Shown in pieces: positions 1-64,000 of a stretch of DNA of 64,000 nucleotides. The notes below the pieces were generated by a model. The model was not told the origin of the DNA, did no database searches, and worked only from the letters and a program-made list of their open reading frames with translations. The stretch's first letter is position 1; each line of letters opens with the position of its first letter. Source of the stretch: Maribellus sediminis (GTDB lineage: Bacteria; Bacteroidota; Bacteroidia; Bacteroidales; Prolixibacteraceae); contig NZ_WXUB01000004.1 in the NCBI RefSeq assembly GCF_011799805.1, positions 310,001-374,000 of the forward strand. Reading direction: 5' to 3'. A program made the position numbers and the translations under genes.

Positions 1-2940
1 TCGGTACCGCCCGCACCAATACTTTTCCCCGGTCAGAAAGTGTGGACTTCAGGCAAATGGGATATTGGAACAACCTCAGCCTGGATCTCGAATAGTAATT
101 CAGCAAACTTTGAAGAAGGTGACAAAGTGCTCTTCGATATTTCTGGCGATAACAATTCGGCTATTACTCTCGAAGGTTCATTAAAACCTGAAGATATAAG
201 GGTTATCTCGCCGATTGATTATGTTTTTGCCGGCTCTGGAAGTATTGATGGAACAACCGATCTTACCAAATCGGGTAGTGGAAATCTAATCCTTAACAAT
301 AGCAATGGCTATACGGGCATAACACGTGTTTGGGATGGTCAACTAACCAACAACGGTACTTTGGAAAATAGTAAGGTACTTGTAAAAAGGTTCGCAACAC
401 TGGCCGGAAACGGTACTTTTAATAAAGGCATTGTTCTGGAAAAACATGCTAATCTGATCGTGAGTAAAGCTACTGTCGAGACCGATACAACGCGCGTGAA
501 CGGAGTCCTTGAAACAAGGGAGAGTTCAACCATTTATATGGATTTAACTGATGATGTTACCGCGTCATCCAAAACCAACGATATGATTATGGTTGATGGA
601 GCTCTCGTTATTACTGGCATGACTACCATTTCAATTAATCGTGTGGATGGGAAATTATCTGCAGGTGAGTATGTGTTGATGACCGTGAGCGATACTCTGA
701 CCGGAAACCTGGAAGATATCGCGATTGAAGGCATTGAAGGAACACCATATACGCTTGAATTTGAGGATCATAAACTCAAACTCGTTGTAGCAGATACACG
801 TATGCCGGGAACAATTATATGGAGCGGTGCAGTAGATAATAAGTGGGATTTGTTTAACCGGTTAAACTGGTCGAACAAAGGAACTGCTGACTATTTTCTT
901 GGAGAGGATTCCGTCATTTTTGATGACAGCGGATTACAGACAAACGTTGAAATACTGGATGATTATGCCATTTCAAATTTTCTTTTTGATGCGGAGAAAA
1001 ACTATACGATTAAAGGATCAGGTTCTTTTTCAGGACCTGCAGATCTTATTAAAAAAGGTAGTGGCAGGTTAACAATCCTGACCCAAAATTCTTATACAGG
1101 TGCCACAATAATCGAAGAAGGAACGCTCCGTGTTCAGGAATTGGTAAACGCAGGCTACGCATCTGCTATCGGGGCCGCTTCAGCTGAAGCAGCAAATATA
1201 ATTATAGATGGTGGTGAGTTGGAAGTGACGAATAACACGGGCATGTCGACCGATAAAAACATTACACTCGGTATTAACGACGGAGCGATCACAATTGCCA
1301 ATACCTACGGTAATTTATTGCTTGCAGGTACTCTTCATGGAAATGGACGACTCATAAAAAACGGCAGTGGAACTTTGTCGTTGAAAAACGGCAACTCGCA
1401 TAAGGGAACAATAATTAATGAAGGTACCTTGCAACTGGCCGACGATCCTGCTAATATTTGGGGTTTGGGAGATACCGTTACCCTAAACGGAGGAACACTT
1501 GCCATGAACGATAATTCATATTCCTATACCGATGGTTGTCGCTGGCATATCGTTGTTCCTGAAGGAAAAACCGGAACGTTGAAGTTAGACAGCAGAAGTT
1601 CACTCACCGGAAAACTTTTTGGTTCAGGAAAACTAATCCTTTATTCCCCATGGATACGAAACGACTTGAATGGCGATTGGTCGAATTTTACCGGAACGAT
1701 TCAGGTAACGGCCGACGGAGACGGTGGCGATTGGCGTATTAATAACAGGTACGGATATGAAAATGCTTCGGTTATTTTAAGCAGTAAAGTTTATGCCTAC
1801 AACCTGATAAATGTTGAAACCAAGCTCGGATCACTTTCAGGAAGCAGTAGTTCCACGCTGGCACCCGGAACCTGGAGCGTCGGATTCAATAATCAGGATG
1901 CAACTTATTCCGGATTAATTACCGGAGTAGCAAACATTAATAAGTACGGAACAGGTAACTGGACACTTACTCACGCCAATGATTACAGCGGTTCAACCAA
2001 CGTTTACGAAGGTACTTTAACGGTTGATAATATTTCCGGAAGTGCCACTGGTTCGGGAGGCGTATTTGTAAGAGAAGGAGCCATGCTGGAAGGAAACGGA
2101 TCGATCGACGGAACGGTGGGTATTTATTCCGATGCAACCTGCAACATGGGTGCATCCAGTAACTTAAATGGGATGGTGAATATTCAGGGAAGCCTGGTCG
2201 GAAAAGGAAATATTAATGACAGGCTGACCATTTTATCGGGAGGTATTCGTAAAGGCGAAAATATAATAAATGCGCCCGTAATTGTAAGACGTAATGGGAT
2301 ACTTTCGGGAGAAGGATCCATACGGGGTAATTTAACACTTTATGAAGGCGCCATTGTAGCACCGGGAACTGATGGACTTGGAATACTTACTTTTGATAAA
2401 GATGTAGTTTTGGTAAACGACGCCATTCTTGAAATTGAAATCAATAATGCTACTAAAGAAAATGATGTGCTTAAAACTTCGGGTATGTTGACACTTGATG
2501 GAACATTAAAAGTAGCAGAAGTGGGTGGAGTAGCGTTTGAAGCCGGCAACAGCTTTGAACTGTTTGAGGCGGATAGTGTTGGCGGAGAGTTTGATGTTAT
2601 TGAACCTGCAACACCCGGTGAAGGGCTGGAGTGGGATCTTTCGAACATTTCAGCAGGTATTCTTGGTGTTACTTCTGTTACTTCTGTGAATACTTTCGAA
2701 AAAGCTGATATTGTTGTTTATCCTAATCCGGGTACAGGAACATTCTATTTAAAAAGGAATACGGTGAATTCAATAAAATCCATTTCCGTTGCGAATATGG
2801 ATGGGCGTATTATTTATTCTGATGTCCCGGTTTCTTCAGAACGAATAGAACTTGACCTGCAGGATCAACCGGCCGGAATATATTTCTTAAGAGTAACCTT
2901 CACCGATAAAGAAATAATTGAAAAACTGGTGAAAAAATAA
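1..2940 (+). CDS. Autotransporter-associated beta-strand repeat protein with T9SS sorting domain (5' truncated)
   Basis: The frame is open from base 1, so the gene begins upstream; a GTG at 40 is only an internal codon. The 979 visible residues form a repetitive beta-helix-like passenger. At least four copies of the passenger-associated transport repeat (pattern GSGxLxLxxxNxYxGxTxVxxGTL) lie near residues 85-120, 346-379, 449-483 and 644-677. The last ~75 residues are a type A T9SS sorting domain: a VVYPNPGTG motif, then beta strands ending in AGIYFLRVTF and a basic tail. No autotransporter beta-barrel follows, so export is expected through T9SS and not by type V secretion. The protein should be secreted or surface-attached, as an adhesin or as part of a modular glycan-binding protein. 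Whether an enzyme domain stands at the missing N-terminus cannot be seen. Family call confident; function unknown. Confidence 0.85.
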   Translation, partial: SVPPAPILFPGQKVWTSGKWDIGTTSAWISNSNSANFEEGDKVLFDISGDNNSAITLEGSLKPEDIRVISPIDYVFAGSGSIDGTTDLTKSGSGNLILNNSNGYTGITRVWDGQLTNNGTLENSKVLVKRFATLAGNGTFNKGIVLEKHANLIVSKATVETDTTRVNGVLETRESSTIYMDLTDDVTASSKTNDMIMVDGALVITGMTTISINRVDGKLSAGEYVLMTVSDTLTGNLEDIAIEGIEGTPYTLEFEDHKLKLVVADTRMPGTIIWSGAVDNKWDLFNRLNWSNKGTADYFLGEDSVIFDDSGLQTNVEILDDYAISNFLFDAEKNYTIKGSGSFSGPADLIKKGSGRLTILTQNSYTGATIIEEGTLRVQELVNAGYASAIGAASAEAANIIIDGGELEVTNNTGMSTDKNITLGINDGAITIANTYGNLLLAGTLHGNGRLIKNGSGTLSLKNGNSHKGTIINEGTLQLADDPANIWGLGDTVTLNGGTLAMNDNSYSYTDGCRWHIVVPEGKTGTLKLDSRSSLTGKLFGSGKLILYSPWIRNDLNGDWSNFTGTIQVTADGDGGDWRINNRYGYENASVILSSKVYAYNLINVETKLGSLSGSSSSTLAPGTWSVGFNNQDATYSGLITGVANINKYGTGNWTLTHANDYSGSTNVYEGTLTVDNISGSATGSGGVFVREGAMLEGNGSIDGTVGIYSDATCNMGASSNLNGMVNIQGSLVGKGNINDRLTILSGGIRKGENIINAPVIVRRNGILSGEGSIRGNLTLYEGAIVAPGTDGLGILTFDKDVVLVNDAILEIEINNATKENDVLKTSGMLTLDGTLKVAEVGGVAFEAGNSFELFEADSVGGEFDVIEPATPGEGLEWDLSNISAGILGVTSVTSVNTFEKADIVVYPNPGTGTFYLKRNTVNSIKSISVANMDGRIIYSDVPVSSERIELDLQDQPAGIYFLRVTFTDKEIIEKLVKK

Positions 2941-3008
2941 TTTCATTCATAGCGCTCTGTTTGCGGTATCGATAGACAATTCGTAGCAATTATCATATAT
3001 AATTTAAA

Positions 3009-3040
3009 GAACATCCGAAGAATAATTTCTTCGGATGTTC
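3009..3040. terminator. Bidirectional hairpin terminator between convergent genes
   Basis: A perfect 14-bp inverted repeat (3009-3022 with 3027-3040, stem half GAACATCCGAAGAA) closes a 4-base loop and is followed by TGTTTTAATT on the + strand. It lies between the stop of the + strand repeat protein and the stop of the - strand GH51 gene, so it can end both transcripts. Confidence 0.8.
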
Positions 3041-3093
3041 TGTTTTAATTCATGTTGATTTTTTAAAACTTATTTAAGTGGAATTGGATGGAA

Positions 3094-4704
3094 TTATTGT
3101 GTGATTTTTCCTTTTATCATAGTCAGCGAGTGTGCCGGAAATTCATAAGTAAACGAGCTTGCTTCATTTAAGGTAAGTGAAGCTTTCTTTACTGTTTTTA
3201 CAGTTGTTTTCCCAAAATCATTCTCCGATTTAATATCCGGTCCATTAACCTCAAAAACTTCGAACTCGCCATTGAACAAGCCTTCCTGCGAAAATAAATC
3301 GGTAGCAATGGCTTTGTCTTTATGACGGTTAATTACAGTAATAACTATTTCTCCATCGTTATATGCAGCTGAAACGTCGAGGTAGGGTACATTTTTTTGC
3401 TGGGTTGCCTGTTCTGCCAGTCCCAGGTAGAATTCATCGGTGTCGTAGGTATCGCAATCCACAAAAACGTCAAGAGAGGTTCCGAACATGTTGTTGGCAA
3501 AAAGTTGCAGCGGGTAGTAAATCGTTTGCAGGAACATTCCGTCCTTCTCAGTAAAAATGGGTGCTATTACATTTACTAATTGTGCCATATTGGCCATTTT
3601 CACAATATCCGCATTTCGGATAAAAGCGTTTAAAAAGCCACCAATCACCAATGCGTCTTCAAGATTATACCGCTCTTCGAGCGCACGTTCACCGGTCATT
3701 GTTTCCTCCTGCCGCCAACGGTACCAAATATTATACTCATCCCATGCGATATATATCGGGTCTCGGTTTCCACGGTCAGCTTTTTCCATTTCACGCATAA
3801 TCATTCCCTTTACAACTTTGGTCCGTTCTTCAAGCACCAGTGGCGATGAAACGAAATTGTAATAGTTGTCCTGATGGTTTCCAACATACATATGCAGAGC
3901 GATATAATCAACCACATCTTTTAATTCCGAAAGAATGGTTGCGTTCCATTCATGCGGATCATTATTCGGCCTGAAATTGGAGGCCCCGGTTGCGATTAGT
4001 TTTATCGAAGGGTCGGTTAAACGCATAAGTTTAGCCGCTTCACGGGCTTTCTTACTGTAATCTTCAGCATTGAGATGGCCCATTTGCCAGAAGCCGTCCA
4101 TTTCGTTTCCAAGGCTCCAGTATTTGATATTGTGGGGCTCTGCATAGCCATGTTTTTTACGTAATTCGGCAGAATACGGGCCTTCTTTTACATTACAGTA
4201 TTCTACCCATTGCTGTGCTTCTTCAATGGTTCCTGTACCCAGGTTTACGGCAAAATATGGTTCGGTGCCAATCCTTCGGGCATAATCCACAAATTCATTT
4301 GTTCCAAACTGGTTTGTTTCAAGCCGGGCCCAGGCAAGTTCCATTCGTGGTGGCCGCTCATCTTTTGGGCCAACACCGTCTTTCCAGTGATAATTCGAAA
4401 CAAAGTTACCTCCCGGATAACGTAGAAGCGGGATGTTCAAATCCTTCACAGCGTCCAGAACATCCAGGCGTATTCCGTTTTCATCAGCATAAGGCGACTC
4501 TGGATCGTAAATGCCACCGTAAACACACCGACCAAGATGTTCCACAAAATTTCCGTAAATGTTGTTGTTAATCTCTCCAATTTGCCGGTCGATATCTATT
4601 TTAATACGCGCATTTTGTGCCATCGAAAATGTTGAACTTATCAATCCGGCAATAATTGTCAGCGCCAGGCAGCGCAATACATAAATTTGGTTCGTTTGTT
4701 TCAT
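3094..4704 (-). CDS. GH51 alpha-L-arabinofuranosidase
   Basis: This 536-residue enzyme should remove terminal alpha-L-arabinofuranosyl groups from arabinan or arabinoxylan oligosaccharides. The GH51 TIM barrel shows the acid/base Glu201 in SLGNEMDG and the nucleophile Glu323 in AWDEYNIW, followed by the family's C-terminal beta-sandwich. I chose the ATG at 4704 because it starts a normal signal peptide (basic MKQTNQ, hydrophobic core, cleavage near SMAQ); the frame extends 14 codons further up to 4746 but that would overlap the preceding gene and spoil the signal. No lipobox cysteine, so the enzyme is probably periplasmic. It begins 13 bases after the stop of the GH43 gene, so the two form an arabinan-degrading pair in one transcript. 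Confidence 0.93.
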   Translation of the reverse strand: MKQTNQIYVLRCLALTIIAGLISSTFSMAQNARIKIDIDRQIGEINNNIYGNFVEHLGRCVYGGIYDPESPYADENGIRLDVLDAVKDLNIPLLRYPGGNFVSNYHWKDGVGPKDERPPRMELAWARLETNQFGTNEFVDYARRIGTEPYFAVNLGTGTIEEAQQWVEYCNVKEGPYSAELRKKHGYAEPHNIKYWSLGNEMDGFWQMGHLNAEDYSKKAREAAKLMRLTDPSIKLIATGASNFRPNNDPHEWNATILSELKDVVDYIALHMYVGNHQDNYYNFVSSPLVLEERTKVVKGMIMREMEKADRGNRDPIYIAWDEYNIWYRWRQEETMTGERALEERYNLEDALVIGGFLNAFIRNADIVKMANMAQLVNVIAPIFTEKDGMFLQTIYYPLQLFANNMFGTSLDVFVDCDTYDTDEFYLGLAEQATQQKNVPYLDVSAAYNDGEIVITVINRHKDKAIATDLFSQEGLFNGEFEVFEVNGPDIKSENDFGKTTVKTVKKASLTLNEASSFTYEFPAHSLTMIKGKITQ

Positions 4705-4717
4705 AGTATAGTTGTTG

Positions 4718-5722
4718 TTAGAGTTCTTCTGCAATTGGCCATCCATCCTTATCCCAATCCATTTTTTTGATGATCAGTTTTGACTTTCCGTTGTCATGTG
4801 CATCATAGCCATGAAAAATCAGGTAATCTGTCCCGTCAAAAGTACAGGCGGCGTTATGTCCAACACCGTACCAGTCTTCATTACCTTTCAGAACGATTGT
4901 GCCTCCTCCGGTTGCCATCGAATTTCCATTTTTATCGAGATAAGGGCCGGGTATTGTTTCCGATCGGCCAACGATCATTTTGTAGGTGCTGTTCACACCT
5001 TTACAACAATAATCGATGGAAGCAAAAAGATAGTAATATTTACCCTTTTTAAAAATGAAGGGTGCTTCAATGGCATTACCTCCTGCATCTTTCGGATTGT
5101 CATCGACAGACGGTGGATTAGGTTCTTTCGATGACTTTTTACGCGATGCAATTGTAGGAATTGCATTTAAATCTTCTGCTGGCGCTGTGGCTTCAGGATT
5201 CATTTTTACCAATTTTAAACCATCCCAAAACGAACCAAAAGTGAGGTAAGGAGTTCCGTCATCGGCAACGATTAAATTCGGATCGATGGCATTCCAGTTG
5301 GTCTCGCCCGGAAATGATTGAATTACTTTTCCGTGATCGATCCATTGAAAGTCCGGATCGTTCGGATCAAGTGTTTTGTTGGTGGCAAGCCCAATACACG
5401 AGGTGTTTTTACCGAATGCCGATACTGAGTAGTACAAATAGTATTTCCCCTTATAAAAAGAAATATCCGGAGCCCAAATATGTCCTCTGAAACCTTCTAC
5501 TGCCTCTTTCGCCCATTGAGGTGCTTCCGAAAAAACAGCTTGCTCGCGTTTCCATTCCTTCATGTCCGGCGACGACCACACGCTGATTCCCCAGCCGGTG
5601 CAAAACAAATAGTAAGTATTGTTTTCACGTATCATCACAGGATCGTGTACACTGATTTTCTGTGCTTCGGAAATACCCGTAAACAAAAGTAAAGCCAGGA
5701 GCGTAATGTAAATTCTATTCAT
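4718..5722 (-). CDS. GH43 arabinanase/arabinofuranosidase-like enzyme
   Basis: A 334-residue secreted enzyme of the five-bladed beta-propeller family GH43, most like endo-1,5-alpha-L-arabinanases. The three expected acidic residues are visible: base Asp27 in SVHDPVM, Asp147 in NAIDPNL, and acid Glu219 in NAIEAPF. A CC pair in DYCCKGVNSTY is shared with the other two GH43 proteins in this window. Residues 1-20 are a signal peptide (MNRIYITL... GISEAQ) without a lipobox, so the enzyme is probably periplasmic. It is the first gene of a two-gene unit with the GH51 gene: GH43 would make or shorten arabino-oligosaccharides that GH51 finishes. GH43 also includes xylosidases, so the exact substrate is inferred from context. 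Confidence 0.9.
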   Translation of the reverse strand: MNRIYITLLALLLFTGISEAQKISVHDPVMIRENNTYYLFCTGWGISVWSSPDMKEWKREQAVFSEAPQWAKEAVEGFRGHIWAPDISFYKGKYYLYYSVSAFGKNTSCIGLATNKTLDPNDPDFQWIDHGKVIQSFPGETNWNAIDPNLIVADDGTPYLTFGSFWDGLKLVKMNPEATAPAEDLNAIPTIASRKKSSKEPNPPSVDDNPKDAGGNAIEAPFIFKKGKYYYLFASIDYCCKGVNSTYKMIVGRSETIPGPYLDKNGNSMATGGGTIVLKGNEDWYGVGHNAACTFDGTDYLIFHGYDAHDNGKSKLIIKKMDWDKDGWPIAEEL

Positions 5723-6026
5723 AATTTTTAGTTTTTATTTCATCGTTTGACAGGACGACTTTCTTAAATATTTGATATTAGAAATCGATTTTCAAGAATT
5801 GACTAAATTTAGCAGATACCTTTTATAATTCATAATTATTGGTTGACTGTTTAATCTGCAATCTTAACTATCAAGCGGTGGCAAACATTTGCAGAGTTTC
5901 TAACTCTTGATTGACCTATTCATGACATTTGTAAATCCACGCTCTTAGTAGCTTTGTGAGGTACAAATTATTGAACTAAAACGGACGAGTAATTAGATTC
6001 ACTAAATAGTCCTACTGAGTGAAAAA
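5723..6026. other. Divergent intergenic region between arabinan and clan GH-A genes
   Basis: This 304-base AT-rich stretch separates the start of the - strand GH43 gene from the + strand glycosidase gene. It holds one recognisable + strand promoter (listed separately). No TAnnTTTG element was found for the GH43 direction and no open reading frame worth calling was seen. Confidence 0.6.
5928..5956 (+). promoter_or_regulatory. Bacteroidota-type promoter upstream of the clan GH-A gene
   Basis: A TTTG at 5928-5931 is followed after 17 bases by TAGCTTTG at 5949-5956. These match the -33 (TTTG/TTG) and -7 (TAnnTTTG) elements of the primary sigma factor of Bacteroidota. Transcription would start near 5963, about 64 bases before the ATG at 6027. 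Confidence 0.55.
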
Positions 6027-8822
6027 ATGAGAATACGACAGCTAACTATACTAATAATACTATTTGGGTTTCAATTATTCCCGGTTGCGGCACAAAACCC
6101 GGAACTGTCAGATGTACCCGCAAGTGCCGGCGATATTCTTCAGGCATTTCCGCTTACCGATCGTACCCTAAGTTTTAATCTTTCTGAGAGCGGAGAACAT
6201 AAAGACGTAAACTGGGGGCTGGATCTGGCCTGGCGCGACAAAAACAATATAATCCGGGGTATGGCATTTATGGGACCCGAAAATGTGGATATTATCCGGT
6301 CGTCTTTCATGCCAACCGAACCTTTACTTGGAGATACTGCATTACAAGGCGGTGCATTGATTTATACGAAAGAGCGAATCAAAATAATCAACGATTTATT
6401 GGGCCCAAATACCAAAGTGGCACTCAACTGCGATCATCCAAGCGTACATTCTTATTTCCAGGGGAATGCCGTAAATTGGGCAAATCTAATCGATGTAACA
6501 ACAAAAATGCATCAGGAGGCTGGTTTCGATGTTGTTACAGTTTCGCCGTTTAATGAACCCGATTATTCTTATACAGGACAGGGCACCATCGATGACTTTT
6601 ACAACATCATCCGTGAGCTGAATAAAATTCCCCGCTTCGATTCCATTCGTATTTCCGGGGGGAACACCCTTAATAATGATCAGGCCTTGTACTGGTACAA
6701 TTACCTGAATCCGGCCGGACTGGAAGAAGGGAATACACACCAGCTTGCAGGAAGTTTTGACACCTATGCTGAATTTTTTCAGGCGGTGAGGACCAATGGT
6801 GATCATGCAACCGCCGACGAAATGCATAATGTGATGGATGCCATGGTTGGACTGGAATACGGATTGCAGACCGGAATTTGGTGGGGCTGGGCAGAATATG
6901 CCCGCGGAGAATTTTGTAAGGTTACCAAGGGTGAACGCCTGGGGTATGCAGAACATCGACCGAACTGGACGGCTGCATCGGTTTACAGAGGGCAGGACGG
7001 TAAAGTACAGGCTTTCTGCGGCTCGTCGGAAAGACAGGCAGTAAGCACCACATATACTTACATTTCTAAAGACAGGGACGTTTATTATGATGGTTATGGC
7101 CCTCAACGACAGTTTATCCTGGAAATGCCGGGAGGTACCGGATACCAGCAAGGCCAAACCAATGCAGAAAAAGTCATCAACATTACGTGGGGCGATGACA
7201 TTCAGCCAATAATCAATGGAAGATACCTTCTGGTTAACAGGAACAGCGGGAAAGTGATGGAAGTTGCCGGTGGATCAACTGCCGCGGGAACAAACGTACG
7301 ACAGGCAACCAGTACCGCAGCTACTTATCAGCAATGGAATGTTACTCCTGTTGACGCACGCGTTGGTGGCGATTTTAGCTATTTTTCGTTTAAGGTTGTG
7401 AATAGTGGTAAATCAATTGATGTCTATAACTGGTCGCTGGAAAATGGAGGAAACATTGCAATCTGGGACGATACAAAAGGAAGCAACCAGCAATGGTACC
7501 TTGAATATGCCGAAGACGGCTGGTTTTATATTCGAAGTCGTCACAGTGCAAAATGCTTAGAGGTTGCAAATAACAGTACCGCAAATGGAGCAAATATTCA
7601 GCAATGGGATTTTGACGGCGGATCAAACCAGCAGTGGCGTTTTGTTCCTGTTGATGCCCCGGTAGAGTTCGATGCTCCCGATGCCCCAACAAACCTGGTT
7701 GCCACGGCAAATGCCGAATCCGTTCGTTTGGACTGGACTGCAAGCCCCGAAGATGATGTAGAGGAGTATACTATTTTTCGTTCCGAGACTTCTGGTGGAC
7801 CATACAACACCATAGCGCGTAATGTGAAGTCGACAGCTTTTGTGGACAATACATGTACCATCGGCGGCCAGTATTATTACAAAATTAAAGCAGTCGATAA
7901 ATCACTGAACAGCTCTGATTATTCCACCGAAGTAGAAGCAATAACCACCGGAGATCATGATTTAGTGGCACATTATAAATTCAATGAAAATACACGCGAC
8001 AGCAGTATTAACCTAAATCATGGTGCTACTTTTGGAGCAATTGGCTACGTTCAGGGAAAAGCGGCTGGTTCAGCCATTGAATTAAACGGTGAAGATGCCT
8101 TTATACAGTTACCGGCAACCATCGCCAGCCAGGAGAAAATCACCATAGCAACATGGGTGCACTGGAATGGTGGATCGCTTCTTCAACGCATTTTTGAGTT
8201 TGCGAATGATGACTCGGAATACATGTACCTGACTCCGATGCTATTTGCAATTAAGAATGGTGGTTCAGAGAAAAGACTAACTACAACAGCCTTGCCGGAA
8301 GGGGAGTGGGCACATATTGCCATAACACTCGGAGAAGCTGGTGTGCGCATGTATTTGAATGGCGAAATGGTGAAGGAATCCACAGAAATAAATATCCGGC
8401 CGATTGAATTCAAACCGATATTGAATTACATTGGACGTGACCAGAAATCTGTTCGCTTGTTCAACGGTTCACTGGATGACTTCAGGATATATAATTACGA
8501 ATTAAGCGGAGAAGAAATTGCTGCGATCTACGAGGATATTAAAACTGATGTAGCTACTGTAGCTGAAGATTTTGAATCAAGTTTTGCAGTTTACCCGAAT
8601 CCTGTAAACAAGGTATTGAAATTCAGTTATTCGAACCGGGAATTAAAAAGCGATGCCAGTTTGAAACTTTATGATGTATTTGGAAGCTTAGTGCTTGAAG
8701 AGCAACTCGGCAACAAATTCGATGGAGAATTAAATGTTTCTGCTATACCCGCAGGCATTTATTTGTTAACGCTCACAAATGGCGAAGAATTAACGACTAA
8801 AAAAATAATTGTTCGGCATTAA
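6027..8822 (+). CDS. Multimodular clan GH-A glycoside hydrolase (GH30-like) with ricin, Fn3, LamG and T9SS domains
   Basis: This 931-residue exported protein has a signal peptide (1-22) and a TIM-barrel-like region (about 25-380). VSPFNEPDYS gives a candidate acid/base Glu177 after Asn, and ADEMHN gives a possible nucleophile Glu265, as in clan GH-A. VSPFNEP resembles GH30 enzymes, but the rest is divergent, so the family is uncertain. A ricin-type beta-trefoil follows (about 390-560, with QQW repeats such as SNQQW), then a fibronectin type III domain (565-655), a LamG/concanavalin-like domain (660-845) and a T9SS sorting domain (about 860-931, AVYPNPVN). It is probably released or displayed at the cell surface to cut an insoluble glycan. 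If GH30-like, beta-1,6-glucan or xylan are candidate substrates. It leads a + strand run and has its own promoter. Confidence 0.72.
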   Translation: MRIRQLTILIILFGFQLFPVAAQNPELSDVPASAGDILQAFPLTDRTLSFNLSESGEHKDVNWGLDLAWRDKNNIIRGMAFMGPENVDIIRSSFMPTEPLLGDTALQGGALIYTKERIKIINDLLGPNTKVALNCDHPSVHSYFQGNAVNWANLIDVTTKMHQEAGFDVVTVSPFNEPDYSYTGQGTIDDFYNIIRELNKIPRFDSIRISGGNTLNNDQALYWYNYLNPAGLEEGNTHQLAGSFDTYAEFFQAVRTNGDHATADEMHNVMDAMVGLEYGLQTGIWWGWAEYARGEFCKVTKGERLGYAEHRPNWTAASVYRGQDGKVQAFCGSSERQAVSTTYTYISKDRDVYYDGYGPQRQFILEMPGGTGYQQGQTNAEKVINITWGDDIQPIINGRYLLVNRNSGKVMEVAGGSTAAGTNVRQATSTAATYQQWNVTPVDARVGGDFSYFSFKVVNSGKSIDVYNWSLENGGNIAIWDDTKGSNQQWYLEYAEDGWFYIRSRHSAKCLEVANNSTANGANIQQWDFDGGSNQQWRFVPVDAPVEFDAPDAPTNLVATANAESVRLDWTASPEDDVEEYTIFRSETSGGPYNTIARNVKSTAFVDNTCTIGGQYYYKIKAVDKSLNSSDYSTEVEAITTGDHDLVAHYKFNENTRDSSINLNHGATFGAIGYVQGKAAGSAIELNGEDAFIQLPATIASQEKITIATWVHWNGGSLLQRIFEFANDDSEYMYLTPMLFAIKNGGSEKRLTTTALPEGEWAHIAITLGEAGVRMYLNGEMVKESTEINIRPIEFKPILNYIGRDQKSVRLFNGSLDDFRIYNYELSGEEIAAIYEDIKTDVATVAEDFESSFAVYPNPVNKVLKFSYSNRELKSDASLKLYDVFGSLVLEEQLGNKFDGELNVSAIPAGIYLLTLTNGEELTTKKIIVRH

Positions 8823-8856
8823 ACCGATTCCTACCGGAATTTAAAATTGAAAACAA

Positions 8857-9120
8857 ATGGCCACAGTTGTAAATATAGATTACGCCGACCTGGTAATACC
8901 TATTTCAAGTTGTCCGTTTCACGATGTTGAAGCTGATTGTCCGTTCATAGAATTTTGGGATTTAACGGACTATTTTGAAAAGCTTGAGCGATTGAACAGT
9001 TTATCGGTTGAAAAGAAAGATGTAATTCGAATGCAACACCAAAACTGTATGAAGATGAAAATTGAGAAAAGTGAAGCGACGCTTTCGAATTTAGTACTAT
9101 CGACCAAAAGTAACTTATAG
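8857..9120 (+). CDS. Small hypothetical protein with a CPF-N6-DCPF motif
   Basis: An 87-residue protein that I do not recognise. It starts 34 bases after the stop of the clan GH-A gene and ends 12 bases before the next glycosidase start, so it looks like a real cistron. There is no signal peptide or membrane segment, so it is probably cytoplasmic, unlike its exported neighbours. Three cysteines stand out: Cys19 and Cys28 in a repeated pattern (SSCPFHDV, ADCPFIEF) and Cys64 in HQNCMKMK. The middle (about 35-75) is rich in charged and leucine residues and probably helical. The cysteines might bind a metal, but this is a guess. Codon use resembles the neighbours. Confidence 0.6.
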   Translation: MATVVNIDYADLVIPISSCPFHDVEADCPFIEFWDLTDYFEKLERLNSLSVEKKDVIRMQHQNCMKMKIEKSEATLSNLVLSTKSNL

Positions 9121-9132
9121 AAGATTCAAATC

Positions 9133-11886
9133 ATGGAGTTAGTAAAGACAAGACAAAAATTAGAATTATTGAATATCAATTTGAATTTCAGTTCCGTGCG
9201 ATTTAAATTCAATTTTATTTTCATGTTGGTGGCATTACTTGGTTTAAGCTTTTCTGCCTATGCATCCGAAAAGGAAACAATTGATCGCCTGGTAAATGAA
9301 AATAGGGTGCTTGCATCGGCCCATGAATTACACATCAGCGCAACCGATTCAGCGCTGATAAACAGTACGGTTAGCCTTGATCACGAAGATGCCTGGTTGT
9401 TCTTCGATAATATAAGACCCTCAGAAGTGATTGCAGCATACCAATCAGGCATTTTGATAAATGGTGAAATACTTAGTATAGGTGTGAATGGCCGTATGGC
9501 TATTTATGAGCATGGAACAGTAATTATACCTCATGGAAGTGATTATAAACCGCTTACTGTGTATAAAGGAAAAGATTATCAGGGCGATCAGAATACCTAT
9601 GCTCCAAATGTTTACAATAACAGTTTGGGTGAATTTGATAATGCCATTCAATCGTTTAAGTTGAAACGTGGTTACATGGTAACTTTTGCCACCAGTTCGG
9701 AAGGAACCGGTTATAGCAGGGTATTTATTGCCAACGATGCAGATTTGGAAGTTAACCTGCCGGATTTACTTAGCGGAAAAGTTTCATTTATCCGTGTATT
9801 TAAATACGAGTGGGTAACCAAAAAAGGATGGGCAGGATGGAACGAAGCAGAATGGGAAATCACCCAAAGCACCTGGCGATACGATTGGAACGCCGGGGGA
9901 GTAACAACAAATAATACGGAATATGTTCCTATCAAACAGAATCTGGGATGGCCTGGTTGGGATGTAATAAATTCCAAGAATAATGTTTCGCATCTGCTGG
10001 GTTACAACGAACCCGACCATACAGAGCAATCGGATGTTACAGTTGCTGAAGCCATAGCTGCCTGGCCTGAATATATGAAATCAGGATTAAGGCTTGGAGC
10101 CCCTGCAACAACCGATTTTAACTGGGTTATTGATTTTGTGAAAAGATGTGATGAATTGAATTACAGGGTCGATTTTGTGGCTGTTCATGCGTACTGGGGC
10201 AATAATCCATCCAGTTATTATAGTTCGCTTAACTGGGTACACCAGGCAACAGGAAGACCTATCTGGATAACAGAATGGAATTATGGGGCAAACTGGACCA
10301 ACGAATGGTGGCCTGATGATACACCGGCTTTAACACCAGCCAATGAAAATTATGCTTACGATAAAATTAAAGCTATTGTCGATTTCTTTGATGAAACGCC
10401 ATGGATAGAACGTTATTCAATCTATAACTGGGTTGAGGACAGAAGAGCAGTTGTTCTAAACGGAGAACTTACAAAAGCCGGAGAATACTATGCCGCCAAT
10501 AAGTCGACGGAAGCTTTCAACAGAAACTTTGAAGTTATTCCTCACTGGAATTTCCAAGCCCCTGAACTTTCAATGCGGTATTTTTCATTAAGAAATTCAA
10601 TTCGTGTGAGTTGGACTGATCCTAACGGAGAACTTTCCAAACAGTATGTTCTGCAGAGGAAAATAGATGACGGCAATTTCGAAACCATTTACACCACGGA
10701 GGATTATTCAGAGGATTTTTATCTTGATCCGCTCGATCCGGAAGTATACGGAAACATTTCCTACCGTTTAATGCTGCAAACGGCACAGGGTAATTTCCTG
10801 ACTTCCAATGTTGTTTCCTACTATCAAACAGCAGGCGAAAATGAAGTTCAGGTTGGAAATTTCAAGGTGAATAGCCTGTATATAAATTCGGCGTATTTTT
10901 CCAATAGATTTTCAACTCCACCAGTTACGGTTTTAGGAATACCAAGTGCAAATAATTCGTTTCCGATGTCGCAACGAATCAATAGCATGTCCAATACGGC
11001 ATTTGATTTCGTTTTTTATCCATGGACGTATCTTAGCAGTCCTCAGGTTAAAAAATCGGAGTTATTAGCTTCTTTGTCGTTAGCCGCCGGGACATACGAA
11101 TTCCAGGGATTGCAGGCTGAGGTTCAAAAGGTAACAGGTGTCACACGTGAATGGACTACTGTTGCTTTTAACAAAGCATTTGAACAGGCTCCTGTGGTTT
11201 TTTGTACAATCGGTACAAGAACAAATTTTTATCCACTTACAGTTGCGGTAAGAAATGTTACAGCAAACGGATTCGAAATGAGTTTGAAAAGCGAAGAGGC
11301 GATTACCGCAACATTAAGTGCTGAAACGGTCAACTTCTTTGCTATTGATCCAGGAAAAGGGGTAATAGATGGTAAACGCATTACGGTAGGAAGAAACGCC
11401 GGGGGCAATGGTATTTCTTCGATACCTCTTGAAATAGCGTATGATTCTACTTATACAGAGCCAGCCATATTTGCAGGCTTATTATCGGCTGAAGATAACT
11501 TTGCTTCCACCTTGCGATATTCCTATACGGGAGATACAAGTTTTGAAATAATAAAGCAACGTGAATTGTCGGGAGGAGAATCAGAAATGCGAACCGATGA
11601 ATTCGGATGGATGGTTATGGACTTGGCTGCTGATCAGCCAGATGTAGGGACGTCAGTTCCGGAAATAAGTTCTCAAAATCCGGTAATATTTTATCCTAAT
11701 CCGGCAAAACAGACGGTGTATTTCAATTTCGTAGAACCAATGCAGGTAGAAATCCTGGATATGACCGGAAGCACATTGATAAAATCGCTTGTTTCAAATT
11801 CATTAGACATAAGTTCGCTTTCTGCAGGTATTTATGTTATAAAAGTACCCGGAAGCCTGCCGGCTAAGTTGATTGTGAATCAATAA
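9133..11886 (+). CDS. GH128-like glycoside hydrolase with T9SS sorting domain
   Basis: A 917-residue exported enzyme. The hydrophobic export signal is at about 26-45, behind an unusually long N-region; a later start is possible, but no internal ATG precedes the core more convincingly. Residues about 125-205 resemble a beta/gamma-crystallin-type fold (GYMVTFATSSEG, LLSGKVSFIRV). Residues about 205-460 match the Glyco_hydro_cc family (GH128, known for beta-1,3-glucanases), with acid/base Glu293 in GYNEPDH and nucleophile Glu381 in IWITEWNYG. A fibronectin-like domain follows (480-570), then a beta-rich region without a clear family (570-830) and a T9SS sorting domain (from about 840, IFYPNPAKQ). 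It is probably a surface or secreted endo-beta-1,3-glucanase; the substrate is inferred from the family only. Confidence 0.8.
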   Translation: MELVKTRQKLELLNINLNFSSVRFKFNFIFMLVALLGLSFSAYASEKETIDRLVNENRVLASAHELHISATDSALINSTVSLDHEDAWLFFDNIRPSEVIAAYQSGILINGEILSIGVNGRMAIYEHGTVIIPHGSDYKPLTVYKGKDYQGDQNTYAPNVYNNSLGEFDNAIQSFKLKRGYMVTFATSSEGTGYSRVFIANDADLEVNLPDLLSGKVSFIRVFKYEWVTKKGWAGWNEAEWEITQSTWRYDWNAGGVTTNNTEYVPIKQNLGWPGWDVINSKNNVSHLLGYNEPDHTEQSDVTVAEAIAAWPEYMKSGLRLGAPATTDFNWVIDFVKRCDELNYRVDFVAVHAYWGNNPSSYYSSLNWVHQATGRPIWITEWNYGANWTNEWWPDDTPALTPANENYAYDKIKAIVDFFDETPWIERYSIYNWVEDRRAVVLNGELTKAGEYYAANKSTEAFNRNFEVIPHWNFQAPELSMRYFSLRNSIRVSWTDPNGELSKQYVLQRKIDDGNFETIYTTEDYSEDFYLDPLDPEVYGNISYRLMLQTAQGNFLTSNVVSYYQTAGENEVQVGNFKVNSLYINSAYFSNRFSTPPVTVLGIPSANNSFPMSQRINSMSNTAFDFVFYPWTYLSSPQVKKSELLASLSLAAGTYEFQGLQAEVQKVTGVTREWTTVAFNKAFEQAPVVFCTIGTRTNFYPLTVAVRNVTANGFEMSLKSEEAITATLSAETVNFFAIDPGKGVIDGKRITVGRNAGGNGISSIPLEIAYDSTYTEPAIFAGLLSAEDNFASTLRYSYTGDTSFEIIKQRELSGGESEMRTDEFGWMVMDLAADQPDVGTSVPEISSQNPVIFYPNPAKQTVYFNFVEPMQVEILDMTGSTLIKSLVSNSLDISSLSAGIYVIKVPGSLPAKLIVNQ

Positions 11887-12269
11887 TTAGCTACAAAAAA
11901 GAATATTTTCTTTCGTTTAAAGTAGCACTTGCACGATCGGATTAGCAGTAAACGAACGGATCAAATTTGGATTGAAAATGATAATAGTTGCTAAAATATT
12001 ACACGATAAAACAACCTTGGCTGATGCACTGTCCTTTCAAGGTCTTTTAATGGATTATACCACTTCACTAGCTGCAAGCAGAAGCTATTTCAACATAAGC
12101 GATTACTAAGTGGTTGATAATGTTGATGTCTTAAAACAAATCATAAACGCTTGAAATCCGGTGACGAATTAGTAACTGTTATTTGTCGAAAATGTGATCA
12201 TTGAGGAAATATTATAGAGCTAACTTTCCATTCTAATTTTACCTATAGATCAAATTAAATTTATACATT
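11887..12269. other. Intergenic region with a marginal 43-codon frame
   Basis: A 383-base gap. It contains a 43-codon + strand frame (11978-12109, starting MIIVAKILHD) with no domain, signal peptide or visible ribosome binding site, so I do not call it a gene. A weak promoter-like pair, TTG at 12201 and TAACTTTC at 12221, lies 40-70 bases before the next gene, but its last base deviates from the TAnnTTTG consensus. Confidence 0.4.
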
Positions 12270-15200
12270 ATGAGGAAAAATTTACTTCTTGGACTTTTGA
12301 CCTTGTTCACGTTTGCCGGGCTTCTCTGCTCGTCCGTGGCACATGGTCAGGCAACTCTTAAACACTCTTATACCTTTGAGGAAGGGACATATGAGGGGAC
12401 TACCATTTTTGACCAGACGGGAACCTTGAACGGAACCATGGTTGGTGATGCAATTTCCATTGACAGTGGAAAATGTGTTGTTTCCGGTGCCACCACAAAT
12501 ACCGACGGATATGTTGTTTTCGACGGTGTTGAACTGGCGCTGGCTTCGTATAACGCTGTTACCCTGGAGGCATATCTGGAAACAGGTGAAGTGCTGAACT
12601 CAACCTACACCATGCTTGCTTATTTTGGTAGCACATCCCAGGGAACAAATTGTTTCTGGATACAGCCTACAAGATCTGCAACAGAAACCCGGATTGAAGC
12701 AAATAACGGAAGCAGCACGATTAACGCAATTTTAGGTGGATACGAAGTGGATGACGGATTAAAACACCACCTTGTTGCAGTATTGAATGCTGACGCAATC
12801 ATCTATTATTTGGATGGAGTTGTAATTGCCCAAACACCAACCGACGGAGCAGATTATGTTAGTACAATCGGTACTGATATCGCTCAACTTTTTAAAGGTC
12901 CGGATGGATGGCCAGATCCGAACTACAATTGCTGGCTGGAAGAATTCAATATTTACGACGGTACGCTCGACGCATTTACCATTGGTCAGCGCGCCGGAGT
13001 GTATTTAGGCCTTGATCTTTACAATGCAACACTTGATACAATTACAGTTACTCCTGGTGCTTTGGAACCGGCTTTTACTGCTGATAATGACTTTTATGAA
13101 GTAGAAGTACCTTATGGAACAACATCGATAACCATTGGTGCAAAACCAGCTATTGGTGGTGCAACAACAACGATATACAATGGTTTGGGTGAGGAACTGG
13201 AAAATGGAGTTTTGACATTTGACAAAGAAGAAGGAGATTTTGCTGAAATTGTTGTAACAGCTCTTGATGGTGTTACAGAACAATCTTATTATATTGATGT
13301 TTTCCCTGAACCGGGTGAAGCATCAGCAACCTTAGCTAGTATTGATCTATCGGCAGGTGCATTTACTACCAGTTTCGATATGTATGATACAGCTTACGTT
13401 GCCATTGTACCAAACGGAACCGTTTCAGTGGATGTTACAGGTGTGGCGAACTGGAATAATGCAACAGTTGTTGGGAATGGAACAGTTACTTTAGTTGATG
13501 GAATGGGGTCGGCTACGATTACTGTTACCTCTGAAGATGCTACAAACACATCGGTATATACTGTTGAAGTATACACCTCCGTTTTTGTTACCGGAACCGA
13601 CTTTTACCTGGTGCATGAAGCAAATGGTTTTGTAGCAGCTGAAAGCGGCGCTACTTTTAACCAGGTTGTTCTGGAAGAAGCTGTTCTTGACTCAACTACA
13701 CAGATTTGGCAATTTGTGGAGAGCGGAGAAGAGGGACAGTATTATATTCAGAATAAGGATGGCCACTATATGTGTCTTTCCCGTACCGGAGCTGCTTATG
13801 ATCTGGAAGTTTATCCTGATCTTCCTTCGAATGAACTCGACAGTGCCCGTTTTATACTGAATGAATTTGCTCCAGGCAGGTTTAAGATCATTTCGGTAGC
13901 TCGACAGAATATTCCTTCAACCAATAATATGTTGAGTCCGAACAATCCTCAGCTTGGTTCACCTCTTTTCTCTGATAAAGGGCCTGGATCAGTAATGGAT
14001 GCCGCAGGATACACCGTATGGAACCTTAAGTTTCCTGAAGATGTTGCGAGTTCGTATGAGACTCACCTGTCAAGCCTTACAATGACCGGTGCAACGTTTA
14101 CTCCTGTTTTCGATCCTGCTTACACTACGTATTATGCTTCAATTCCTGCAGGAGTGACTTCTGTTGAAGTTGCCGCCACAGCTAAGGATCCTTCATCTAC
14201 GGTATCAGGTACAGGAACCATTAGTGTTTCTGATGGAAAAGGAACAATAACTGTTACAGTTGCGGCATCTGATCCTCAGTATACACGTGAATATATGATT
14301 CATTATGTGGAGCCAGGTATAAGACATCAATTTACTTTTGAAGAAGGTACTTACGATGCAACCACTGTTTATGATCAGGTAGGTTCGGTTAATGGTACCC
14401 TTGGTGGTAAAAAGATTTCCATCGCAGATGGAAAAGCGACGGTAGCCGGAGCTGGTGCTAACAACGATGGATGGATCTCAATGGATGGAGCAGCCCTTGC
14501 ACTTAATACCTATTCCAATATTACAATTGAGGTGATGTTGCAAGCAGGGGATATGGAAAACACAAGCTTCACGATGTTAACTTATTTCGGAACGTCGTCA
14601 CCTGGAAGCGGATGTTTGTGGATACAACCATCACGGTCAGGAAATGAGTCAAGGATAGAAACAAATAACGGAAGCAGTACAATTACAGCAGCTTTGCCAG
14701 GATATGAAATCGATGACAGCCTGAAGCACCACGTTGCTGCAGTACTCGACCAGTCTTCTCTTAAGTATTATCTTGATGGGGAAGTAGTTTCTGAAGTATC
14801 AACTAACGGAGCAGATTTTATCCGAACTATTGGTACTGATGTCGCCAATATTTTCAGAGGAGTTGACGGTTGGAACGACCCTAACTACAATGGATCTATT
14901 TATGAATATAATATTTGGGAAGGTGGATTAGATGACGCCACTATATTGGAACGTGCGAATGAATTTCTTGGAGGTCTGTCGCGCGACGCCTCTTTGTCGG
15001 CAATAAATGTCGATGCCGGTGAATTGCTTCCTGAATTCGATCCGGAAGTAACGATGTATACAGTTGTTGTACCTTTAGGAACAACTACAGTTAATGTTAC
15101 TGCTGTTCCTAACGATCAGAATGCGACAATAGTAGGTGATGGTGCCATTGATGTTTCATCAGGTGCTGTAAAGGATACAATTGTAGTTACTGCAGAAGAC

Positions 15201-17489
15201 GGCTTCAGAACTAAAACATACATTGTTTCGTTTGAAGCTCCGAGCGAATATACCCTGATGCATTCCTACACTTTCGATGACGGAACTGCTGCTGACGTAG
15301 TGGGAGACGCTGACGGAACTCTTGGAAGCGGAATTATTGCAGATGGTGCGTTTACTTCAGTTTCTGATTCAGATTACGTAGAACTGCCTGCTACTACCAT
15401 CGCGATCAATACTTATACCGAAATTACTTTGGAAGCCTTTATTTTTGCTGATGTTGATAACACCGGATCAAACATGATGGCTTATTTTGGAGGAAATGAG
15501 AACGCGGTTGGCGGAAATGGGTACTTCGTAACACCGGATAGAAATACACAAAGCCGAACTGCAATTTCCTGTGGTAACGTTACAGAACCATGGAATGCTG
15601 AACAAGGTGTTACCGGTAGTCCGGTTAGCGTGGGTGAGATGCATCATGTTGTAAGTGTATTGACAAACTCTGCAATCAAATTCTACCTTGACGGTGTTTT
15701 GGTTGGCGAAGCTGCAGTAAGTGAGCCTAATTCGATTGCAGCGCTTAGCAATGATAATGCCTGGTTGGGCAAGGGTGGTTATACAGCCGACCCGAGCTGG
15801 AACGGTTCTATCGATGAATTTAATATTTACCAGGGTGTAATGGATGCTGGAACCATCGCGCGACGTGCAAGCCAATATTTGGGCGGTTTAACTAAAATGC
15901 ACTCGTATACTTTCGAAGACGGAACAGCTATTGATGTTGTTGGCGATGCTGATGGAACGCTGGTAGGAGCAGGAACAATCGAAAACGGTGTTTATACTGC
16001 CGCTGCCAATGGAGATTACATCGAATTACCGGCTGACAAAATTGCGATAAATACATACACAGCCATTACGCTGGAAGGCTTTATCTTTTCAGATGTTGAT
16101 AACACCGGCGCTACTATGATGGCCTATTTTGGTGGAAATGAGAATGCTGTTGGTGGTAATGGATATTTCTTTACACCCGATCGCTGGACAGAAAGCCGTA
16201 CCGGAATTTCGTGTGGAAACCTTACAGAACCTTGGAACGCAGAAGATGGTGTTACGGGTGACCCAGTAAGTGTTGGAGATAAGCATCATGTTGTTAGTGT
16301 ACTCACGGAGTCTGAAATCGCCTGGTATATCGATGGTGAATTGGTTGGAACAGATTCATTATCTGAGAATAATTCAATTGCCAACTTAAGTAACGCCAAT
16401 GCATGGTTATGCAAAGGAGGATATACTGCTGACCCAACATGGTTGGGTACCATCGATGAATTTAATATCTGGCAGGGTGCAATGGACAAAGCTACTATTG
16501 CAGAACGTGCACGGGAGTATTTATCTTCATCCGATGCTAATCTATCATCTTTAAGTTCAAATGTTGGTACTGTATTACCTGATGCCACAAGTGGAAGCAA
16601 CCATTTTGCAGTGGTGGTTCCCGAAGGTACAACCGCAGTAACTTTAACAGCCACTCCTACTACTTCCGGAGCAACTGTGTCGGGTGATGGCGCGGTTGAT
16701 TTAACAGAAGGAGAAACAACAGTAGTGATTCAGGTTACTTCAGCAGACGGTACAGTTACAAAAGACTTTACAGTTGATATCGTAATTGAAGATGGCTCAT
16801 GTTCAGCTGAATTGGATGCAAATAATCTTGTAGCTGATCCTGAAATGACAGATATGAGTAAATGGCAGGGATGGGGATCAAAAGCCCTTGTTTACGGCCA
16901 TGAAGCTTATTGTGGTGGTTCATCGATGAAACTTGGAAATGGTGGCGATGGTTGTGATGCAGCTCTGGATATGTCGCCATTCGATTTCCAGCCAAATACT
17001 ACTTACCGTGTACGTGTGATGGTAAAAACTGTTGATGGTTCTATCGGATTCTTAGCTAAAGGAGCAGATCCTGATTTTGGCTTTGCTATCAACACTAACG
17101 GTGAATGGATGCAGATTGACACTACCTTTACAACCGGAGAAAATCCTACCGATGATTTCATAAGTTTCAACAAATGTGATTACGAATCAAATTGTACATA
17201 CTGTTACATTGATAACTACGAAGTATTTGTTGACAACGGAACTTCTGTAGGTGATATTGATGAATCCGCAATTAGGGTTTATCCAACCTATTCAACAGGT
17301 GACTTTAAAGTGGAAACCGACGGAAGTCATGGAACAATCACCGTTTACAACCTTACTGGTAAACTGGTACTTCAGAAAGTAATCGAAAGCAGCCTTGAGA
17401 CTGTTACGGTTCGCGACAGAGGTATGTACATTATGAAGGTTGAAAACGAAGATACATACAGAACATTCAAGGTTTTCAAAACAAGATAA
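12270..17489 (+). CDS. Giant LamG / cadherin-like beta-sandwich protein with T9SS domain
   Basis: A 1739-residue exported protein without a recognisable catalytic domain. Order of modules: signal peptide (1-28), LamG 1 (30-243), two cadherin-like beta-sandwiches (251-345, 351-437), a ricin-like segment (438-594), cadherin-like 3 (596-680), LamG 2 (686-905), cadherin-like 4 (909-987), LamG 3 (994-1204), LamG 4 (1209-1417), cadherin-like 5 (1422-1505), a CenC-type carbohydrate-binding region (1510-1657) and a T9SS sorting domain (1666-1739, with VYPTYSTG replacing the usual YPNP motif). LamG 1 and 2 form one related pair and LamG 3 and 4 another. It is likely a long surface or secreted glycan-binding or adhesion protein. 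The next gene encodes a shorter relative with a near-identical sorting domain. Confidence 0.85.
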   Translation: MRKNLLLGLLTLFTFAGLLCSSVAHGQATLKHSYTFEEGTYEGTTIFDQTGTLNGTMVGDAISIDSGKCVVSGATTNTDGYVVFDGVELALASYNAVTLEAYLETGEVLNSTYTMLAYFGSTSQGTNCFWIQPTRSATETRIEANNGSSTINAILGGYEVDDGLKHHLVAVLNADAIIYYLDGVVIAQTPTDGADYVSTIGTDIAQLFKGPDGWPDPNYNCWLEEFNIYDGTLDAFTIGQRAGVYLGLDLYNATLDTITVTPGALEPAFTADNDFYEVEVPYGTTSITIGAKPAIGGATTTIYNGLGEELENGVLTFDKEEGDFAEIVVTALDGVTEQSYYIDVFPEPGEASATLASIDLSAGAFTTSFDMYDTAYVAIVPNGTVSVDVTGVANWNNATVVGNGTVTLVDGMGSATITVTSEDATNTSVYTVEVYTSVFVTGTDFYLVHEANGFVAAESGATFNQVVLEEAVLDSTTQIWQFVESGEEGQYYIQNKDGHYMCLSRTGAAYDLEVYPDLPSNELDSARFILNEFAPGRFKIISVARQNIPSTNNMLSPNNPQLGSPLFSDKGPGSVMDAAGYTVWNLKFPEDVASSYETHLSSLTMTGATFTPVFDPAYTTYYASIPAGVTSVEVAATAKDPSSTVSGTGTISVSDGKGTITVTVAASDPQYTREYMIHYVEPGIRHQFTFEEGTYDATTVYDQVGSVNGTLGGKKISIADGKATVAGAGANNDGWISMDGAALALNTYSNITIEVMLQAGDMENTSFTMLTYFGTSSPGSGCLWIQPSRSGNESRIETNNGSSTITAALPGYEIDDSLKHHVAAVLDQSSLKYYLDGEVVSEVSTNGADFIRTIGTDVANIFRGVDGWNDPNYNGSIYEYNIWEGGLDDATILERANEFLGGLSRDASLSAINVDAGELLPEFDPEVTMYTVVVPLGTTTVNVTAVPNDQNATIVGDGAIDVSSGAVKDTIVVTAEDGFRTKTYIVSFEAPSEYTLMHSYTFDDGTAADVVGDADGTLGSGIIADGAFTSVSDSDYVELPATTIAINTYTEITLEAFIFADVDNTGSNMMAYFGGNENAVGGNGYFVTPDRNTQSRTAISCGNVTEPWNAEQGVTGSPVSVGEMHHVVSVLTNSAIKFYLDGVLVGEAAVSEPNSIAALSNDNAWLGKGGYTADPSWNGSIDEFNIYQGVMDAGTIARRASQYLGGLTKMHSYTFEDGTAIDVVGDADGTLVGAGTIENGVYTAAANGDYIELPADKIAINTYTAITLEGFIFSDVDNTGATMMAYFGGNENAVGGNGYFFTPDRWTESRTGISCGNLTEPWNAEDGVTGDPVSVGDKHHVVSVLTESEIAWYIDGELVGTDSLSENNSIANLSNANAWLCKGGYTADPTWLGTIDEFNIWQGAMDKATIAERAREYLSSSDANLSSLSSNVGTVLPDATSGSNHFAVVVPEGTTAVTLTATPTTSGATVSGDGAVDLTEGETTVVIQVTSADGTVTKDFTVDIVIEDGSCSAELDANNLVADPEMTDMSKWQGWGSKALVYGHEAYCGGSSMKLGNGGDGCDAALDMSPFDFQPNTTYRVRVMVKTVDGSIGFLAKGADPDFGFAINTNGEWMQIDTTFTTGENPTDDFISFNKCDYESNCTYCYIDNYEVFVDNGTSVGDIDESAIRVYPTYSTGDFKVETDGSHGTITVYNLTGKLVLQKVIESSLETVTVRDRGMYIMKVENEDTYRTFKVFKTR
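15256..16520 (+). repeat. Tandem duplication of a LamG module inside the 1739-aa protein
   Basis: Two adjacent units of about 210 codons, at roughly 15256-15885 and 15893-16520, encode LamG domains sharing long identical stretches such as YFGGNENAVGGNGYF and AINTYT. The DNA has diverged at many third positions, so this is an older in-frame duplication. The units join directly without a linker domain. Confidence 0.8.
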
Positions 17490-17539
17490 TATTGTTGAAA
17501 ATTTAGATTGCTCGTAGGTAAGTTCAAGAGGCTTATATT

Positions 17540-17571
17540 AAGGGCTGTCGAATTTAATTTCGACAGCCCTT
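17540..17571 (+). terminator. Hairpin terminator after the giant LamG gene
   Basis: A perfect 13-bp inverted repeat (17540-17552 with 17559-17571, stem half AAGGGCTGTCGAA) closes a 6-base loop about 50 bases after the stop codon. The U-rich tail is short (TATGTTC), so termination may be partial. Confidence 0.7.
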
Positions 17572-17668
17572 TATGTTCAGAAATGGTGAAACAACCAACT
17601 TTGAATTATTAGCGCTGCTTGAATTAAAAATTTGATCTTCCACTAATTTTCAGATTTCAAAAAAGATT

Positions 17669-20600
17669 ATGAATCGTTTTAATACAAGTGTTCGGATTTT
17701 AAGTTTTGCAATTATCTTTTTATTTCATCCTATTCTGTGTGGAGCCCAAACTGATCCTGGAAATGAGAACCTGAAACATCAGTGGACCTTTGATGATGGA
17801 ACGGCCAATGATATTATCGGGTCAGCAAACGGAACCTTACAGGGTGGGGCAACAATAAGTAATAAAGCCTTAAATACATCAGCCGGAGGATACCTTTCAT
17901 TTCCCGGCAATGAAATAGGAATTAATACATATTCTGAGCTGACAACCGAAGTTTGGTTTAAATCTTCAGCCGGGCAGAATTCGGGTAATACAATGTTAAT
18001 CTATTTTGGCAATGCCGATGTCGATGGTTGGAAAGGGACAAACTACATTTTTACCGCTCCTTCGAACGGGGGAAATTGTCGTCTGGCTATTTCAACCGGT
18101 AATACTACAGAGCCATGGATGGCCGAGAACGGCGTTAATAATCCGTCGGGCGCTATTGATGATGGGCAGTTACATCAACTGGTGAGTATAATTGATGCTA
18201 CTACCGTAAGTTTTTACGTGGATGGAACAAAAGTAGGCTCAACTTCATTAACCGGATCTAACCAACTTTCGGCAGTAAGTTCAGCGAAGGCATTTTTATG
18301 TAAGAGCGGATACAGTGGCGATCCACTTTGGAAAGGCTACACACAAAAATACTCCATTTACAATAAAGCACTTTCAGATGACGAGGTACTGTTTTTATAT
18401 CAACAGGGGGCCGAATCTTCAGAAATGATTACAGCATCTATTAAGTCTTTAGCTTTTGATAATCGCTACAAAGAAGAAACAATTACGATTACCGGGATAA
18501 ACCTGGACACCATTATATCGGTTTCAACACCTGCCGGAATTACGGCAAACCCAACTACACTTCCTGCAAATGCAAGCAATTCTGCAGTAAAAATTACGTA
18601 TGACGGAACTAGTGTGGTTGATGGGAATATTACATTTTCCAGTGGTGACGGTGTTCTTGATGTTCCGGTAAAATCATATTCGAATGATTGTTTTACTCCA
18701 CTGTATGAAGGTATTGACAATTTGGTCCCTGATCCTTACGTGACTTATCTTTCATCTTTTTCAGGATGGGGAAACAGAAGCATCAACAGTGATCCGGATT
18801 ACACGTTTTGCGGGGCGACAAGTGGAAAAGTTACCGGAACGAATGGGGGTTCGCTGGATGTGACTTTAACCGGAAAGATCAGGACAAATGCTGTCTATCG
18901 AATAAGAGCACAGGTATTTACCATTGGAGGAGCATTCCAAATCGGAATGTTTGGATGGTCGGACGGGCAGGGAGATTTTGTAAAAACATTCAACACTTCA
19001 GGAACCTGGCAGGATATAGATTTTACAATTACAACCGGAGCCACATTGGGTGCCAGTCAGGGTATCTTTTTTAATAACTACGGCTTATCCGGAACTACAG
19101 GATATATCGATAACTGGGAAATGTATGCCTTACCCGCCATTCATTTGTCACAGTCTGTTCTGGAATTTAACAGCCCGGAATCAAAAACTATTACCGTAAG
19201 CGGAATGAGTTTGATCGAGGACATTTTAGTCAGTAGTCCCGAAGGATTCACCGTTTCTAAATCATCGATTCCCGCCGATGCAAATGGGGTTTCATTAACT
19301 GTAAATTATGTTGGAGAAAGTTCGGCTTCAGGATATATTTATTTTGAAAGTGGCGACGTCAAAGATAGTTTGCAGGTTATCGGCTCTTCAAATCCTGCCA
19401 TTGAGGCTTCAGTGGATTACCTTGGTTTTGACGAGATCAGTTCAAGTGGCGTATTTAAGGTAACAGCTTATAATTTAAGCAACGAAATTAGCTTAACGGC
19501 GCCCGAGGGAATTACCCTTTCTGTCGCATCACTGCCATCTGGGGCAGCAGGAGAAACAGTTACCGCAACTTATGACGGAAGCACTGCTGCATCCGGGTTT
19601 ATATACATGACAAGTGGTTCAGCTGCAGACAGCATCCAAGTGTTGGCAGCACGAAATGATGAATGTTTCCAACCCTTGTTTCCGGACAGGGAAAATCTGA
19701 TTGTTGATCCGACATGTAACACCTATTTGAATGATGGCTGGGGAAATAAGAGCATTAATTCTGATCCTGAATATGTTTATTGTGGAAGCAGGAGTGGAAA
19801 AGTAAGTGGCTCGGGATCTTTGGATAGAAAACTGACGGGTAAACTTAAAACGAACACTTCGTACCGGATGAGAGCTAAAGTCTTCAAAGTCAGTACCACC
19901 GGGGAAAACATGGGGAATGTTACCTTTACTATGGCTTTCGACAGTACTGCATTTCCCGAGCAGTACAGGATGATAAAAACAGCTATGGACAGTGCCTGCT
20001 ATTATTTCAACAAATACACTCCATTTATAGAAAACATCAGGGTAGTGTACAATGCAGGTATTCCTACAGCTCAGGCCAGTTATCATGGTGAGATAGGTTT
20101 TGGTGCTAATTCAAGGTATATGTGGGTGGGAACAGCCATCCACGAAATGGCTCATTATTTTGGCTCAGGTACTTCCACGGCTTGGCAAAGTACCATGGTT
20201 AACGGAAAATGGACCGGTAAGAGCGGAAACAGCGTAGTCAAAGCGATCACCGGAGGATCTACTCAGGTTGTTTCAGGAGATAACAATCCGGCTCCGGTTC
20301 ATTACTGGCCGTATGGCATTAATCAAAAAGAAGAAATTACCGGACTGGGCTCTCAGGCAGTGCAGAAAAAGGCCTTGGCTGATGCGGTAAAACTAATAAA
20401 AGCTATGCTGGTTGATGACTGTGATTTACCAACCAATAATCCAAAAGTTGGGTTGGGGGTTTACGGTTGGGATGCTTCCAAAGGTGATCTTTACTACGAA
20501 GTAGATGAAAAAGAATCATGGCAGGATGTAGACGTTAAATTCAGAACTGGTTCTAAATTAAAATCATCGCAAGGTGTTTTCTTCAACTCAGGTACCGGTT

Positions 20601-21127
20601 ATATCGACAACTGGGAACTGTATGAGCTATCTTCCGATGCTGCGTTATCAGATCTTCGGGTGAACGGCACCACAGTTTTGGGATTTGATCCTGCTATTCT
20701 GGAATATAACGTTGAACTGGATAGCGCTGCCATTCCCGAATTAGTAGCAGTAGCTGCCAGCGAGTATGCTACCACTGCTATAAATAGCCCGGCTGCATTG
20801 CCCGGTTCGGCAACCATAAAAGTCACTGCTGAGGATAGTGTCACCATAAATACCTACACCGTTAATTTCTCCTTAACAACCTCAATCGAAGAATTTAATT
20901 CTGCTTCAATAAAAGTTTATCCTACCTACTCGTCTGGTGAATTTACTGTTGAAACATCTGGAAGAAGCGGTATAATTTCCGTTTATAATCTACCTGGAAA
21001 GTTGGTTTCTCAAAAAACAATCGAAAGTAACCACGAAACATTAACTATTCAGGAAAGAGGTATGTACCTGATTAAAGTTGAATGTGAAGATACTTCAAAG
21101 ACATTCAAAGTATTTAAAACAAGATAA
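17669..21127 (+). CDS. LamG/CBM protein with a nested HExxH metallopeptidase-like domain and T9SS tail
   Basis: A 1152-residue exported protein. After the signal peptide (1-26) comes a LamG domain (30-240), a beta-sandwich repeat (about 250-340), a CenC-like carbohydrate-binding module ending IDNWEMYALP, two more related beta-sandwich repeats, and a second CenC-like module. This second module is interrupted: its first half stops near residue 742 (YRMRAKVFKVST) and resumes near 925 (NPKVGLGVYGW). The intervening ~180 residues carry AIHEMAHYFGSGT, a zinc-metallopeptidase-type HExxH motif (His825, Glu826, His829). A cadherin-like domain and a T9SS sorting domain (KVYPTYSSG) end the protein. It may bind glycans and cut an associated protein. 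The third zinc ligand cannot be assigned from sequence alone, so peptidase activity is an inference. Confidence 0.82.
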   Translation: MNRFNTSVRILSFAIIFLFHPILCGAQTDPGNENLKHQWTFDDGTANDIIGSANGTLQGGATISNKALNTSAGGYLSFPGNEIGINTYSELTTEVWFKSSAGQNSGNTMLIYFGNADVDGWKGTNYIFTAPSNGGNCRLAISTGNTTEPWMAENGVNNPSGAIDDGQLHQLVSIIDATTVSFYVDGTKVGSTSLTGSNQLSAVSSAKAFLCKSGYSGDPLWKGYTQKYSIYNKALSDDEVLFLYQQGAESSEMITASIKSLAFDNRYKEETITITGINLDTIISVSTPAGITANPTTLPANASNSAVKITYDGTSVVDGNITFSSGDGVLDVPVKSYSNDCFTPLYEGIDNLVPDPYVTYLSSFSGWGNRSINSDPDYTFCGATSGKVTGTNGGSLDVTLTGKIRTNAVYRIRAQVFTIGGAFQIGMFGWSDGQGDFVKTFNTSGTWQDIDFTITTGATLGASQGIFFNNYGLSGTTGYIDNWEMYALPAIHLSQSVLEFNSPESKTITVSGMSLIEDILVSSPEGFTVSKSSIPADANGVSLTVNYVGESSASGYIYFESGDVKDSLQVIGSSNPAIEASVDYLGFDEISSSGVFKVTAYNLSNEISLTAPEGITLSVASLPSGAAGETVTATYDGSTAASGFIYMTSGSAADSIQVLAARNDECFQPLFPDRENLIVDPTCNTYLNDGWGNKSINSDPEYVYCGSRSGKVSGSGSLDRKLTGKLKTNTSYRMRAKVFKVSTTGENMGNVTFTMAFDSTAFPEQYRMIKTAMDSACYYFNKYTPFIENIRVVYNAGIPTAQASYHGEIGFGANSRYMWVGTAIHEMAHYFGSGTSTAWQSTMVNGKWTGKSGNSVVKAITGGSTQVVSGDNNPAPVHYWPYGINQKEEITGLGSQAVQKKALADAVKLIKAMLVDDCDLPTNNPKVGLGVYGWDASKGDLYYEVDEKESWQDVDVKFRTGSKLKSSQGVFFNSGTGYIDNWELYELSSDAALSDLRVNGTTVLGFDPAILEYNVELDSAAIPELVAVAASEYATTAINSPAALPGSATIKVTAEDSVTINTYTVNFSLTTSIEEFNSASIKVYPTYSSGEFTVETSGRSGIISVYNLPGKLVSQKTIESNHETLTIQERGMYLIKVECEDTSKTFKVFKTR

Positions 21128-21168
21128 CGGCAATAGTTTACATTGCTGAAAAGACATAAAGTCTGTTT

Positions 21169-21201
21169 AAAGCCATCGGTTTCATTTTAACCGATGGCTT
21201 T
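21169..21201 (+). terminator. Hairpin terminator after the nested-metallopeptidase gene
   Basis: A perfect 13-bp inverted repeat (21169-21181 with 21189-21201, stem half AAAGCCATCGGTT) closes a 7-base loop, and the descending arm runs into TTTTCTT. It lies 42 bases after the stop codon and has the form of an intrinsic terminator. Confidence 0.8.
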
Positions 21202-21417
21202 TCTTATAATTAAAGCCGGAGTTCTTGTACGCAGTGAGCTCATTCAAATTTATTGCAGACTGCATCAACTTTAGGCAAAATCTCGTATGATCTATTTGGA
21301 ACAGAGGAACAAGTGTATAGAATTGATATTAGGTATCTAAGATTATTAATCTGCAATTTGAATAAGTACAGGATAGTCGTAGAGCATTAGTAATTCGGAA
21401 ACATTAAACTTAAAGTC

Positions 21418-22122
21418 ATGAAAGCTATAATACTATTTCTGCTTTTTATCGTGGCGTCCTCCGTTGTGAGTGGACAGGTACGGATGAATAATTTTTTAGA
21501 AGAGATCAAGGTTTCTCCACCAAAGTTTACCGGACCTGAACAGGAAACAGATTTGAAAAGTAAGTCTTACAATGCCGCTTTCAATATGTATCTTGAAGAT
21601 CAGATTGTGTACCCGAAGACAGCCTATGATCGTCAGTTGGAAGGTACTGAGGTGGTACGGTTTGTTGTGAATGAAAGAGGTGAACTCTTGGATTTTAAAG
21701 TCATAAACAGCGTCTCTAAAGATATTGATGATGCCGTTATTCGAGCCATAAAATCAACCGGTGGAATGTGGCAGCCTGGCACAAACAACAATGATATCGT
21801 TGCCATGGAAAAAGAAGTGTCGGTTACCTTCAAACTGGGACAAGACGAGAAAGTTTTCAATAAGGAATTCGCTGAGATTGCTGAGTACTATTACAAGAAA
21901 GGGAACAAAAAGTTTTTGTTGGAAGATAAACCAAAGCATGCTTTAAATATTTATTCAGCCGGATTGATGTATTTGCCCCATGATCAAAGCCTGTTGATAA
22001 TGCGGGGAATCTGTTATTTCGAATTAGGCAATATTGATAAAGCAAAAGAGGATTGGGCAAGAGTGGGAGACATTGACGGTGTTGATGAGTCGTTTCATTT
22101 TCTTGCAGAAGAGACGAAATAG
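21418..22122 (+). CDS. TonB C-terminal domain protein with TPR-like tail
   Basis: A 234-residue protein with a signal peptide (1-20, ending VVSGQ) in place of the usual TonB transmembrane anchor and proline-rich linker. Residues about 75-145 match the TonB C-terminal domain: VVRFVVNERGELLDFKV, AVIRAIKSTGGMWQPG, and a closing strand EKEVSVTFKLG. Residues about 160-225 (HALNIYSAGLMYLPHDQSLLIMRGICYFELGNIDKA) look like one or two tetratricopeptide repeats. It is therefore probably soluble or loosely bound in the periplasm and not itself an energy transducer. It may bind TonB boxes or form part of an envelope complex. It stands alone between gaps of about 260-290 bases. The domain call is firm, the role unknown. 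Confidence 0.8.
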   Translation: MKAIILFLLFIVASSVVSGQVRMNNFLEEIKVSPPKFTGPEQETDLKSKSYNAAFNMYLEDQIVYPKTAYDRQLEGTEVVRFVVNERGELLDFKVINSVSKDIDDAVIRAIKSTGGMWQPGTNNNDIVAMEKEVSVTFKLGQDEKVFNKEFAEIAEYYYKKGNKKFLLEDKPKHALNIYSAGLMYLPHDQSLLIMRGICYFELGNIDKAKEDWARVGDIDGVDESFHFLAEETK

Positions 22123-22386
22123 GATAAAGCGAATATGAAGGTAAAAGGGAGTTGAAACAAGCAAAATATCGTTTTTGTAATTTCGGCTAGGGAGTGTCAT
22201 TTTTCTTCATTTCATGATTTTCTCCAACTCTTATATTGACTTTAACAGATGACTGAGAAGTTCAGATTTGATGGTTGAAAATTAGGATGCTAACTTCTTT
22301 AAAAACGTGCTAAAAAACTGTTATTAATAGTAATAAAGTGATACGGATAAATACGCGAACTGTTTAACTTTCTGTATTTTTACTGA

Positions 22387-24390
22387 ATGACATTCAGAAT
22401 TGACACTAAGCTATTTATCCCATCCCTGTTTTTCTTTTTTATCACGTTTTCCGCCTTGGGGCAGAAATGGCCCGGAGGTATTCACGATCCGTCAAGTATT
22501 GTTAAATGCGACGATACCTATTGGGTTTTTGGAACCGGTGATGGCATTTACAGCATGTATTCTTCCGACCTGATTACATGGCAGGCGGGACCAACACCAT
22601 TTACAAAAACTGTTTATCCTGACTGGATAAAAAGTTACGTCGGAGGATTTGGAGGAAATTTCTGGGCTCCGGACATCATTTTCATGAACGACCGGTACTA
22701 CCTATATTATTCGTGCTCAGAATGGGGGACAATGACATCCACCATCGGTTGTGTCACCAATAAAACACTCAATCCCGACGATCCGGATTTCGCATGGGTC
22801 GATCAGGGTTTTCTGGGGATCTGGTCGTATCAGCCGGGATTGGCATTGAACGCCATTGACCCGTCATTAATGAGAGGCCCTGATGGAAAGATATGGATGG
22901 TATACGGCTCTTTTAATGAAGAGGGTATTGTAGTAACAGAGATCGATTCGGTTTCCGGAAAACCAAAATCATACGACGGAAATCTTCCCGGCAAGAGCAT
23001 CGCCAATTCGTGGACTGGTCCGCAAAGCTACGTCTATGGTGAGGGAGAAGGAGCCTCAATGATTTACCGCGATGGATACTATTATCTTTTTTACAACAAG
23101 GGTGGTTGTTGTGCCGGAATTGCCAGTACCTATTTTATGGTGATGGGAAGATCATCAAATCCGCGTGGTCCATTTCTCGATAAAACGGGAAAGGCTCTTA
23201 AAATTAACGGACAAGCCAGCGGGGGTACGATTGTTTTGAAACATGATGATTCGCGGGGAACGGAGGATCGTTATTTTGGTCCCGGCCACTTTGGAATGTA
23301 CAGCGAAAATGGAGTGGATTACGTAACTTTTCATTACTACGATCCGAATGGATTTTATCCCAATCCCGATGCGAACAATCAGGGGGGGCCAACGCTTGGG
23401 CTTGCTAAACTGGTTTGGGGTGAGGATGGATGGCCATCCATTTCACTTGATTTTGTGGATGAAGGTGTTTATACTATCAGGAACGAATTCAGTGATAAGG
23501 TCATCGATATTTCATCGCATGATATAGCCGAAGGCGCGAAATTGTATCAATATACATCTGACTCTGTATTCGATACTCAAAAGTGGGTATTTAATGCTAT
23601 GGGAAGCGGCGAGTACTCCATAAACAATTATGCTGACCCAGGAATGTATGTAGAAGCCGGCAGCACTTCTCTTGCGGTTACCGGCGAATATGACGGTAGT
23701 GTGAATCAATTATTCAGAACGGTAACTTCCCCAAATGGCAAAACCATCATATATCCTTCAACAAAAGATGTTGTTTGGGGACTTCCGTCGGCTACGAGCA
23801 GCGATGTGAATCTTTACCTCAGATCAGTTATTTCGCACGATCTTTTGCGTTGGAATATGATTCCTTTTGAAGAAACGCTGTCAATTTCAGAAAGCAGACT
23901 AACAATTGAGCACTCGGCCGGAACAAATAGCAGCATCCTGGTTGAAAGCAATGGATTGTGGAGCGCCAAGGTTTTTTACGACTCCTGGATGAGTGTAGAA
24001 ACTTCAGGTGTTCAAAACGACACCTTAAAACTCATTTACGATGAAAATCCGACTGCTGCTGACCGACGAAACCGAATTTACGTGGTAACGAACGGTGGAA
24101 AATCAGAAACGATTGTGGTTACTCAAATGGGGAAACCCAGTTCTGTTAATGATCCGAACGCTAACGAAACAGTTCTTATATACCCAAACCCGACTTCTGA
24201 TGAAGTTACCATTGAATGTGAAGAGAATGCCTTGATTTCCGTGCTTACCCAGACCGGACAAAAAATAAGTAATTTTGAAACGACACGTGGTGTTAACAAG
24301 ATAGATATCAGTAGTTATAAGGGAGGTGTTTACTTTTTTGTAATTCAAACTGATCATGAATCCTTCGTAAAAAAGATACTAAAGAATTAG
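22387..24390 (+). CDS. Secreted GH43 arabinanase-like enzyme with ricin-like, BACON and T9SS domains
   Basis: A 667-residue exported enzyme. Signal peptide 1-25; GH43 beta-propeller about 28-360 with Asp34 (GIHDPSS), Asp158 (NAIDPSL) and probable acid Glu221 (GEGEGASM); GGCCAGIASTY is the CC signature also seen in the other GH43 proteins here. A ricin-like segment (about 365-460, EGVYTIRN, IDISSHDIAEGAKLYQY) is followed by a BACON-type domain (about 495-585, ESNGLWSAKVFYDSW...VVTQMG), often involved in carbohydrate or mucin contact, and a T9SS sorting domain (LIYPNPTSD to the end). It most likely attacks arabinan at the surface or outside the cell, upstream of the periplasmic GH43/GH51 pair near the left end. 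The exact linkage is not determined by the sequence. Confidence 0.88.
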   Translation: MTFRIDTKLFIPSLFFFFITFSALGQKWPGGIHDPSSIVKCDDTYWVFGTGDGIYSMYSSDLITWQAGPTPFTKTVYPDWIKSYVGGFGGNFWAPDIIFMNDRYYLYYSCSEWGTMTSTIGCVTNKTLNPDDPDFAWVDQGFLGIWSYQPGLALNAIDPSLMRGPDGKIWMVYGSFNEEGIVVTEIDSVSGKPKSYDGNLPGKSIANSWTGPQSYVYGEGEGASMIYRDGYYYLFYNKGGCCAGIASTYFMVMGRSSNPRGPFLDKTGKALKINGQASGGTIVLKHDDSRGTEDRYFGPGHFGMYSENGVDYVTFHYYDPNGFYPNPDANNQGGPTLGLAKLVWGEDGWPSISLDFVDEGVYTIRNEFSDKVIDISSHDIAEGAKLYQYTSDSVFDTQKWVFNAMGSGEYSINNYADPGMYVEAGSTSLAVTGEYDGSVNQLFRTVTSPNGKTIIYPSTKDVVWGLPSATSSDVNLYLRSVISHDLLRWNMIPFEETLSISESRLTIEHSAGTNSSILVESNGLWSAKVFYDSWMSVETSGVQNDTLKLIYDENPTAADRRNRIYVVTNGGKSETIVVTQMGKPSSVNDPNANETVLIYPNPTSDEVTIECEENALISVLTQTGQKISNFETTRGVNKIDISSYKGGVYFFVIQTDHESFVKKILKN

Positions 24391-24546
24391 AGGGATTTCT
24401 GATCAGGGAGTTTTAGGTATGATCATCATCGAACTTATGAACGGGTAACTAAGTGCTGTTCCCTGCTGCTGTATTTAACAAATAGAAGGATGCAGTATTG
24501 TTTCGTTATACACTTCTTGTTAAATAATGTGCCTAAAACCTGATTA

Positions 24547-27500
24547 ATGAACTTTCAATTTCATGCCTCTTTAACCAATTCCAGGATATGTGGTATAATA
24601 TTCCTGCAAATATTTCTTGTGTTTTCAGCTTCAGCACAGAATGCAGATGAAAATATCTTGCCCAAAGTATCTAAATACCATGCCATCAATCATCACGAAA
24701 AAATCTTCGTTCAAACTGACAGACCGGTATATTTGCCCGGCGAAGAACTCTGGTTCAGTGCATTCCTCTTAAACGCTTCTTCGCAGCAACTCAATCAATC
24801 TGAGAGCGTTTTGTATTTGGAACTGGTTTCGCCGGTAGGAATCACCCGCCAAAAAAACATATTTAAATTGAATGCAGGAAGAGCGTGGGGGAGCATACTA
24901 CTCGATCAAAACCTGAAATCGGGCGACTATCATTTGATCGCCTACACAAACTGGATGAGAAACAGTGGAAGTGACTACTACTTTTCGAAACAGATTCATA
25001 TTGATGCAGAAACAAGTGAGTTGCCGCCAGATATAATTGCACTGCAAAGCGCCGGGAATAATGATACTGCTGTTGAATATGAAGAAACAGCATATTCGTC
25101 TGAAATCCATTTGTCTTTCTTCCCCGAAGGAGGAACCCTGATAGAAGGAATTCTCTCGAAAGTAGCTTTTGAGGCTGTTAATGAAAATGGGGAGGGAATT
25201 GACCTGGATGCACTTGTTGTAGATGAAACCGGCGAAATTATTAGCGCGGCAAAAACCCTATGGAGAGGAAAGGGATTTTTTATGCTTACCCCTCAGACGG
25301 GTAAAGAATATTTTATCAGGGTTAACACTGAAAACCAAAATCCCCAACAGTATAAACTTCCTGACGCACAGTCCGATGGGTTGGCATTTTCTGTAAAGGA
25401 AATGACCAAACAAGAACAGATTAAAGTGAATGTAAGCCGAAGAGGGAATTTGTCTTTAACAAAGTCAGCCGTTCTTTTGAGTATGCAAAACGGGATACCT
25501 GTAAAGGCTTTTTTTATTGATTTCGATAACACACAGAACGTTGATATTGTAATTGATAAGTCGGAATTTAGATCCGGTATTGTTCAGTTTACTTTGTTTG
25601 ATGAAGCTAAAAATCCTTTGGCAGAGCGGCTTTTCTTTGTTAAAGGGGCTGATAAACTCAACATTAATCTGATAGAAAGCAGTTTGACAGACCGCCCCCG
25701 GGGTGAAGTGAAACTGACCATGCAGGTTACTGATTCAAACGGGAACCCTGTTGACGGTGATTTTGCCCTGTCGGTAACCGATGCCCATCGAATACCTGAT
25801 GCCGCTTATCATTCACCTGATATTTTTCAATACCTGACACTTTATACCGACCTTCCGGATTATAAAAGTGTGGACAGTTCTCTCTTTGAAAATAATGTTG
25901 AAGGAAATGTAAAATCTGAACTTCTGATGTTAACAAACGGATGGAGGCGTTATTTCTGGCAGGAAGTACTCTCGGATACCATTGCAATTCCGGAATTCCT
26001 TGAAGAACCCGGAATTTATGTAACAGGTACGGTTCAAAAATCGCCAAAAAGTAAACGAATCCCGGAAGATGCTGTAGTAACGATGGTCACCGGTGGTAAG
26101 AATATGGAACTTTTTTCGGAGAAAGTAGGGGAGGATGGGAAATTTACTTTTTTACTGAAAGACTTTGAGGACACATTACGGGCGGTTGTTCAAACAAAAA
26201 ACAGGATTGAAGCAAAAAAAGATTTAATGATTAACCTGACCACCAACTACCACGCCAGGTCCGTCGACACTTATCAAAATCAGGTAGAAGCATACAGAAA
26301 ATCCCAAACATCGGATATTTTTAAGATCAAACCGGAAAATCCGAAAATTGAGAAAGGTGTTCTGGAAAAGCAACTGGTAAGGGCAATGTCGAAAGATACA
26401 TTTGTTGTAACCACCGACTATTCCATTGGAGAAGTTACCGTGGAAGGAGAAAGAACAAAGTCACAAAAAGAAGAAATGACCGAAAAATATGGCTCGCCTG
26501 AGCATTCCGTCGGTAAAAAGAGGATCAGTGAACTGGTAGAGGAGAAGCCCTGGCAGTACGGATTATTGACCATCCTTTCTGATGCTTTTCCTAACCTTCG
26601 TTTGGAGACTAAGCAGGCATCTTTAATTAATAATCGATACGGCGGGATTGGTCCGCCACCTCAATCTTCAACGATTACCTTTTCAAATTCTCCCAGCATA
26701 TCAATGCGGCTAATTGGTAATAAAATGCACCGCTTTTTTATTTTTGTTGACGGGGAGTTAATTGCTGCTTCAGGTACAAATGGATTGATACGTGGGGCAC
26801 TGGGCAGTTATACACTCTCCGATTTAATTTCTCTTGATCCGAATGTGGTTACCTCAGTCGATTTGATTTTTCCGAGGAAATATGGTTCCCGCACGACACT
26901 TAACAGTGATGCTTCGTTTCTTAATACAAGTGAGGTTTCGGATGCGGAAAATCCACCGGACGAATTGCAAGCTCTAATTGGTGATTCGGAAAATATGAGT
27001 ACCCCGTCAGCTATTCTGTCGATCTATACCAAAGACGGAGCTGGCTTGTATAGCCCTACTAATTACAAAGGCCTGTCCAATATTACGCTTCATGGTTTCA
27101 CACGGGTTAAAGAGTTCTATCAGCCCAATTATTCCGGCGCTGATGCAGACAGCATTGTGAGTGATCTTCGAAATACGCTTGCCTGGTTTCCAAAATTGTG
27201 TACCGACTCTTCAGGCAAAGCTGATTTTTCATTTTATACTTCCGATGCCTCCGCCACCTTTCGTGTTGAAGCAAACGGAATATCGAGTACAGGAGCAATG
27301 GGTGCCCTGAGGTATAAAATGATGGAGCCAATGTTCGATAAAGATTCCGTTGATGATTTTATGAGCACGAGGGATCCCGTGAATGCTCCTTTTTTACCAG
27401 GTAATTATCGCATACTTTTACCCGACAGTTCGGGAGCAGCTTATGCAATGGTTATGTGCCCTAACAAAAATTGGTGCACTTTCACGTCGCCTGAAGGTTA

Positions 27501-28515
27501 TTTTTCTGTTGATGAAACGTGTTTGGAGGATGCATGCGAAGTAGTGATTTCAAAATCAGGTTATCAATCTTTGACGCAATTAGTTGACAGTACTATGTCT
27601 GGGGCGGTTATGTTGGTTCCTTCACCCGATTCTACTTCAGTTCTGGATGTGATGGAAGTACTATCAAACTTCTACAGATATACGGATAGAAATTATTATA
27701 AAAAGGATTATTTCCTTGAAGGAGCATATCGGGAACTGTTGTTCAACGGAAATGAACTGCATCAGTTGACAGACTATTCTTTTGTGCAGAGACGGAAAAG
27801 ACCATCATCTGCAAACTTAGCAGATTACCATATCAATAGCGGAAGAAGGTTTCGTTCGGATGACTTTAAAGATAAAATTAACTTCGTTCCTCAAAACAGG
27901 TTCAATGGAGCCATCCCGGTAATGGATCCCATGTTTGCCAATTTGTCGTTTCTTAACAGGGCAGCCAGAAAGCAGTATGAGTATATTTTAAAAGGTGTTA
28001 CGTGGTTCGAGGGGCGAAGAATGTACCATATTTACTTTGATCAGGTGGATGATTCTCCATGGGCGCTTTACAGTGGGGAACTGCTGATCGATGCAGAAAC
28101 ATTCGGCTTGGCGTGGGCCAGTTGGTGCATAAGCGATAAAGGTAAAAAGTACCTTATGCCAGATGAATTCCTGAGCGCCGGCGGTGATCCGGAAACTTTT
28201 GAACTGGAAGATGAGCACAGCGAAATCAGCTGGAGTTATAACAGTGAATTATGGATACCCCGGTTTGCGATTTCAACTGTTTCATTCCGTCAAAAGGAAC
28301 AGCAAAATACGGTATCGAGGGAAGTAGTCTGGAACCCGGGAGATGGCAGGAATTACAGGCCTTTGATCCCTGAGAATATGAATCAACGGCTTGTTTTCAA
28401 AAACACACCGGAATATAAACCTGAAGACTGGCGTAAACCCTGGCTGTTGCCTCCATCCAAAGAAATTCCGGATCAGGTTAGGTATCTGATTAATATTACT
28501 GAATATAGGCAGTAA
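24547..28515 (+). CDS. Large MG2-domain envelope protein with a receptor plug-like segment
   Basis: A 1322-residue protein with a signal peptide (1-31, ending FSASAQ). Residues about 50-150 form an MG2 domain of the alpha-2-macroglobulin type (KIFVQTDRPVYLPGEELWF). More macroglobulin-like sandwiches follow to about 560. Residues about 690-830 contain a segment resembling a TonB-dependent receptor plug (IFVDGELIAASG, SLDPNVVTSVDLIFPRKYG). A later FSFYTSDASATFRVEANG motif resembles the strand that closes such proteins. The C-terminal ~250 residues resemble a lipoprotein-carrier-like beta fold. There is no thioester (CxEQ) motif, so it cannot trap proteases as alpha-2-macroglobulin does. Such proteins occur widely in Bacteroidota without known function. 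No operon partner is evident. Confidence 0.7.
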   Translation: MNFQFHASLTNSRICGIIFLQIFLVFSASAQNADENILPKVSKYHAINHHEKIFVQTDRPVYLPGEELWFSAFLLNASSQQLNQSESVLYLELVSPVGITRQKNIFKLNAGRAWGSILLDQNLKSGDYHLIAYTNWMRNSGSDYYFSKQIHIDAETSELPPDIIALQSAGNNDTAVEYEETAYSSEIHLSFFPEGGTLIEGILSKVAFEAVNENGEGIDLDALVVDETGEIISAAKTLWRGKGFFMLTPQTGKEYFIRVNTENQNPQQYKLPDAQSDGLAFSVKEMTKQEQIKVNVSRRGNLSLTKSAVLLSMQNGIPVKAFFIDFDNTQNVDIVIDKSEFRSGIVQFTLFDEAKNPLAERLFFVKGADKLNINLIESSLTDRPRGEVKLTMQVTDSNGNPVDGDFALSVTDAHRIPDAAYHSPDIFQYLTLYTDLPDYKSVDSSLFENNVEGNVKSELLMLTNGWRRYFWQEVLSDTIAIPEFLEEPGIYVTGTVQKSPKSKRIPEDAVVTMVTGGKNMELFSEKVGEDGKFTFLLKDFEDTLRAVVQTKNRIEAKKDLMINLTTNYHARSVDTYQNQVEAYRKSQTSDIFKIKPENPKIEKGVLEKQLVRAMSKDTFVVTTDYSIGEVTVEGERTKSQKEEMTEKYGSPEHSVGKKRISELVEEKPWQYGLLTILSDAFPNLRLETKQASLINNRYGGIGPPPQSSTITFSNSPSISMRLIGNKMHRFFIFVDGELIAASGTNGLIRGALGSYTLSDLISLDPNVVTSVDLIFPRKYGSRTTLNSDASFLNTSEVSDAENPPDELQALIGDSENMSTPSAILSIYTKDGAGLYSPTNYKGLSNITLHGFTRVKEFYQPNYSGADADSIVSDLRNTLAWFPKLCTDSSGKADFSFYTSDASATFRVEANGISSTGAMGALRYKMMEPMFDKDSVDDFMSTRDPVNAPFLPGNYRILLPDSSGAAYAMVMCPNKNWCTFTSPEGYFSVDETCLEDACEVVISKSGYQSLTQLVDSTMSGAVMLVPSPDSTSVLDVMEVLSNFYRYTDRNYYKKDYFLEGAYRELLFNGNELHQLTDYSFVQRRKRPSSANLADYHINSGRRFRSDDFKDKINFVPQNRFNGAIPVMDPMFANLSFLNRAARKQYEYILKGVTWFEGRRMYHIYFDQVDDSPWALYSGELLIDAETFGLAWASWCISDKGKKYLMPDEFLSAGGDPETFELEDEHSEISWSYNSELWIPRFAISTVSFRQKEQQNTVSREVVWNPGDGRNYRPLIPENMNQRLVFKNTPEYKPEDWRKPWLLPPSKEIPDQVRYLINITEYRQ

Positions 28516-28586
28516 TACTGTCCACTTCATTAATAGCCTGTAACAAGCCTTTTATGTTTCCTTTTGAAGGATTGATTCCATAAAAA

Positions 28587-28617
28587 AAAGGAAAGCAGAA
28601 CAACGCTGCCTTCCTTT
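28587..28617 (-). terminator. Intrinsic terminator of the FAS1/SusCD operon
   Basis: A 12-bp stem with one mismatch and a 7-base loop lies between two convergent genes. Read on the - strand it is followed by an unbroken run of eight T, a canonical intrinsic terminator for the SusD gene ending at 28661. On the + strand TTCTTATT follows, so it may also stop transcripts of the MG2 protein gene. Confidence 0.85.
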
Positions 28618-28660
28618 CTTATTAACTTTAAATATCCACTTAGAACTAATTAACTACACT

Positions 28661-30316
28661 TTATTTTTTAGGAAGATACCAATTTGATTCATCCATTAGT
28701 TTTGAACGGATGGCTGCTTCATTACCGGTATGTTTGGCGGCCACTTTATCGGCCAAAAATGCCGGATCTCCGCGACGCAAAGCAATGCGCATCAAATCCT
28801 GAAAACGGTTGCCTTCGAAAGCAGTTTCCAGTGCGAGTTCTTCAATGATCTTGTCTTCTACATAAAGAATTGAATCTGCTAATGAACTGAATGCGGGAAT
28901 TACATAATCGGCGGCTCGGTCCATGTTTCCGCATCCACGGGAATGCACCCCAATGTTTTCATCGAACGCAATATTGCTAAAATCGACGTAATCAAGGAAG
29001 GTACCGGTAGAGTCGGTGTAAGTGCTGTATTTTTCGTGACGCGGTACGATGGTATCCACTTCAAGTGCATCCATGTTCATACCGTGTTTTATCACAGCAA
29101 AAGCGAGATTGGGTTTACCGGCTCTGTTAACTGCTTCGGCATAACGCAGGTAAAGTGTTGCTACCCGGTAAAGAATAGCCGCCTTCGCATCTTCGGCGCG
29201 CTCTCCCATTAGAAAATACTTCAAAATCATATTGTTACTGCCACCGACAACATTACTGCCATTAACAATTAAACGCCAGTCGCTGCCAATGTATGATCCC
29301 AGATCACCTCGTAAATCTCCTGGAGTTGTTACATTTTCGTTGTAGTAGTAAGTTTGGGCATCCCAGTTGTTAATCGCTACCTGGGAAGGAAGTACTTCAT
29401 AATCCTCAATCGTAATGTTATACAGTTCATCTTCTTCCCCTAATTCTTTCGATCCGGCCATTACGGTAATTTGTTCGCGATTCGTGAGCTCGAAAATATC
29501 AATGTAATCGATATATTGCCTACCCACGAAAACACCATTGTCTACAAGCCATGTTGAACTGTAGTTGTCGTTAACAACATAGCGTTCATCTTCAATTAAA
29601 GAATAATATTCTCGGGCTGCATTTTCGTATTGCCCGCTCCACATGTACAACTCTCCAAGCATTAGCGGAACAGGAATGAATATCTTTTCGCTGGTCATAT
29701 CAACACCCAATGAAATTGCACCCGGATTTTTTACGAATTTTACCGGTTCAAGATCCTGAATTAATAAAGGAACCAGTTCTGAGACAGAATACTCAGGGAA
29801 ATCTTTCTGTGCTTCTACAACAGTTAAAAGCGGTTCGTTATAATATTTGGCTGTTCCATAATTCATAGCAATCTGCATGTAAGTCCATGCACGAATTGTT
29901 TTGGCCGCAGCATACTCTTTTAACAACGATTTCTCTCCGTTTGAAATGATTGCAGTATCAATATTATTAATCAGGTAATTGCAGTGATTTATTACCGAAT
30001 AGTAATCTTCAATCTTGTTGTATGGATTATCCACAGTGACATCTAAATTGTTGATCTCAAGCAGATCAAGACCTGCGTTTTCTGTGACATCCATAAGATC
30101 GCCTCTTAGCTCACCCAGCAATACATAGGGCTCAGCCAACTTCTGGAATTGTGTAAAAATACCAATCATCGAGTAGATCGAGTCATTCGGTGAATCGATT
30201 TGGTGATCTTCCGGATACATGATACGCTCAGAATCAACATCAAGTAAGGTGTCGCAACTGGTAGCAAAAACTGTCAGTACGATCAATCCGAGTAGTATTT
30301 GATTTAATTTCTTCAT
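28661..30316 (-). CDS. SusD/RagB-family glycan-binding lipoprotein (pair 2 of FAS1 operon)
   Basis: A 551-residue surface lipoprotein that caps the neighbouring SusC transporter and binds its ligand. I start it at the ATG at 30316 (MKKLNQILLG), preceded by a purine-rich AAAGAAAAAAAG, and not 15 codons upstream. The lipobox is FATSC with Cys21, followed by acidic residues (DTLLDVDSE) typical of export to the outer face. The helical SusD core is recognisable, with a tetratricopeptide-like region (KTIRAWTYMQIAMNYG, YLRYAEAVNRAGK) and the family's C-terminal signature (FEGNRFQDLMRIALRRGDP). It is the last gene of the seven-gene operon and begins 58 bases after the SusC stop. The ligand is unknown. 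Confidence 0.93.
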   Translation of the reverse strand: MKKLNQILLGLIVLTVFATSCDTLLDVDSERIMYPEDHQIDSPNDSIYSMIGIFTQFQKLAEPYVLLGELRGDLMDVTENAGLDLLEINNLDVTVDNPYNKIEDYYSVINHCNYLINNIDTAIISNGEKSLLKEYAAAKTIRAWTYMQIAMNYGTAKYYNEPLLTVVEAQKDFPEYSVSELVPLLIQDLEPVKFVKNPGAISLGVDMTSEKIFIPVPLMLGELYMWSGQYENAAREYYSLIEDERYVVNDNYSSTWLVDNGVFVGRQYIDYIDIFELTNREQITVMAGSKELGEEDELYNITIEDYEVLPSQVAINNWDAQTYYYNENVTTPGDLRGDLGSYIGSDWRLIVNGSNVVGGSNNMILKYFLMGERAEDAKAAILYRVATLYLRYAEAVNRAGKPNLAFAVIKHGMNMDALEVDTIVPRHEKYSTYTDSTGTFLDYVDFSNIAFDENIGVHSRGCGNMDRAADYVIPAFSSLADSILYVEDKIIEELALETAFEGNRFQDLMRIALRRGDPAFLADKVAAKHTGNEAAIRSKLMDESNWYLPKK

Positions 30317-30374
30317 CTTTTTTTCTTTAATACGGTTTTCTATTCCGCTTGCTACAAACAATTTCTTCAGCCGG

Positions 30375-33300
30375 TTACAAGTTCATTTTTATTCCAATAA
30401 AATAGCTTCTGGTTTGTGGCAGCATCCCAGCGTCTATTCCCTGGAACAACACCTCGTTACTAACCGATACTTCAGGATCGCGTCCGAGGTAATTTGAAAG
30501 TGTAAACAGGTTGTTGGCTGAAACCCATACTTTGAGCCCCTCGATTACAGAACTTTTTAAAGGTACGGTGTAACCTACCGACAATGTTTTGAAACGTAGA
30601 AAGCTTCCGTCTTCAATCCAGCGGTCAGAGAAACTTGAGTTTCCCATCGGATCCATGTAATTCACCTTTGGCTGACTGGTTTGCTGTCCTTCATAAAACC
30701 AACTGTTAAGCATCGCCGTTGTCTGATTAACCGGGGAGCTTCCAGCTTCAAGGTTGGCGCGGAGTGCGTTGTACACGTCGTTACCATACGAATAGGTAAA
30801 TAATGCATCAATAGAAAAGTTTTTGATGGTAATTGTACTGTTAAACGAGCCAAAAAAGTCGGGATTAGGATCTCCGATAATCTGGCGGTCGTTATCATCT
30901 ATAATACCGTCACTGTTTACGTCTTCATAGTGCATATCACCGGCTTCGAAGTAATGCGAGTTGCCGTCTTCGTCAATAATTCTCAAATTAGCTTCCGAGG
31001 CTGCATCTCCACTGGTGAAAACCCCAAGAGCTTTATAGCCATAAAACACTCCGGCCGGATTTCCAACTGATGTAAGAATGTCGGCGCCATACATCGATGT
31101 AACGTAATCACCTTCGGGTAACGATTCTATTTTGTTTTTATAATGTCCGATGCTGGCTCCAAATTCCCATTTGAAATTATTCTGGTTGACCAGCTTCAGA
31201 TCAGCAGAGAATTCGATACCCTTGTTCGACATTTCACCACCATTTCCCCAATAATATCCGTTACCAGCAATTTCGGGCAGCGATTTCAGAAACAATAAGT
31301 CTTTTGTTTTATTGTAGTATGCATCGGCAGTCAGGGACAAACGGTCATTAAACAGAATCGCATCTAATCCAAGACTCATTTTGGCTGTTGTTTCCCACTG
31401 AACTTCGGTATTACCGATATTGGCCAAAATCAATCCATTTGCCCTGTCCATGTAACGGGTTGATTCAAAATATGCACTCCAAACGTAAGGCTCGATATCA
31501 TCGTTTCCTGATAATCCGTAACCGGCCCGAAGTTTTAACAAGTTGAATGCTTTACTATTAGCCATGAAAGTCTCTGAAGAGATTAGCCAGGCTGCATTCA
31601 GCGAAGGGAAAACAGCCCAACTGCGGTCGAACAACTGGAACCCTCCCTGGGTTTCGCGCCCGAACCGCGACGATCCGTCAACAGCAACGGCAGCAGAAAG
31701 CATGTATCTGTTGTCGTAAGAGTAATCTACTGAAAGATAGTTGGAAATAGATTTTATGCGGTTGTTGGCACCATGAGTGAAGCGAATAACCTGATCCAGC
31801 AAGTTACGTTTTTGATCAGATCCGGAATTATGTCCTTCTCCATAATCTGCTTCATAAAAGTCTGAAATATAGCGAACACCCGCAATGGCATTTATGGTAT
31901 GAATTTCGTTGATCTGTTTGTCAAATTTCAACTGTGTATCATCAAAAATGGAAATGTTACGCATTTGCTGACCCTTAAATACGTTTTCTGAAATTCCAAT
32001 ACCTGGTATTTCACGGTCAACTGCACCTATGATCGGGCTATAGTAAGTTTCTTTGAATTTATCGAGGGCATATTGGAATTGTGTACTAATAACCAGTGCC
32101 GGAGATAATCTAAATTCGGGTTTGAAACCGATAGAAAGGCGGTAATGTTTGCTGGTATTTAGCGCATTCTCAATAATTGCCGTTGGATTACCAACACCAA
32201 AAAAGTCAGCATCTTCGAGGTCGGTTGTTAAAGTTCCCGTTGGTGTGAAAGAATAAGGATTCAGAAACGGAGCTTTTTCCATGGCCAAAAAAGTTGGCGA
32301 CGTATAGTGATTTATACCCTCGTCGAGTAAGGTATGGTCAACGCTGGTATATCCTACATTCATGCCCAGTTTAATGTTCTCGGAAAGAAAGAAGTCGGCA
32401 TTGGTACGGGCATTCATGCGTTGCAGATCGGTTGTCTTAACAATACCCGAGTTACCGGTGTAACCCAGTGAGAAGTAATAAAGGGCTTTGTCGTCACCAC
32501 CACTTACGCCAATGTTATAGCTTTGGGCAATACCTCGCTGATAGACTTCATCATCCCAGTCGGTATTGTTGTGGTACTTTTTGTAATCAATGAAGTTCGG
32601 ATCGTCATTCAAATAAGGCATGTCCTCAATTGGCATATTCAGGTTGGCGGTAGCCAAAATATCGGTAGTGTATATCCGAAGCTGATCACCATTCATCATT
32701 GGGAGTGACGATGCAGGTTCGGTAAGACCGGCATAGGCGTTAAAAACGATTTTGGTAGCCACATCAACACCTCGTTTGGTTGTTACCAGGATTACACCGT
32801 TAGCACCTTTCGAACCATAAATTGATGTTCCGTCCTTGATCACCGTAAAACTTTCAATATCACTCAAGTCAATATCGTTTAACGGATTGATGTAAAAACC
32901 GTCGTGAACCGTTTGTACGTCGAAATAGTTGTTCCAGATAACCCCGTCGACAACAAACAGTGGTTGTGCATTCATGTTTACCGAATTTAATCCCCGGATA
33001 AATAAACTGGATCCCATGCTATTGCTACCTGAACGGCTCAAAGCACGTAAATCTCCGTTCATTTGCGCCTGGACAGCATTATCAACCGAAAGATAATTTG
33101 GATAATTAATCTCCTTCGAACCTTTGATTGCATTAATGGTTGAGGCGGAACGGATAGGTCCCGCAAAGCTTTCAATATCTTTATAGGTATTCTTAAATAC
33201 GTCAGAATAAAGATCTATTTCGAGGCTGTTTTGGCCTTGTACAGGAACCTCACGCATGTTGTAGTCGTACGCAACTATTATCAGAATTTCACCGGGCGAT

Positions 33301-33575
33301 GTAACCTCGATCTCAAAATTTCCTTTTTCATCGGTAGTAGCCGCTGACTTATGGTTTTGTGACCGAATCTGTGCCGCCACAATCGGTTCCTGAGTTTTCG
33401 CATCACGAACAATACCCTTTACCATGTATGCCGATGGATCGACAACTGTTGTATCATTATCCGTAGAATTAACAACCGCTGTGTTTTCCGTTTGTCCATA
33501 AGCTACAGAACCGATTGCCAATGATCCGGCTATAAAGATCGAACGCAGGAATTTTCGCAAGAATTGCTTCCTCAT
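30375..33575 (-). CDS. SusC/RagA-family TonB-dependent transporter (pair 2 of FAS1 operon)
   Basis: An outer-membrane TonB-dependent importer of about 1066 residues. The start at 33575 (MRKQFLRKFL) begins a good signal peptide ending VAYGQ; in-frame ATGs at 33605 and 33611 would add up to 12 residues. A carboxypeptidase-regulatory-like domain (MVKGIVRDAKTQEPIVAAQI) is followed by the plug (SLFIRGLNSVNMNAQPLFVVDGV; IKDGTSIYGSKGANGVILVTT) and a beta-barrel that ends with an aromatic-rich strand (RSYFIGIKMNL). There is no STN domain, so it is not expected to signal to an anti-sigma factor. It pairs with the SusD gene downstream and follows an FAS1 lipoprotein gene by about 55 bases. Confidence 0.93.
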   Translation of the reverse strand: MRKQFLRKFLRSIFIAGSLAIGSVAYGQTENTAVVNSTDNDTTVVDPSAYMVKGIVRDAKTQEPIVAAQIRSQNHKSAATTDEKGNFEIEVTSPGEILIIVAYDYNMREVPVQGQNSLEIDLYSDVFKNTYKDIESFAGPIRSASTINAIKGSKEINYPNYLSVDNAVQAQMNGDLRALSRSGSNSMGSSLFIRGLNSVNMNAQPLFVVDGVIWNNYFDVQTVHDGFYINPLNDIDLSDIESFTVIKDGTSIYGSKGANGVILVTTKRGVDVATKIVFNAYAGLTEPASSLPMMNGDQLRIYTTDILATANLNMPIEDMPYLNDDPNFIDYKKYHNNTDWDDEVYQRGIAQSYNIGVSGGDDKALYYFSLGYTGNSGIVKTTDLQRMNARTNADFFLSENIKLGMNVGYTSVDHTLLDEGINHYTSPTFLAMEKAPFLNPYSFTPTGTLTTDLEDADFFGVGNPTAIIENALNTSKHYRLSIGFKPEFRLSPALVISTQFQYALDKFKETYYSPIIGAVDREIPGIGISENVFKGQQMRNISIFDDTQLKFDKQINEIHTINAIAGVRYISDFYEADYGEGHNSGSDQKRNLLDQVIRFTHGANNRIKSISNYLSVDYSYDNRYMLSAAVAVDGSSRFGRETQGGFQLFDRSWAVFPSLNAAWLISSETFMANSKAFNLLKLRAGYGLSGNDDIEPYVWSAYFESTRYMDRANGLILANIGNTEVQWETTAKMSLGLDAILFNDRLSLTADAYYNKTKDLLFLKSLPEIAGNGYYWGNGGEMSNKGIEFSADLKLVNQNNFKWEFGASIGHYKNKIESLPEGDYVTSMYGADILTSVGNPAGVFYGYKALGVFTSGDAASEANLRIIDEDGNSHYFEAGDMHYEDVNSDGIIDDNDRQIIGDPNPDFFGSFNSTITIKNFSIDALFTYSYGNDVYNALRANLEAGSSPVNQTTAMLNSWFYEGQQTSQPKVNYMDPMGNSSFSDRWIEDGSFLRFKTLSVGYTVPLKSSVIEGLKVWVSANNLFTLSNYLGRDPEVSVSNEVLFQGIDAGMLPQTRSYFIGIKMNL

Positions 33576-33630
33576 CGTATTAGTTATTTTAGTGTCTATG
33601 TTCATTATCATCTCATAAATTAGTTAGACC

Positions 33631-35169
33631 CTATTCCATTACAGGTTCTAAAATGATACAATCGATGCGCATTGTTCTGTCGAATTCACCTGACTGTTCT
33701 TCCTGCGTTGACACATCGTTAATTACTTCCAGTTTTACCGAAATTTTGTCATTATCAGCATCGATAACATTGGCAAATTCAAAATCAAACTGATCAACAA
33801 ACATCTTCGTGAGTCCCTCAGTATCAGTTATGTTGTTTTCCGGTGTAACACGTTTGATGAAGGTACTTCCACTTGCCCTTCTTATGTAGGTGAGCTGAAA
33901 TTTTGCTTTGGTTGGTGTGAGATTGTTCGGATCCACAATTTTGGCCGGAACGAACACACAGTAAATATTGTATTTCGCTGAAAGCGTATTCGGTATCGAG
34001 AATTCCACACGCGGAGCGGTTGATGTCGGTTCAACCAGTATGTAATAATTGTTCGAAGTTGTAAATTCTGTTCCGTAGCTTGAGCGTGTGTATATATTAC
34101 TTCCTGTGTTAGTTCTGCCAAAGCCGTATTCTGCTTCAACTCTAATTTCCTTAAAAAAGGAAGTAGTATCCTCGAATGGCATCTGATCTGTTACATAGGC
34201 AAGACCATTGCTGAGCGATTCATAATCCAATCCCTTGAATAATTCAGCCGGATTGTGGAATACATTTCCATAGGTTGATCTGAGCGAATCATAATTCTCG
34301 GGTTGGCTGATACGGCCACGAAAGAACATATCCTGGATAACCGTGTAACGGGTTACCTCACGTTGACGCTCGATACCACCGGCATCCTCCGGAAAATTAT
34401 AATAACCTTCTATTCTTGAATAGGCTTCATCCCAGGCGGTATTATCCGGCATAATTGCAGTGTAAGTACTGTCTTCAATATCAATGTTACCAAGCCGTTC
34501 CAAAACCGGATTCGATACAATAAAAACACTGTCGTATAGTACATTTCCTTCTTCATCAGTACCAATTTCTGTACTGTTCTCGGCATCGAATACTACTTTC
34601 GACTGGCCGTAAATGTATTCACGCAATGAATCGAGACCATCGGTTTGTCCTATGTATTCCCAAAGATTGAATACGTATGGTGCATATCCGTCGACCACGT
34701 GGACCAAGCCGTTTTTTGCCGGCTGATTGGCATTAGAGATATTGTGCTCTCCAAAAGTGTAACCCGATCCTTCCTGGGCGAAGTTTACGTATTTATTGTT
34801 GAGCATTCGAATAAAGGAATTATCGACTCCCGATGTGGTTATTCTGCTTCGGGCAATGTGGTTCCTTACCGTTCTTGTTACCAACTCAGTGTCGGACAGG
34901 TCCAGGCCACTCAGTGCTTCGTTTTTTGGAGCCCAGACTGTATATGATTGCGAAGCATTCAAAATATCATCGTAACCCGCCGTCTCCAGCATGCCGTAAA
35001 AGGTGCTCAAATCTGATTGCTCCTTTATGTACTCTGTTACAGTTTTATCTGGTAAATCAAAAGAACCTTCATCGTAATGATCATCCCATTCCTTTGTACA
35101 GGCTGTTACAAGGATTACACCTATTAAAGCCGATAATGGGACGAAGCCCTTTAAACGTTTGTATTTCAT
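33631..35169 (-). CDS. FAS1 (fasciclin) domain surface lipoprotein
   Basis: A 512-residue lipoprotein: signal with lipobox VTAC (Cys24), then TKEWDDHYDE, an acidic stretch fitting export to the cell surface. An N-terminal FAS1 domain is clear (STFYGMLETAGYDDIL, YTVWAPKNEAL, NHIARSR, NGLVHVVDGYAPY). A second, more degenerate FAS1-like unit with TAIMPDNTAWDEAY follows. The C-terminal ~180 residues form a beta-sandwich (NNYYILVEPTSTAPRVEFSIP) resembling carbohydrate-binding folds. FAS1 domains mediate adhesion to proteins or glycans. Placed just before a SusC/SusD pair, it may act as an accessory ligand-binding protein, as SusE/F do in classical loci. The 113-base gap upstream could hold an RNA processing hairpin. 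Confidence 0.85.
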   Translation of the reverse strand: MKYKRLKGFVPLSALIGVILVTACTKEWDDHYDEGSFDLPDKTVTEYIKEQSDLSTFYGMLETAGYDDILNASQSYTVWAPKNEALSGLDLSDTELVTRTVRNHIARSRITTSGVDNSFIRMLNNKYVNFAQEGSGYTFGEHNISNANQPAKNGLVHVVDGYAPYVFNLWEYIGQTDGLDSLREYIYGQSKVVFDAENSTEIGTDEEGNVLYDSVFIVSNPVLERLGNIDIEDSTYTAIMPDNTAWDEAYSRIEGYYNFPEDAGGIERQREVTRYTVIQDMFFRGRISQPENYDSLRSTYGNVFHNPAELFKGLDYESLSNGLAYVTDQMPFEDTTSFFKEIRVEAEYGFGRTNTGSNIYTRSSYGTEFTTSNNYYILVEPTSTAPRVEFSIPNTLSAKYNIYCVFVPAKIVDPNNLTPTKAKFQLTYIRRASGSTFIKRVTPENNITDTEGLTKMFVDQFDFEFANVIDADNDKISVKLEVINDVSTQEEQSGEFDRTMRIDCIILEPVME

Positions 35170-35208
35170 TTCTAATTGCTTTTCAGTCGTTTATATTTTC
35201 AATTTGCG

Positions 35209-35241
35209 GATGTAGTTCACGAAACTCGCAAGAGCTACATC
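35209..35241. repeat. Inverted repeat in the gap between two FAS1 genes
   Basis: GATGTAGTTC (35209-35218) pairs with GAGCTACATC (35232-35241) through a 10-bp stem with one G-U wobble and a 13-base loop. No U-run follows on the coding (-) strand, so it is more likely an RNA-stability or processing element than a terminator. Function not shown. Confidence 0.35.
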
Positions 35242-35282
35242 TTTTGTATTGAATAATAATTTTTACCATGCTCGTTTGAGTT

Positions 35283-37256
35283 CTAATAAATGTCCTCATA
35301 TTCGAGTACTTCAAGCGGTACAAACTCGAGGTAGTCGAACATAAATTCACCTGATTTAACAGCTTTCACCGAAAAAGTATGTGTACTCCACTCATCGAAG
35401 GTATAGATACCCAAAATCCGTCGAAGAGCCTGTTCTTCCATACGTGCACTCGCACCACTGTACCACCACTCTGCAATAACTCTAAAGCTGGCAGGGCCTT
35501 TCATATAACCCCGGTTACGCATCGCTTTGTCGTTTTCAAAGCCTTCAGGATCACGGGCATCGGTACCGGGATATTGATAGCCTATATCCGGATCGTTCGC
35601 TGAGATACGTAAATCAAGCGGAATTCCGGTAGGTACTCCATCCCAGTATAACTGGGCTACACCACGGCCACCTGTTGGCTGATAACCAAAGCGCACTTCA
35701 TAGGTTCCGGGTGGAATGGTTACTGTAGTAATATCGAAATCGTATAAACCGGCCAGGAAGAGTTCGTCTCCCTGATAGTCACAGAAACGGTCATCAGCAT
35801 TAAAGTAATGAACTTCGGTTGTTGAAGACGCATTAATGCGTTCACAAAATCCATTAGGAATATGCCAGCGTTCGGAATATAAACCACCACCGATCAGGGA
35901 ATTTCCAATACGTATATTGTTATTGACAAACTCAGGAAAGAAACTGGACACATCCATTCTGAGACGCTTCGTTGAAAGCATCCGCTCCACCTCTCCATTA
36001 AAAACAAGAATACCGTCAATTTCGTGATAAACACCGTTTATGGCATCATTATCAAAATCATCTGTTAAACGGATTGCCTGACCCGTTTCAGGAATCATAT
36101 TGAAAAGATTGTATTCGTTTGTTGGGCGAAATGAACGAATTTCTACTAAAGTGTTGGGACATAGCGTCTCAACGTATTCAAACATGTCAACCACTTTTAC
36201 GGAGTGTGTTTCACCTGTTGATTCGTAATTCATCCCGGTATTGTCGTATTTTTCAACCAAAAGCCTCATCGGAAGTTTTTTTACCAGGAGGTGATACGCC
36301 ACGAAACGGTTCAGGCTGTTTCTCTTGTCCGTTAAATCAGTAATCGATGCATCTTCAGGATACATAGCATCGTAAACCTCTTTTGCGTAGGCTTTCAGTT
36401 CATCTAAATTGTTGATGCCATTTTCAGCATAAGTAGCATTACTTTCCATTAAAGCTGTAAAGCCATATTTTCTTTCCCGTGGGACACGCTGCCAGGCATA
36501 GTTATAGATTTCACGTGCATTTTCACGTGCAACCCATTCCTGAGGTGGTGTATAACTATCATCTTTAATCGCACTTAAATCCACATCCAGACCGGTTGCC
36601 TGCAATGCTTCATAAAACAGTGAAAATTTATCATCGGTTGATATGGCCTCAACCAGTGTATTTTCGGTAGGGGATACTACTTCATTAATTGCCTGGATTA
36701 CCCCATTATGTGCTTCAATATCCTTCGTAGTGATGGTCGAATTTGAATTAATAGTGTAAACAAGACCTGTTTCTCCGGTCGAAATACTTATATCAACATA
36801 ACGACCACTCATGGTTTGCTTATTCAAGAAACCTTCAACAAAGTCATCAGTAGTTATTACAAAGTCTTTAATAATATGGTCATATGCGATTTTCTTAAGC
36901 TCTTCCACGGTAAAATCATCCACCGAGCTTGCCTCTTTGCTTTGGTAAAATCGCATCATTGCATCGTCATCAGGCAGAAAACAGGTGTAATCGCCGTAGG
37001 CATTTAATAAGCCCATAACTTCGCTTTTTTCGAGAAGCTTTGCAAATTCGGAGTAAGTCTCCGGTCGGTTCTTTATATACTGACCAACTGTTTCTCCGGT
37101 AAACGTATAGTAGTTATCGCCAATATCGTCGCTGTTACACGAAGGCATCACCAAGATCAGTCCCGCTAATACAATCGTTAGCAGTGATAATCCCTTGTAG
37201 CTTAATTTCGCTAAGCTATTTTTGTTTACTGTTGTATTCATTTTATGGATTTTCAT
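35283..37256 (-). CDS. FAS1-domain surface lipoprotein with C-terminal beta-sandwich
   Basis: A 657-residue lipoprotein. The lipobox VMPSC puts the modified cysteine at 40 (35 if the ATG at 37241 is the start), followed by NSDDIGD. Two FAS1 units are visible: about 55-200 (YSEFAKLLEKSEVMGLL, YTCFLPDDDAMMRF, HNGVIQAINEVV) and about 205-440 (ATGLDVDLSAI, FVAYHLLVKKLP, INGVYHEIDGILVF). The C-terminal part (about 440-657) is a beta-sandwich (GTYEVRFGYQPTGGRGVAQLYWDG) resembling a carbohydrate-binding module. It starts 11 bases after the SusD stop, so the genes are cotranscribed and may be translationally coupled. It is probably on the outer face as an accessory binding or adhesion subunit. Confidence 0.87.
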   Translation of the reverse strand: MKIHKMNTTVNKNSLAKLSYKGLSLLTIVLAGLILVMPSCNSDDIGDNYYTFTGETVGQYIKNRPETYSEFAKLLEKSEVMGLLNAYGDYTCFLPDDDAMMRFYQSKEASSVDDFTVEELKKIAYDHIIKDFVITTDDFVEGFLNKQTMSGRYVDISISTGETGLVYTINSNSTITTKDIEAHNGVIQAINEVVSPTENTLVEAISTDDKFSLFYEALQATGLDVDLSAIKDDSYTPPQEWVARENAREIYNYAWQRVPRERKYGFTALMESNATYAENGINNLDELKAYAKEVYDAMYPEDASITDLTDKRNSLNRFVAYHLLVKKLPMRLLVEKYDNTGMNYESTGETHSVKVVDMFEYVETLCPNTLVEIRSFRPTNEYNLFNMIPETGQAIRLTDDFDNDAINGVYHEIDGILVFNGEVERMLSTKRLRMDVSSFFPEFVNNNIRIGNSLIGGGLYSERWHIPNGFCERINASSTTEVHYFNADDRFCDYQGDELFLAGLYDFDITTVTIPPGTYEVRFGYQPTGGRGVAQLYWDGVPTGIPLDLRISANDPDIGYQYPGTDARDPEGFENDKAMRNRGYMKGPASFRVIAEWWYSGASARMEEQALRRILGIYTFDEWSTHTFSVKAVKSGEFMFDYLEFVPLEVLEYEDIY

Positions 37257-37267
37257 GCCTTAAACTT

Positions 37268-38827
37268 TTACTTATTTTCCTCTGCCTGAACCTTATAAAA
37301 TTCATTCTGTACCAAAGCGGAATTCGCTTTTAGCTCATCGGTATGAACGGGCAAATACAGTGCTTCCATTACCGACATTTTGTTCGCCTCACCGGATGAG
37401 CCTCCGGTAAATTTCTTTGTTACATAACTTAGTAAGGGTGCCGGCGAATCAACACGACGTGCCATTCGCATCAAGTCGAACCATCGTTTCCCTTCAAACA
37501 TCAGTTCGCGCTGGCGTTCTCGCATGTACAACTCATCAAGTTTGAGTTTTGTAGAGTAATTATCAGCTATTAATCCAAGTTCGTCTTCCTCTACATTCGA
37601 TCTCATGTATATGGTGTTTATCAACTCAATGGCTTGCTCTTTATTACTTTCAAGCTGAATCATTGCCTCCGCCTTCATAAGATAAATTTCTGAAAGTCGG
37701 TAAACGATCCAGTTTGCGGTAACATTTCGGTAGAAGTAAGTACTGGCTTCGGTTGTTGGATCTTCGCGCCTGTCAGCACCGGCGTATTTAAATACATAAT
37801 AGCTGTCGCCACCGATCACCTGGCGAAGAAAATCTTTTTCGCGCAAATCTTCACTGCTTTCTTTTCCACTACCTACCACATAATTAAACGGACTATATCT
37901 TCCGGTAACCAGCGGGGCAGGAAAACTCCACTGACCGGCCATACGCCCGGAACCACCAAAATAATCGTATACAACCGAATTGAACATCTGGTCGTCGTCA
38001 AACTGTAATTCAAAAATGCTTTCCTTGGAATTTCCCTGATAAAAAACTTTTGAAATTACATCTTCACCCATTTCAAGTTCTAAATCCGATTCGGGGTCAT
38101 TCAATATCTGATCGCACATCTCGATACATTTACTGTATTCTTCTTGCCACAGATAAATGTCGGCTAAAAGTGCCCGTATGGCATTGGTGGTGACTCGACC
38201 TTTTGTTCTTTCCAAAGTTTCAAAATTGTCGCGCGAATAGCGTAAAGCAGTTTGCAGATCGCTAACAATATAATTCAGGATTTCATCTTCGGGCGATTGT
38301 GGAATGCGGTAATCCTGTGCATCATCGATACTTGGTTCATTAACCCATGGAACATTCTCGAAGGTGCGCACCAGGTAAAAATACATTAGGGCGCGTAAGG
38401 TGAGCACTTCCGCTTCCATTGAATGAAGCTTTGATTCGGTAAAGTTGGCATCTTTGTCTACTACACCGGGTGCATAATGCAAAAAGTTGTTGCAGTAATT
38501 TATAACGGTATAAAACGATCCCCAATGGCAGTAGCCATTATCTGCAGTAATATCGACATTAAGCATTTTTGACATGTCAGAAGGCATTCCACTGCCATAC
38601 CAAACATTATCCGAACGCAGTTCTCCCCAAACGAGCATTCTGCTCATTACATCTCTTTCGGTTACAGAACGGTAACATGCTGAAAGTACCTGTGTTACCT
38701 GACTTTCATTTTGCCAGTAATCATCAAGAACGATTTCACTTTCAGGTCTTAAGTCGAGCCAGTCAGTACAACCCGACGAGGTGATTAAAAGACCTGCAAT
38801 TGATAATATGGAAATTATTTTTTTCAT
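37268..38827 (-). CDS. SusD/RagB-family lipoprotein (pair 1 of FAS1 operon)
   Basis: A 519-residue surface lipoprotein. The signal peptide MKKIISILSIAG ends in lipobox TSSGC (Cys20), followed by the common SusD start TDWLDLRPE. SusD hallmarks include the helical repeat region (EVLTLRALMYFYLVRTFENVPW), RALLADIYLWQEEYSKCIE, and the C-terminal RQRELMFEGKRWFDLMRMARR. It partners the SusC encoded 16 bases upstream and should close the transporter lid and bind the imported ligand. The exact glycan, or peptide, cannot be read from the sequence. The start is well supported by the compact signal peptide. Confidence 0.95.
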   Translation of the reverse strand: MKKIISILSIAGLLITSSGCTDWLDLRPESEIVLDDYWQNESQVTQVLSACYRSVTERDVMSRMLVWGELRSDNVWYGSGMPSDMSKMLNVDITADNGYCHWGSFYTVINYCNNFLHYAPGVVDKDANFTESKLHSMEAEVLTLRALMYFYLVRTFENVPWVNEPSIDDAQDYRIPQSPEDEILNYIVSDLQTALRYSRDNFETLERTKGRVTTNAIRALLADIYLWQEEYSKCIEMCDQILNDPESDLELEMGEDVISKVFYQGNSKESIFELQFDDDQMFNSVVYDYFGGSGRMAGQWSFPAPLVTGRYSPFNYVVGSGKESSEDLREKDFLRQVIGGDSYYVFKYAGADRREDPTTEASTYFYRNVTANWIVYRLSEIYLMKAEAMIQLESNKEQAIELINTIYMRSNVEEDELGLIADNYSTKLKLDELYMRERQRELMFEGKRWFDLMRMARRVDSPAPLLSYVTKKFTGGSSGEANKMSVMEALYLPVHTDELKANSALVQNEFYKVQAEENK

Positions 38828-38843
38828 ATTCTTCTTTATTCAT

Positions 38844-41800
38844 TTAAAAGGTCACAGAAACTCCAAATGTCGCATCTTTTGAACGTGGGGTTGGAGAATT
38901 ATCCACACTAACACCAAATGAGCCATAACCAACCTCCGGATCCACTCCGGTGTACTTTGTTAATACAAACAAATTGTTGATGGTCATGTAAAAGCTGACC
39001 TGACTCAGGTTATATTTATCCAGTTTTGCTTTTGGAATTGAATAGTTGAATGTCAGGTATTTAAACCGAACGAATGAACCGTCCTCAACATAGCGGTCGC
39101 TGCCTAACCAGTTGTATCCATAATTGTACAGTGCACGTGGCATATCAGTTACATCACCGTCTTTTCTCCATCGCCAGTTCACCGAAACACTTTGATTATT
39201 TAAGTAATACATATTCTCTGCATTCATACGCGCCATGTTTACTATTTTGTTTCCGTAACGGAAATTGAAGAATGCAGTTAACGAAAAGTTTTTGTAGCGT
39301 ACAGTTGAGCCAAATCCTCCATTCAGTTTTGGATTTGAGTTCCCCAGGTAAACAATGTCAAGTTCATCGATGTTGCCATCGTGGTTAATGTCCTCGTAAA
39401 TAGCATCACCACCTCTGAACTGATATTCATTACTCTTTCCATATGCAAAATACATGGGTAAGGGACTGCCTTCTTCGTTGGTAAATACTTTCCCGTTTTC
39501 GTCGCGCGCCACAGGAGCATTTTCCTGCACCCCTTCAATGTAATCGTTGTACTGGTAAACGCCTTTATACCTAAATCCGTAGATCGATCCATAAGAGTTA
39601 TTTTCCTGCAGACGCGACAGGTAGGTACCGTTGGTGTAATCGTAATCGGCATTGTAATTGGCAAGAATATCGTCTCTCAACTCAATGATTGTATTCACAT
39701 AGTTCGACAGGTTGAAGTTAAAATCGATCGTGAAATCCTTTACCTTGATCGCTTGTTGTGTGAAAAAGTTCAATTCCCAGCCGTTATTGTCCATCACTCC
39801 CACATTTTGCCATGGAATCTGACCAAAACCGGATGAACTTGGAACTTTCAGATTTTTAAACAGTAAATCCTCTGTTCGTTTGTTGTAAAAGTTGAGGTCG
39901 AAATTCAACCGATTATTGAAAAGAGCAAGGTCCAGACCATAGTTTAACGAGGTTGATTTTTCCCACCTCAAATCTGCCAGTCGTAGGGTTGTAGGTCGTG
40001 TCGCCGGCATATCAATGTAGGTTCCGTAAGGCGAGTAACGACTAAAATGCAGGTATTCAGCATCGGGTTGGTTACCGGTGATACCCCAGCTGGGGCGGAT
40101 GGCAAGCATGCTTAGCCATTTTTTTGTCGACTCCATAAAAGGTTCGTCCGAAATGATCCATTTGGCTGATAATCCCGGGAAATTACCGTATTTGTATTTT
40201 TCACCAAATTTGGTACTTCCATCCCTGCGGAAAGTAGCTCCAAGAATGTATCGATCTTTGAATACATAGTGAGCCCGGAATGTTATCGCGTTTGAACGAT
40301 AAGCAAAACGACTCGACGAAATTCCTGTTGAATAGCCATATGACGAAGCATCAACAATAGTTCCTGAAGGAAGGTTTGTAACGCCCATCCCCTGTGAAGA
40401 ACTATTTCCTGTGATGAACTGGAAAGCACCCTGCACCAGCAGCGAATGATCGGGATTGTATATTTTTGGCTGCCAGGTAACTTTGTTATCCGCCAAAACC
40501 GTTGTACTCTCCGAATCGAAACTTTCAGCAAAATTGATATCGCCGCCGTTCCATGGTGAGTTAGAAACTTCGGCAGGCAGAAACCTGCTTACTTTATCAT
40601 TGTTCACATCGAACGAAACATCCAGATTGTACCTCAGTGTCTGTATTTCCGGATCGAGCAGGTCGTACTGTAACCTGAAAATCGGACGGATACGGTAGTT
40701 CTTGAGGTTGTTGGTAGCCAGATTGGCCACAGCTACCGGGTTTCGCATATCCCGTTGATCGGGATGAAGACTGGAGCTACGCGATATGTTGTAATAGACA
40801 TCCGTTTTATTTCCCAGCAAATCTTGCTGATAAATGCTAACGTTAGGCATTTTGCGATAAGCCATTCCCAGTATATTGTCGTAATTTCGTTGGTTGTCGG
40901 TATAAAAGAAGGTTAGTTCAGAAATAAACTTGATGCGATCGGATACCGAATAATCGAGATAGGCAGTCGAGGTTATCCTGTTCATTTTCTGTCCGATAAC
41001 AGTACCTGTTTGTGTTAAAAATCCGCTTGATACACGGTATCTGGCACGCTCGCCACCACCTGATACATTTACATAGTTATCGTGTTTAAAACCTAACTGA
41101 GTTACTGCATCAACCCAGTCGGTGTTGTTGTTGAAGTTTTCGTATTCCGAAAATGTTGGATCGTACAGAAATTCCCGAACATTTGCTGCATTTTCATTCT
41201 GCTGCGGATTAAAGTAAGCCTGCTTCATCATCATCGTATAGTCGTCACCACTCAGCATGTTCAAACCTTTCGGTTGTTTGGCTACAGTGAAACGGTACGA
41301 GTACTGGACGCGGGTAGGCCCCTGGGCGCCTTTTTTGGTTTTGATAACCAAAACTCCGTTGGCTCCCTTCGATCCCCAAACTGCAGTTGATGCAGCATCT
41401 TTTAATACTGTGATTTCTTCGATATCGTCGGGGTTAATACTTAACATGTTGGCATATTGCTCTTCGTTAGCAGCTGAAAAGTCAAACGAAGGATCGATGT
41501 TAATTTCATACGGAATACCATTAACAACAATTAAAGGTTGTGTATTGGCATTGATCGATGATGTTCCCCTGATCCTCATGGTTGCTCCCGAACCAAGGTC
41601 GCCCGAGTTGGCTACAATATCAAGACCGGCAATACGACCCTGCATCGCTTCATCGATTGAGGTTACCTGAACCCCTTCAAATTCTTTTGTGCTAAGTGTT
41701 TGAACTGCAGTTGAAAGTTCGCGCTGCGGAATTTCAAAGTTTCCGTCAGAAACTTTCTTTTCGGCGGTAATCACTACATCTTCAATAACCTGCAAATCCT

Positions 41801-42119
41801 CTTTCAGAGTTGCGTTTATTACTGTTTGGTTGCCTATTTTCTGGCCCTGAGTGACAAATCCCACAAAACTAAATGCGATGTTGTTCTCCGGATTCTTGAT
41901 CTTGAGAACATATTGTCCATTTATATCGGTAATTGTGGCACTGATAATCCTTTTTTGGGCGTCGGCTTCAATAACAGTGGCTCCCACAAGCGTTTCGCCA
42001 TCGGTTGCCGAAGTAACTGTTCCTCTTACCACTCGCTCGGTTCTTGTACTCTGCCCCGGTGAAACGAAGGGAATGAGTAGATAAAAAAACAGAATTGTTA
42101 CAACTATTTTAAATTTCAT
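38844..42119 (-). CDS. SusC/RagA-family TonB-dependent transporter (pair 1 of FAS1 operon)
   Basis: An outer-membrane importer of about 1091 residues. The start at 42119 (MKFKIVVTIL) gives the cleanest signal peptide, ending FVSPGQ; ATGs at 42131 and 42140 are also in frame, and the latter would overlap the preceding FAS1 stop codon. Modules: carboxypeptidase-regulatory-like domain (VRGTVTSATDGETLVGATVI), plug (MRIRGTSSINANTQPLIVVNGIP; LKDAASTAVWGSKGANGVLVI), and a large beta-barrel ending in DATFGVSVTF. No STN domain. It follows the first FAS1 gene with almost no gap and precedes its SusD partner by 16 bases, so the three are tightly coupled. Confidence 0.94.
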   Translation of the reverse strand: MKFKIVVTILFFYLLIPFVSPGQSTRTERVVRGTVTSATDGETLVGATVIEADAQKRIISATITDINGQYVLKIKNPENNIAFSFVGFVTQGQKIGNQTVINATLKEDLQVIEDVVITAEKKVSDGNFEIPQRELSTAVQTLSTKEFEGVQVTSIDEAMQGRIAGLDIVANSGDLGSGATMRIRGTSSINANTQPLIVVNGIPYEINIDPSFDFSAANEEQYANMLSINPDDIEEITVLKDAASTAVWGSKGANGVLVIKTKKGAQGPTRVQYSYRFTVAKQPKGLNMLSGDDYTMMMKQAYFNPQQNENAANVREFLYDPTFSEYENFNNNTDWVDAVTQLGFKHDNYVNVSGGGERARYRVSSGFLTQTGTVIGQKMNRITSTAYLDYSVSDRIKFISELTFFYTDNQRNYDNILGMAYRKMPNVSIYQQDLLGNKTDVYYNISRSSSLHPDQRDMRNPVAVANLATNNLKNYRIRPIFRLQYDLLDPEIQTLRYNLDVSFDVNNDKVSRFLPAEVSNSPWNGGDINFAESFDSESTTVLADNKVTWQPKIYNPDHSLLVQGAFQFITGNSSSQGMGVTNLPSGTIVDASSYGYSTGISSSRFAYRSNAITFRAHYVFKDRYILGATFRRDGSTKFGEKYKYGNFPGLSAKWIISDEPFMESTKKWLSMLAIRPSWGITGNQPDAEYLHFSRYSPYGTYIDMPATRPTTLRLADLRWEKSTSLNYGLDLALFNNRLNFDLNFYNKRTEDLLFKNLKVPSSSGFGQIPWQNVGVMDNNGWELNFFTQQAIKVKDFTIDFNFNLSNYVNTIIELRDDILANYNADYDYTNGTYLSRLQENNSYGSIYGFRYKGVYQYNDYIEGVQENAPVARDENGKVFTNEEGSPLPMYFAYGKSNEYQFRGGDAIYEDINHDGNIDELDIVYLGNSNPKLNGGFGSTVRYKNFSLTAFFNFRYGNKIVNMARMNAENMYYLNNQSVSVNWRWRKDGDVTDMPRALYNYGYNWLGSDRYVEDGSFVRFKYLTFNYSIPKAKLDKYNLSQVSFYMTINNLFVLTKYTGVDPEVGYGSFGVSVDNSPTPRSKDATFGVSVTF

Positions 42120-42132
42120 ATCTGTTGTCATT

Positions 42133-44682
42133 TTATTCAAACCTCAAAACATTATCAATCTGGTGAATAACTGCTGTTGAAGAAGTAATTATTGTTGAAT
42201 TTTCAAAATTACTACCGGTTCCTGTCCCGTCAATCTCTCGGTAGGACTGTGGGCTATTACTAAAAATGTAATCCCGTGTCATGATGTTATATAATCCGTC
42301 TTCACGAATCAGATTGGCGGTGCCATAATTTTCAGTATTCAATGTTATGTTTTGGCCATCACTATTGATTCCCAACCTGTAATATTTGTCTTTGTATGTT
42401 CCAAATTGAGTTACTGCATCGTCATTTTTAATCGTGGCAGTTTGATACAATTTGTAAAAAGTTTCACCGTCAACGAATATTGAATTGTCCTGGAAGTGAT
42501 AGCGTAGAAATCGCTCCAGTTTTTCAATTTCGGCAGCCTTTTCTCCACTATCCTGGATGGCATCGATCTGTTCCCAGTTCATGATCAATCCATCGTTTAT
42601 GGCTTGTAAAATGGCTTCATTGGTAGGAACATAAACTGTATAATTAAAGGTATTAAATAAACTTACGTTGAAGTCGAGGCCGTAATAGTTTGTCTGTCGT
42701 AAGAATATGGCACTTGTTGCCGGAAATCCATTCAGCAGGTTAAAAAATTCGCTAAACTCAGGCGTTTTGCTTAAAACACCATAAACCGATTGCAATGGTG
42801 CCTGCAGTGGCTTGTCGATAAAAAAGGTTGTTCCGTTTTCCTGTCGGTAAACACCATCTTCCACAACATTTATCGAAGTTCCCGATTCAATGTCAAATCC
42901 CGCCTGTACTTTAAGATCCGCTCCGGTTCCGTTAACCAGCAATATGTTGCCATTTTTGGTAAAGTAATATTTGGCCCCCGATTCAACATCCCCGATTACG
43001 ATATGCGTATCAAGCATATCCAGCAGGCGGTTTCGGATAAAGTTATAATTGTCGATTGTATTTACAGAGTCACCTACTTCACCGGTTAGCGGATCGTAAG
43101 TATAAACTGTTGCATTTACTTCAGAAGTCTCCTCGTTGTACCAGTATTTCATCACACCCTTAACATCTTTGGCATAAGCAATCGGGTCAAGATAATTCTC
43201 GAAATATTCATCGGTTGGTACAAAGAATGTATAGGTGCTTTTCAGAGCATTCAAGTACAAGTCGAATTCATTTTCATTCACTGCCCAGTTGAATACTTTA
43301 GTGTCTTCACTAAGCAGCACCGGGGCATAAACCGATATATAATCATCCGGTGGATAAACTTTGTTGGTGTTGTATACCACACCATTCAATCCTACATATG
43401 AACTGCTAATATCACCCGGAGAAATTGGAATCGGCGAGTTGTTATTATCTACCAGTTTATCAAAACGGCCCGGAACCGATTCAAGGAACGATTCGCGAAG
43501 ATGCCTGTTTAGCAGCTTCATAATGATGTAATCCGGGGTGTCTTCCCAACTTCCAAAACGGTTTTTGAGAATTACTCCTGCTCCGTTTTCAAAATAGTCG
43601 GTCATAGCTTCGTTGGTAGGTGCTATAATTGCAGCCATATCCGATTGCATAGAACTTCCGGCTGCAGAAGAAACATATTCGTTTCTGCCCGGATTAAAAG
43701 GAAGTAATAAATCGCTGCCGATCAATCTGCCATCCGGATAACGTACTCGTCCATCCCAGGCGGAATAATAGATTTTTTCGAATATCGAATCGATCGGTTG
43801 CTCAGGATTTACCTGGTTGTATGCGTTCGTCTGCGATGCATTATAATAGGGCGCACTAAAGCGATCCAGCAAGTCTGAAAAAATTCTTGAATCAGGATTT
43901 TGATCCAGGTACTCAGCTAAGTTAACCGGTGGAAGTAACACATCTTCCAAAACGTGAATGTATCCGTTTTTACATGTGATGTCGCGCTCCTTTACCTTTA
44001 CACTAAAGATGTGTGCATCGTTGGGGCTTCTTTCAACACCTGTAATTAAGCTAAAGTCAGCGTTATCTATTCGTGCACTTTTCAGCGATCCTTCCAGAAA
44101 ATGTACCATTGGCCACGAAGTGGCATCTTTTAGTAAATACATGCCCTTGTTTTTGTGGCTGTTCCAGAATGGTCCGTCAGGCAGCTTGTCTCCCGATAAA
44201 TGAGGAATGGAGTCGAGTACTGAAACAGAAGTGGAGCGACGCAGTGCCGATCCTTCCTGTAATTCTCCATTATAGTAGTTCGATAAGGTTTCGATAAGGT
44301 AGGCATTATCAATCATAGAGAATTTAATAATCAGCCTTTTCTGAGTCAGACTCAGTCCTTCGTAACTTGAGACATTCCAGGGATTGTTTTGAAAAAATCG
44401 CTCGAATGCATCATCGTCGGCAACAAACAGCGTCTTACTACCTGTTTTAGCCAGTACATCCCGATATTTATCCGATTCCTGAAGATCGTCGATCAGTTTG
44501 GTATAATACGTGTAATTCTCGTTCGCTTTCAGATAATCATAAATACTGGCACCAAGCCATTCCGGTTCGCTGTTGTCGTATAAATATTCATCCTTACAGG
44601 AAATAATTGCAAATAATCCGGCTAACAGAAGTAATTTCATCAGCAGATAGTGCCTTAATTGTTTCCGAATCTTAATTTTCAT
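42133..44682 (-). CDS. Four-repeat FAS1 surface lipoprotein, first gene of the operon
   Basis: An 849-residue lipoprotein starting at 44682 (MKIKIRKQLR); an ATG ten codons upstream is less likely. The lipobox is AIISC (Cys29), followed by KDEYLYD, a strong surface-export sequence. Four FAS1 units can be traced. Markers are TLFVADDDAFERFF with YIHVLEDVLLPP; AAIIAPTNEAMTDYF with LNGVVYNTNKVYPP; YTFFVPTDEYFENYL with the following GTSINVVEDGVYR; and YTVYVPTNEAILQAI with TAVIHQIDNVLRFE. It is the promoter-proximal gene of a unit with two SusC/D pairs, so it should be made in quantity together with the transporters. It is likely an elongated adhesive or ligand-capturing protein on the cell surface. 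The ligand is unknown. Confidence 0.88.
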   Translation of the reverse strand: MKIKIRKQLRHYLLMKLLLLAGLFAIISCKDEYLYDNSEPEWLGASIYDYLKANENYTYYTKLIDDLQESDKYRDVLAKTGSKTLFVADDDAFERFFQNNPWNVSSYEGLSLTQKRLIIKFSMIDNAYLIETLSNYYNGELQEGSALRRSTSVSVLDSIPHLSGDKLPDGPFWNSHKNKGMYLLKDATSWPMVHFLEGSLKSARIDNADFSLITGVERSPNDAHIFSVKVKERDITCKNGYIHVLEDVLLPPVNLAEYLDQNPDSRIFSDLLDRFSAPYYNASQTNAYNQVNPEQPIDSIFEKIYYSAWDGRVRYPDGRLIGSDLLLPFNPGRNEYVSSAAGSSMQSDMAAIIAPTNEAMTDYFENGAGVILKNRFGSWEDTPDYIIMKLLNRHLRESFLESVPGRFDKLVDNNNSPIPISPGDISSSYVGLNGVVYNTNKVYPPDDYISVYAPVLLSEDTKVFNWAVNENEFDLYLNALKSTYTFFVPTDEYFENYLDPIAYAKDVKGVMKYWYNEETSEVNATVYTYDPLTGEVGDSVNTIDNYNFIRNRLLDMLDTHIVIGDVESGAKYYFTKNGNILLVNGTGADLKVQAGFDIESGTSINVVEDGVYRQENGTTFFIDKPLQAPLQSVYGVLSKTPEFSEFFNLLNGFPATSAIFLRQTNYYGLDFNVSLFNTFNYTVYVPTNEAILQAINDGLIMNWEQIDAIQDSGEKAAEIEKLERFLRYHFQDNSIFVDGETFYKLYQTATIKNDDAVTQFGTYKDKYYRLGINSDGQNITLNTENYGTANLIREDGLYNIMTRDYIFSNSPQSYREIDGTGTGSNFENSTIITSSTAVIHQIDNVLRFE

Positions 44683-45284
44683 AGTTTGTGTTAATTTTAA
44701 ATGCATGTCCACAAAATACCTTTAAGTACAAGTTAAAGGCTACATAAAAAAAATGAGCCATTAGCAACAGAGGGTCCTCCGGAATACCGCACCGGATTTT
44801 CACAATTACTATGGCTATTGGTTTCTATTTTTTTTGAAATACAAGTACTGCCTAATTCGGTTTCTGACTGAAACTTTTTCTTATTTGAAACAATGAATTG
44901 CAGGAATACTAAAGCGGCGTGCAGTATTGTAATCGTTACACCTACCAGATCCGAATTGCGAGAATCACAAGTTGGAAATGTTATACTGTTAGTTTTAGTG
45001 TTCACTTCGTTCAATGAATTAGTAAGATTTGTTGTATTCGTTCAGTTATAAAATTCTATGTTGCGAATGTAATTTTACAGCAACGAAATAGTAATCTGTA
45101 ATCCGTCAAAAAGTGTCACAATTTCACAATCTTGTTGCTGTTACTTAATATCTGATTATTGAGAGTTTGCTTAAGGTGCACATCTTGAGTGTTTTGTGCG
45201 GGTTCGAGTGATGTGATCTGTCTTTTAGCTTACTTATTCGATGTGAAAAACGGATTAGAAACGTAACGAATTTAAGCTTGTATT
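44683..45284. other. Long upstream region of the FAS1/SusCD operon
   Basis: About 600 bases without a confident gene. It must carry the promoter for the FAS1/SusCD operon, but I found no exact TAnnTTTG element on the - strand. A 93-codon - strand frame (44733-45014) ends 51 bases before the FAS1 gene. It has acceptable codon use, a hydrophobic stretch and a cysteine-containing tail, but no good start-proximal signal, so it is uncertain. Confidence 0.4.
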
Positions 45285-46154
45285 TTACCTGTATGGTTCT
45301 GCCATTTCTTTTTCTTCCAACAAAACGTAGGTATTGAAAAGTACCCTTTTCAGGCTTGGATACGAACCACTTTCATAAGCCTTCAATAAATAAGGCAAAG
45401 CTTCACGGAAAATAGCTTTTCCTTTTTCGATTCCGCGGTTGTATTCTGCATAATCAACCCTGTCGGGTTTAGCTTTTGCTTCGTATTCCTTTTTTCTTAG
45501 AGCAAATATTTCACTGCCTTCATTAAATAGCATAATCCCCAAAGTCATATTTGCTCCCGGGTGATCCGGATCGATTTCTAAAACTTTATTGTAATATTCT
45601 TTGGCTTCTTCAACCTGATCTAAATTCTGTAATGAAACAGCTTTAAAAAACAGGTATTTAGTTTCTTCAGGATACCACTCCAGTAGCTTGTTTGTGGTGG
45701 TTAACAACTTATCGTATTGTTTGGAATTAGCATACAAATTGGCCAGACTTTTTGTTATATCTTCATCGTAATCGGGAAATGCGTTCAATTTTTCAAGTAA
45801 AGCAAACTCGTAAATTGAATCATTCTTCTCGCTTTTTGAAAGACTGATTAATTTGTCGTATATACTGAGTTGAGGAACCTGTAATTCAACCGCTTTTGAG
45901 TAATAATTCAGCGCAGCAGGTAGATCTTTTAATGCCTCGCTTGCCATTCCGGCAGATGCATAAACCTCGGCTAATTGTGCAGAATCAGCGTTGCCGGAAG
46001 CTATTAATTCCTTGCACATATTTAAACCACTTTCATAATTTCCGTCCATCATGGCCATTTTGGCATCGGTTAATTTGTCGTCAAAATCCTGAGCCTGAAT
46101 TGTCGCGTAAGCAAGAAATGAAACGATAAGGGAAAGTAAAATCTTTTTTGACAT
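45285..46154 (-). CDS. Exported TPR-repeat protein
   Basis: A 289-residue protein starting at 46154 (MSKKILLSLIV); the frame opens nine codons earlier. The signal peptide ends TIQAQ with no lipobox, so it is periplasmic. The rest is helical, with about five tetratricopeptide-like repeats (AQLAEVYASAGMASEALKDLPAALNYYSKAVEL; SLQNLDQVEEAKEYYNKVLEIDPDHPGANMTLGIMLF). TPR proteins act as scaffolds. Here it stands alone, with its own promoter upstream, between the mannan locus and the FAS1 operon, and may not belong to either. Fold call firm, role unknown. Confidence 0.85.
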   Translation of the reverse strand: MSKKILLSLIVSFLAYATIQAQDFDDKLTDAKMAMMDGNYESGLNMCKELIASGNADSAQLAEVYASAGMASEALKDLPAALNYYSKAVELQVPQLSIYDKLISLSKSEKNDSIYEFALLEKLNAFPDYDEDITKSLANLYANSKQYDKLLTTTNKLLEWYPEETKYLFFKAVSLQNLDQVEEAKEYYNKVLEIDPDHPGANMTLGIMLFNEGSEIFALRKKEYEAKAKPDRVDYAEYNRGIEKGKAIFREALPYLLKAYESGSYPSLKRVLFNTYVLLEEKEMAEPYR

Positions 46155-46248
46155 TGTTCCTTTTGTTATGGTTTGATTCATTAAATTATTCGATCTGTAC
46201 TTGACTTTGACATGGTTTAGTCAGTCCAAATATTCTTAAAATAAAGAT

Positions 46249-46279
46249 CAAAGATAATCTCAAATCAAGAAAAACCCAA
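46249..46279 (-). promoter_or_regulatory. Promoter of the TPR protein gene
   Basis: On the - strand, TATCTTTG (46249-46256) matches the TAnnTTTG -7 element, and a TTG (46277-46279) stands 20 bases upstream as the -33 element. The predicted start of transcription is about 90 bases before the ATG at 46154. Confidence 0.5.
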
Positions 46280-46483
46280 TATACGAATTGGTCAAGGAAG
46301 CTATATAAATTGGTACTTCAGGCTGGAGCGTATGAAATTTTGAGTTTTTATTGTCAATAAAAGCAAAATTCTGCACAAAAGATGAGAATCGGTTTCTGAA
46401 ATTAAACAGAACGGATTTAAGGTTTTAAACGAAAAATAGATTTGGGACAAATTCAGTTTGCGAATAGTCTTTTATTTGTTAAG

Positions 46484-46508
46484 GAGTTTAACGTTAAACG
46501 TTAAACTC
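46484..46508. repeat. Palindromic hairpin downstream of the GH43 lipoprotein gene
   Basis: GAGTTTAACG (46484-46493) and CGTTAAACTC (46499-46508) pair perfectly around a 5-base loop. The left arm with the loop also forms the palindrome TTTAACGTTAAA. It lies about 42 bases after the GH43 stop. The - strand lacks a U-run after it, whereas the + strand has TTTTCTTTG, so it could be an RNA 3' end structure or a protein-binding site. Confidence 0.5.
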
Positions 46509-46549
46509 TTTTCTTTGAAAATAATCAGCCAATTTTAGTCAGAAAAGGG

Positions 46550-47569
46550 CTATTCAAAAACCGGAATTGAATTTTGTGTAGAAGGAGACTGTCCTGTAAC
46601 CTCGGGCCAGCCATTAATCCAATGCACCTGGTCCATTAACACAACACGACCTTTATTAGGCGTGCTTCTAATGTATGAATGGTACAGTATCCAGTCGTTT
46701 CCGGCATCGTCTGTTACAATCTCCGAGTTATGGCCCGTTCCAACAAACTTGTCGTTGGCCTGAATAAGAACTTCGTATTCATTATCCAACATTTGTTTCC
46801 CAGCTTTGTTAACATAGGGGCCAAACAGGTTCTCCGAACGCCCCACAACGGTCCGGTAGCTGCTGTTGGCGCCTTCGCAGCATGACCCAACAGAGGCAAA
46901 CAAATAGTAATAGTTTCCTTTTTTATGGATGTAACTTGCTTCAAAAGCTGTACCTGCAACCTTTCTGGTTGTTGCAGGTTTCATACTCAGTCCGTCATCG
47001 TTAAGTTCTAAGGCATAAATTCCAAAGAAACTTCCCCAGAATAAATATTTTTTACCGGCATCTTCAATGTAAAAAGGATCGATAGAATTATGTACTCCTA
47101 TCTCGTTGCTGCGGAATAACTTCCCGTTATCAGTAAAAGGCCCTTCCGGTTTTGTTGCCGTTGCAATACCTATACCACAGGTATTTCCGCCTCCCCAAAC
47201 CGACATTGAATAATACAAAACATACTTTCCGTTGATGTAATTAATGTCAGGTGCCCAAATTCCACCATTAGGTTCCCAGTTCGGTCGGGTTTCATCGGTA
47301 AAGGCAGTGCCTATAAGTTTCCAGTCGGTTAAATTTACCGACCGGAGAATAGGCGTATTATGAATGTCTTCGGTGGCGTAGAGGTAAAAATACCCGTCGG
47401 CTGCCTTTATAATGGTGGGGTCGGGCAGACTTGTTGGAACAACCGGATTATTGTAGGTTGAATTTTTATTCTCATTTGAGGGTTCATCATCTATATTCAA
47501 ATCGTTTCCGTTTGAACACGCTGCGATAAAAAGGAATATCAAGGGGATTGCAAAAAAGTAGGATCTCAT
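46550..47569 (-). CDS. GH43 arabinanase-like surface lipoprotein
   Basis: A 339-residue GH43 enzyme anchored by lipid: lipobox FIAAC (Cys18), then SNGNDLNIDDEP, an acidic stretch suggesting the outer face. Catalytic residues are visible: Asp50 in TSLPDPTI, Asp164 in NSIDPFY and Glu209 in GTAFEASY, plus the GSCCEGANSSY signature shared with the other GH43 proteins of the window. Similarity to endo-1,5-alpha-L-arabinanases is likely, but the family has many activities. It lies 103 bases after the GH76 gene on the same strand and is probably the last gene of the mannan-type operon, which suggests a substrate carrying both mannosyl and pentosyl groups. Confidence 0.88.
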   Translation of the reverse strand: MRSYFFAIPLIFLFIAACSNGNDLNIDDEPSNENKNSTYNNPVVPTSLPDPTIIKAADGYFYLYATEDIHNTPILRSVNLTDWKLIGTAFTDETRPNWEPNGGIWAPDINYINGKYVLYYSMSVWGGGNTCGIGIATATKPEGPFTDNGKLFRSNEIGVHNSIDPFYIEDAGKKYLFWGSFFGIYALELNDDGLSMKPATTRKVAGTAFEASYIHKKGNYYYLFASVGSCCEGANSSYRTVVGRSENLFGPYVNKAGKQMLDNEYEVLIQANDKFVGTGHNSEIVTDDAGNDWILYHSYIRSTPNKGRVVLMDQVHWINGWPEVTGQSPSTQNSIPVFE

Positions 47570-47672
47570 AATTTTAAATTTACTTGTTTAACAGAAACCT
47601 TTCGTTTCAGCTTAATTAAAAGCGGAATAAAGAGTATCCGGAATGTTTATATAGTCTATAGGTATAAGCGGT

Positions 47673-50408
47673 TTATTTTATGAATTTTCTTACGATTCTA
47701 CTATTTGTTTTAGTAACAAAAGAGATAAGGTACAGGCCATTCGGTAAGTTGGCTACATCAATTGTAAGTTGATCATCATATTTCTTGTTATTGCTGTAAA
47801 TCGTCTGACCTTTTACATCAATAATTGTTGTTCTAATGATCTGTTGATTGTTTGGTTTGATTTTAATGAAAGAAGTTGCCGGATTCGGAAATACCAGAAT
47901 ATCATCTTCTGCTTGTTCGATTAAACCTGAAATGGCTGTTGCCTGGTTTTTAGCATGTAAAAACAGTTGAGAGCCTGGAACTACTTCTCTTTGTTGTTGA
48001 GAACTTTCCCATTCGAGAACAACATTTGCTCCTCCAATATCATCAAAAAACTCTACCTTAATATCGTAGCGTTGACCGGCGCTAAGAGTTATCTTGCCGG
48101 AGTAGGTTACATCGTAGTCATTTAGCCACTTGTCAATAATTAACTCATTGTTTATCCAAACCCTGCGTCCGTTATCTGATGTGATGTAAAACGTATACTC
48201 GCCCGAATGCAGCGGTTCTATTTTTCCGGTCCACCGAACTGAAAAATAATCAGCAGGTACTTCTGCTGCAGGATATAGTTCTTCCCAATTAAAGTTGACA
48301 TTCGGATCAATCCGTTCGAGCAGCATTGTTTCAAAGTTCATTCCATAAAAGTATTGACCAATCAATCCGTTTGTGTCAGAAGTAGGTGACTCAGCTTCAA
48401 TAAATTTGAAATTATTAATGTTGCAAATGTATCCTGTTCCTTTATATATCAGGTAAATATTTTGCAGGCCTTTCACATTCTCAACAGGACAAGTAATTGT
48501 TGTATAAGTTGACCAATTACCGGTATTGTCAGTTGTGGCAGTACCTATCAACTCTCCGTTTGGTGCGCCTAACCTTATTTCAATACTGTTTCCTGAAGCA
48601 AGGCTGGAAATTCTGAACTCAGCAGCTACTGCTCCGGTGGTTCCGAAATCAACATTGTAATAAGCTGTATGATACCCGTTCTGAATTCCTCCTAAGTAAG
48701 AAGTCTCATCATCTGGTGTTGGATGAATAATCATAATGCCTTTCAGGTAATCAAAATCCTCTGACTCAATTTTTAAATAAGCATCTTTAACCGTTGTCGT
48801 TTTATATGGACAATTTATCATTAATGATACAGCTGTAGAAGCATTAAAACCCCGGTATTCCACCGTTTCTTCGGCTCTTTTACTCCAGATTGTAGAGATA
48901 ATATTTTCAGAGTTCCTGTTGTTATAAGCCACCTTCGCATTTAATTGTAGCCACGGAATGAAATTTGGACGATTACAGTCAACCACATATTTACGGGCAT
49001 AACGCATTAAAATTCCTTTAAAACCATCTAAGTCAGGGCCTTCTTCGTACCAGATTACGCTTGAACGAAACATATTTTCTTCTGTATACCTGGCTATCCG
49101 ATCGGCCATTTTTAGGTAAGTTGGGTCTTTTGTGTAATTGTAAAGCATGACCGACGCTCCAAGATAAGTTCCCTGATTATAAGTAGAGCTCCAGTAATTT
49201 GTTGCACCGTCGCCATTGGAATTATAGCTGTCGTACACTTCGCCTGTTTCGGTTACTAACAAGTTGTTTTTCGACCAATCGTATAATTTAATCGCCTTTG
49301 TATAATAATCATTGTTGTTTGTTGCTTGCGCTAAATAGCAGCAGGCAACCATTGCCGGACCATTTATACACGAATTGGTTCCGGGTACGCCCATTTTCCA
49401 TGTCAGCCAGCTACCGCCGGCATGATTGGCACGTTCATACATTTTATCGAACTGGTCTTTGGCTTTGTTTATGTATGTTTGGTTATTTAAAATTATTCCT
49501 GCCCGCACACAGGCCAAAACCATCCAGGTAATGTCGTCGTTAAAGTCATTCCACATCCAGTCATGGCCATATTTAGTAAGAACCTGATTGTACATCTCGC
49601 TAAACATGGTTGCATATTTAAGGTTTCCGGTCACTTCATAGGCATCAACAACTATTTCCATCATTTCAGCCACTCCCCAATAACCTTCATTCGGAATTAT
49701 TTCATCGCCTGTGCGTGCATCGTAATATTTTGCTTTCCAGGCAGCAAAAATCTTATCTGCAATTTCAGGTGTTGGCGCTGCCTCTCTGGCGTCTTGTTCC
49801 TCAAAAAACCAGCTTTCTCTATCTCCTCCGGCTGATTCGCTTAACTCAACATTTGAGCCATCGATGGTTTCTGTTCCCGCAACAGCCAGCACAAAATCTG
49901 AATCCAATGCGCATTTTATCGAAAAAGTGCCATCTGCATTTTCATTGATCTGCCACAAAACTGTAGCATCATTTGTATTTTTACATTGATCGATATTTAG
50001 CTGGTTCTCGGGGGTAGTTCCGGCTATGTGAAGTAATTTTCCACTTGCTATGTTGGTAAGGGTGAATTGATTGTCGCTAACAGCAGTTAACCGCCATCTC
50101 TGTGCATCAGAATCCGTATCCGTCCAGATGCACACATTGGCGTTATCAGACAGCTCAGAATTAAGTACATCAAGTACTTTTCCCGATGCCTTTGAGGTGA
50201 TTTTATAAATACTTCCGGAGCTAATTGAACTTGATGAGGTATTCTCACTACTAATATCCGGGTTGGCGGTTTCGAAAGGATAATTTTGAGTGTTATCTAC
50301 TGAACCGGTAATTGAAGGTGTGCCGGTAGTGATACCTTTTACTTCGTTAGAAACTATGGACAGCCAAAAAAGAGTTACTATTGAAAATAGTAGATGCCGA
50401 GGTTTCAT
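47673..50408 (-). CDS. GH76 endo-alpha-1,6-mannanase with ricin, CBM, PA14 and T9SS domains
   Basis: A 911-residue exported enzyme. After the signal peptide (about 1-25) comes a ricin-type beta-trefoil (about 65-205, KASGKVLDV and RWRL), then the GH76 (alpha/alpha)6 barrel (about 215-560) with the paired catalytic aspartates Asp291 and Asp292 in NDFNDDITWM, and the family motif GSWLTWKMG. A CBM6-like beta-sandwich (about 570-690, YYNVDFGTTGAVAAEFRIS), a PA14 domain (about 695-830, YTFYITSDNGRRVWINNELI) and a T9SS sorting domain (VFPNPATSF to the end) follow. GH76 cuts the alpha-1,6-mannan backbone of yeast and related mannans. With SusCDE upstream and GH92 nearby it gives the locus its likely substrate. 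Confidence 0.92.
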   Translation of the reverse strand: MKPRHLLFSIVTLFWLSIVSNEVKGITTGTPSITGSVDNTQNYPFETANPDISSENTSSSSISSGSIYKITSKASGKVLDVLNSELSDNANVCIWTDTDSDAQRWRLTAVSDNQFTLTNIASGKLLHIAGTTPENQLNIDQCKNTNDATVLWQINENADGTFSIKCALDSDFVLAVAGTETIDGSNVELSESAGGDRESWFFEEQDAREAAPTPEIADKIFAAWKAKYYDARTGDEIIPNEGYWGVAEMMEIVVDAYEVTGNLKYATMFSEMYNQVLTKYGHDWMWNDFNDDITWMVLACVRAGIILNNQTYINKAKDQFDKMYERANHAGGSWLTWKMGVPGTNSCINGPAMVACCYLAQATNNNDYYTKAIKLYDWSKNNLLVTETGEVYDSYNSNGDGATNYWSSTYNQGTYLGASVMLYNYTKDPTYLKMADRIARYTEENMFRSSVIWYEEGPDLDGFKGILMRYARKYVVDCNRPNFIPWLQLNAKVAYNNRNSENIISTIWSKRAEETVEYRGFNASTAVSLMINCPYKTTTVKDAYLKIESEDFDYLKGIMIIHPTPDDETSYLGGIQNGYHTAYYNVDFGTTGAVAAEFRISSLASGNSIEIRLGAPNGELIGTATTDNTGNWSTYTTITCPVENVKGLQNIYLIYKGTGYICNINNFKFIEAESPTSDTNGLIGQYFYGMNFETMLLERIDPNVNFNWEELYPAAEVPADYFSVRWTGKIEPLHSGEYTFYITSDNGRRVWINNELIIDKWLNDYDVTYSGKITLSAGQRYDIKVEFFDDIGGANVVLEWESSQQQREVVPGSQLFLHAKNQATAISGLIEQAEDDILVFPNPATSFIKIKPNNQQIIRTTIIDVKGQTIYSNNKKYDDQLTIDVANLPNGLYLISFVTKTNSRIVRKFIK

Positions 50409-50442
50409 GAAATCTTAGGTTAAAGGTTTGTTAGGTATAAAT

Positions 50443-50479
50443 AAATCGAAAGAAGTACGTAAAGTACTTCCTTCGATTT
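50443..50479 (-). terminator. Hairpin between SusE and GH76 genes (partial terminator or RNA stabiliser)
   Basis: A 16-bp inverted repeat with one mismatch (50443-50458 with 50464-50479) closes a 5-base loop in the 127-base gap between the SusE stop and the GH76 start. Only a weak T-rich tail (ATTTAT) follows on the - strand, so it could lower expression of the downstream enzymes or protect the upstream susCDE mRNA. Confidence 0.6.
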
Positions 50480-50535
50480 AAAATTTTATGATTGTGTCTT
50501 GCTCCATTGAAGCAAGAGAGAAGAATAGATTTTAT

Positions 50536-51675
50536 CTATCTTTTTTCAAGCGTAATGGTTTCGTTCAGTGCATCGATTGTTACAATAGCGGGGCCAGATT
50601 GTTCTTCTGTAACCCACCATTTCAGATCATCACCATAACCGGCAGGGGTTGCCTGAATACGATTATCCTCCCATATATTTGCGTTAGCAACAATAGGGCG
50701 TAGGAAAGGACATCCCCAACCTGCACTTTGATCATTGTAGGGCAGTTTGAAATCATTGTTGCCCTGCATGGTACATTCAAGAGTGAAAATGCTTGGATTT
50801 CTCGGATCCCAGCTAAACTCGGTTGAAGAAGGCATATTCCATGCAACACCAATTCCGGTACCTACGGCCCAAACATGGCTAAATCCTTTATATCCAAAAA
50901 TGATCTCTTTGTCGTTTTTGTTTAAAATAATCGAATACAAACCGGACTTGGTCACGGTAAATTCCATATCAGAACTACTATTCGTTGAATTCTGCACTAA
51001 TTCGGTAGAACTTGCTCCCATACTCCATGAGCCTTTATCTTCAACCAGGGAATTAACGAACTTAAAGGTTCCAATCTGTAAATTGCCTTCCCATTGATAT
51101 TTATTACCAATGTCTTTGCCTTCGATAATTTCAGTTAGCTTAATCCCATGACTGATTTCCGATCCATTAGGATTGGCAGAACCAACAAGGTACAGGTTTA
51201 CCGGTTCGATCTCGAAAGTGGTTACCAGCACTTTTGTGGTTGAGATTTCGGGTTTTACAAAGAAATCTCCATTTGATGAGGCTATTACTTCTGCCACTAT
51301 TTCGGCTGTACTTCCAAAATTTATTCCAAGTCCGTAAAGAAGGGTATTTAGGTCGAAGTGTGTAATGCTGTATTCAAAAACTCCCTCTTCGATTGGAATG
51401 GTATCGGTAGCAGTTGTAAATCCGGGGAGACCTAACTTGAAGTAATACTTAATCTGCCCATTGTTGATACGTTCCTGAGCCTGATCCCAACTGAACGTAA
51501 TGGCGGTTTCATCCATTAAATCCTGTGATAATGTAAGCTCCTCAACGCTGGGAGTCAGGTGCATGCCGTCTTCAACGGTATCTATTTCAATTTTTACATC
51601 GTACTCTTCATCGCAACTGCTAAAAAGTAGCATGGTCATTGCGAAGATTACGAATAGTATATTAATTTTTTTCAT
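50536..51675 (-). CDS. SusE-family outer-membrane glycan-binding lipoprotein
   Basis: A 379-residue lipoprotein with lipobox LLFSSC (Cys21) and acidic DEEYDVKIE behind it, fitting the outer face of the cell. Residues about 30-140 match the N-terminal SusE domain (LSQDLMDETAITFSWDQAQE; FKLGLPGFTTATDTIPIEEG). The rest contains tandem starch-binding-like beta-sandwiches typical of SusE/SusF (LVGSANPNGSEISHG; GTFKFVNS; YSIILNKNDKEIIFG). Such proteins bind the glycan at the surface and feed SusC/SusD. It follows SusD by 32 bases and precedes the GH76 gene in the same operon. The ligand is presumably alpha-mannan oligosaccharide from context. Confidence 0.9.
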   Translation of the reverse strand: MKKINILFVIFAMTMLLFSSCDEEYDVKIEIDTVEDGMHLTPSVEELTLSQDLMDETAITFSWDQAQERINNGQIKYYFKLGLPGFTTATDTIPIEEGVFEYSITHFDLNTLLYGLGINFGSTAEIVAEVIASSNGDFFVKPEISTTKVLVTTFEIEPVNLYLVGSANPNGSEISHGIKLTEIIEGKDIGNKYQWEGNLQIGTFKFVNSLVEDKGSWSMGASSTELVQNSTNSSSDMEFTVTKSGLYSIILNKNDKEIIFGYKGFSHVWAVGTGIGVAWNMPSSTEFSWDPRNPSIFTLECTMQGNNDFKLPYNDQSAGWGCPFLRPIVANANIWEDNRIQATPAGYGDDLKWWVTEEQSGPAIVTIDALNETITLEKR

Positions 51676-51707
51676 CTGTTTTAATTTTGTTAAATTAATT
51701 TCCCCAA

Positions 51708-53636
51708 TTATTCAGACTCTGTCCAGTAAGGTGCTTGTACCAGGTTTGGATTTTTATCAATCTCATCCTGGTAAATAGGGAACCAGTAATATTTTTTCTG
51801 ATATACCCTTTTCTGGTATTGCGTACGCACGTAGAACGCTTTAGGATTTGACGGATCATCCGATTTTTCGGTACCTGAGAAATTCATACCGTAAAAATCT
51901 CCGTCCAATACATCATCCGCTTCTTTCCAGCGTCTCAGATCGTCGTACCGAACACCTTCTCCGCAGAGTTCAACACGGCGCTCGCGACGGATAATTTCAC
52001 GCATTTCGTCCTGGTCATTCAGATTTACTGCGATATAACCATCTTTTTGAGAAGTTGCATATTGAGGAATACCGGCTCTCTCACGAATCAGGTTCAGGTA
52101 AGTAAGAATTTCCTGGCTTCCGGGGCTTACTTCGTTTAGTATTTCGCAATAACTAAGGTAGGCTTCGGCAAGGCGGTAAACAATGCCCGGACGATATTGC
52201 CATGAACCGTTTTTAGAATCTGAGTTGGGATGTTTTCTTTTTAACCCTAAATACCCGTTCTGTGGTGCGTCGTGCGTGTAGTTATTATCTTTTCCATACT
52301 GATAAAAATCAACATTCCGACGGTCCCAGATGTAATAGCGTTCGTTCCAAAGAATGGCATTGTAGAAACGCGGTTCGCGGTGTACATACATGTTGAAAGT
52401 TCCTGCTTTTGCCGCTACTTTTTCTTTGCCGTCGTACCAGTTCCAGTTATCGGTATTTCTTACATCATCGTTTGTTGAAAAACCACTTTCTGTATAACCT
52501 GATTCCGGATTGATGATCGGTTTTGTTTTGTCGCCGTTCTCATATCCAAGAATAGGAGACAGGCCATTTTCCATAAAAAATGCATCAACCAACGATTGGG
52601 TCATTCCCAGTCCGCCGTTTCCTCCGGCTCCGTATGGTGACATGTGTCGATCCAGCTCCGTTTGGTTTTGCGGACGTGCAAATAGTATTTCTTTATTACC
52701 ATCTGCATAAGTACGGGCATGCACCCAGGCTGTTGATGCAAATGGATCGATACTGCCATCGTCGTTATACATTTTGTACAATTCATGGCCTGCAGCTTCA
52801 GCTTCCTGAATCAGCAATCGGTGTGCCTCCAGGGCTTTTTTCCATTTGTTTTCATCGTATGAGCTGTTGAAAAGCGGAGTGCCTTCAGTATCAGTAAAGT
52901 TGGCATAATCAGGGTTGCCGTTCACTAACGGAGATGCAGCAAAAAGTAGCATCCGCGCGCGTGCCGACAAACACATTATTGAAGTAACGCGGCCATATTT
53001 TATTGCCTGTGTATAGTTTGCCGGTAAAATTTTGGATGCTTCCAACATTTCATTGTCGCACCAGTCGATAATTTCATCGTAGGGAACAGGTCCGGTAAGC
53101 AATTCCTCAGTCGAACCATTGGTAGGTGCAATATAATCGGGCTGAAAAGGGCAAACACCATAACAATTTACAAACAAACTGTAGTAGTAAGCCTGTAAAA
53201 AACGACATTCGGCCTGTATGTATTCAACTTCCTGAGCGGTAATTGTAGTTCCTTCGATTGGCACAACATTGGCACGCAAAATATTTGCCGTACGAATGCG
53301 TTTAGGCAGATCTCCCCAGTAACCACCAGCCCATGGGGTTGCGGTGTTCCAGTTACCGGTAATTTTAGGAATGGCATCCCATCCCCATTGTTGCCAACGT
53401 TCAGAAGGTGTCCAGTCGTCGCCCATTACGCCCCATCCGGTTCGGTTTAAAGAAGCCCAGGTTGGGTCGGGTATACCGGAATACACATACGCCAGCATAC
53501 TTTCCATTCTGTCTTTGTCGGTGAAAACCATATCCATGGTTAATTCTGTATCTGATTCTTTATCCAGGTAATCCGTGCAGGAAAACATGGTGCCCAGCAG
53601 CAGTATCAGGAATATATATTTTAGTTGTATTTTCAT
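51708..53636 (-). CDS. SusD/RagB-family lipoprotein of the mannan-type locus
   Basis: A 642-residue surface lipoprotein starting at 53636 (MKIQLKYIFL). The lipobox is GTMFSC (Cys20), followed by TDYLDKESDTELT. SusD features include AECRFLQAYYYSLFVNCYGVCPF, YRLAEAYLSYCEILNEV and the C-terminal RRERRVELCGEGVRYDDL. At about 640 residues it is on the long side for SusD, as in many mannan or complex-glycan systems. It lies between SusC (97 bases upstream from this start) and SusE and should form the SusC lid. The substrate is inferred from GH76/GH92 nearby. Confidence 0.94.
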   Translation of the reverse strand: MKIQLKYIFLILLLGTMFSCTDYLDKESDTELTMDMVFTDKDRMESMLAYVYSGIPDPTWASLNRTGWGVMGDDWTPSERWQQWGWDAIPKITGNWNTATPWAGGYWGDLPKRIRTANILRANVVPIEGTTITAQEVEYIQAECRFLQAYYYSLFVNCYGVCPFQPDYIAPTNGSTEELLTGPVPYDEIIDWCDNEMLEASKILPANYTQAIKYGRVTSIMCLSARARMLLFAASPLVNGNPDYANFTDTEGTPLFNSSYDENKWKKALEAHRLLIQEAEAAGHELYKMYNDDGSIDPFASTAWVHARTYADGNKEILFARPQNQTELDRHMSPYGAGGNGGLGMTQSLVDAFFMENGLSPILGYENGDKTKPIINPESGYTESGFSTNDDVRNTDNWNWYDGKEKVAAKAGTFNMYVHREPRFYNAILWNERYYIWDRRNVDFYQYGKDNNYTHDAPQNGYLGLKRKHPNSDSKNGSWQYRPGIVYRLAEAYLSYCEILNEVSPGSQEILTYLNLIRERAGIPQYATSQKDGYIAVNLNDQDEMREIIRRERRVELCGEGVRYDDLRRWKEADDVLDGDFYGMNFSGTEKSDDPSNPKAFYVRTQYQKRVYQKKYYWFPIYQDEIDKNPNLVQAPYWTESE

Positions 53637-53761
53637 CTTTCTATATTTTATAGGTGATTTCATCTGTTTATAATTGTTTATTTTTTAAGGTAACAGATGT
53701 AACTCCCATGATTATAATCATTCGTATTTTTGTAAAATAATTTCTCATGGTCGTTTCATTA

Positions 53762-56700
53762 TCAGAATATTAAGTCAATTCCGAGCATAACTGATTTAAT
53801 TGGAGGATATTCAGTTCCGTTGGAAGTTGAAAGTTCAGGATCCCACAATTTGAAATCAGAAAATGTTAACAGGTTATTTCCGTTGATGTAAATACGACAT
53901 GCTTTAAACAGATCTTTCTTTACCGAAGCCGGAATGTTATATCCAATTTCAATTTGTTTCAGACGCAGGAAGCTCATGTCCTTCTTCCACCAGGTAGAAT
54001 TTGCATTGTTGTTGTAATTTGTAGCATACGACAAACGTGGATAGAAAACATCCTGCGATGGATTTTCTTTGGTCCAGCGGTCGGTATAGTTGGTGAAAAT
54101 ATTTCCCTGAATACCCTGTCCTGATCCCGGAATAAAGTACTCACTTTCGTCGCCAATAAAGCGGTAGGTGTCTCCAACTCCCTGGAAGAATACACTAAAA
54201 TCGAAGCCATGTAACGAAATGTTTCCGCCAAATCCGTACACCATGCGCGGATCGTTGGTTCCGCCAACATAACCCTTGTCTTTTGAGTTAATAACCCCGT
54301 CTTCGTTCCAGTCTAAAATTTTAATGTCGCCCGGGCGAACTTCTGCCAATTCGTTTTGGGGCAACTCAGGCAACAGGTTTCCTGTAGCATCAAAGTCTTC
54401 TACTGTATACAACCCGATTGCCTCATAACCGTACAGTTCGTTTATTGAATGGCCGGTAATGTCCTGATGGGTTCCTTGTTGGCCTGCCGGAACATCATAT
54501 TCCAGAATTTCGTTTTTGGCATAACTTACGTTGGCAAAAAACGAGATGTCGGCTTGGTTTATTTTTTTATTGTAAGTAATTGCAGCTTCACCCCCCCGGT
54601 TTTTTACTTTTCCGAAGTTGGCATAAGGAGTGCTTAACAAACCTGCCTGTGTGGGAACGGTGCGTCGTTGCATAAAAATATTGTCGCGGTATTCATGAAA
54701 TGCGTCCAGTTGAATACGTAATGCAGATCGAATGCTGAACTCAATACCTACGTTCTTTTTTGTTACTGTTTCCCAGGTAAGGTTATTTACCCCTATTTCA
54801 CCTTCTGTAACTCCATCTTTTTGATAGTCGGCAGTATTACCCCAGTGGTAACCGTCGGCTTCGGTATTCATTGTGGTTAAGTAGGCAAACCGTCTTTCAG
54901 AACCGATCTGGTCGTTTCCGGCCTGACCCCATGATGCACGGATTTTCAGGAAATCGACGGTTTCTTTCATGCCTGCCCAGAAATTCTCTTCAGACACCAA
55001 CCAGCCCACGGCAAACGAAGGGAAGAACCCGTAACGTTGCCCTTCGGCAAAGTTTTCCGATCCGTTATATCCGAAGTTAAATTCTCCTACATATTTATTC
55101 TTAAACGAATAGGTGGCACGGCCTGCAATACCCTGGTTACGGAAGGGCTGAATGCCTCCATCGTCGTAACTGCGCTGGTTGAAAAGTAATAATCCTGTAA
55201 GGTTGTGGATGTCGTTAAAAGTATGATCGTAATTTACAATCCATTCCAGGTAAGTTTGGTTGTTTCCATAATCACTTCCTTCTTCGTAGTTCAAAAACTC
55301 AGAACCCGAACTTAATAAAGTCAGCTCCAATTCTCCTTCATCGTCGCGCGTTGTGGCCGGAAGATAATAAGTTGGATTTTTACTGCGCGTTAACGAGCTA
55401 TAGCTGTAGTTGTCGAAAGAAAAAGACAGTTTAGTGCTTAAGCCTTCAGCAATAAAATCGAGTTTTTGTTCTAAGGCAAACAGCGATTCCATTTTACTGC
55501 TGGTATAAACGCCATATCCGTACTGGGTGAGGTAGGCCCATGGGTTTACCCTTGAACTGCGCACCGGAATTTTACCATCGGCATAAATGGCCGGGTGTAC
55601 CATTGGCGGCGTGTCAAAAGCATAGTCCCATACGGTATTTGTTCCGTTCGACTGTTTGCGTAGTTTTTGCAGATATCCACCAACACTCAGTCGCATTGAT
55701 GTAGTTTTTGTCAGGTTCAAATCTACATTCGAGCGCAGGTTGTAACGTGTTAATCCTGTGCTGGTATCGTACGAAAGCGAATTGTCTCTTTTCATGATAC
55801 CATCCTCGTTATACGCCGAGGCAGTGAGGTTATAGCGTAACATGGCCGATCCTCCGTTTACATTCAGGTTTGCCCGGGTATTGTAAGCATGTTCTTTCGA
55901 AATAGCCTTTATCCAATCAACATTCGGATACAATTCAGGATCGTATCCGCTTCGGGTGCGGTCAATCGCCAGTTGCTCGTAATACGGAACTTTAAATTCT
56001 TCGGCAGCCAAATCGTTTAGCAGTTGCATATGATCGGCAGCACCAATAAACTCAGGCATTTGAGTTGGAGCTGTTATAGCACGTTCAACACGTACGTTTA
56101 CCACCGGTTTTTGAATTTTTCCACGTTTGGTATTTACAATAATAACACCGTTTGCCCCGCGAACACCGTACATGGCACTGGCCGCCGCATCTTTCAGTAT
56201 CGAAAATGATTCGATCTCTGAAATATCCAGGTCATCCAGTGTACGCTGAACACCGTCAACCAATACCAAAGGATTGGTACTTCCCGAGAAGGAAGAAATA
56301 CCACGAATCCAGAAATTAGACTGGTTGTACCCCGGTTCGCCCGAACGGGTCACTGCAATAACTCCGGCCAGTTTACCGGCCAACGTATTTGAAATATTTT
56401 TTGATGAACTAATCTGTAATTCTCCCGGATTGATGTTTTGAATAGCACCAACTACCGAAGCCTTTTTCTGTGTACCGTAACCAACTACCATTACTTCATC
56501 CAGGTCGGTGGCTGTTTCTTCCAAAACAATGTCGCGAGGAACTTCATTAACCGAAATCTCCCGGGTTTGCATTCCGATAAAGGAGAAGGTAAGAATAGCA
56601 TCGTCGGGGGCATTCAGGCTGTAAACACCATCGGCATTGGTAACCGTTCCGGTAGATGTTCCTTTTACAACCACTGAAACCCCGGGTAAGGGAATACCTT

Positions 56701-57139
56701 TGTTGTCGATAATTCGTCCGCTAACCGGTTTTTGGTCCTGTTCTGCAGGTTCTTCAAGCTTTGTCTCTTTTTCGGGAACCAGAACAATTTGCCTGTCGAT
56801 TATTTTATAGGTCAGATTGGTGTTATCCAATACTTGTTCCAGAATTTCGTTCACCGATGATTGATCAGCGATCACATCAATTTTTCTTTCCAGATCGACC
56901 TGGCTATCCTTGTAAAAGATGTTAAACTCGCTCTGGTCCTGAATTTTTTCAAAAACCTGTTTCACGGTTACATTCCTTAACAGGAACGAAAACTTGGCAC
57001 TTTGTGAATAAGTAGTGTTGGCAAAAACACTGCTCATTCCAACGAGCAAAAGAAAGATGGTTATCCTCATAATCCGAAGAAATTGGGTACTCACTTTGCC
57101 CCATGAGCAATACGGATACCTCGTTTTACTTTTTTTCAT
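53762..57139 (-). CDS. SusC-family TonB-dependent transducer with STN domain
   Basis: An outer-membrane importer of about 1125 residues starting at 57139 (MKKSKTRYPYC); the frame extends 28 codons upstream through the structured leader, which is unlikely to be translated. After the signal peptide (ending TTYSQ) there is an STN (secretin/TonB N-terminal) domain (FSFLLRNVTVKQVFEKIQDQ; LTYKIIDRQIVLVP), then a carboxypeptidase-regulatory-like domain (VSGRIIDNKGIPLPGVSVVV), the plug (WIRGISSFSGSTNPLVLVDG; LKDAAASAMYGVRGANGVIIV) and the barrel. The STN domain is the part that contacts FecR-type anti-sigma factors, and FecR and ECF sigma genes lie directly upstream. The transporter should therefore both import oligomannosides and signal their presence. 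Confidence 0.94.
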   Translation of the reverse strand: MKKSKTRYPYCSWGKVSTQFLRIMRITIFLLLVGMSSVFANTTYSQSAKFSFLLRNVTVKQVFEKIQDQSEFNIFYKDSQVDLERKIDVIADQSSVNEILEQVLDNTNLTYKIIDRQIVLVPEKETKLEEPAEQDQKPVSGRIIDNKGIPLPGVSVVVKGTSTGTVTNADGVYSLNAPDDAILTFSFIGMQTREISVNEVPRDIVLEETATDLDEVMVVGYGTQKKASVVGAIQNINPGELQISSSKNISNTLAGKLAGVIAVTRSGEPGYNQSNFWIRGISSFSGSTNPLVLVDGVQRTLDDLDISEIESFSILKDAAASAMYGVRGANGVIIVNTKRGKIQKPVVNVRVERAITAPTQMPEFIGAADHMQLLNDLAAEEFKVPYYEQLAIDRTRSGYDPELYPNVDWIKAISKEHAYNTRANLNVNGGSAMLRYNLTASAYNEDGIMKRDNSLSYDTSTGLTRYNLRSNVDLNLTKTTSMRLSVGGYLQKLRKQSNGTNTVWDYAFDTPPMVHPAIYADGKIPVRSSRVNPWAYLTQYGYGVYTSSKMESLFALEQKLDFIAEGLSTKLSFSFDNYSYSSLTRSKNPTYYLPATTRDDEGELELTLLSSGSEFLNYEEGSDYGNNQTYLEWIVNYDHTFNDIHNLTGLLLFNQRSYDDGGIQPFRNQGIAGRATYSFKNKYVGEFNFGYNGSENFAEGQRYGFFPSFAVGWLVSEENFWAGMKETVDFLKIRASWGQAGNDQIGSERRFAYLTTMNTEADGYHWGNTADYQKDGVTEGEIGVNNLTWETVTKKNVGIEFSIRSALRIQLDAFHEYRDNIFMQRRTVPTQAGLLSTPYANFGKVKNRGGEAAITYNKKINQADISFFANVSYAKNEILEYDVPAGQQGTHQDITGHSINELYGYEAIGLYTVEDFDATGNLLPELPQNELAEVRPGDIKILDWNEDGVINSKDKGYVGGTNDPRMVYGFGGNISLHGFDFSVFFQGVGDTYRFIGDESEYFIPGSGQGIQGNIFTNYTDRWTKENPSQDVFYPRLSYATNYNNNANSTWWKKDMSFLRLKQIEIGYNIPASVKKDLFKACRIYINGNNLLTFSDFKLWDPELSTSNGTEYPPIKSVMLGIDLIF

Positions 57140-57151
57140 AAATTTGTTTGA

Positions 57152-57245
57152 TTTATAAATTTTAGGATACATTGCCTGGCGGCAATGTTGATTAATTTTT
57201 ACAGCCTGCAGATGCTGGAACATCTGCAGGCTTTCTCATTTTTAA
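57152..57245 (+). ncRNA. Candidate antisense sRNA over the SusC leader
   Basis: The + strand has a TAAATTTG element (57139-57146, matching TAnnTTTG), then a small hairpin (57170-57187) and a perfect 12-bp hairpin (57203-57232) followed by TTTCTCATTTTT. This would give a stable RNA of about 90 bases complementary to the leader of the STN-bearing SusC gene. Cis-antisense sRNAs in this position, between anti-sigma and susC genes, are known from Bacteroides. No good -33 element was found, so the call rests on structure and position. Confidence 0.35.
57203..57232 (+). terminator. Terminator-like hairpin facing away from SusC
   Basis: AGCCTGCAGATG (57203-57214) pairs perfectly with CATCTGCAGGCT (57221-57232) around a 6-base loop. 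Only the + strand has the U-rich tract (TTTCTCATTTTT) expected of an intrinsic terminator; on the - strand the following bases are GTAAAAAT. Both flanking genes are on the - strand, so it would end an antisense transcript, or else fold in the SusC leader. Confidence 0.6.
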
Positions 57246-57275
57246 AATAAAACAAGTGGTTTTACATAGGCTTAA

Positions 57276-58442
57276 CTAGTTTAGATTTATGATTAGGTTA
57301 TTGTTTTCTTTGTTTATTGAAATTTGAGTGGTTTCAGCTATAATATCCAACACCTCTTCTGCGGTGTTTTTTAAGTTTAAATTTCCCGAAAATGTTTCCT
57401 TGCCAATGGCTGGATTCTGTAATTCAATATTCACATTGTAATAGCGCGAAATCTTTTTTAGAATATTCTCAAGTGGTGCCTGTTCCAGAATCAGGTAGCC
57501 TTCGCGCCACGATAAATAGTTTTTTACCGTTACCTGGGTTTCCTCAAAAGTTTCTTTGTCATTATTGTAAACAATCCGTGTTCCCGGAAGAATTGTTCTT
57601 TTTTCATTTCTGAACAATGTCGTATTATTTGGACTGATCTCTATTTTACCTTCTGCCAGAACGGCACCGCTGGTTTTATCATCTTCGTAAGCATTTACGT
57701 TAAAAACGGTTCCAAGAACTTTTATTTCAAAGTCTTTGGTTTTTACGTAGAATGGTTTCCCATCCATGTGCGTAACGTCAAAAATAGCTTCTCCGTCGAT
57801 GTATACTTCGCGTTTGTTGCCGGTGTTTGTTGCCGGGTATATCAGTTTCGATCCTGAATTCAACCATACTTTCGATCCATCGGCAAGTGTTATGTGCGTA
57901 CGTTTTCCGTAGGGAACAACCAGCGTGTTGAAAACAGGCTTTTTTTCCTCTACCAACTGCGTAATTTTTTGAGTGGAATCGATGGTGATATTTTCGCCCT
58001 TCTCATCGTATAAAATGTTCGATTCTTCTTCGGCGATTAAAACCTGGCGGCCATCCTGCAGAATCAGCTGTGTAGCACTATCGGGTTGCGAAAATTGCAA
58101 GGTTTCAACCATGTTGTTGAAGTCAGTTTTTGTGCTGCTGAGTTGTATCTGCCAAACCGAAAATGCAACAATAAGGAAAGAAGCAGCCACAGCCCATCGT
58201 GCAAGTGTTTTTCTCCGCTTTTCACGGTGGATTGAAAACCTGAGTTGTTTACGTACGTCTTCTTTGTCCTGTAACGATGGCGCTTTTTTATAAGAAGTCA
58301 GAAAGGAATAAATAGTGCTGGCTAGTTGCAATTCTTCAGCTTCCGAATCATTTTTGTTTTCGGTTTTTTCGATGATGGAATCAATGCTGAATTGTTCATC
58401 TGCCAGAATATCGAATGCCTTTTTTACTTCGTTGTTATCCAT
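57276..58442 (-). CDS. FecR-family anti-sigma factor
   Basis: A 388-residue inner-membrane regulator. The N-terminal ~85 residues are cytoplasmic and would hold the ECF sigma factor. One transmembrane helix is visible at about 85-103 (ARWAVAASFLIVAFSVWQI). The periplasmic part contains the FecR domain (VPYGKRTHITLADGSKVWLNSGSKLIYP; EVYIDGEAIFDV) and the C-terminal region (ILEQAPLENILKKISRYYNVNIEL) that receives the STN signal. It lies 70 bases after the sigma gene and 136 bases before the SusC start, the standard order of a trans-envelope relay. When SusC binds its glycan, the sigma factor would be released to raise transcription of the locus. Confidence 0.95.
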   Translation of the reverse strand: MDNNEVKKAFDILADEQFSIDSIIEKTENKNDSEAEELQLASTIYSFLTSYKKAPSLQDKEDVRKQLRFSIHREKRRKTLARWAVAASFLIVAFSVWQIQLSSTKTDFNNMVETLQFSQPDSATQLILQDGRQVLIAEEESNILYDEKGENITIDSTQKITQLVEEKKPVFNTLVVPYGKRTHITLADGSKVWLNSGSKLIYPATNTGNKREVYIDGEAIFDVTHMDGKPFYVKTKDFEIKVLGTVFNVNAYEDDKTSGAVLAEGKIEISPNNTTLFRNEKRTILPGTRIVYNNDKETFEETQVTVKNYLSWREGYLILEQAPLENILKKISRYYNVNIELQNPAIGKETFSGNLNLKNTAEEVLDIIAETTQISINKENNNLIINLN

Positions 58443-58512
58443 TATGCTTTTAATCTACATCTACATAAAGTGGATGGAAGTAAAAACATAGACAAAAAAA
58501 AGAAAAATTTTT

Positions 58513-59127
58513 CTACCCGGTTTGAATTCTGTTTCTGAGTAAAAAAAACAGTAGTATGGAATTAGACGTTTTCCCTTTTTTTATGGCTTTCCGTAGTTCT
58601 TTTAATGCTCTGTATATCATTGTTCTGGCCGATTCAACCGATATGTTTAACGTGTCGGCAATTTCCGGGTAGCTTAAATTGTGTTCAAATTTTAGGGAAA
58701 GTGCTTCCTGTTGTTTTCTCGTCAGTTTTTTCATTACCTCGGCAAGTGCCCTGAAATGCTCTTTTTTTGTTTCGTCGGCAATAATCTCTTCTTCCAACGA
58801 TATAACCGGTGTATCGTTTATAAGAAGCAGTTGCTCGTCGTGCAGAAGCGTTTTTCTTTTTGTCCCTTCTTTATGCAACAGCCGTCTTAAAGAACGTAAC
58901 AGGTAATACTGAATGTTGTCGGTTTCAGAAAGTGTTTTGCGGTATTTGTAAAGATCTAGAAAAAGGTCGTGGATGCAGTCTTTTATAAAATACGTGTCTT
59001 TCGAAAAATTGAGGGCGTAGGAGTATAGTGCGTTGAAATACTGGTCGTAGATACGGTAAAACGCATCATCGTCACCATTCTTAAAACGTTCCCAAAGAAA
59101 ATATGAAGGATTTTCTTTTTTCGCCAT
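58513..59127 (-). CDS. ECF-type RNA polymerase sigma factor
   Basis: A 204-residue sigma-70 family factor of the large Bacteroidota group paired with FecR. Region 2 is at about 12-75 (FKNGDDDAFYRIYDQYFNAL; KDCIHDLFLDLYKYR), and region 4, with its helix-turn-helix, at about 135-190 (LSLKFEHNLSYPEIADTL; VESARTMIYRALKELRK). There is no region 3. The basic, partly hydrophobic C-terminus (NSILLFFLLRNRIQTG) is short and probably of no membrane function. It is the first gene of the sigma, anti-sigma, SusC, SusD, SusE, GH76, GH43 series and should activate the SusC promoter once released by FecR. No TAnnTTTG promoter was found directly upstream. Confidence 0.95.
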   Translation of the reverse strand: MAKKENPSYFLWERFKNGDDDAFYRIYDQYFNALYSYALNFSKDTYFIKDCIHDLFLDLYKYRKTLSETDNIQYYLLRSLRRLLHKEGTKRKTLLHDEQLLLINDTPVISLEEEIIADETKKEHFRALAEVMKKLTRKQQEALSLKFEHNLSYPEIADTLNISVESARTMIYRALKELRKAIKKGKTSNSILLFFLLRNRIQTG

Positions 59128-59416
59128 CTGTCCCTATGCCGTAATTTTCCCTCTAAAATATTGTGCTAATATATATAAAATGATCTTCTAACATCATTGT
59201 TCTGACTATACCTGTCTCATAATGCATAGTCTGTCAGTCCATGTACACATTTATTGAGCGTAATTTCCTTTATCACTATTCACTTATTGAATAAAATCTC
59301 ATCTCATTTTCAACAAAGTGTTTGGGCATTTGGTTTTTAATTTTTCTGAATCAATAAGAACTAAGGAATTAGAAGCAACTGGAATGATAAACCTATTTCG
59401 CTGTTTATTTCTGCAG

Positions 59417-60148
59417 TTATTTGCGCTCGCTCTCAACAGAAAATACGAAACTGTCGCCGCGGTAATAGCCAAGGTTGAATTCAATTGGTCGCTGGTTGTC
59501 ATCATACACAAGCCTGCGCCGGAATAGAATAGGATCGTCATGAGAAATATTCAACTTCTTACTTAAAAATGGTGTTGCTTTAATCGCACTTATTTCTTCG
59601 TAGGATAGCGCAGCCTTTACATTGTATTTTTTCTCTAGAATCTCATATAAGGGATTTGCAAAGTTTTCATCGCTGGTTATTCCCAGTTCCGGATTAAAAT
59701 AGGAGATGAAGTAGACAAACGGGAAGTCTTTTTTACCGCGCAACCGTTCTAAAGTCATCACTTGTTTGTCGGGCTTTATACTGAAAAAGGAACTCACTTC
59801 TTTGCCGGCTGTTTGCCAGCTTACATGAAGTTCAAAATTCTGAACCTGAATTCCCATTGCTTTCATTTCCTGCGAGAAACTATACCAGTTTTTTGCCCGC
59901 CCCGATATTCCTTTCGCGGCCACTTTTGTGCCATATCCTTTCTTACGAACGAGCAATCCTTCGTAAACAAGCTTATTTATTGCTTGTCTCAGTGTGTTTC
60001 TCGATATGTTGAGTTGTTTAGACAGGTCGACTTCATTAGGAAGCAATTTCCCATTTTGGTATTCTTCCTGCTGTATCATTTCCCGAAGAAGCGCTTCAGC
60101 TTGTAGGTGCAGTGGTGTTTGACTTTTATGATCTATGTTCAACCTCAT
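59417..60148 (-). CDS. GntR-family (HutC/UTRA) transcriptional repressor
   Basis: A 243-residue DNA-binding regulator. I use the ATG at 60148 (MRLNIDHKSQTPL), typical of the family; the frame extends 21 codons upstream, through the gene's own promoter region. A winged helix-turn-helix occupies about 12-75 (GKLLPNEVDLSKQLNISR; NTLRQAINKLVYEGLL), and a UTRA effector domain about 90-240 (VMTLERLRGKKDFPFVYF; ILFRRRLVYDDNQRPIEF). UTRA domains bind small metabolites, often sugar phosphates. It is divergent from the GH92 and mannose-6-phosphate isomerase genes, and two palindromes fitting GntR operators lie in the shared gap. It probably represses both directions until a mannose-derived effector binds. 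Confidence 0.92.
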   Translation of the reverse strand: MRLNIDHKSQTPLHLQAEALLREMIQQEEYQNGKLLPNEVDLSKQLNISRNTLRQAINKLVYEGLLVRKKGYGTKVAAKGISGRAKNWYSFSQEMKAMGIQVQNFELHVSWQTAGKEVSSFFSIKPDKQVMTLERLRGKKDFPFVYFISYFNPELGITSDENFANPLYEILEKKYNVKAALSYEEISAIKATPFLSKKLNISHDDPILFRRRLVYDDNQRPIEFNLGYYRGDSFVFSVESERK

Positions 60149-60158
60149 GTTTATACAT
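60147..60158. promoter_or_regulatory. Candidate GntR operator overlapping the regulator's start codon
   Basis: ATGTTTATACAT is a near-palindrome (ATGT-N4-ACAT) whose core GTTTATAC fits the HutC-subfamily consensus GT-N-TA-N-AC exactly. It covers the start codon of the GntR gene and lies 11 bases downstream of a - strand TATCTTTG element, the right place for autorepression. Confidence 0.6.
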
Positions 60159-60169
60159 TTATCTGCGCC

Positions 60170-60177
60170 CAAAGATA
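60170..60177 (-). promoter_or_regulatory. -7 element of the GntR gene
   Basis: TATCTTTG on the - strand matches TAnnTTTG. No convincing -33 element stands at the usual distance. The predicted transcription start falls just before the operator at 60147-60158, giving a very short leader. Confidence 0.45.
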
Positions 60178-60236
60178 CGCTAAACACAATAAAATAAAAT
60201 ATATTCCTCAATATTTTAAGTTTTTAGAAATTTGTA

Positions 60237-60244
60237 TATGTTTG
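60237..60244 (+). promoter_or_regulatory. -7 element of the GH92/isomerase operon
   Basis: TATGTTTG matches TAnnTTTG on the + strand, about 110 bases before the GH92 start codon. The upstream region is AT-rich but lacks an exact TTTG at -33. A GntR-type palindrome begins 13 bases downstream. Confidence 0.45.
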
Positions 60245-60257
60245 CACAAGGAATTAA

Positions 60258-60269
60258 ATGTATGAACAT
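60258..60269. promoter_or_regulatory. Second candidate GntR operator upstream of GH92
   Basis: ATGTATGAACAT has the same ATGT-N4-ACAT form as the site at 60147 and differs from the HutC consensus core by one base (GTATGAAC). It sits 13 bases downstream of the GH92 -7 element, where a bound repressor would block initiation. Confidence 0.55.
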
Positions 60270-60352
60270 ATAGTTTTATTCGTAGGAGTTTTAAATATTT
60301 TTGGTTATCCTATACTGGTTTAACGAGTAAGAAAATAAAAATCAATAATAAT

Positions 60353-62692
60353 ATGAGAAGCATTTTAGGTTTTATTACAGTGTTGGTGGTAAGTTGTTTT
60401 TGTGGAAACAGCTTCGGTCAGGAGCTAACAAAATATGTCGACCCAAATATCGGAACTGCCCATTCGCGCTGGTTCTTTTATACGCCGGCAGCGGTGCCGT
60501 TCGGAATGGCAAAACTGGCTCCGTCAACCAATGCACATTACGGGAATGAGCAGGGCTGGGAAGCCGTTGGTTACGACGACCGCGACAGCTCAATCGAAGG
60601 TTTTGCGAACCTGCACGAGTTTCAGGTGGGTGGAATTGTTTTTGCTCCAACAGTGGGTGAACTGCAAACTGTTCCCGGAGATCTTGAGAATCCTGACGGC
60701 GGATACCGCTCGCGTTTCGACCGCAAAAATGAATATGCAACAGCGGGTTATTATTCGGTTTGGCTCGACGATTATAAAGTTAAAGCCGAGCTGACTGCCA
60801 CGAAACGTGTTGGATTTCATCGTTATACTTTCCCGGAATCAGAGTCGGCAAATATTCTTTTTGATATTGGCAACCAACAAGGTGAAAGCGGCAAAGTAAA
60901 AGATGCGGAAGCTGTTATAACAGCAGATGGGCGAATTGAAGGTTATGTGATTACCGAACCTGAGTACGTAAAAAAATACCAGAAAGGTGCTGACGTTAAA
61001 ATGTATTTCACGGCTGTTTTAGACAAAAAACCAACAGCATACGGAACTTTTAAAGGAACTGATATTTTCAGAAACGAAAAGAAGATTAACGGTGTAGGAG
61101 CCGGAGTTTTCCTCACCTTTTCCACTAAAGAAAATGAAGCGGTTACCATTAAAGTTGGTTTGTCGTATACTTCTGTTGAAAATGCCAGACTTAACCTTGA
61201 AACGGAGGCAAAGAATCTGACTTTTGAAAAGGCAAAGAAAGCCAGTCTCAAAACCTGGGAGGATTACCTGGGCAGGGTTACTGTTGAAGGAAAAAATGAA
61301 GCCAATAAAGTAAAATTTTACACCGGGCTTTTCCATGCTCTGTTAGGGCGTGGTTTGGCCAGCGATGTGAATGGTGCCTATCCGAAAAATAACGGTGAAG
61401 TGGGACAAATTGAGTTGGACGGAAAGGGAAATCCTGTTCATAACCACTACAATACCGATGCCATTTGGGGAGCTTTCTGGAACCTGACACAATTGTGGGC
61501 CATTGCTTATCCTGAATATTATTCCGACTGGATTCAGAGTCAGTTGCTGGTGTACAAAGATGCCGGCTGGCTGGGCGACGGAATTGCGTGCAGTAAATAT
61601 GTTTCGGGAGTGGGAACCAATTTTACCAGCCTGGCAATTGCTGCGGCTTACAATTGTGGAATTCGCGATTTTGATGTGGAGCTGGGTTACGAAGCAGCGT
61701 TGAAAAACGAAATCGAGTGGAAAGGCCGGATTGAAGGTGCCGGAAAGATGGATGTGCGTCAGTTTGTGGAACGCGGCTATAGCCCGTACGACGAACGTTA
61801 TGCCTGGATAACCGTTGACGAAGGATCGGGATTCTCAGCTTCGCACACACTGGAATATTCGTTCAGCAGTTTTGCGGTAGCTCAATATGCCAAGCACCTT
61901 GGCAAAACCGACGATTATAAATTGTTATCCCGCCTGTCTGATGGATGGAAGTTGTTATTTGATGAAGAAACAAAACTGATCAGGCCAAGAGATCTTGACG
62001 GTAATTTTATTCAAAACTTTGATCCTTTGGCACCATGGATTGGCTTTCAGGAAGGGAACGCTATTCAATACACTTTTTATGTGCCGCACCAGCCTGAAGA
62101 GCTGGTGAAGAAGCTAGGACGGGAAACCTTTAATAATCGTCTCGACAGCATCTTTATTGCATCGCAAAAAAATATTTTCGGAGGCGGAAAAGAAGTGGAT
62201 GCTTTTGCCGGACTGAAAGCTCTATACAACCACGGAAATCAACCGAATCTGCATATCTCATGGATGTTTAACTTTTCGGGAAGACCCGACCTGACCCAAA
62301 AATGGGTGCGTGCAATTTGCGACGAATTCTACGGAACAGAAGGAATTCACGGCTATGGTTACGGACAGGATGAAGACCAGGGGCAACTTGGTGCGTGGTA
62401 TGTAATGGCCGGAATTGGTTTGTTCGACGTAAAAGGACTTACTGCAATTGATCCTGAAATGCAGATTGGCAGCCCGTTGTTTGATAAAATTACCATCCAG
62501 CTTAACCCCGATTATTACAAAGGAAAACAGTTTGTTATTGAAACTGAAAATAACTCGAAAGACAATGTTTATGTGCAGAAAATTGAGTTGGATGGAGAAG
62601 TTCAGGATTCACCATTTGTCAAATTTCAGGATATTGTAAATGGTGGCAAATTAAAACTGAAGATGTCGGGAACACCAAAAATCAATCAGTAA
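60353..62692 (+). CDS. GH92 alpha-mannosidase
   Basis: A 779-residue calcium-dependent exo-alpha-mannosidase family protein. The signal peptide covers about 1-22 (ending NSFGQ) and has no canonical lipobox at its end, so it is probably periplasmic. GH92 landmarks are VDPNIGTAHSRWFFYTPAAV and PFGMAKLAPSTN at the N-terminus, HNHYNTDAIWGAFWNL, and the C-terminal active-site segment QDEDQGQLGAWYVMAG (Asp673, Glu674, Asp675). Some motifs differ from the best-known members (LHEFQVGG in place of the usual SHTHLSG), so linkage specificity may differ. It should trim imported mannan oligosaccharides to mannose. It is divergent from GntR and 56 bases upstream of the mannose-6-phosphate isomerase gene. 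Confidence 0.93.
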   Translation: MRSILGFITVLVVSCFCGNSFGQELTKYVDPNIGTAHSRWFFYTPAAVPFGMAKLAPSTNAHYGNEQGWEAVGYDDRDSSIEGFANLHEFQVGGIVFAPTVGELQTVPGDLENPDGGYRSRFDRKNEYATAGYYSVWLDDYKVKAELTATKRVGFHRYTFPESESANILFDIGNQQGESGKVKDAEAVITADGRIEGYVITEPEYVKKYQKGADVKMYFTAVLDKKPTAYGTFKGTDIFRNEKKINGVGAGVFLTFSTKENEAVTIKVGLSYTSVENARLNLETEAKNLTFEKAKKASLKTWEDYLGRVTVEGKNEANKVKFYTGLFHALLGRGLASDVNGAYPKNNGEVGQIELDGKGNPVHNHYNTDAIWGAFWNLTQLWAIAYPEYYSDWIQSQLLVYKDAGWLGDGIACSKYVSGVGTNFTSLAIAAAYNCGIRDFDVELGYEAALKNEIEWKGRIEGAGKMDVRQFVERGYSPYDERYAWITVDEGSGFSASHTLEYSFSSFAVAQYAKHLGKTDDYKLLSRLSDGWKLLFDEETKLIRPRDLDGNFIQNFDPLAPWIGFQEGNAIQYTFYVPHQPEELVKKLGRETFNNRLDSIFIASQKNIFGGGKEVDAFAGLKALYNHGNQPNLHISWMFNFSGRPDLTQKWVRAICDEFYGTEGIHGYGYGQDEDQGQLGAWYVMAGIGLFDVKGLTAIDPEMQIGSPLFDKITIQLNPDYYKGKQFVIETENNSKDNVYVQKIELDGEVQDSPFVKFQDIVNGGKLKLKMSGTPKINQ

Positions 62693-62748
62693 TTAGTTGA
62701 ACTCAATTCTCTCTTTGCGAAACAGTTCGCAGTAAAATATATTAGATA

Positions 62749-64000
62749 ATGGAAAAACGGAAAACAACACAGTTTTTAATGCCTGTTGAAAAGGATGGCG
62801 CGGTGGTGAATGGCTACGATATATATCCCTCGTTAAAATTGGGGAGCGATGTAATTTCAACCGACTTATCGGCACTTGCCGAAAAGCTTAAAGGAGAAAG
62901 TACAATTATTATCAACGGCTATGTTGGAACGTACTTCGAAAACTTCAGGTTGTTATTTGATAATGCGCTCACCGCATCGGGAAAATCAACCAACTGGATA
63001 AATGTGGAAACAGCCTTAAAACCGGAAAATGAAATCGATGAGCTGATTTCTCCGTTTTTGGGCGACGAAGATTCGATATTCGGAACAAGAGCGACCATTA
63101 AACTGGAAGATTATTTTGATTCAGAAAAACTGAAAAATATAACAGCTGAAGCAAACGCAGATATTAACGTGATCTACGGTGCCGGAGCTTCTCTTGCAGG
63201 TTGGAATGGAAAGCTATTGTATATCGATTTGCCCAAAAACGAACTTCAGTTCAGAGCTCGTGCCGAAAGTATTAAAAACCTTGGTGCAAGCAAGGTGGCC
63301 GATATGAAGAAGATGTACAAACGGTATTATTTCGTTGATTGGGTGGTGTTGAATAAACACAAAAAAGAACTGCTAAACGACATTGATTTTATTATCGATG
63401 GTCAGCAGTTGGAAGTATGGCCGTGGATGACTGGAGATAAGTTTCGAGAAGCTTTAACAAAATTAAGCCAAAACTTTTTCAGGGTTCGCCCGTGGTTTGA
63501 GCCAGGAGTTTGGGGAGGAACCTGGATTAAAGACAATATCGAAGGTTTAAATACCGAAGCACAAAATTATGCATGGTCGTTCGAGTTGATTACTCCCGAG
63601 AACGGAATTGTTTTCGAGAGTTCGCAGAAACTGCTCGAAGTATCCTTCGATTTTCTGATGTTTGCCCAAAGAGATGCAATAATGGGAGTTGATGAGGATA
63701 AGTATGGTTACGAATTTCCGCTGCGTTTTGATTTTCTCGATACTTTCGATGGCGGAAACCTTTCGGTGCAGTGTCATCCGCGTCCGGAGTATTGTAAAGA
63801 GCATTTTGGCGAAGACATTACCCAGGAAGAAACCTATTATATTCTCGATCGGAAAAATGATGCCGTTGTATATATCGGATTTCAGGACGACATAGAGCCG
63901 AAGAAATTTGAGACGGCTTTGTGGGATAGTTACAATACCAATACCGCCATCGATATTACAAAATATGTGCAGGAGATACCTGCCAATAAACACGACCTGT
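62749..64000 (+). CDS. manA: Class I mannose-6-phosphate isomerase with N-terminal extension (3' truncated)
   Basis: The frame starts at the ATG at 62749 (MEKRKTTQFLMPVE) and stays open to the window end, giving 417 residues. The second half matches the catalytic cupin domain of type I phosphomannose isomerases: SVQCHP (Gln341, His343) and TQEETYYIL (Glu361) correspond to the zinc ligands in the QxH and TEMWY motifs. The first ~230 residues are an additional alpha/beta domain (STIIINGYVGTYFENFRLL; NVIYGAGASLAGWNGKLLY) resembling a P-loop kinase fold without a Walker A motif. No signal peptide, so cytoplasmic. It interconverts mannose-6-phosphate and fructose-6-phosphate, the final step for mannose released by GH92, with which it forms an operon. 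The remaining part lies beyond the window. Confidence 0.85.
   Translation, partial: MEKRKTTQFLMPVEKDGAVVNGYDIYPSLKLGSDVISTDLSALAEKLKGESTIIINGYVGTYFENFRLLFDNALTASGKSTNWINVETALKPENEIDELISPFLGDEDSIFGTRATIKLEDYFDSEKLKNITAEANADINVIYGAGASLAGWNGKLLYIDLPKNELQFRARAESIKNLGASKVADMKKMYKRYYFVDWVVLNKHKKELLNDIDFIIDGQQLEVWPWMTGDKFREALTKLSQNFFRVRPWFEPGVWGGTWIKDNIEGLNTEAQNYAWSFELITPENGIVFESSQKLLEVSFDFLMFAQRDAIMGVDEDKYGYEFPLRFDFLDTFDGGNLSVQCHPRPEYCKEHFGEDITQEETYYILDRKNDAVVYIGFQDDIEPKKFETALWDSYNTNTAIDITKYVQEIPANKHDL

Follow-up and report, generated by a model that had tools for sequence, protein, structure and literature searches.

A predicted zincin-like domain nested within a CenC-like carbohydrate-binding module of a T9SS-tailed protein from Maribellus sediminis

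The stretch of DNA analyzed here, 64,000 nucleotides from Maribellus sediminis and hereafter called the window, carries at positions 17669..21127 of its forward (+) strand a single open frame encoding a multimodular, predicted secreted protein of 1152 amino acids. The hydrophobic N-terminus of this protein resembles a signal peptide by eye, and it precedes a concanavalin-like Laminin_G_3 module at residues 73-240 (17885..18388, +; Pfam PF13385, E 4.7e-16). Two CenC-like modules follow: the first is unsplit (18683..19132, +), and the second consists of an N-terminal half (residues 664-744; 19658..19900, +) and a C-terminal half (residues 928-987; 20450..20629, +) that enclose a metallopeptidase-like domain of residues 749-924 (19913..20440, +), recognized by its homology to free-standing copies. 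The HEMAH motif that the earlier note on this DNA had read as a zinc-peptidase HExxH was located where expected, at residues 825-829 (20141..20155, +). The insert also contains His878 of an HxWPYGxN motif (20300..20302, +), a candidate third zinc ligand, and Glu889 (20333..20335, +), which may be an alternative third ligand or a structural residue. The protein ends in a C-terminal sorting domain of the T9SS at about residues 1083-1150 (20915..21118, +), where TIGR04183 scores 29.9 bits against a cut-off of 23 (residues 1084-1150), as is expected of a T9SS substrate, and Por_Secre_tail scores 26.5 bits, just below its cut-off of 27 (residues 1083-1147).

Glycan-related genes surround this frame. 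The 18 window ORFs scanned include an arabinofuranosidase C-terminal domain protein, three GH43 proteins, a Glyco_hydro_cc protein, LamG/ricin proteins with T9SS tails, two TonB-dependent receptors, two SusD-type proteins and three fasciclin proteins. Two genes on the reverse (-) strand at 3094..5722 encode the alpha-L-arabinofuranosidase C-terminal domain protein, of GH51 type (PF06964, E 1.1e-40), and a GH43 protein (PF04616, E 6.8e-55). On the + strand lie the Glyco_hydro_cc gene (9133..11886; PF11790, E 1.6e-28), relatives of which occur near the peptidase-like gene in several other genomes, and a gene at 12270..17489 with four Laminin_G_3 stretches, three Cadherin-like stretches and one CBM_4_9 module by Pfam; downstream, a GH43 protein with a ricin-like domain and a T9SS tail is encoded at 22387..24390 (+; PF04616, E 1.8e-36). 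Families GH51, GH43, GH35, GH30 and GH88 are assigned to arabinogalactan breakdown. The three fasciclin-domain proteins (33631-37256 and 42133-44712) stand beside SusC/SusD-type genes, and a further one lies by the peptidase-like gene of locus L011; the protein encoded at positions 40-2940 of the window (966 aa) has four PATR stretches as well as a T9SS tail.

The earlier note had proposed that the metallopeptidase-like segment interrupts a carbohydrate-binding module, and this is borne out by two comparisons in which the flanks of the insert are recognized separately. When the unsplit module was compared with module 2 by BLASTP, each side of the insert was matched on its own, one with E 3e-28 (55% over 82 columns) and the other with E 3e-17 (38% over 95 columns). 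A profile built exclusively from eight unsplit modules (one each from the window, L004, L005 and L010, two each from L009 and L027) aligned its positions 1-85 with residues 664-744 (E 4.9e-25) and its positions 87-151 with residues 928-987 (E 1e-13), leaving residues 745-927 between the two pieces. Since nearly the whole profile is accounted for, the host module loses almost nothing at the joint, and the position of the break places the insert in the turn between two neighboring strands. The segment had originally been placed at 19895-20440; the split is real, and the recognizable domain is slightly tighter, beginning at 19913. Six proteins from several assemblies carry a split CenC-like module (window, L004, L005, L010, L027 and L028, the last two being close relatives), and in five of them the first piece ends at model position 81-85 and the second begins at 84-87; L010, from Mangrovibacterium lignilyticum, has a second piece that starts at position 87, and the match of its first piece extends some 30 residues into the insert. 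On these alignments, the nesting of the domain in module 2 is virtually certain.

As for the host, the term lectin module used at first is a loose one, and the module resembles beta-sandwich modules of the CBM_4_9/CBM16 type. Pfam CBM_4_9 (PF02018) matches the unsplit window module below its cut-off of 25.9 bits (16.6 bits, E 0.011), and it scores 32.9 bits on the module of the upstream gene and 53.6 bits, in three stretches, on the related nested protein of L050. AlphaFold, given the whole split module, models the first 60 residues of the N-terminal host half with block means of 25-43, too weak there to reveal a closed host fold. Parts of the whole-module model weakly match CBM16, CBM61, CBM4 and a porphyran-binding module in a fold search (E 0.007-0.05). 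The top entry of that search, meprin (E 4.5e-4), was discounted as proof given its TM-score of 0.23 and rmsd of 16 A.

The insert itself is a self-contained domain. Modeled alone, it reaches fair confidence (pLDDT 81.9, pTM 0.82) with the HExxH motif in a helix; confidence drops in the 20-residue region surrounding H878 (block means 51 and 60). The structure was compared using Foldseek, and of the best 50 of 263 matches (up to E 10), 46 are by title HExxH peptidases or their complexes, led by myroilysin, MMPs, BMP1 and snapalysin; the other four among the matches listed are YbeY, a malate dehydrogenase, a flavodoxin and an unknown protein. These matches are weak, none being below E 0.001 (best 0.027), with best TM-scores of about 0.3-0.4, and the predicted fold thus reads as zincin-like, perhaps near the metzincins, which is not a statement of family membership. 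At the level of sequence, no family was found over cut-off or below E 0.001 in Pfam (copies searched), NCBIfam (window protein) or PHROG (window insert), and the PDB yielded no credible relative, only three chains at E 0.5-0.9. Pfam candidates below cut-off were set aside, namely PARP (E 0.08-0.1), Peptidase_M6 (0.072), WLM (0.86), DUF3144 (0.11) and Reprolysin_3 (0.015).

A lone HExxH is weak evidence of a peptidase, and its conservation across homologous domains adds weight. Loss of the motif among homologues had been named as a possible refutation; instead, it is present in all 44 domains of an alignment collected by profile alone, with HExxH not required, although the profile itself contains the motif and a copy without it would score a little lower. 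This set derives from 45 distinct sequences, of which one fragment, the second copy of L006, was dropped. Residues H825, E826, H829, G832, W880, N885 and E889 are invariant, and H878 is found in 43 of the 44; the exception, L041, had Ser at this column in an earlier alignment but carries His immediately before it, which may reflect a shift in the alignment. The position of the third metzincin ligand is never His or Asp, being occupied by T (35), Q (6), A, L or I (1 each; n=44). With this ligand missing, a zinc site would need one from elsewhere, and H878 or E889 may provide it.

The search for other hosts of the insert, also proposed at the outset, found it mostly as C-terminal or lone copies in other proteins. 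Among 42 domain copies classified by placement, 31 are C-terminal (including L015 and L041, which are nearly lone domains), five are internal in tandem without splitting a carbohydrate-binding module, and six are nested. This set, also used for the tree below, was gathered with a pattern requiring HExxHxxGxG, which missed L026, and it omits copies of the window, L010 and L019 domains (L001, L012, L002, L047 and L003), the repeats of L038 in L045, and the partial L006_1 and L039_0. With the window's own genome included, the domain occurs in 3 of 149 near relatives, 3 of 140 genomes of the window's family, 12 of 393 of the order and 2 of 395 across the phylum (that is, one besides the window's own), in genome sets that overlap; these low counts make the family a sparse one. 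Further carriers are 14 of 151 genomes in the family of G408, eight genome-contig loci and two plasmid records. In Clavibacter phaseoli the domain forms a lone protein of 183 aa with a likely signal peptide. Its partners elsewhere vary: Pfam fn3 lies beside it over cut-off in L052 and L054 (in L007, L070 and L072 no fn3 match passes the cut-off, and the repeats there look similar by eye only), and ricin-type beta-trefoils are joined to it in L014 and L059 by Pfam and in four more by eye.

In Dysgonomonas sp. 216 (L009), a free peptidase-like gene is followed by a separate gene with two unsplit CenC-like modules (L009:5547-6818), a pair that, by sequence, is the two-gene counterpart of the nested protein. 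A CenC-like module match also falls within the same 20-kb stretch as the free copy of L068, perhaps another two-gene arrangement. Two smaller observations concern the free copies. A second, partial copy of slightly different sequence lies near a contig end at L006:8994-9305. In the five genome-contig loci that have free copies, an ORF of 161-173 aa lies directly upstream of the peptidase-like gene and overlaps it (L006:3941-4459, L007:3682-4170, L008:3290-3781, L009:3688-4170 and L011:3976-4461), and that of L007 ends in a T9SS tail.

In a tree of the 42 domains, rooted for drawing only, the six nested copies are united (86/96) within a set of 15 (97/99), whose other nine members are free C-terminal copies; the branches placing the nested group within this set are weaker (80/84 and less). 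As the nested copies group together among free C-terminal ones, a single insertion is likely, and the nested form is most simply explained by a free domain having entered a CenC-like module once. No other member of the window's genus carries the domain in the 140-genome family set, which, together with the 3 carriers in that family, suggests transfer or frequent loss. A phage or mobile origin was considered and rejected: none of 168 pattern candidates in viral contigs is a relative, the Clavibacter protein has no match in phages, and plasmid copies occur only in two Clavibacter records.

To characterize the gene context, 30 stretches around the domain were compared with 36 control stretches. 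The former cover 33 of the 36 domain places (the window itself, G776:C266 and G660 being omitted), with L071 and L079 shorter than 20 kb; the latter were taken from 18 contigs, namely the window's and 17 that contribute a place to the 30 stretches, and were positioned by rule, not at random, at fractions of 0.2 and 0.6 of the length preceding the peptidase match. Genes of SusC (21/30 versus 9/36; Fisher p 0.00043), SusD (19/30 versus 7/36; p 0.00038), Glyco_hydro_cc (8/30 versus 0/36; p 0.001) and GH43 (6/30 versus 1/36; p 0.041; 5 versus 0 with a separate GH43-like query) were more frequent beside the domain, in hits and controls that are not independent samples. GH16 (7 versus 0) and GH2 (10 versus 1) were distributed similarly, and GH127 gave 2/30 versus 0/36 (p 0.2). 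Queries throughout this comparison were drawn from few Pfam-labeled proteins, so that members may be missed in both sets. GH88 (2/30 versus 1/36), GH30 (1/30 versus 0/36) and rhamnogalacturonan lyase (2 versus 1) were scarce, GH51 was not enriched (0/30 versus 1/36), and GH35 was in neither set. Two queries were left unused: one from window positions 6027-8819 (9 versus 0), which may match the ricin part of the peptidase-like genes, and a CBM query (3 versus 0), which in L050 and L067 hits the nested genes themselves.

Seventeen of the 30 stretches come from one family, that of G408, and hence are not independent; in the other 13, which include two same-genus pairs (L068/L079 and L072/L073), SusC occurs in eight and Glyco_hydro_cc in eight. 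DUF4959-DUF5126-DUF5000 proteins, SusE-like according to PMC8211771, and DUF4998-DUF5013 proteins were each found in 12/30 versus 0/36 stretches, all in the G408 family. The locus of L054 comprises SusC, SusD, one protein of each of these two kinds, the peptidase-like protein, GH16, GH2 and a GH43-GH127 fusion, and ORFs of matching size and start lie between SusD and the peptidase-like gene in L054 (6563-8999), L056 and L059, which looks like one conserved locus type. Elsewhere, three GH43 genes and a LamG-like gene lie within about 13 kb of the lone Clavibacter copy; GH35, GH88 and alpha-L-arabinofuranosidase genes neighbor L007; GH35 and a GH43 match just below cut-off neighbor L008; GH88-GH43, Glyco_hydro_cc and fasciclin genes neighbor L011; and GH30 neighbors L010. 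No glycosidase appeared among the few neighbors scanned in L004 (2), L005 (1), L006 (1) and L009 (2). Rhamnogalacturonan lyase-type genes occur in L072 and L073. Taken as gene context, the link of the domain to glycan loci is fairly firm, and a link to a particular polymer is not.

Considering conservation and modeled fold, the insert is a probable, so far uncatalogued zinc peptidase; zinc binding and peptide-bond cleavage by the domain have fair support, and we judge it quite likely to be an active metallopeptidase. The protein as a whole may be a sugar-binding scaffold, secreted by the T9SS, whose inserted zinc peptidase-like domain acts on plant cell-wall glycoprotein, a reading to which we give about an even chance. 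In such a scenario, the 1152-aa protein would exit the cell by the T9SS, and its LamG and CenC-like modules would hold it on a complex plant glycan rich in arabinose or galactose. E826 would serve as general base, the zinc being coordinated by H825, H829 and, as third ligand, either H878 or E889; the nested domain would cut peptide bonds nearby, in arabinogalactan proteins or extensin-like glycoproteins, which would then become open to neighboring glycosidases. Unlike a flexible tandem arrangement, nesting would fix the distance between the glycan-binding and catalytic sites. The proposed substrate, arabinosylated or arabinogalactosylated plant protein, is suggested by the arabinose- and galactose-type genes near several copies and by GH127 in two stretches. 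According to PMC6085000, PMC7263609 and PMC10850190, hydroxyproline-rich glycoproteins are a target of beta-L-arabinofuranosidases. Plant cell-wall glycoprotein as the main substrate is nonetheless a tentative assignment, somewhat less likely than not, and pectin-linked targets are possible, as the lyase-type genes of L072 and L073 fit pectin as well as glycoprotein.

Several other explanations share part of this evidence. The domain could be an active zinc peptidase with another target, either any protein at a polysaccharide surface or surface proteins of the bacterium itself; the motif kept in 44/44 domains and the existence of a lone form suit this, and the variety of ricin, fn3 and carbohydrate-binding partners implies no single glycan, but the recurrence in SusC/SusD loci, several beside arabinose-type genes, speaks against it, and we regard it as somewhat unlikely. 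Self-processing, which the earlier note had entertained, is made less likely by the C-terminal or lone copies of this domain in other proteins. That the zincin-like scaffold might instead house a zinc-dependent enzyme of another kind, such as a hydrolase of glycans or esters, would agree with the frequent glycan settings, with the third metzincin His missing in 44/44 domains and with the lack of a credible peptidase family match by sequence; the HExxH with an invariant glycine three residues on, and fold matches that are mostly zincins among the matches listed, make this distinctly unlikely.

The unusual end of the motif and the insertion in a module loop could also be read as signs of a degenerate domain that serves as a non-catalytic binding or spacer module, which is very improbable given that distant copies, from Bacteroidota and from one actinobacterium, all retain the Glu and the two His. 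For an assembly or annotation artefact no supporting point was found, and the identical split in contigs of several independent assemblies reduces its probability to a negligible level. The peptidase reading directed at plant glycoprotein would, if true, make the family a protein-cutting step, the plant counterpart of mucin-cutting M60, with the nested form as one rigid unit. It would also show how the protein component of plant hydroxyproline-rich glycoproteins is attacked by environmental Bacteroidota, give hypothetical proteins of glycan loci a role, and supply a naturally occurring case of an enzyme housed within a binding module. The broader proposal, that a zinc peptidase family not yet described and with a third-ligand arrangement of its own recurs, though sparsely, in plant-glycoprotein loci of Bacteroidota and of at least one actinobacterium, is one that we consider rather unlikely as a whole. 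What is new here, by sequence comparison, is an uncatalogued zincin-like domain that is nested in a few Bacteroidales and free elsewhere. In the literature covered (titles and abstract openings, with subscription journals mostly outside), we found no account of this nesting or motif and no peptidase for plant glycoproteins in such loci.

The known systems that come closest include two families of secreted peptidases. M60-like (PF13402) proteins are described in PMC3267712 and PMC13355702 as extracellular HExxH metallopeptidases joined to carbohydrate-binding modules and aimed at glycoproteins, also in Bacteroides, often encoded in polysaccharide utilization loci (15/16 in B. caccae), with such a division of labor for mucins. 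The insert likewise has HExxH, is joined to modules and lies in glycan loci, but it is nested inside a module, and its surroundings are plant-type where those of M60 are mucin-type. Neither the window protein nor any of the ten related members searched matched the PF13402 profile at E 1 or better; the M60-like motif is HEXXHX(8,28)E (PMC3267712), and the window sequence has no Glu in the 28 residues after HEMAH, with the invariant Glu889 60 residues on. The M72 peptidyl-Asp metallopeptidase Mep72 of Pseudomonas aeruginosa is, according to PMC4222646, a secreted HExxH peptidase with two CBM_4_9 modules that follow in tandem and a HEXXHXXGXXH motif with a third His, whereas the window domain reads HEMAHYFGSGT, lacks that His and is nested. 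Astacin- and matrixin-type metzincins (myroilysin 5zjk, MMPs, BMP1) share HExxHxxG and weak fold matches with the insert, which departs from their HExxHxxGxxH/D pattern by T, Q, A, L or I at the third ligand and shows no sequence match to them. With zincins of the clan MA type the domain has HExxH in common in all 44 copies, the catalytic role of the Glu being predicted, and its flanks weakly match CBM_4_9/CBM16-type modules in profile and fold searches, here with one loop holding a domain of 176 residues. By analogy, the best reading of the nested protein is M60/M72-like in logic, not in family.
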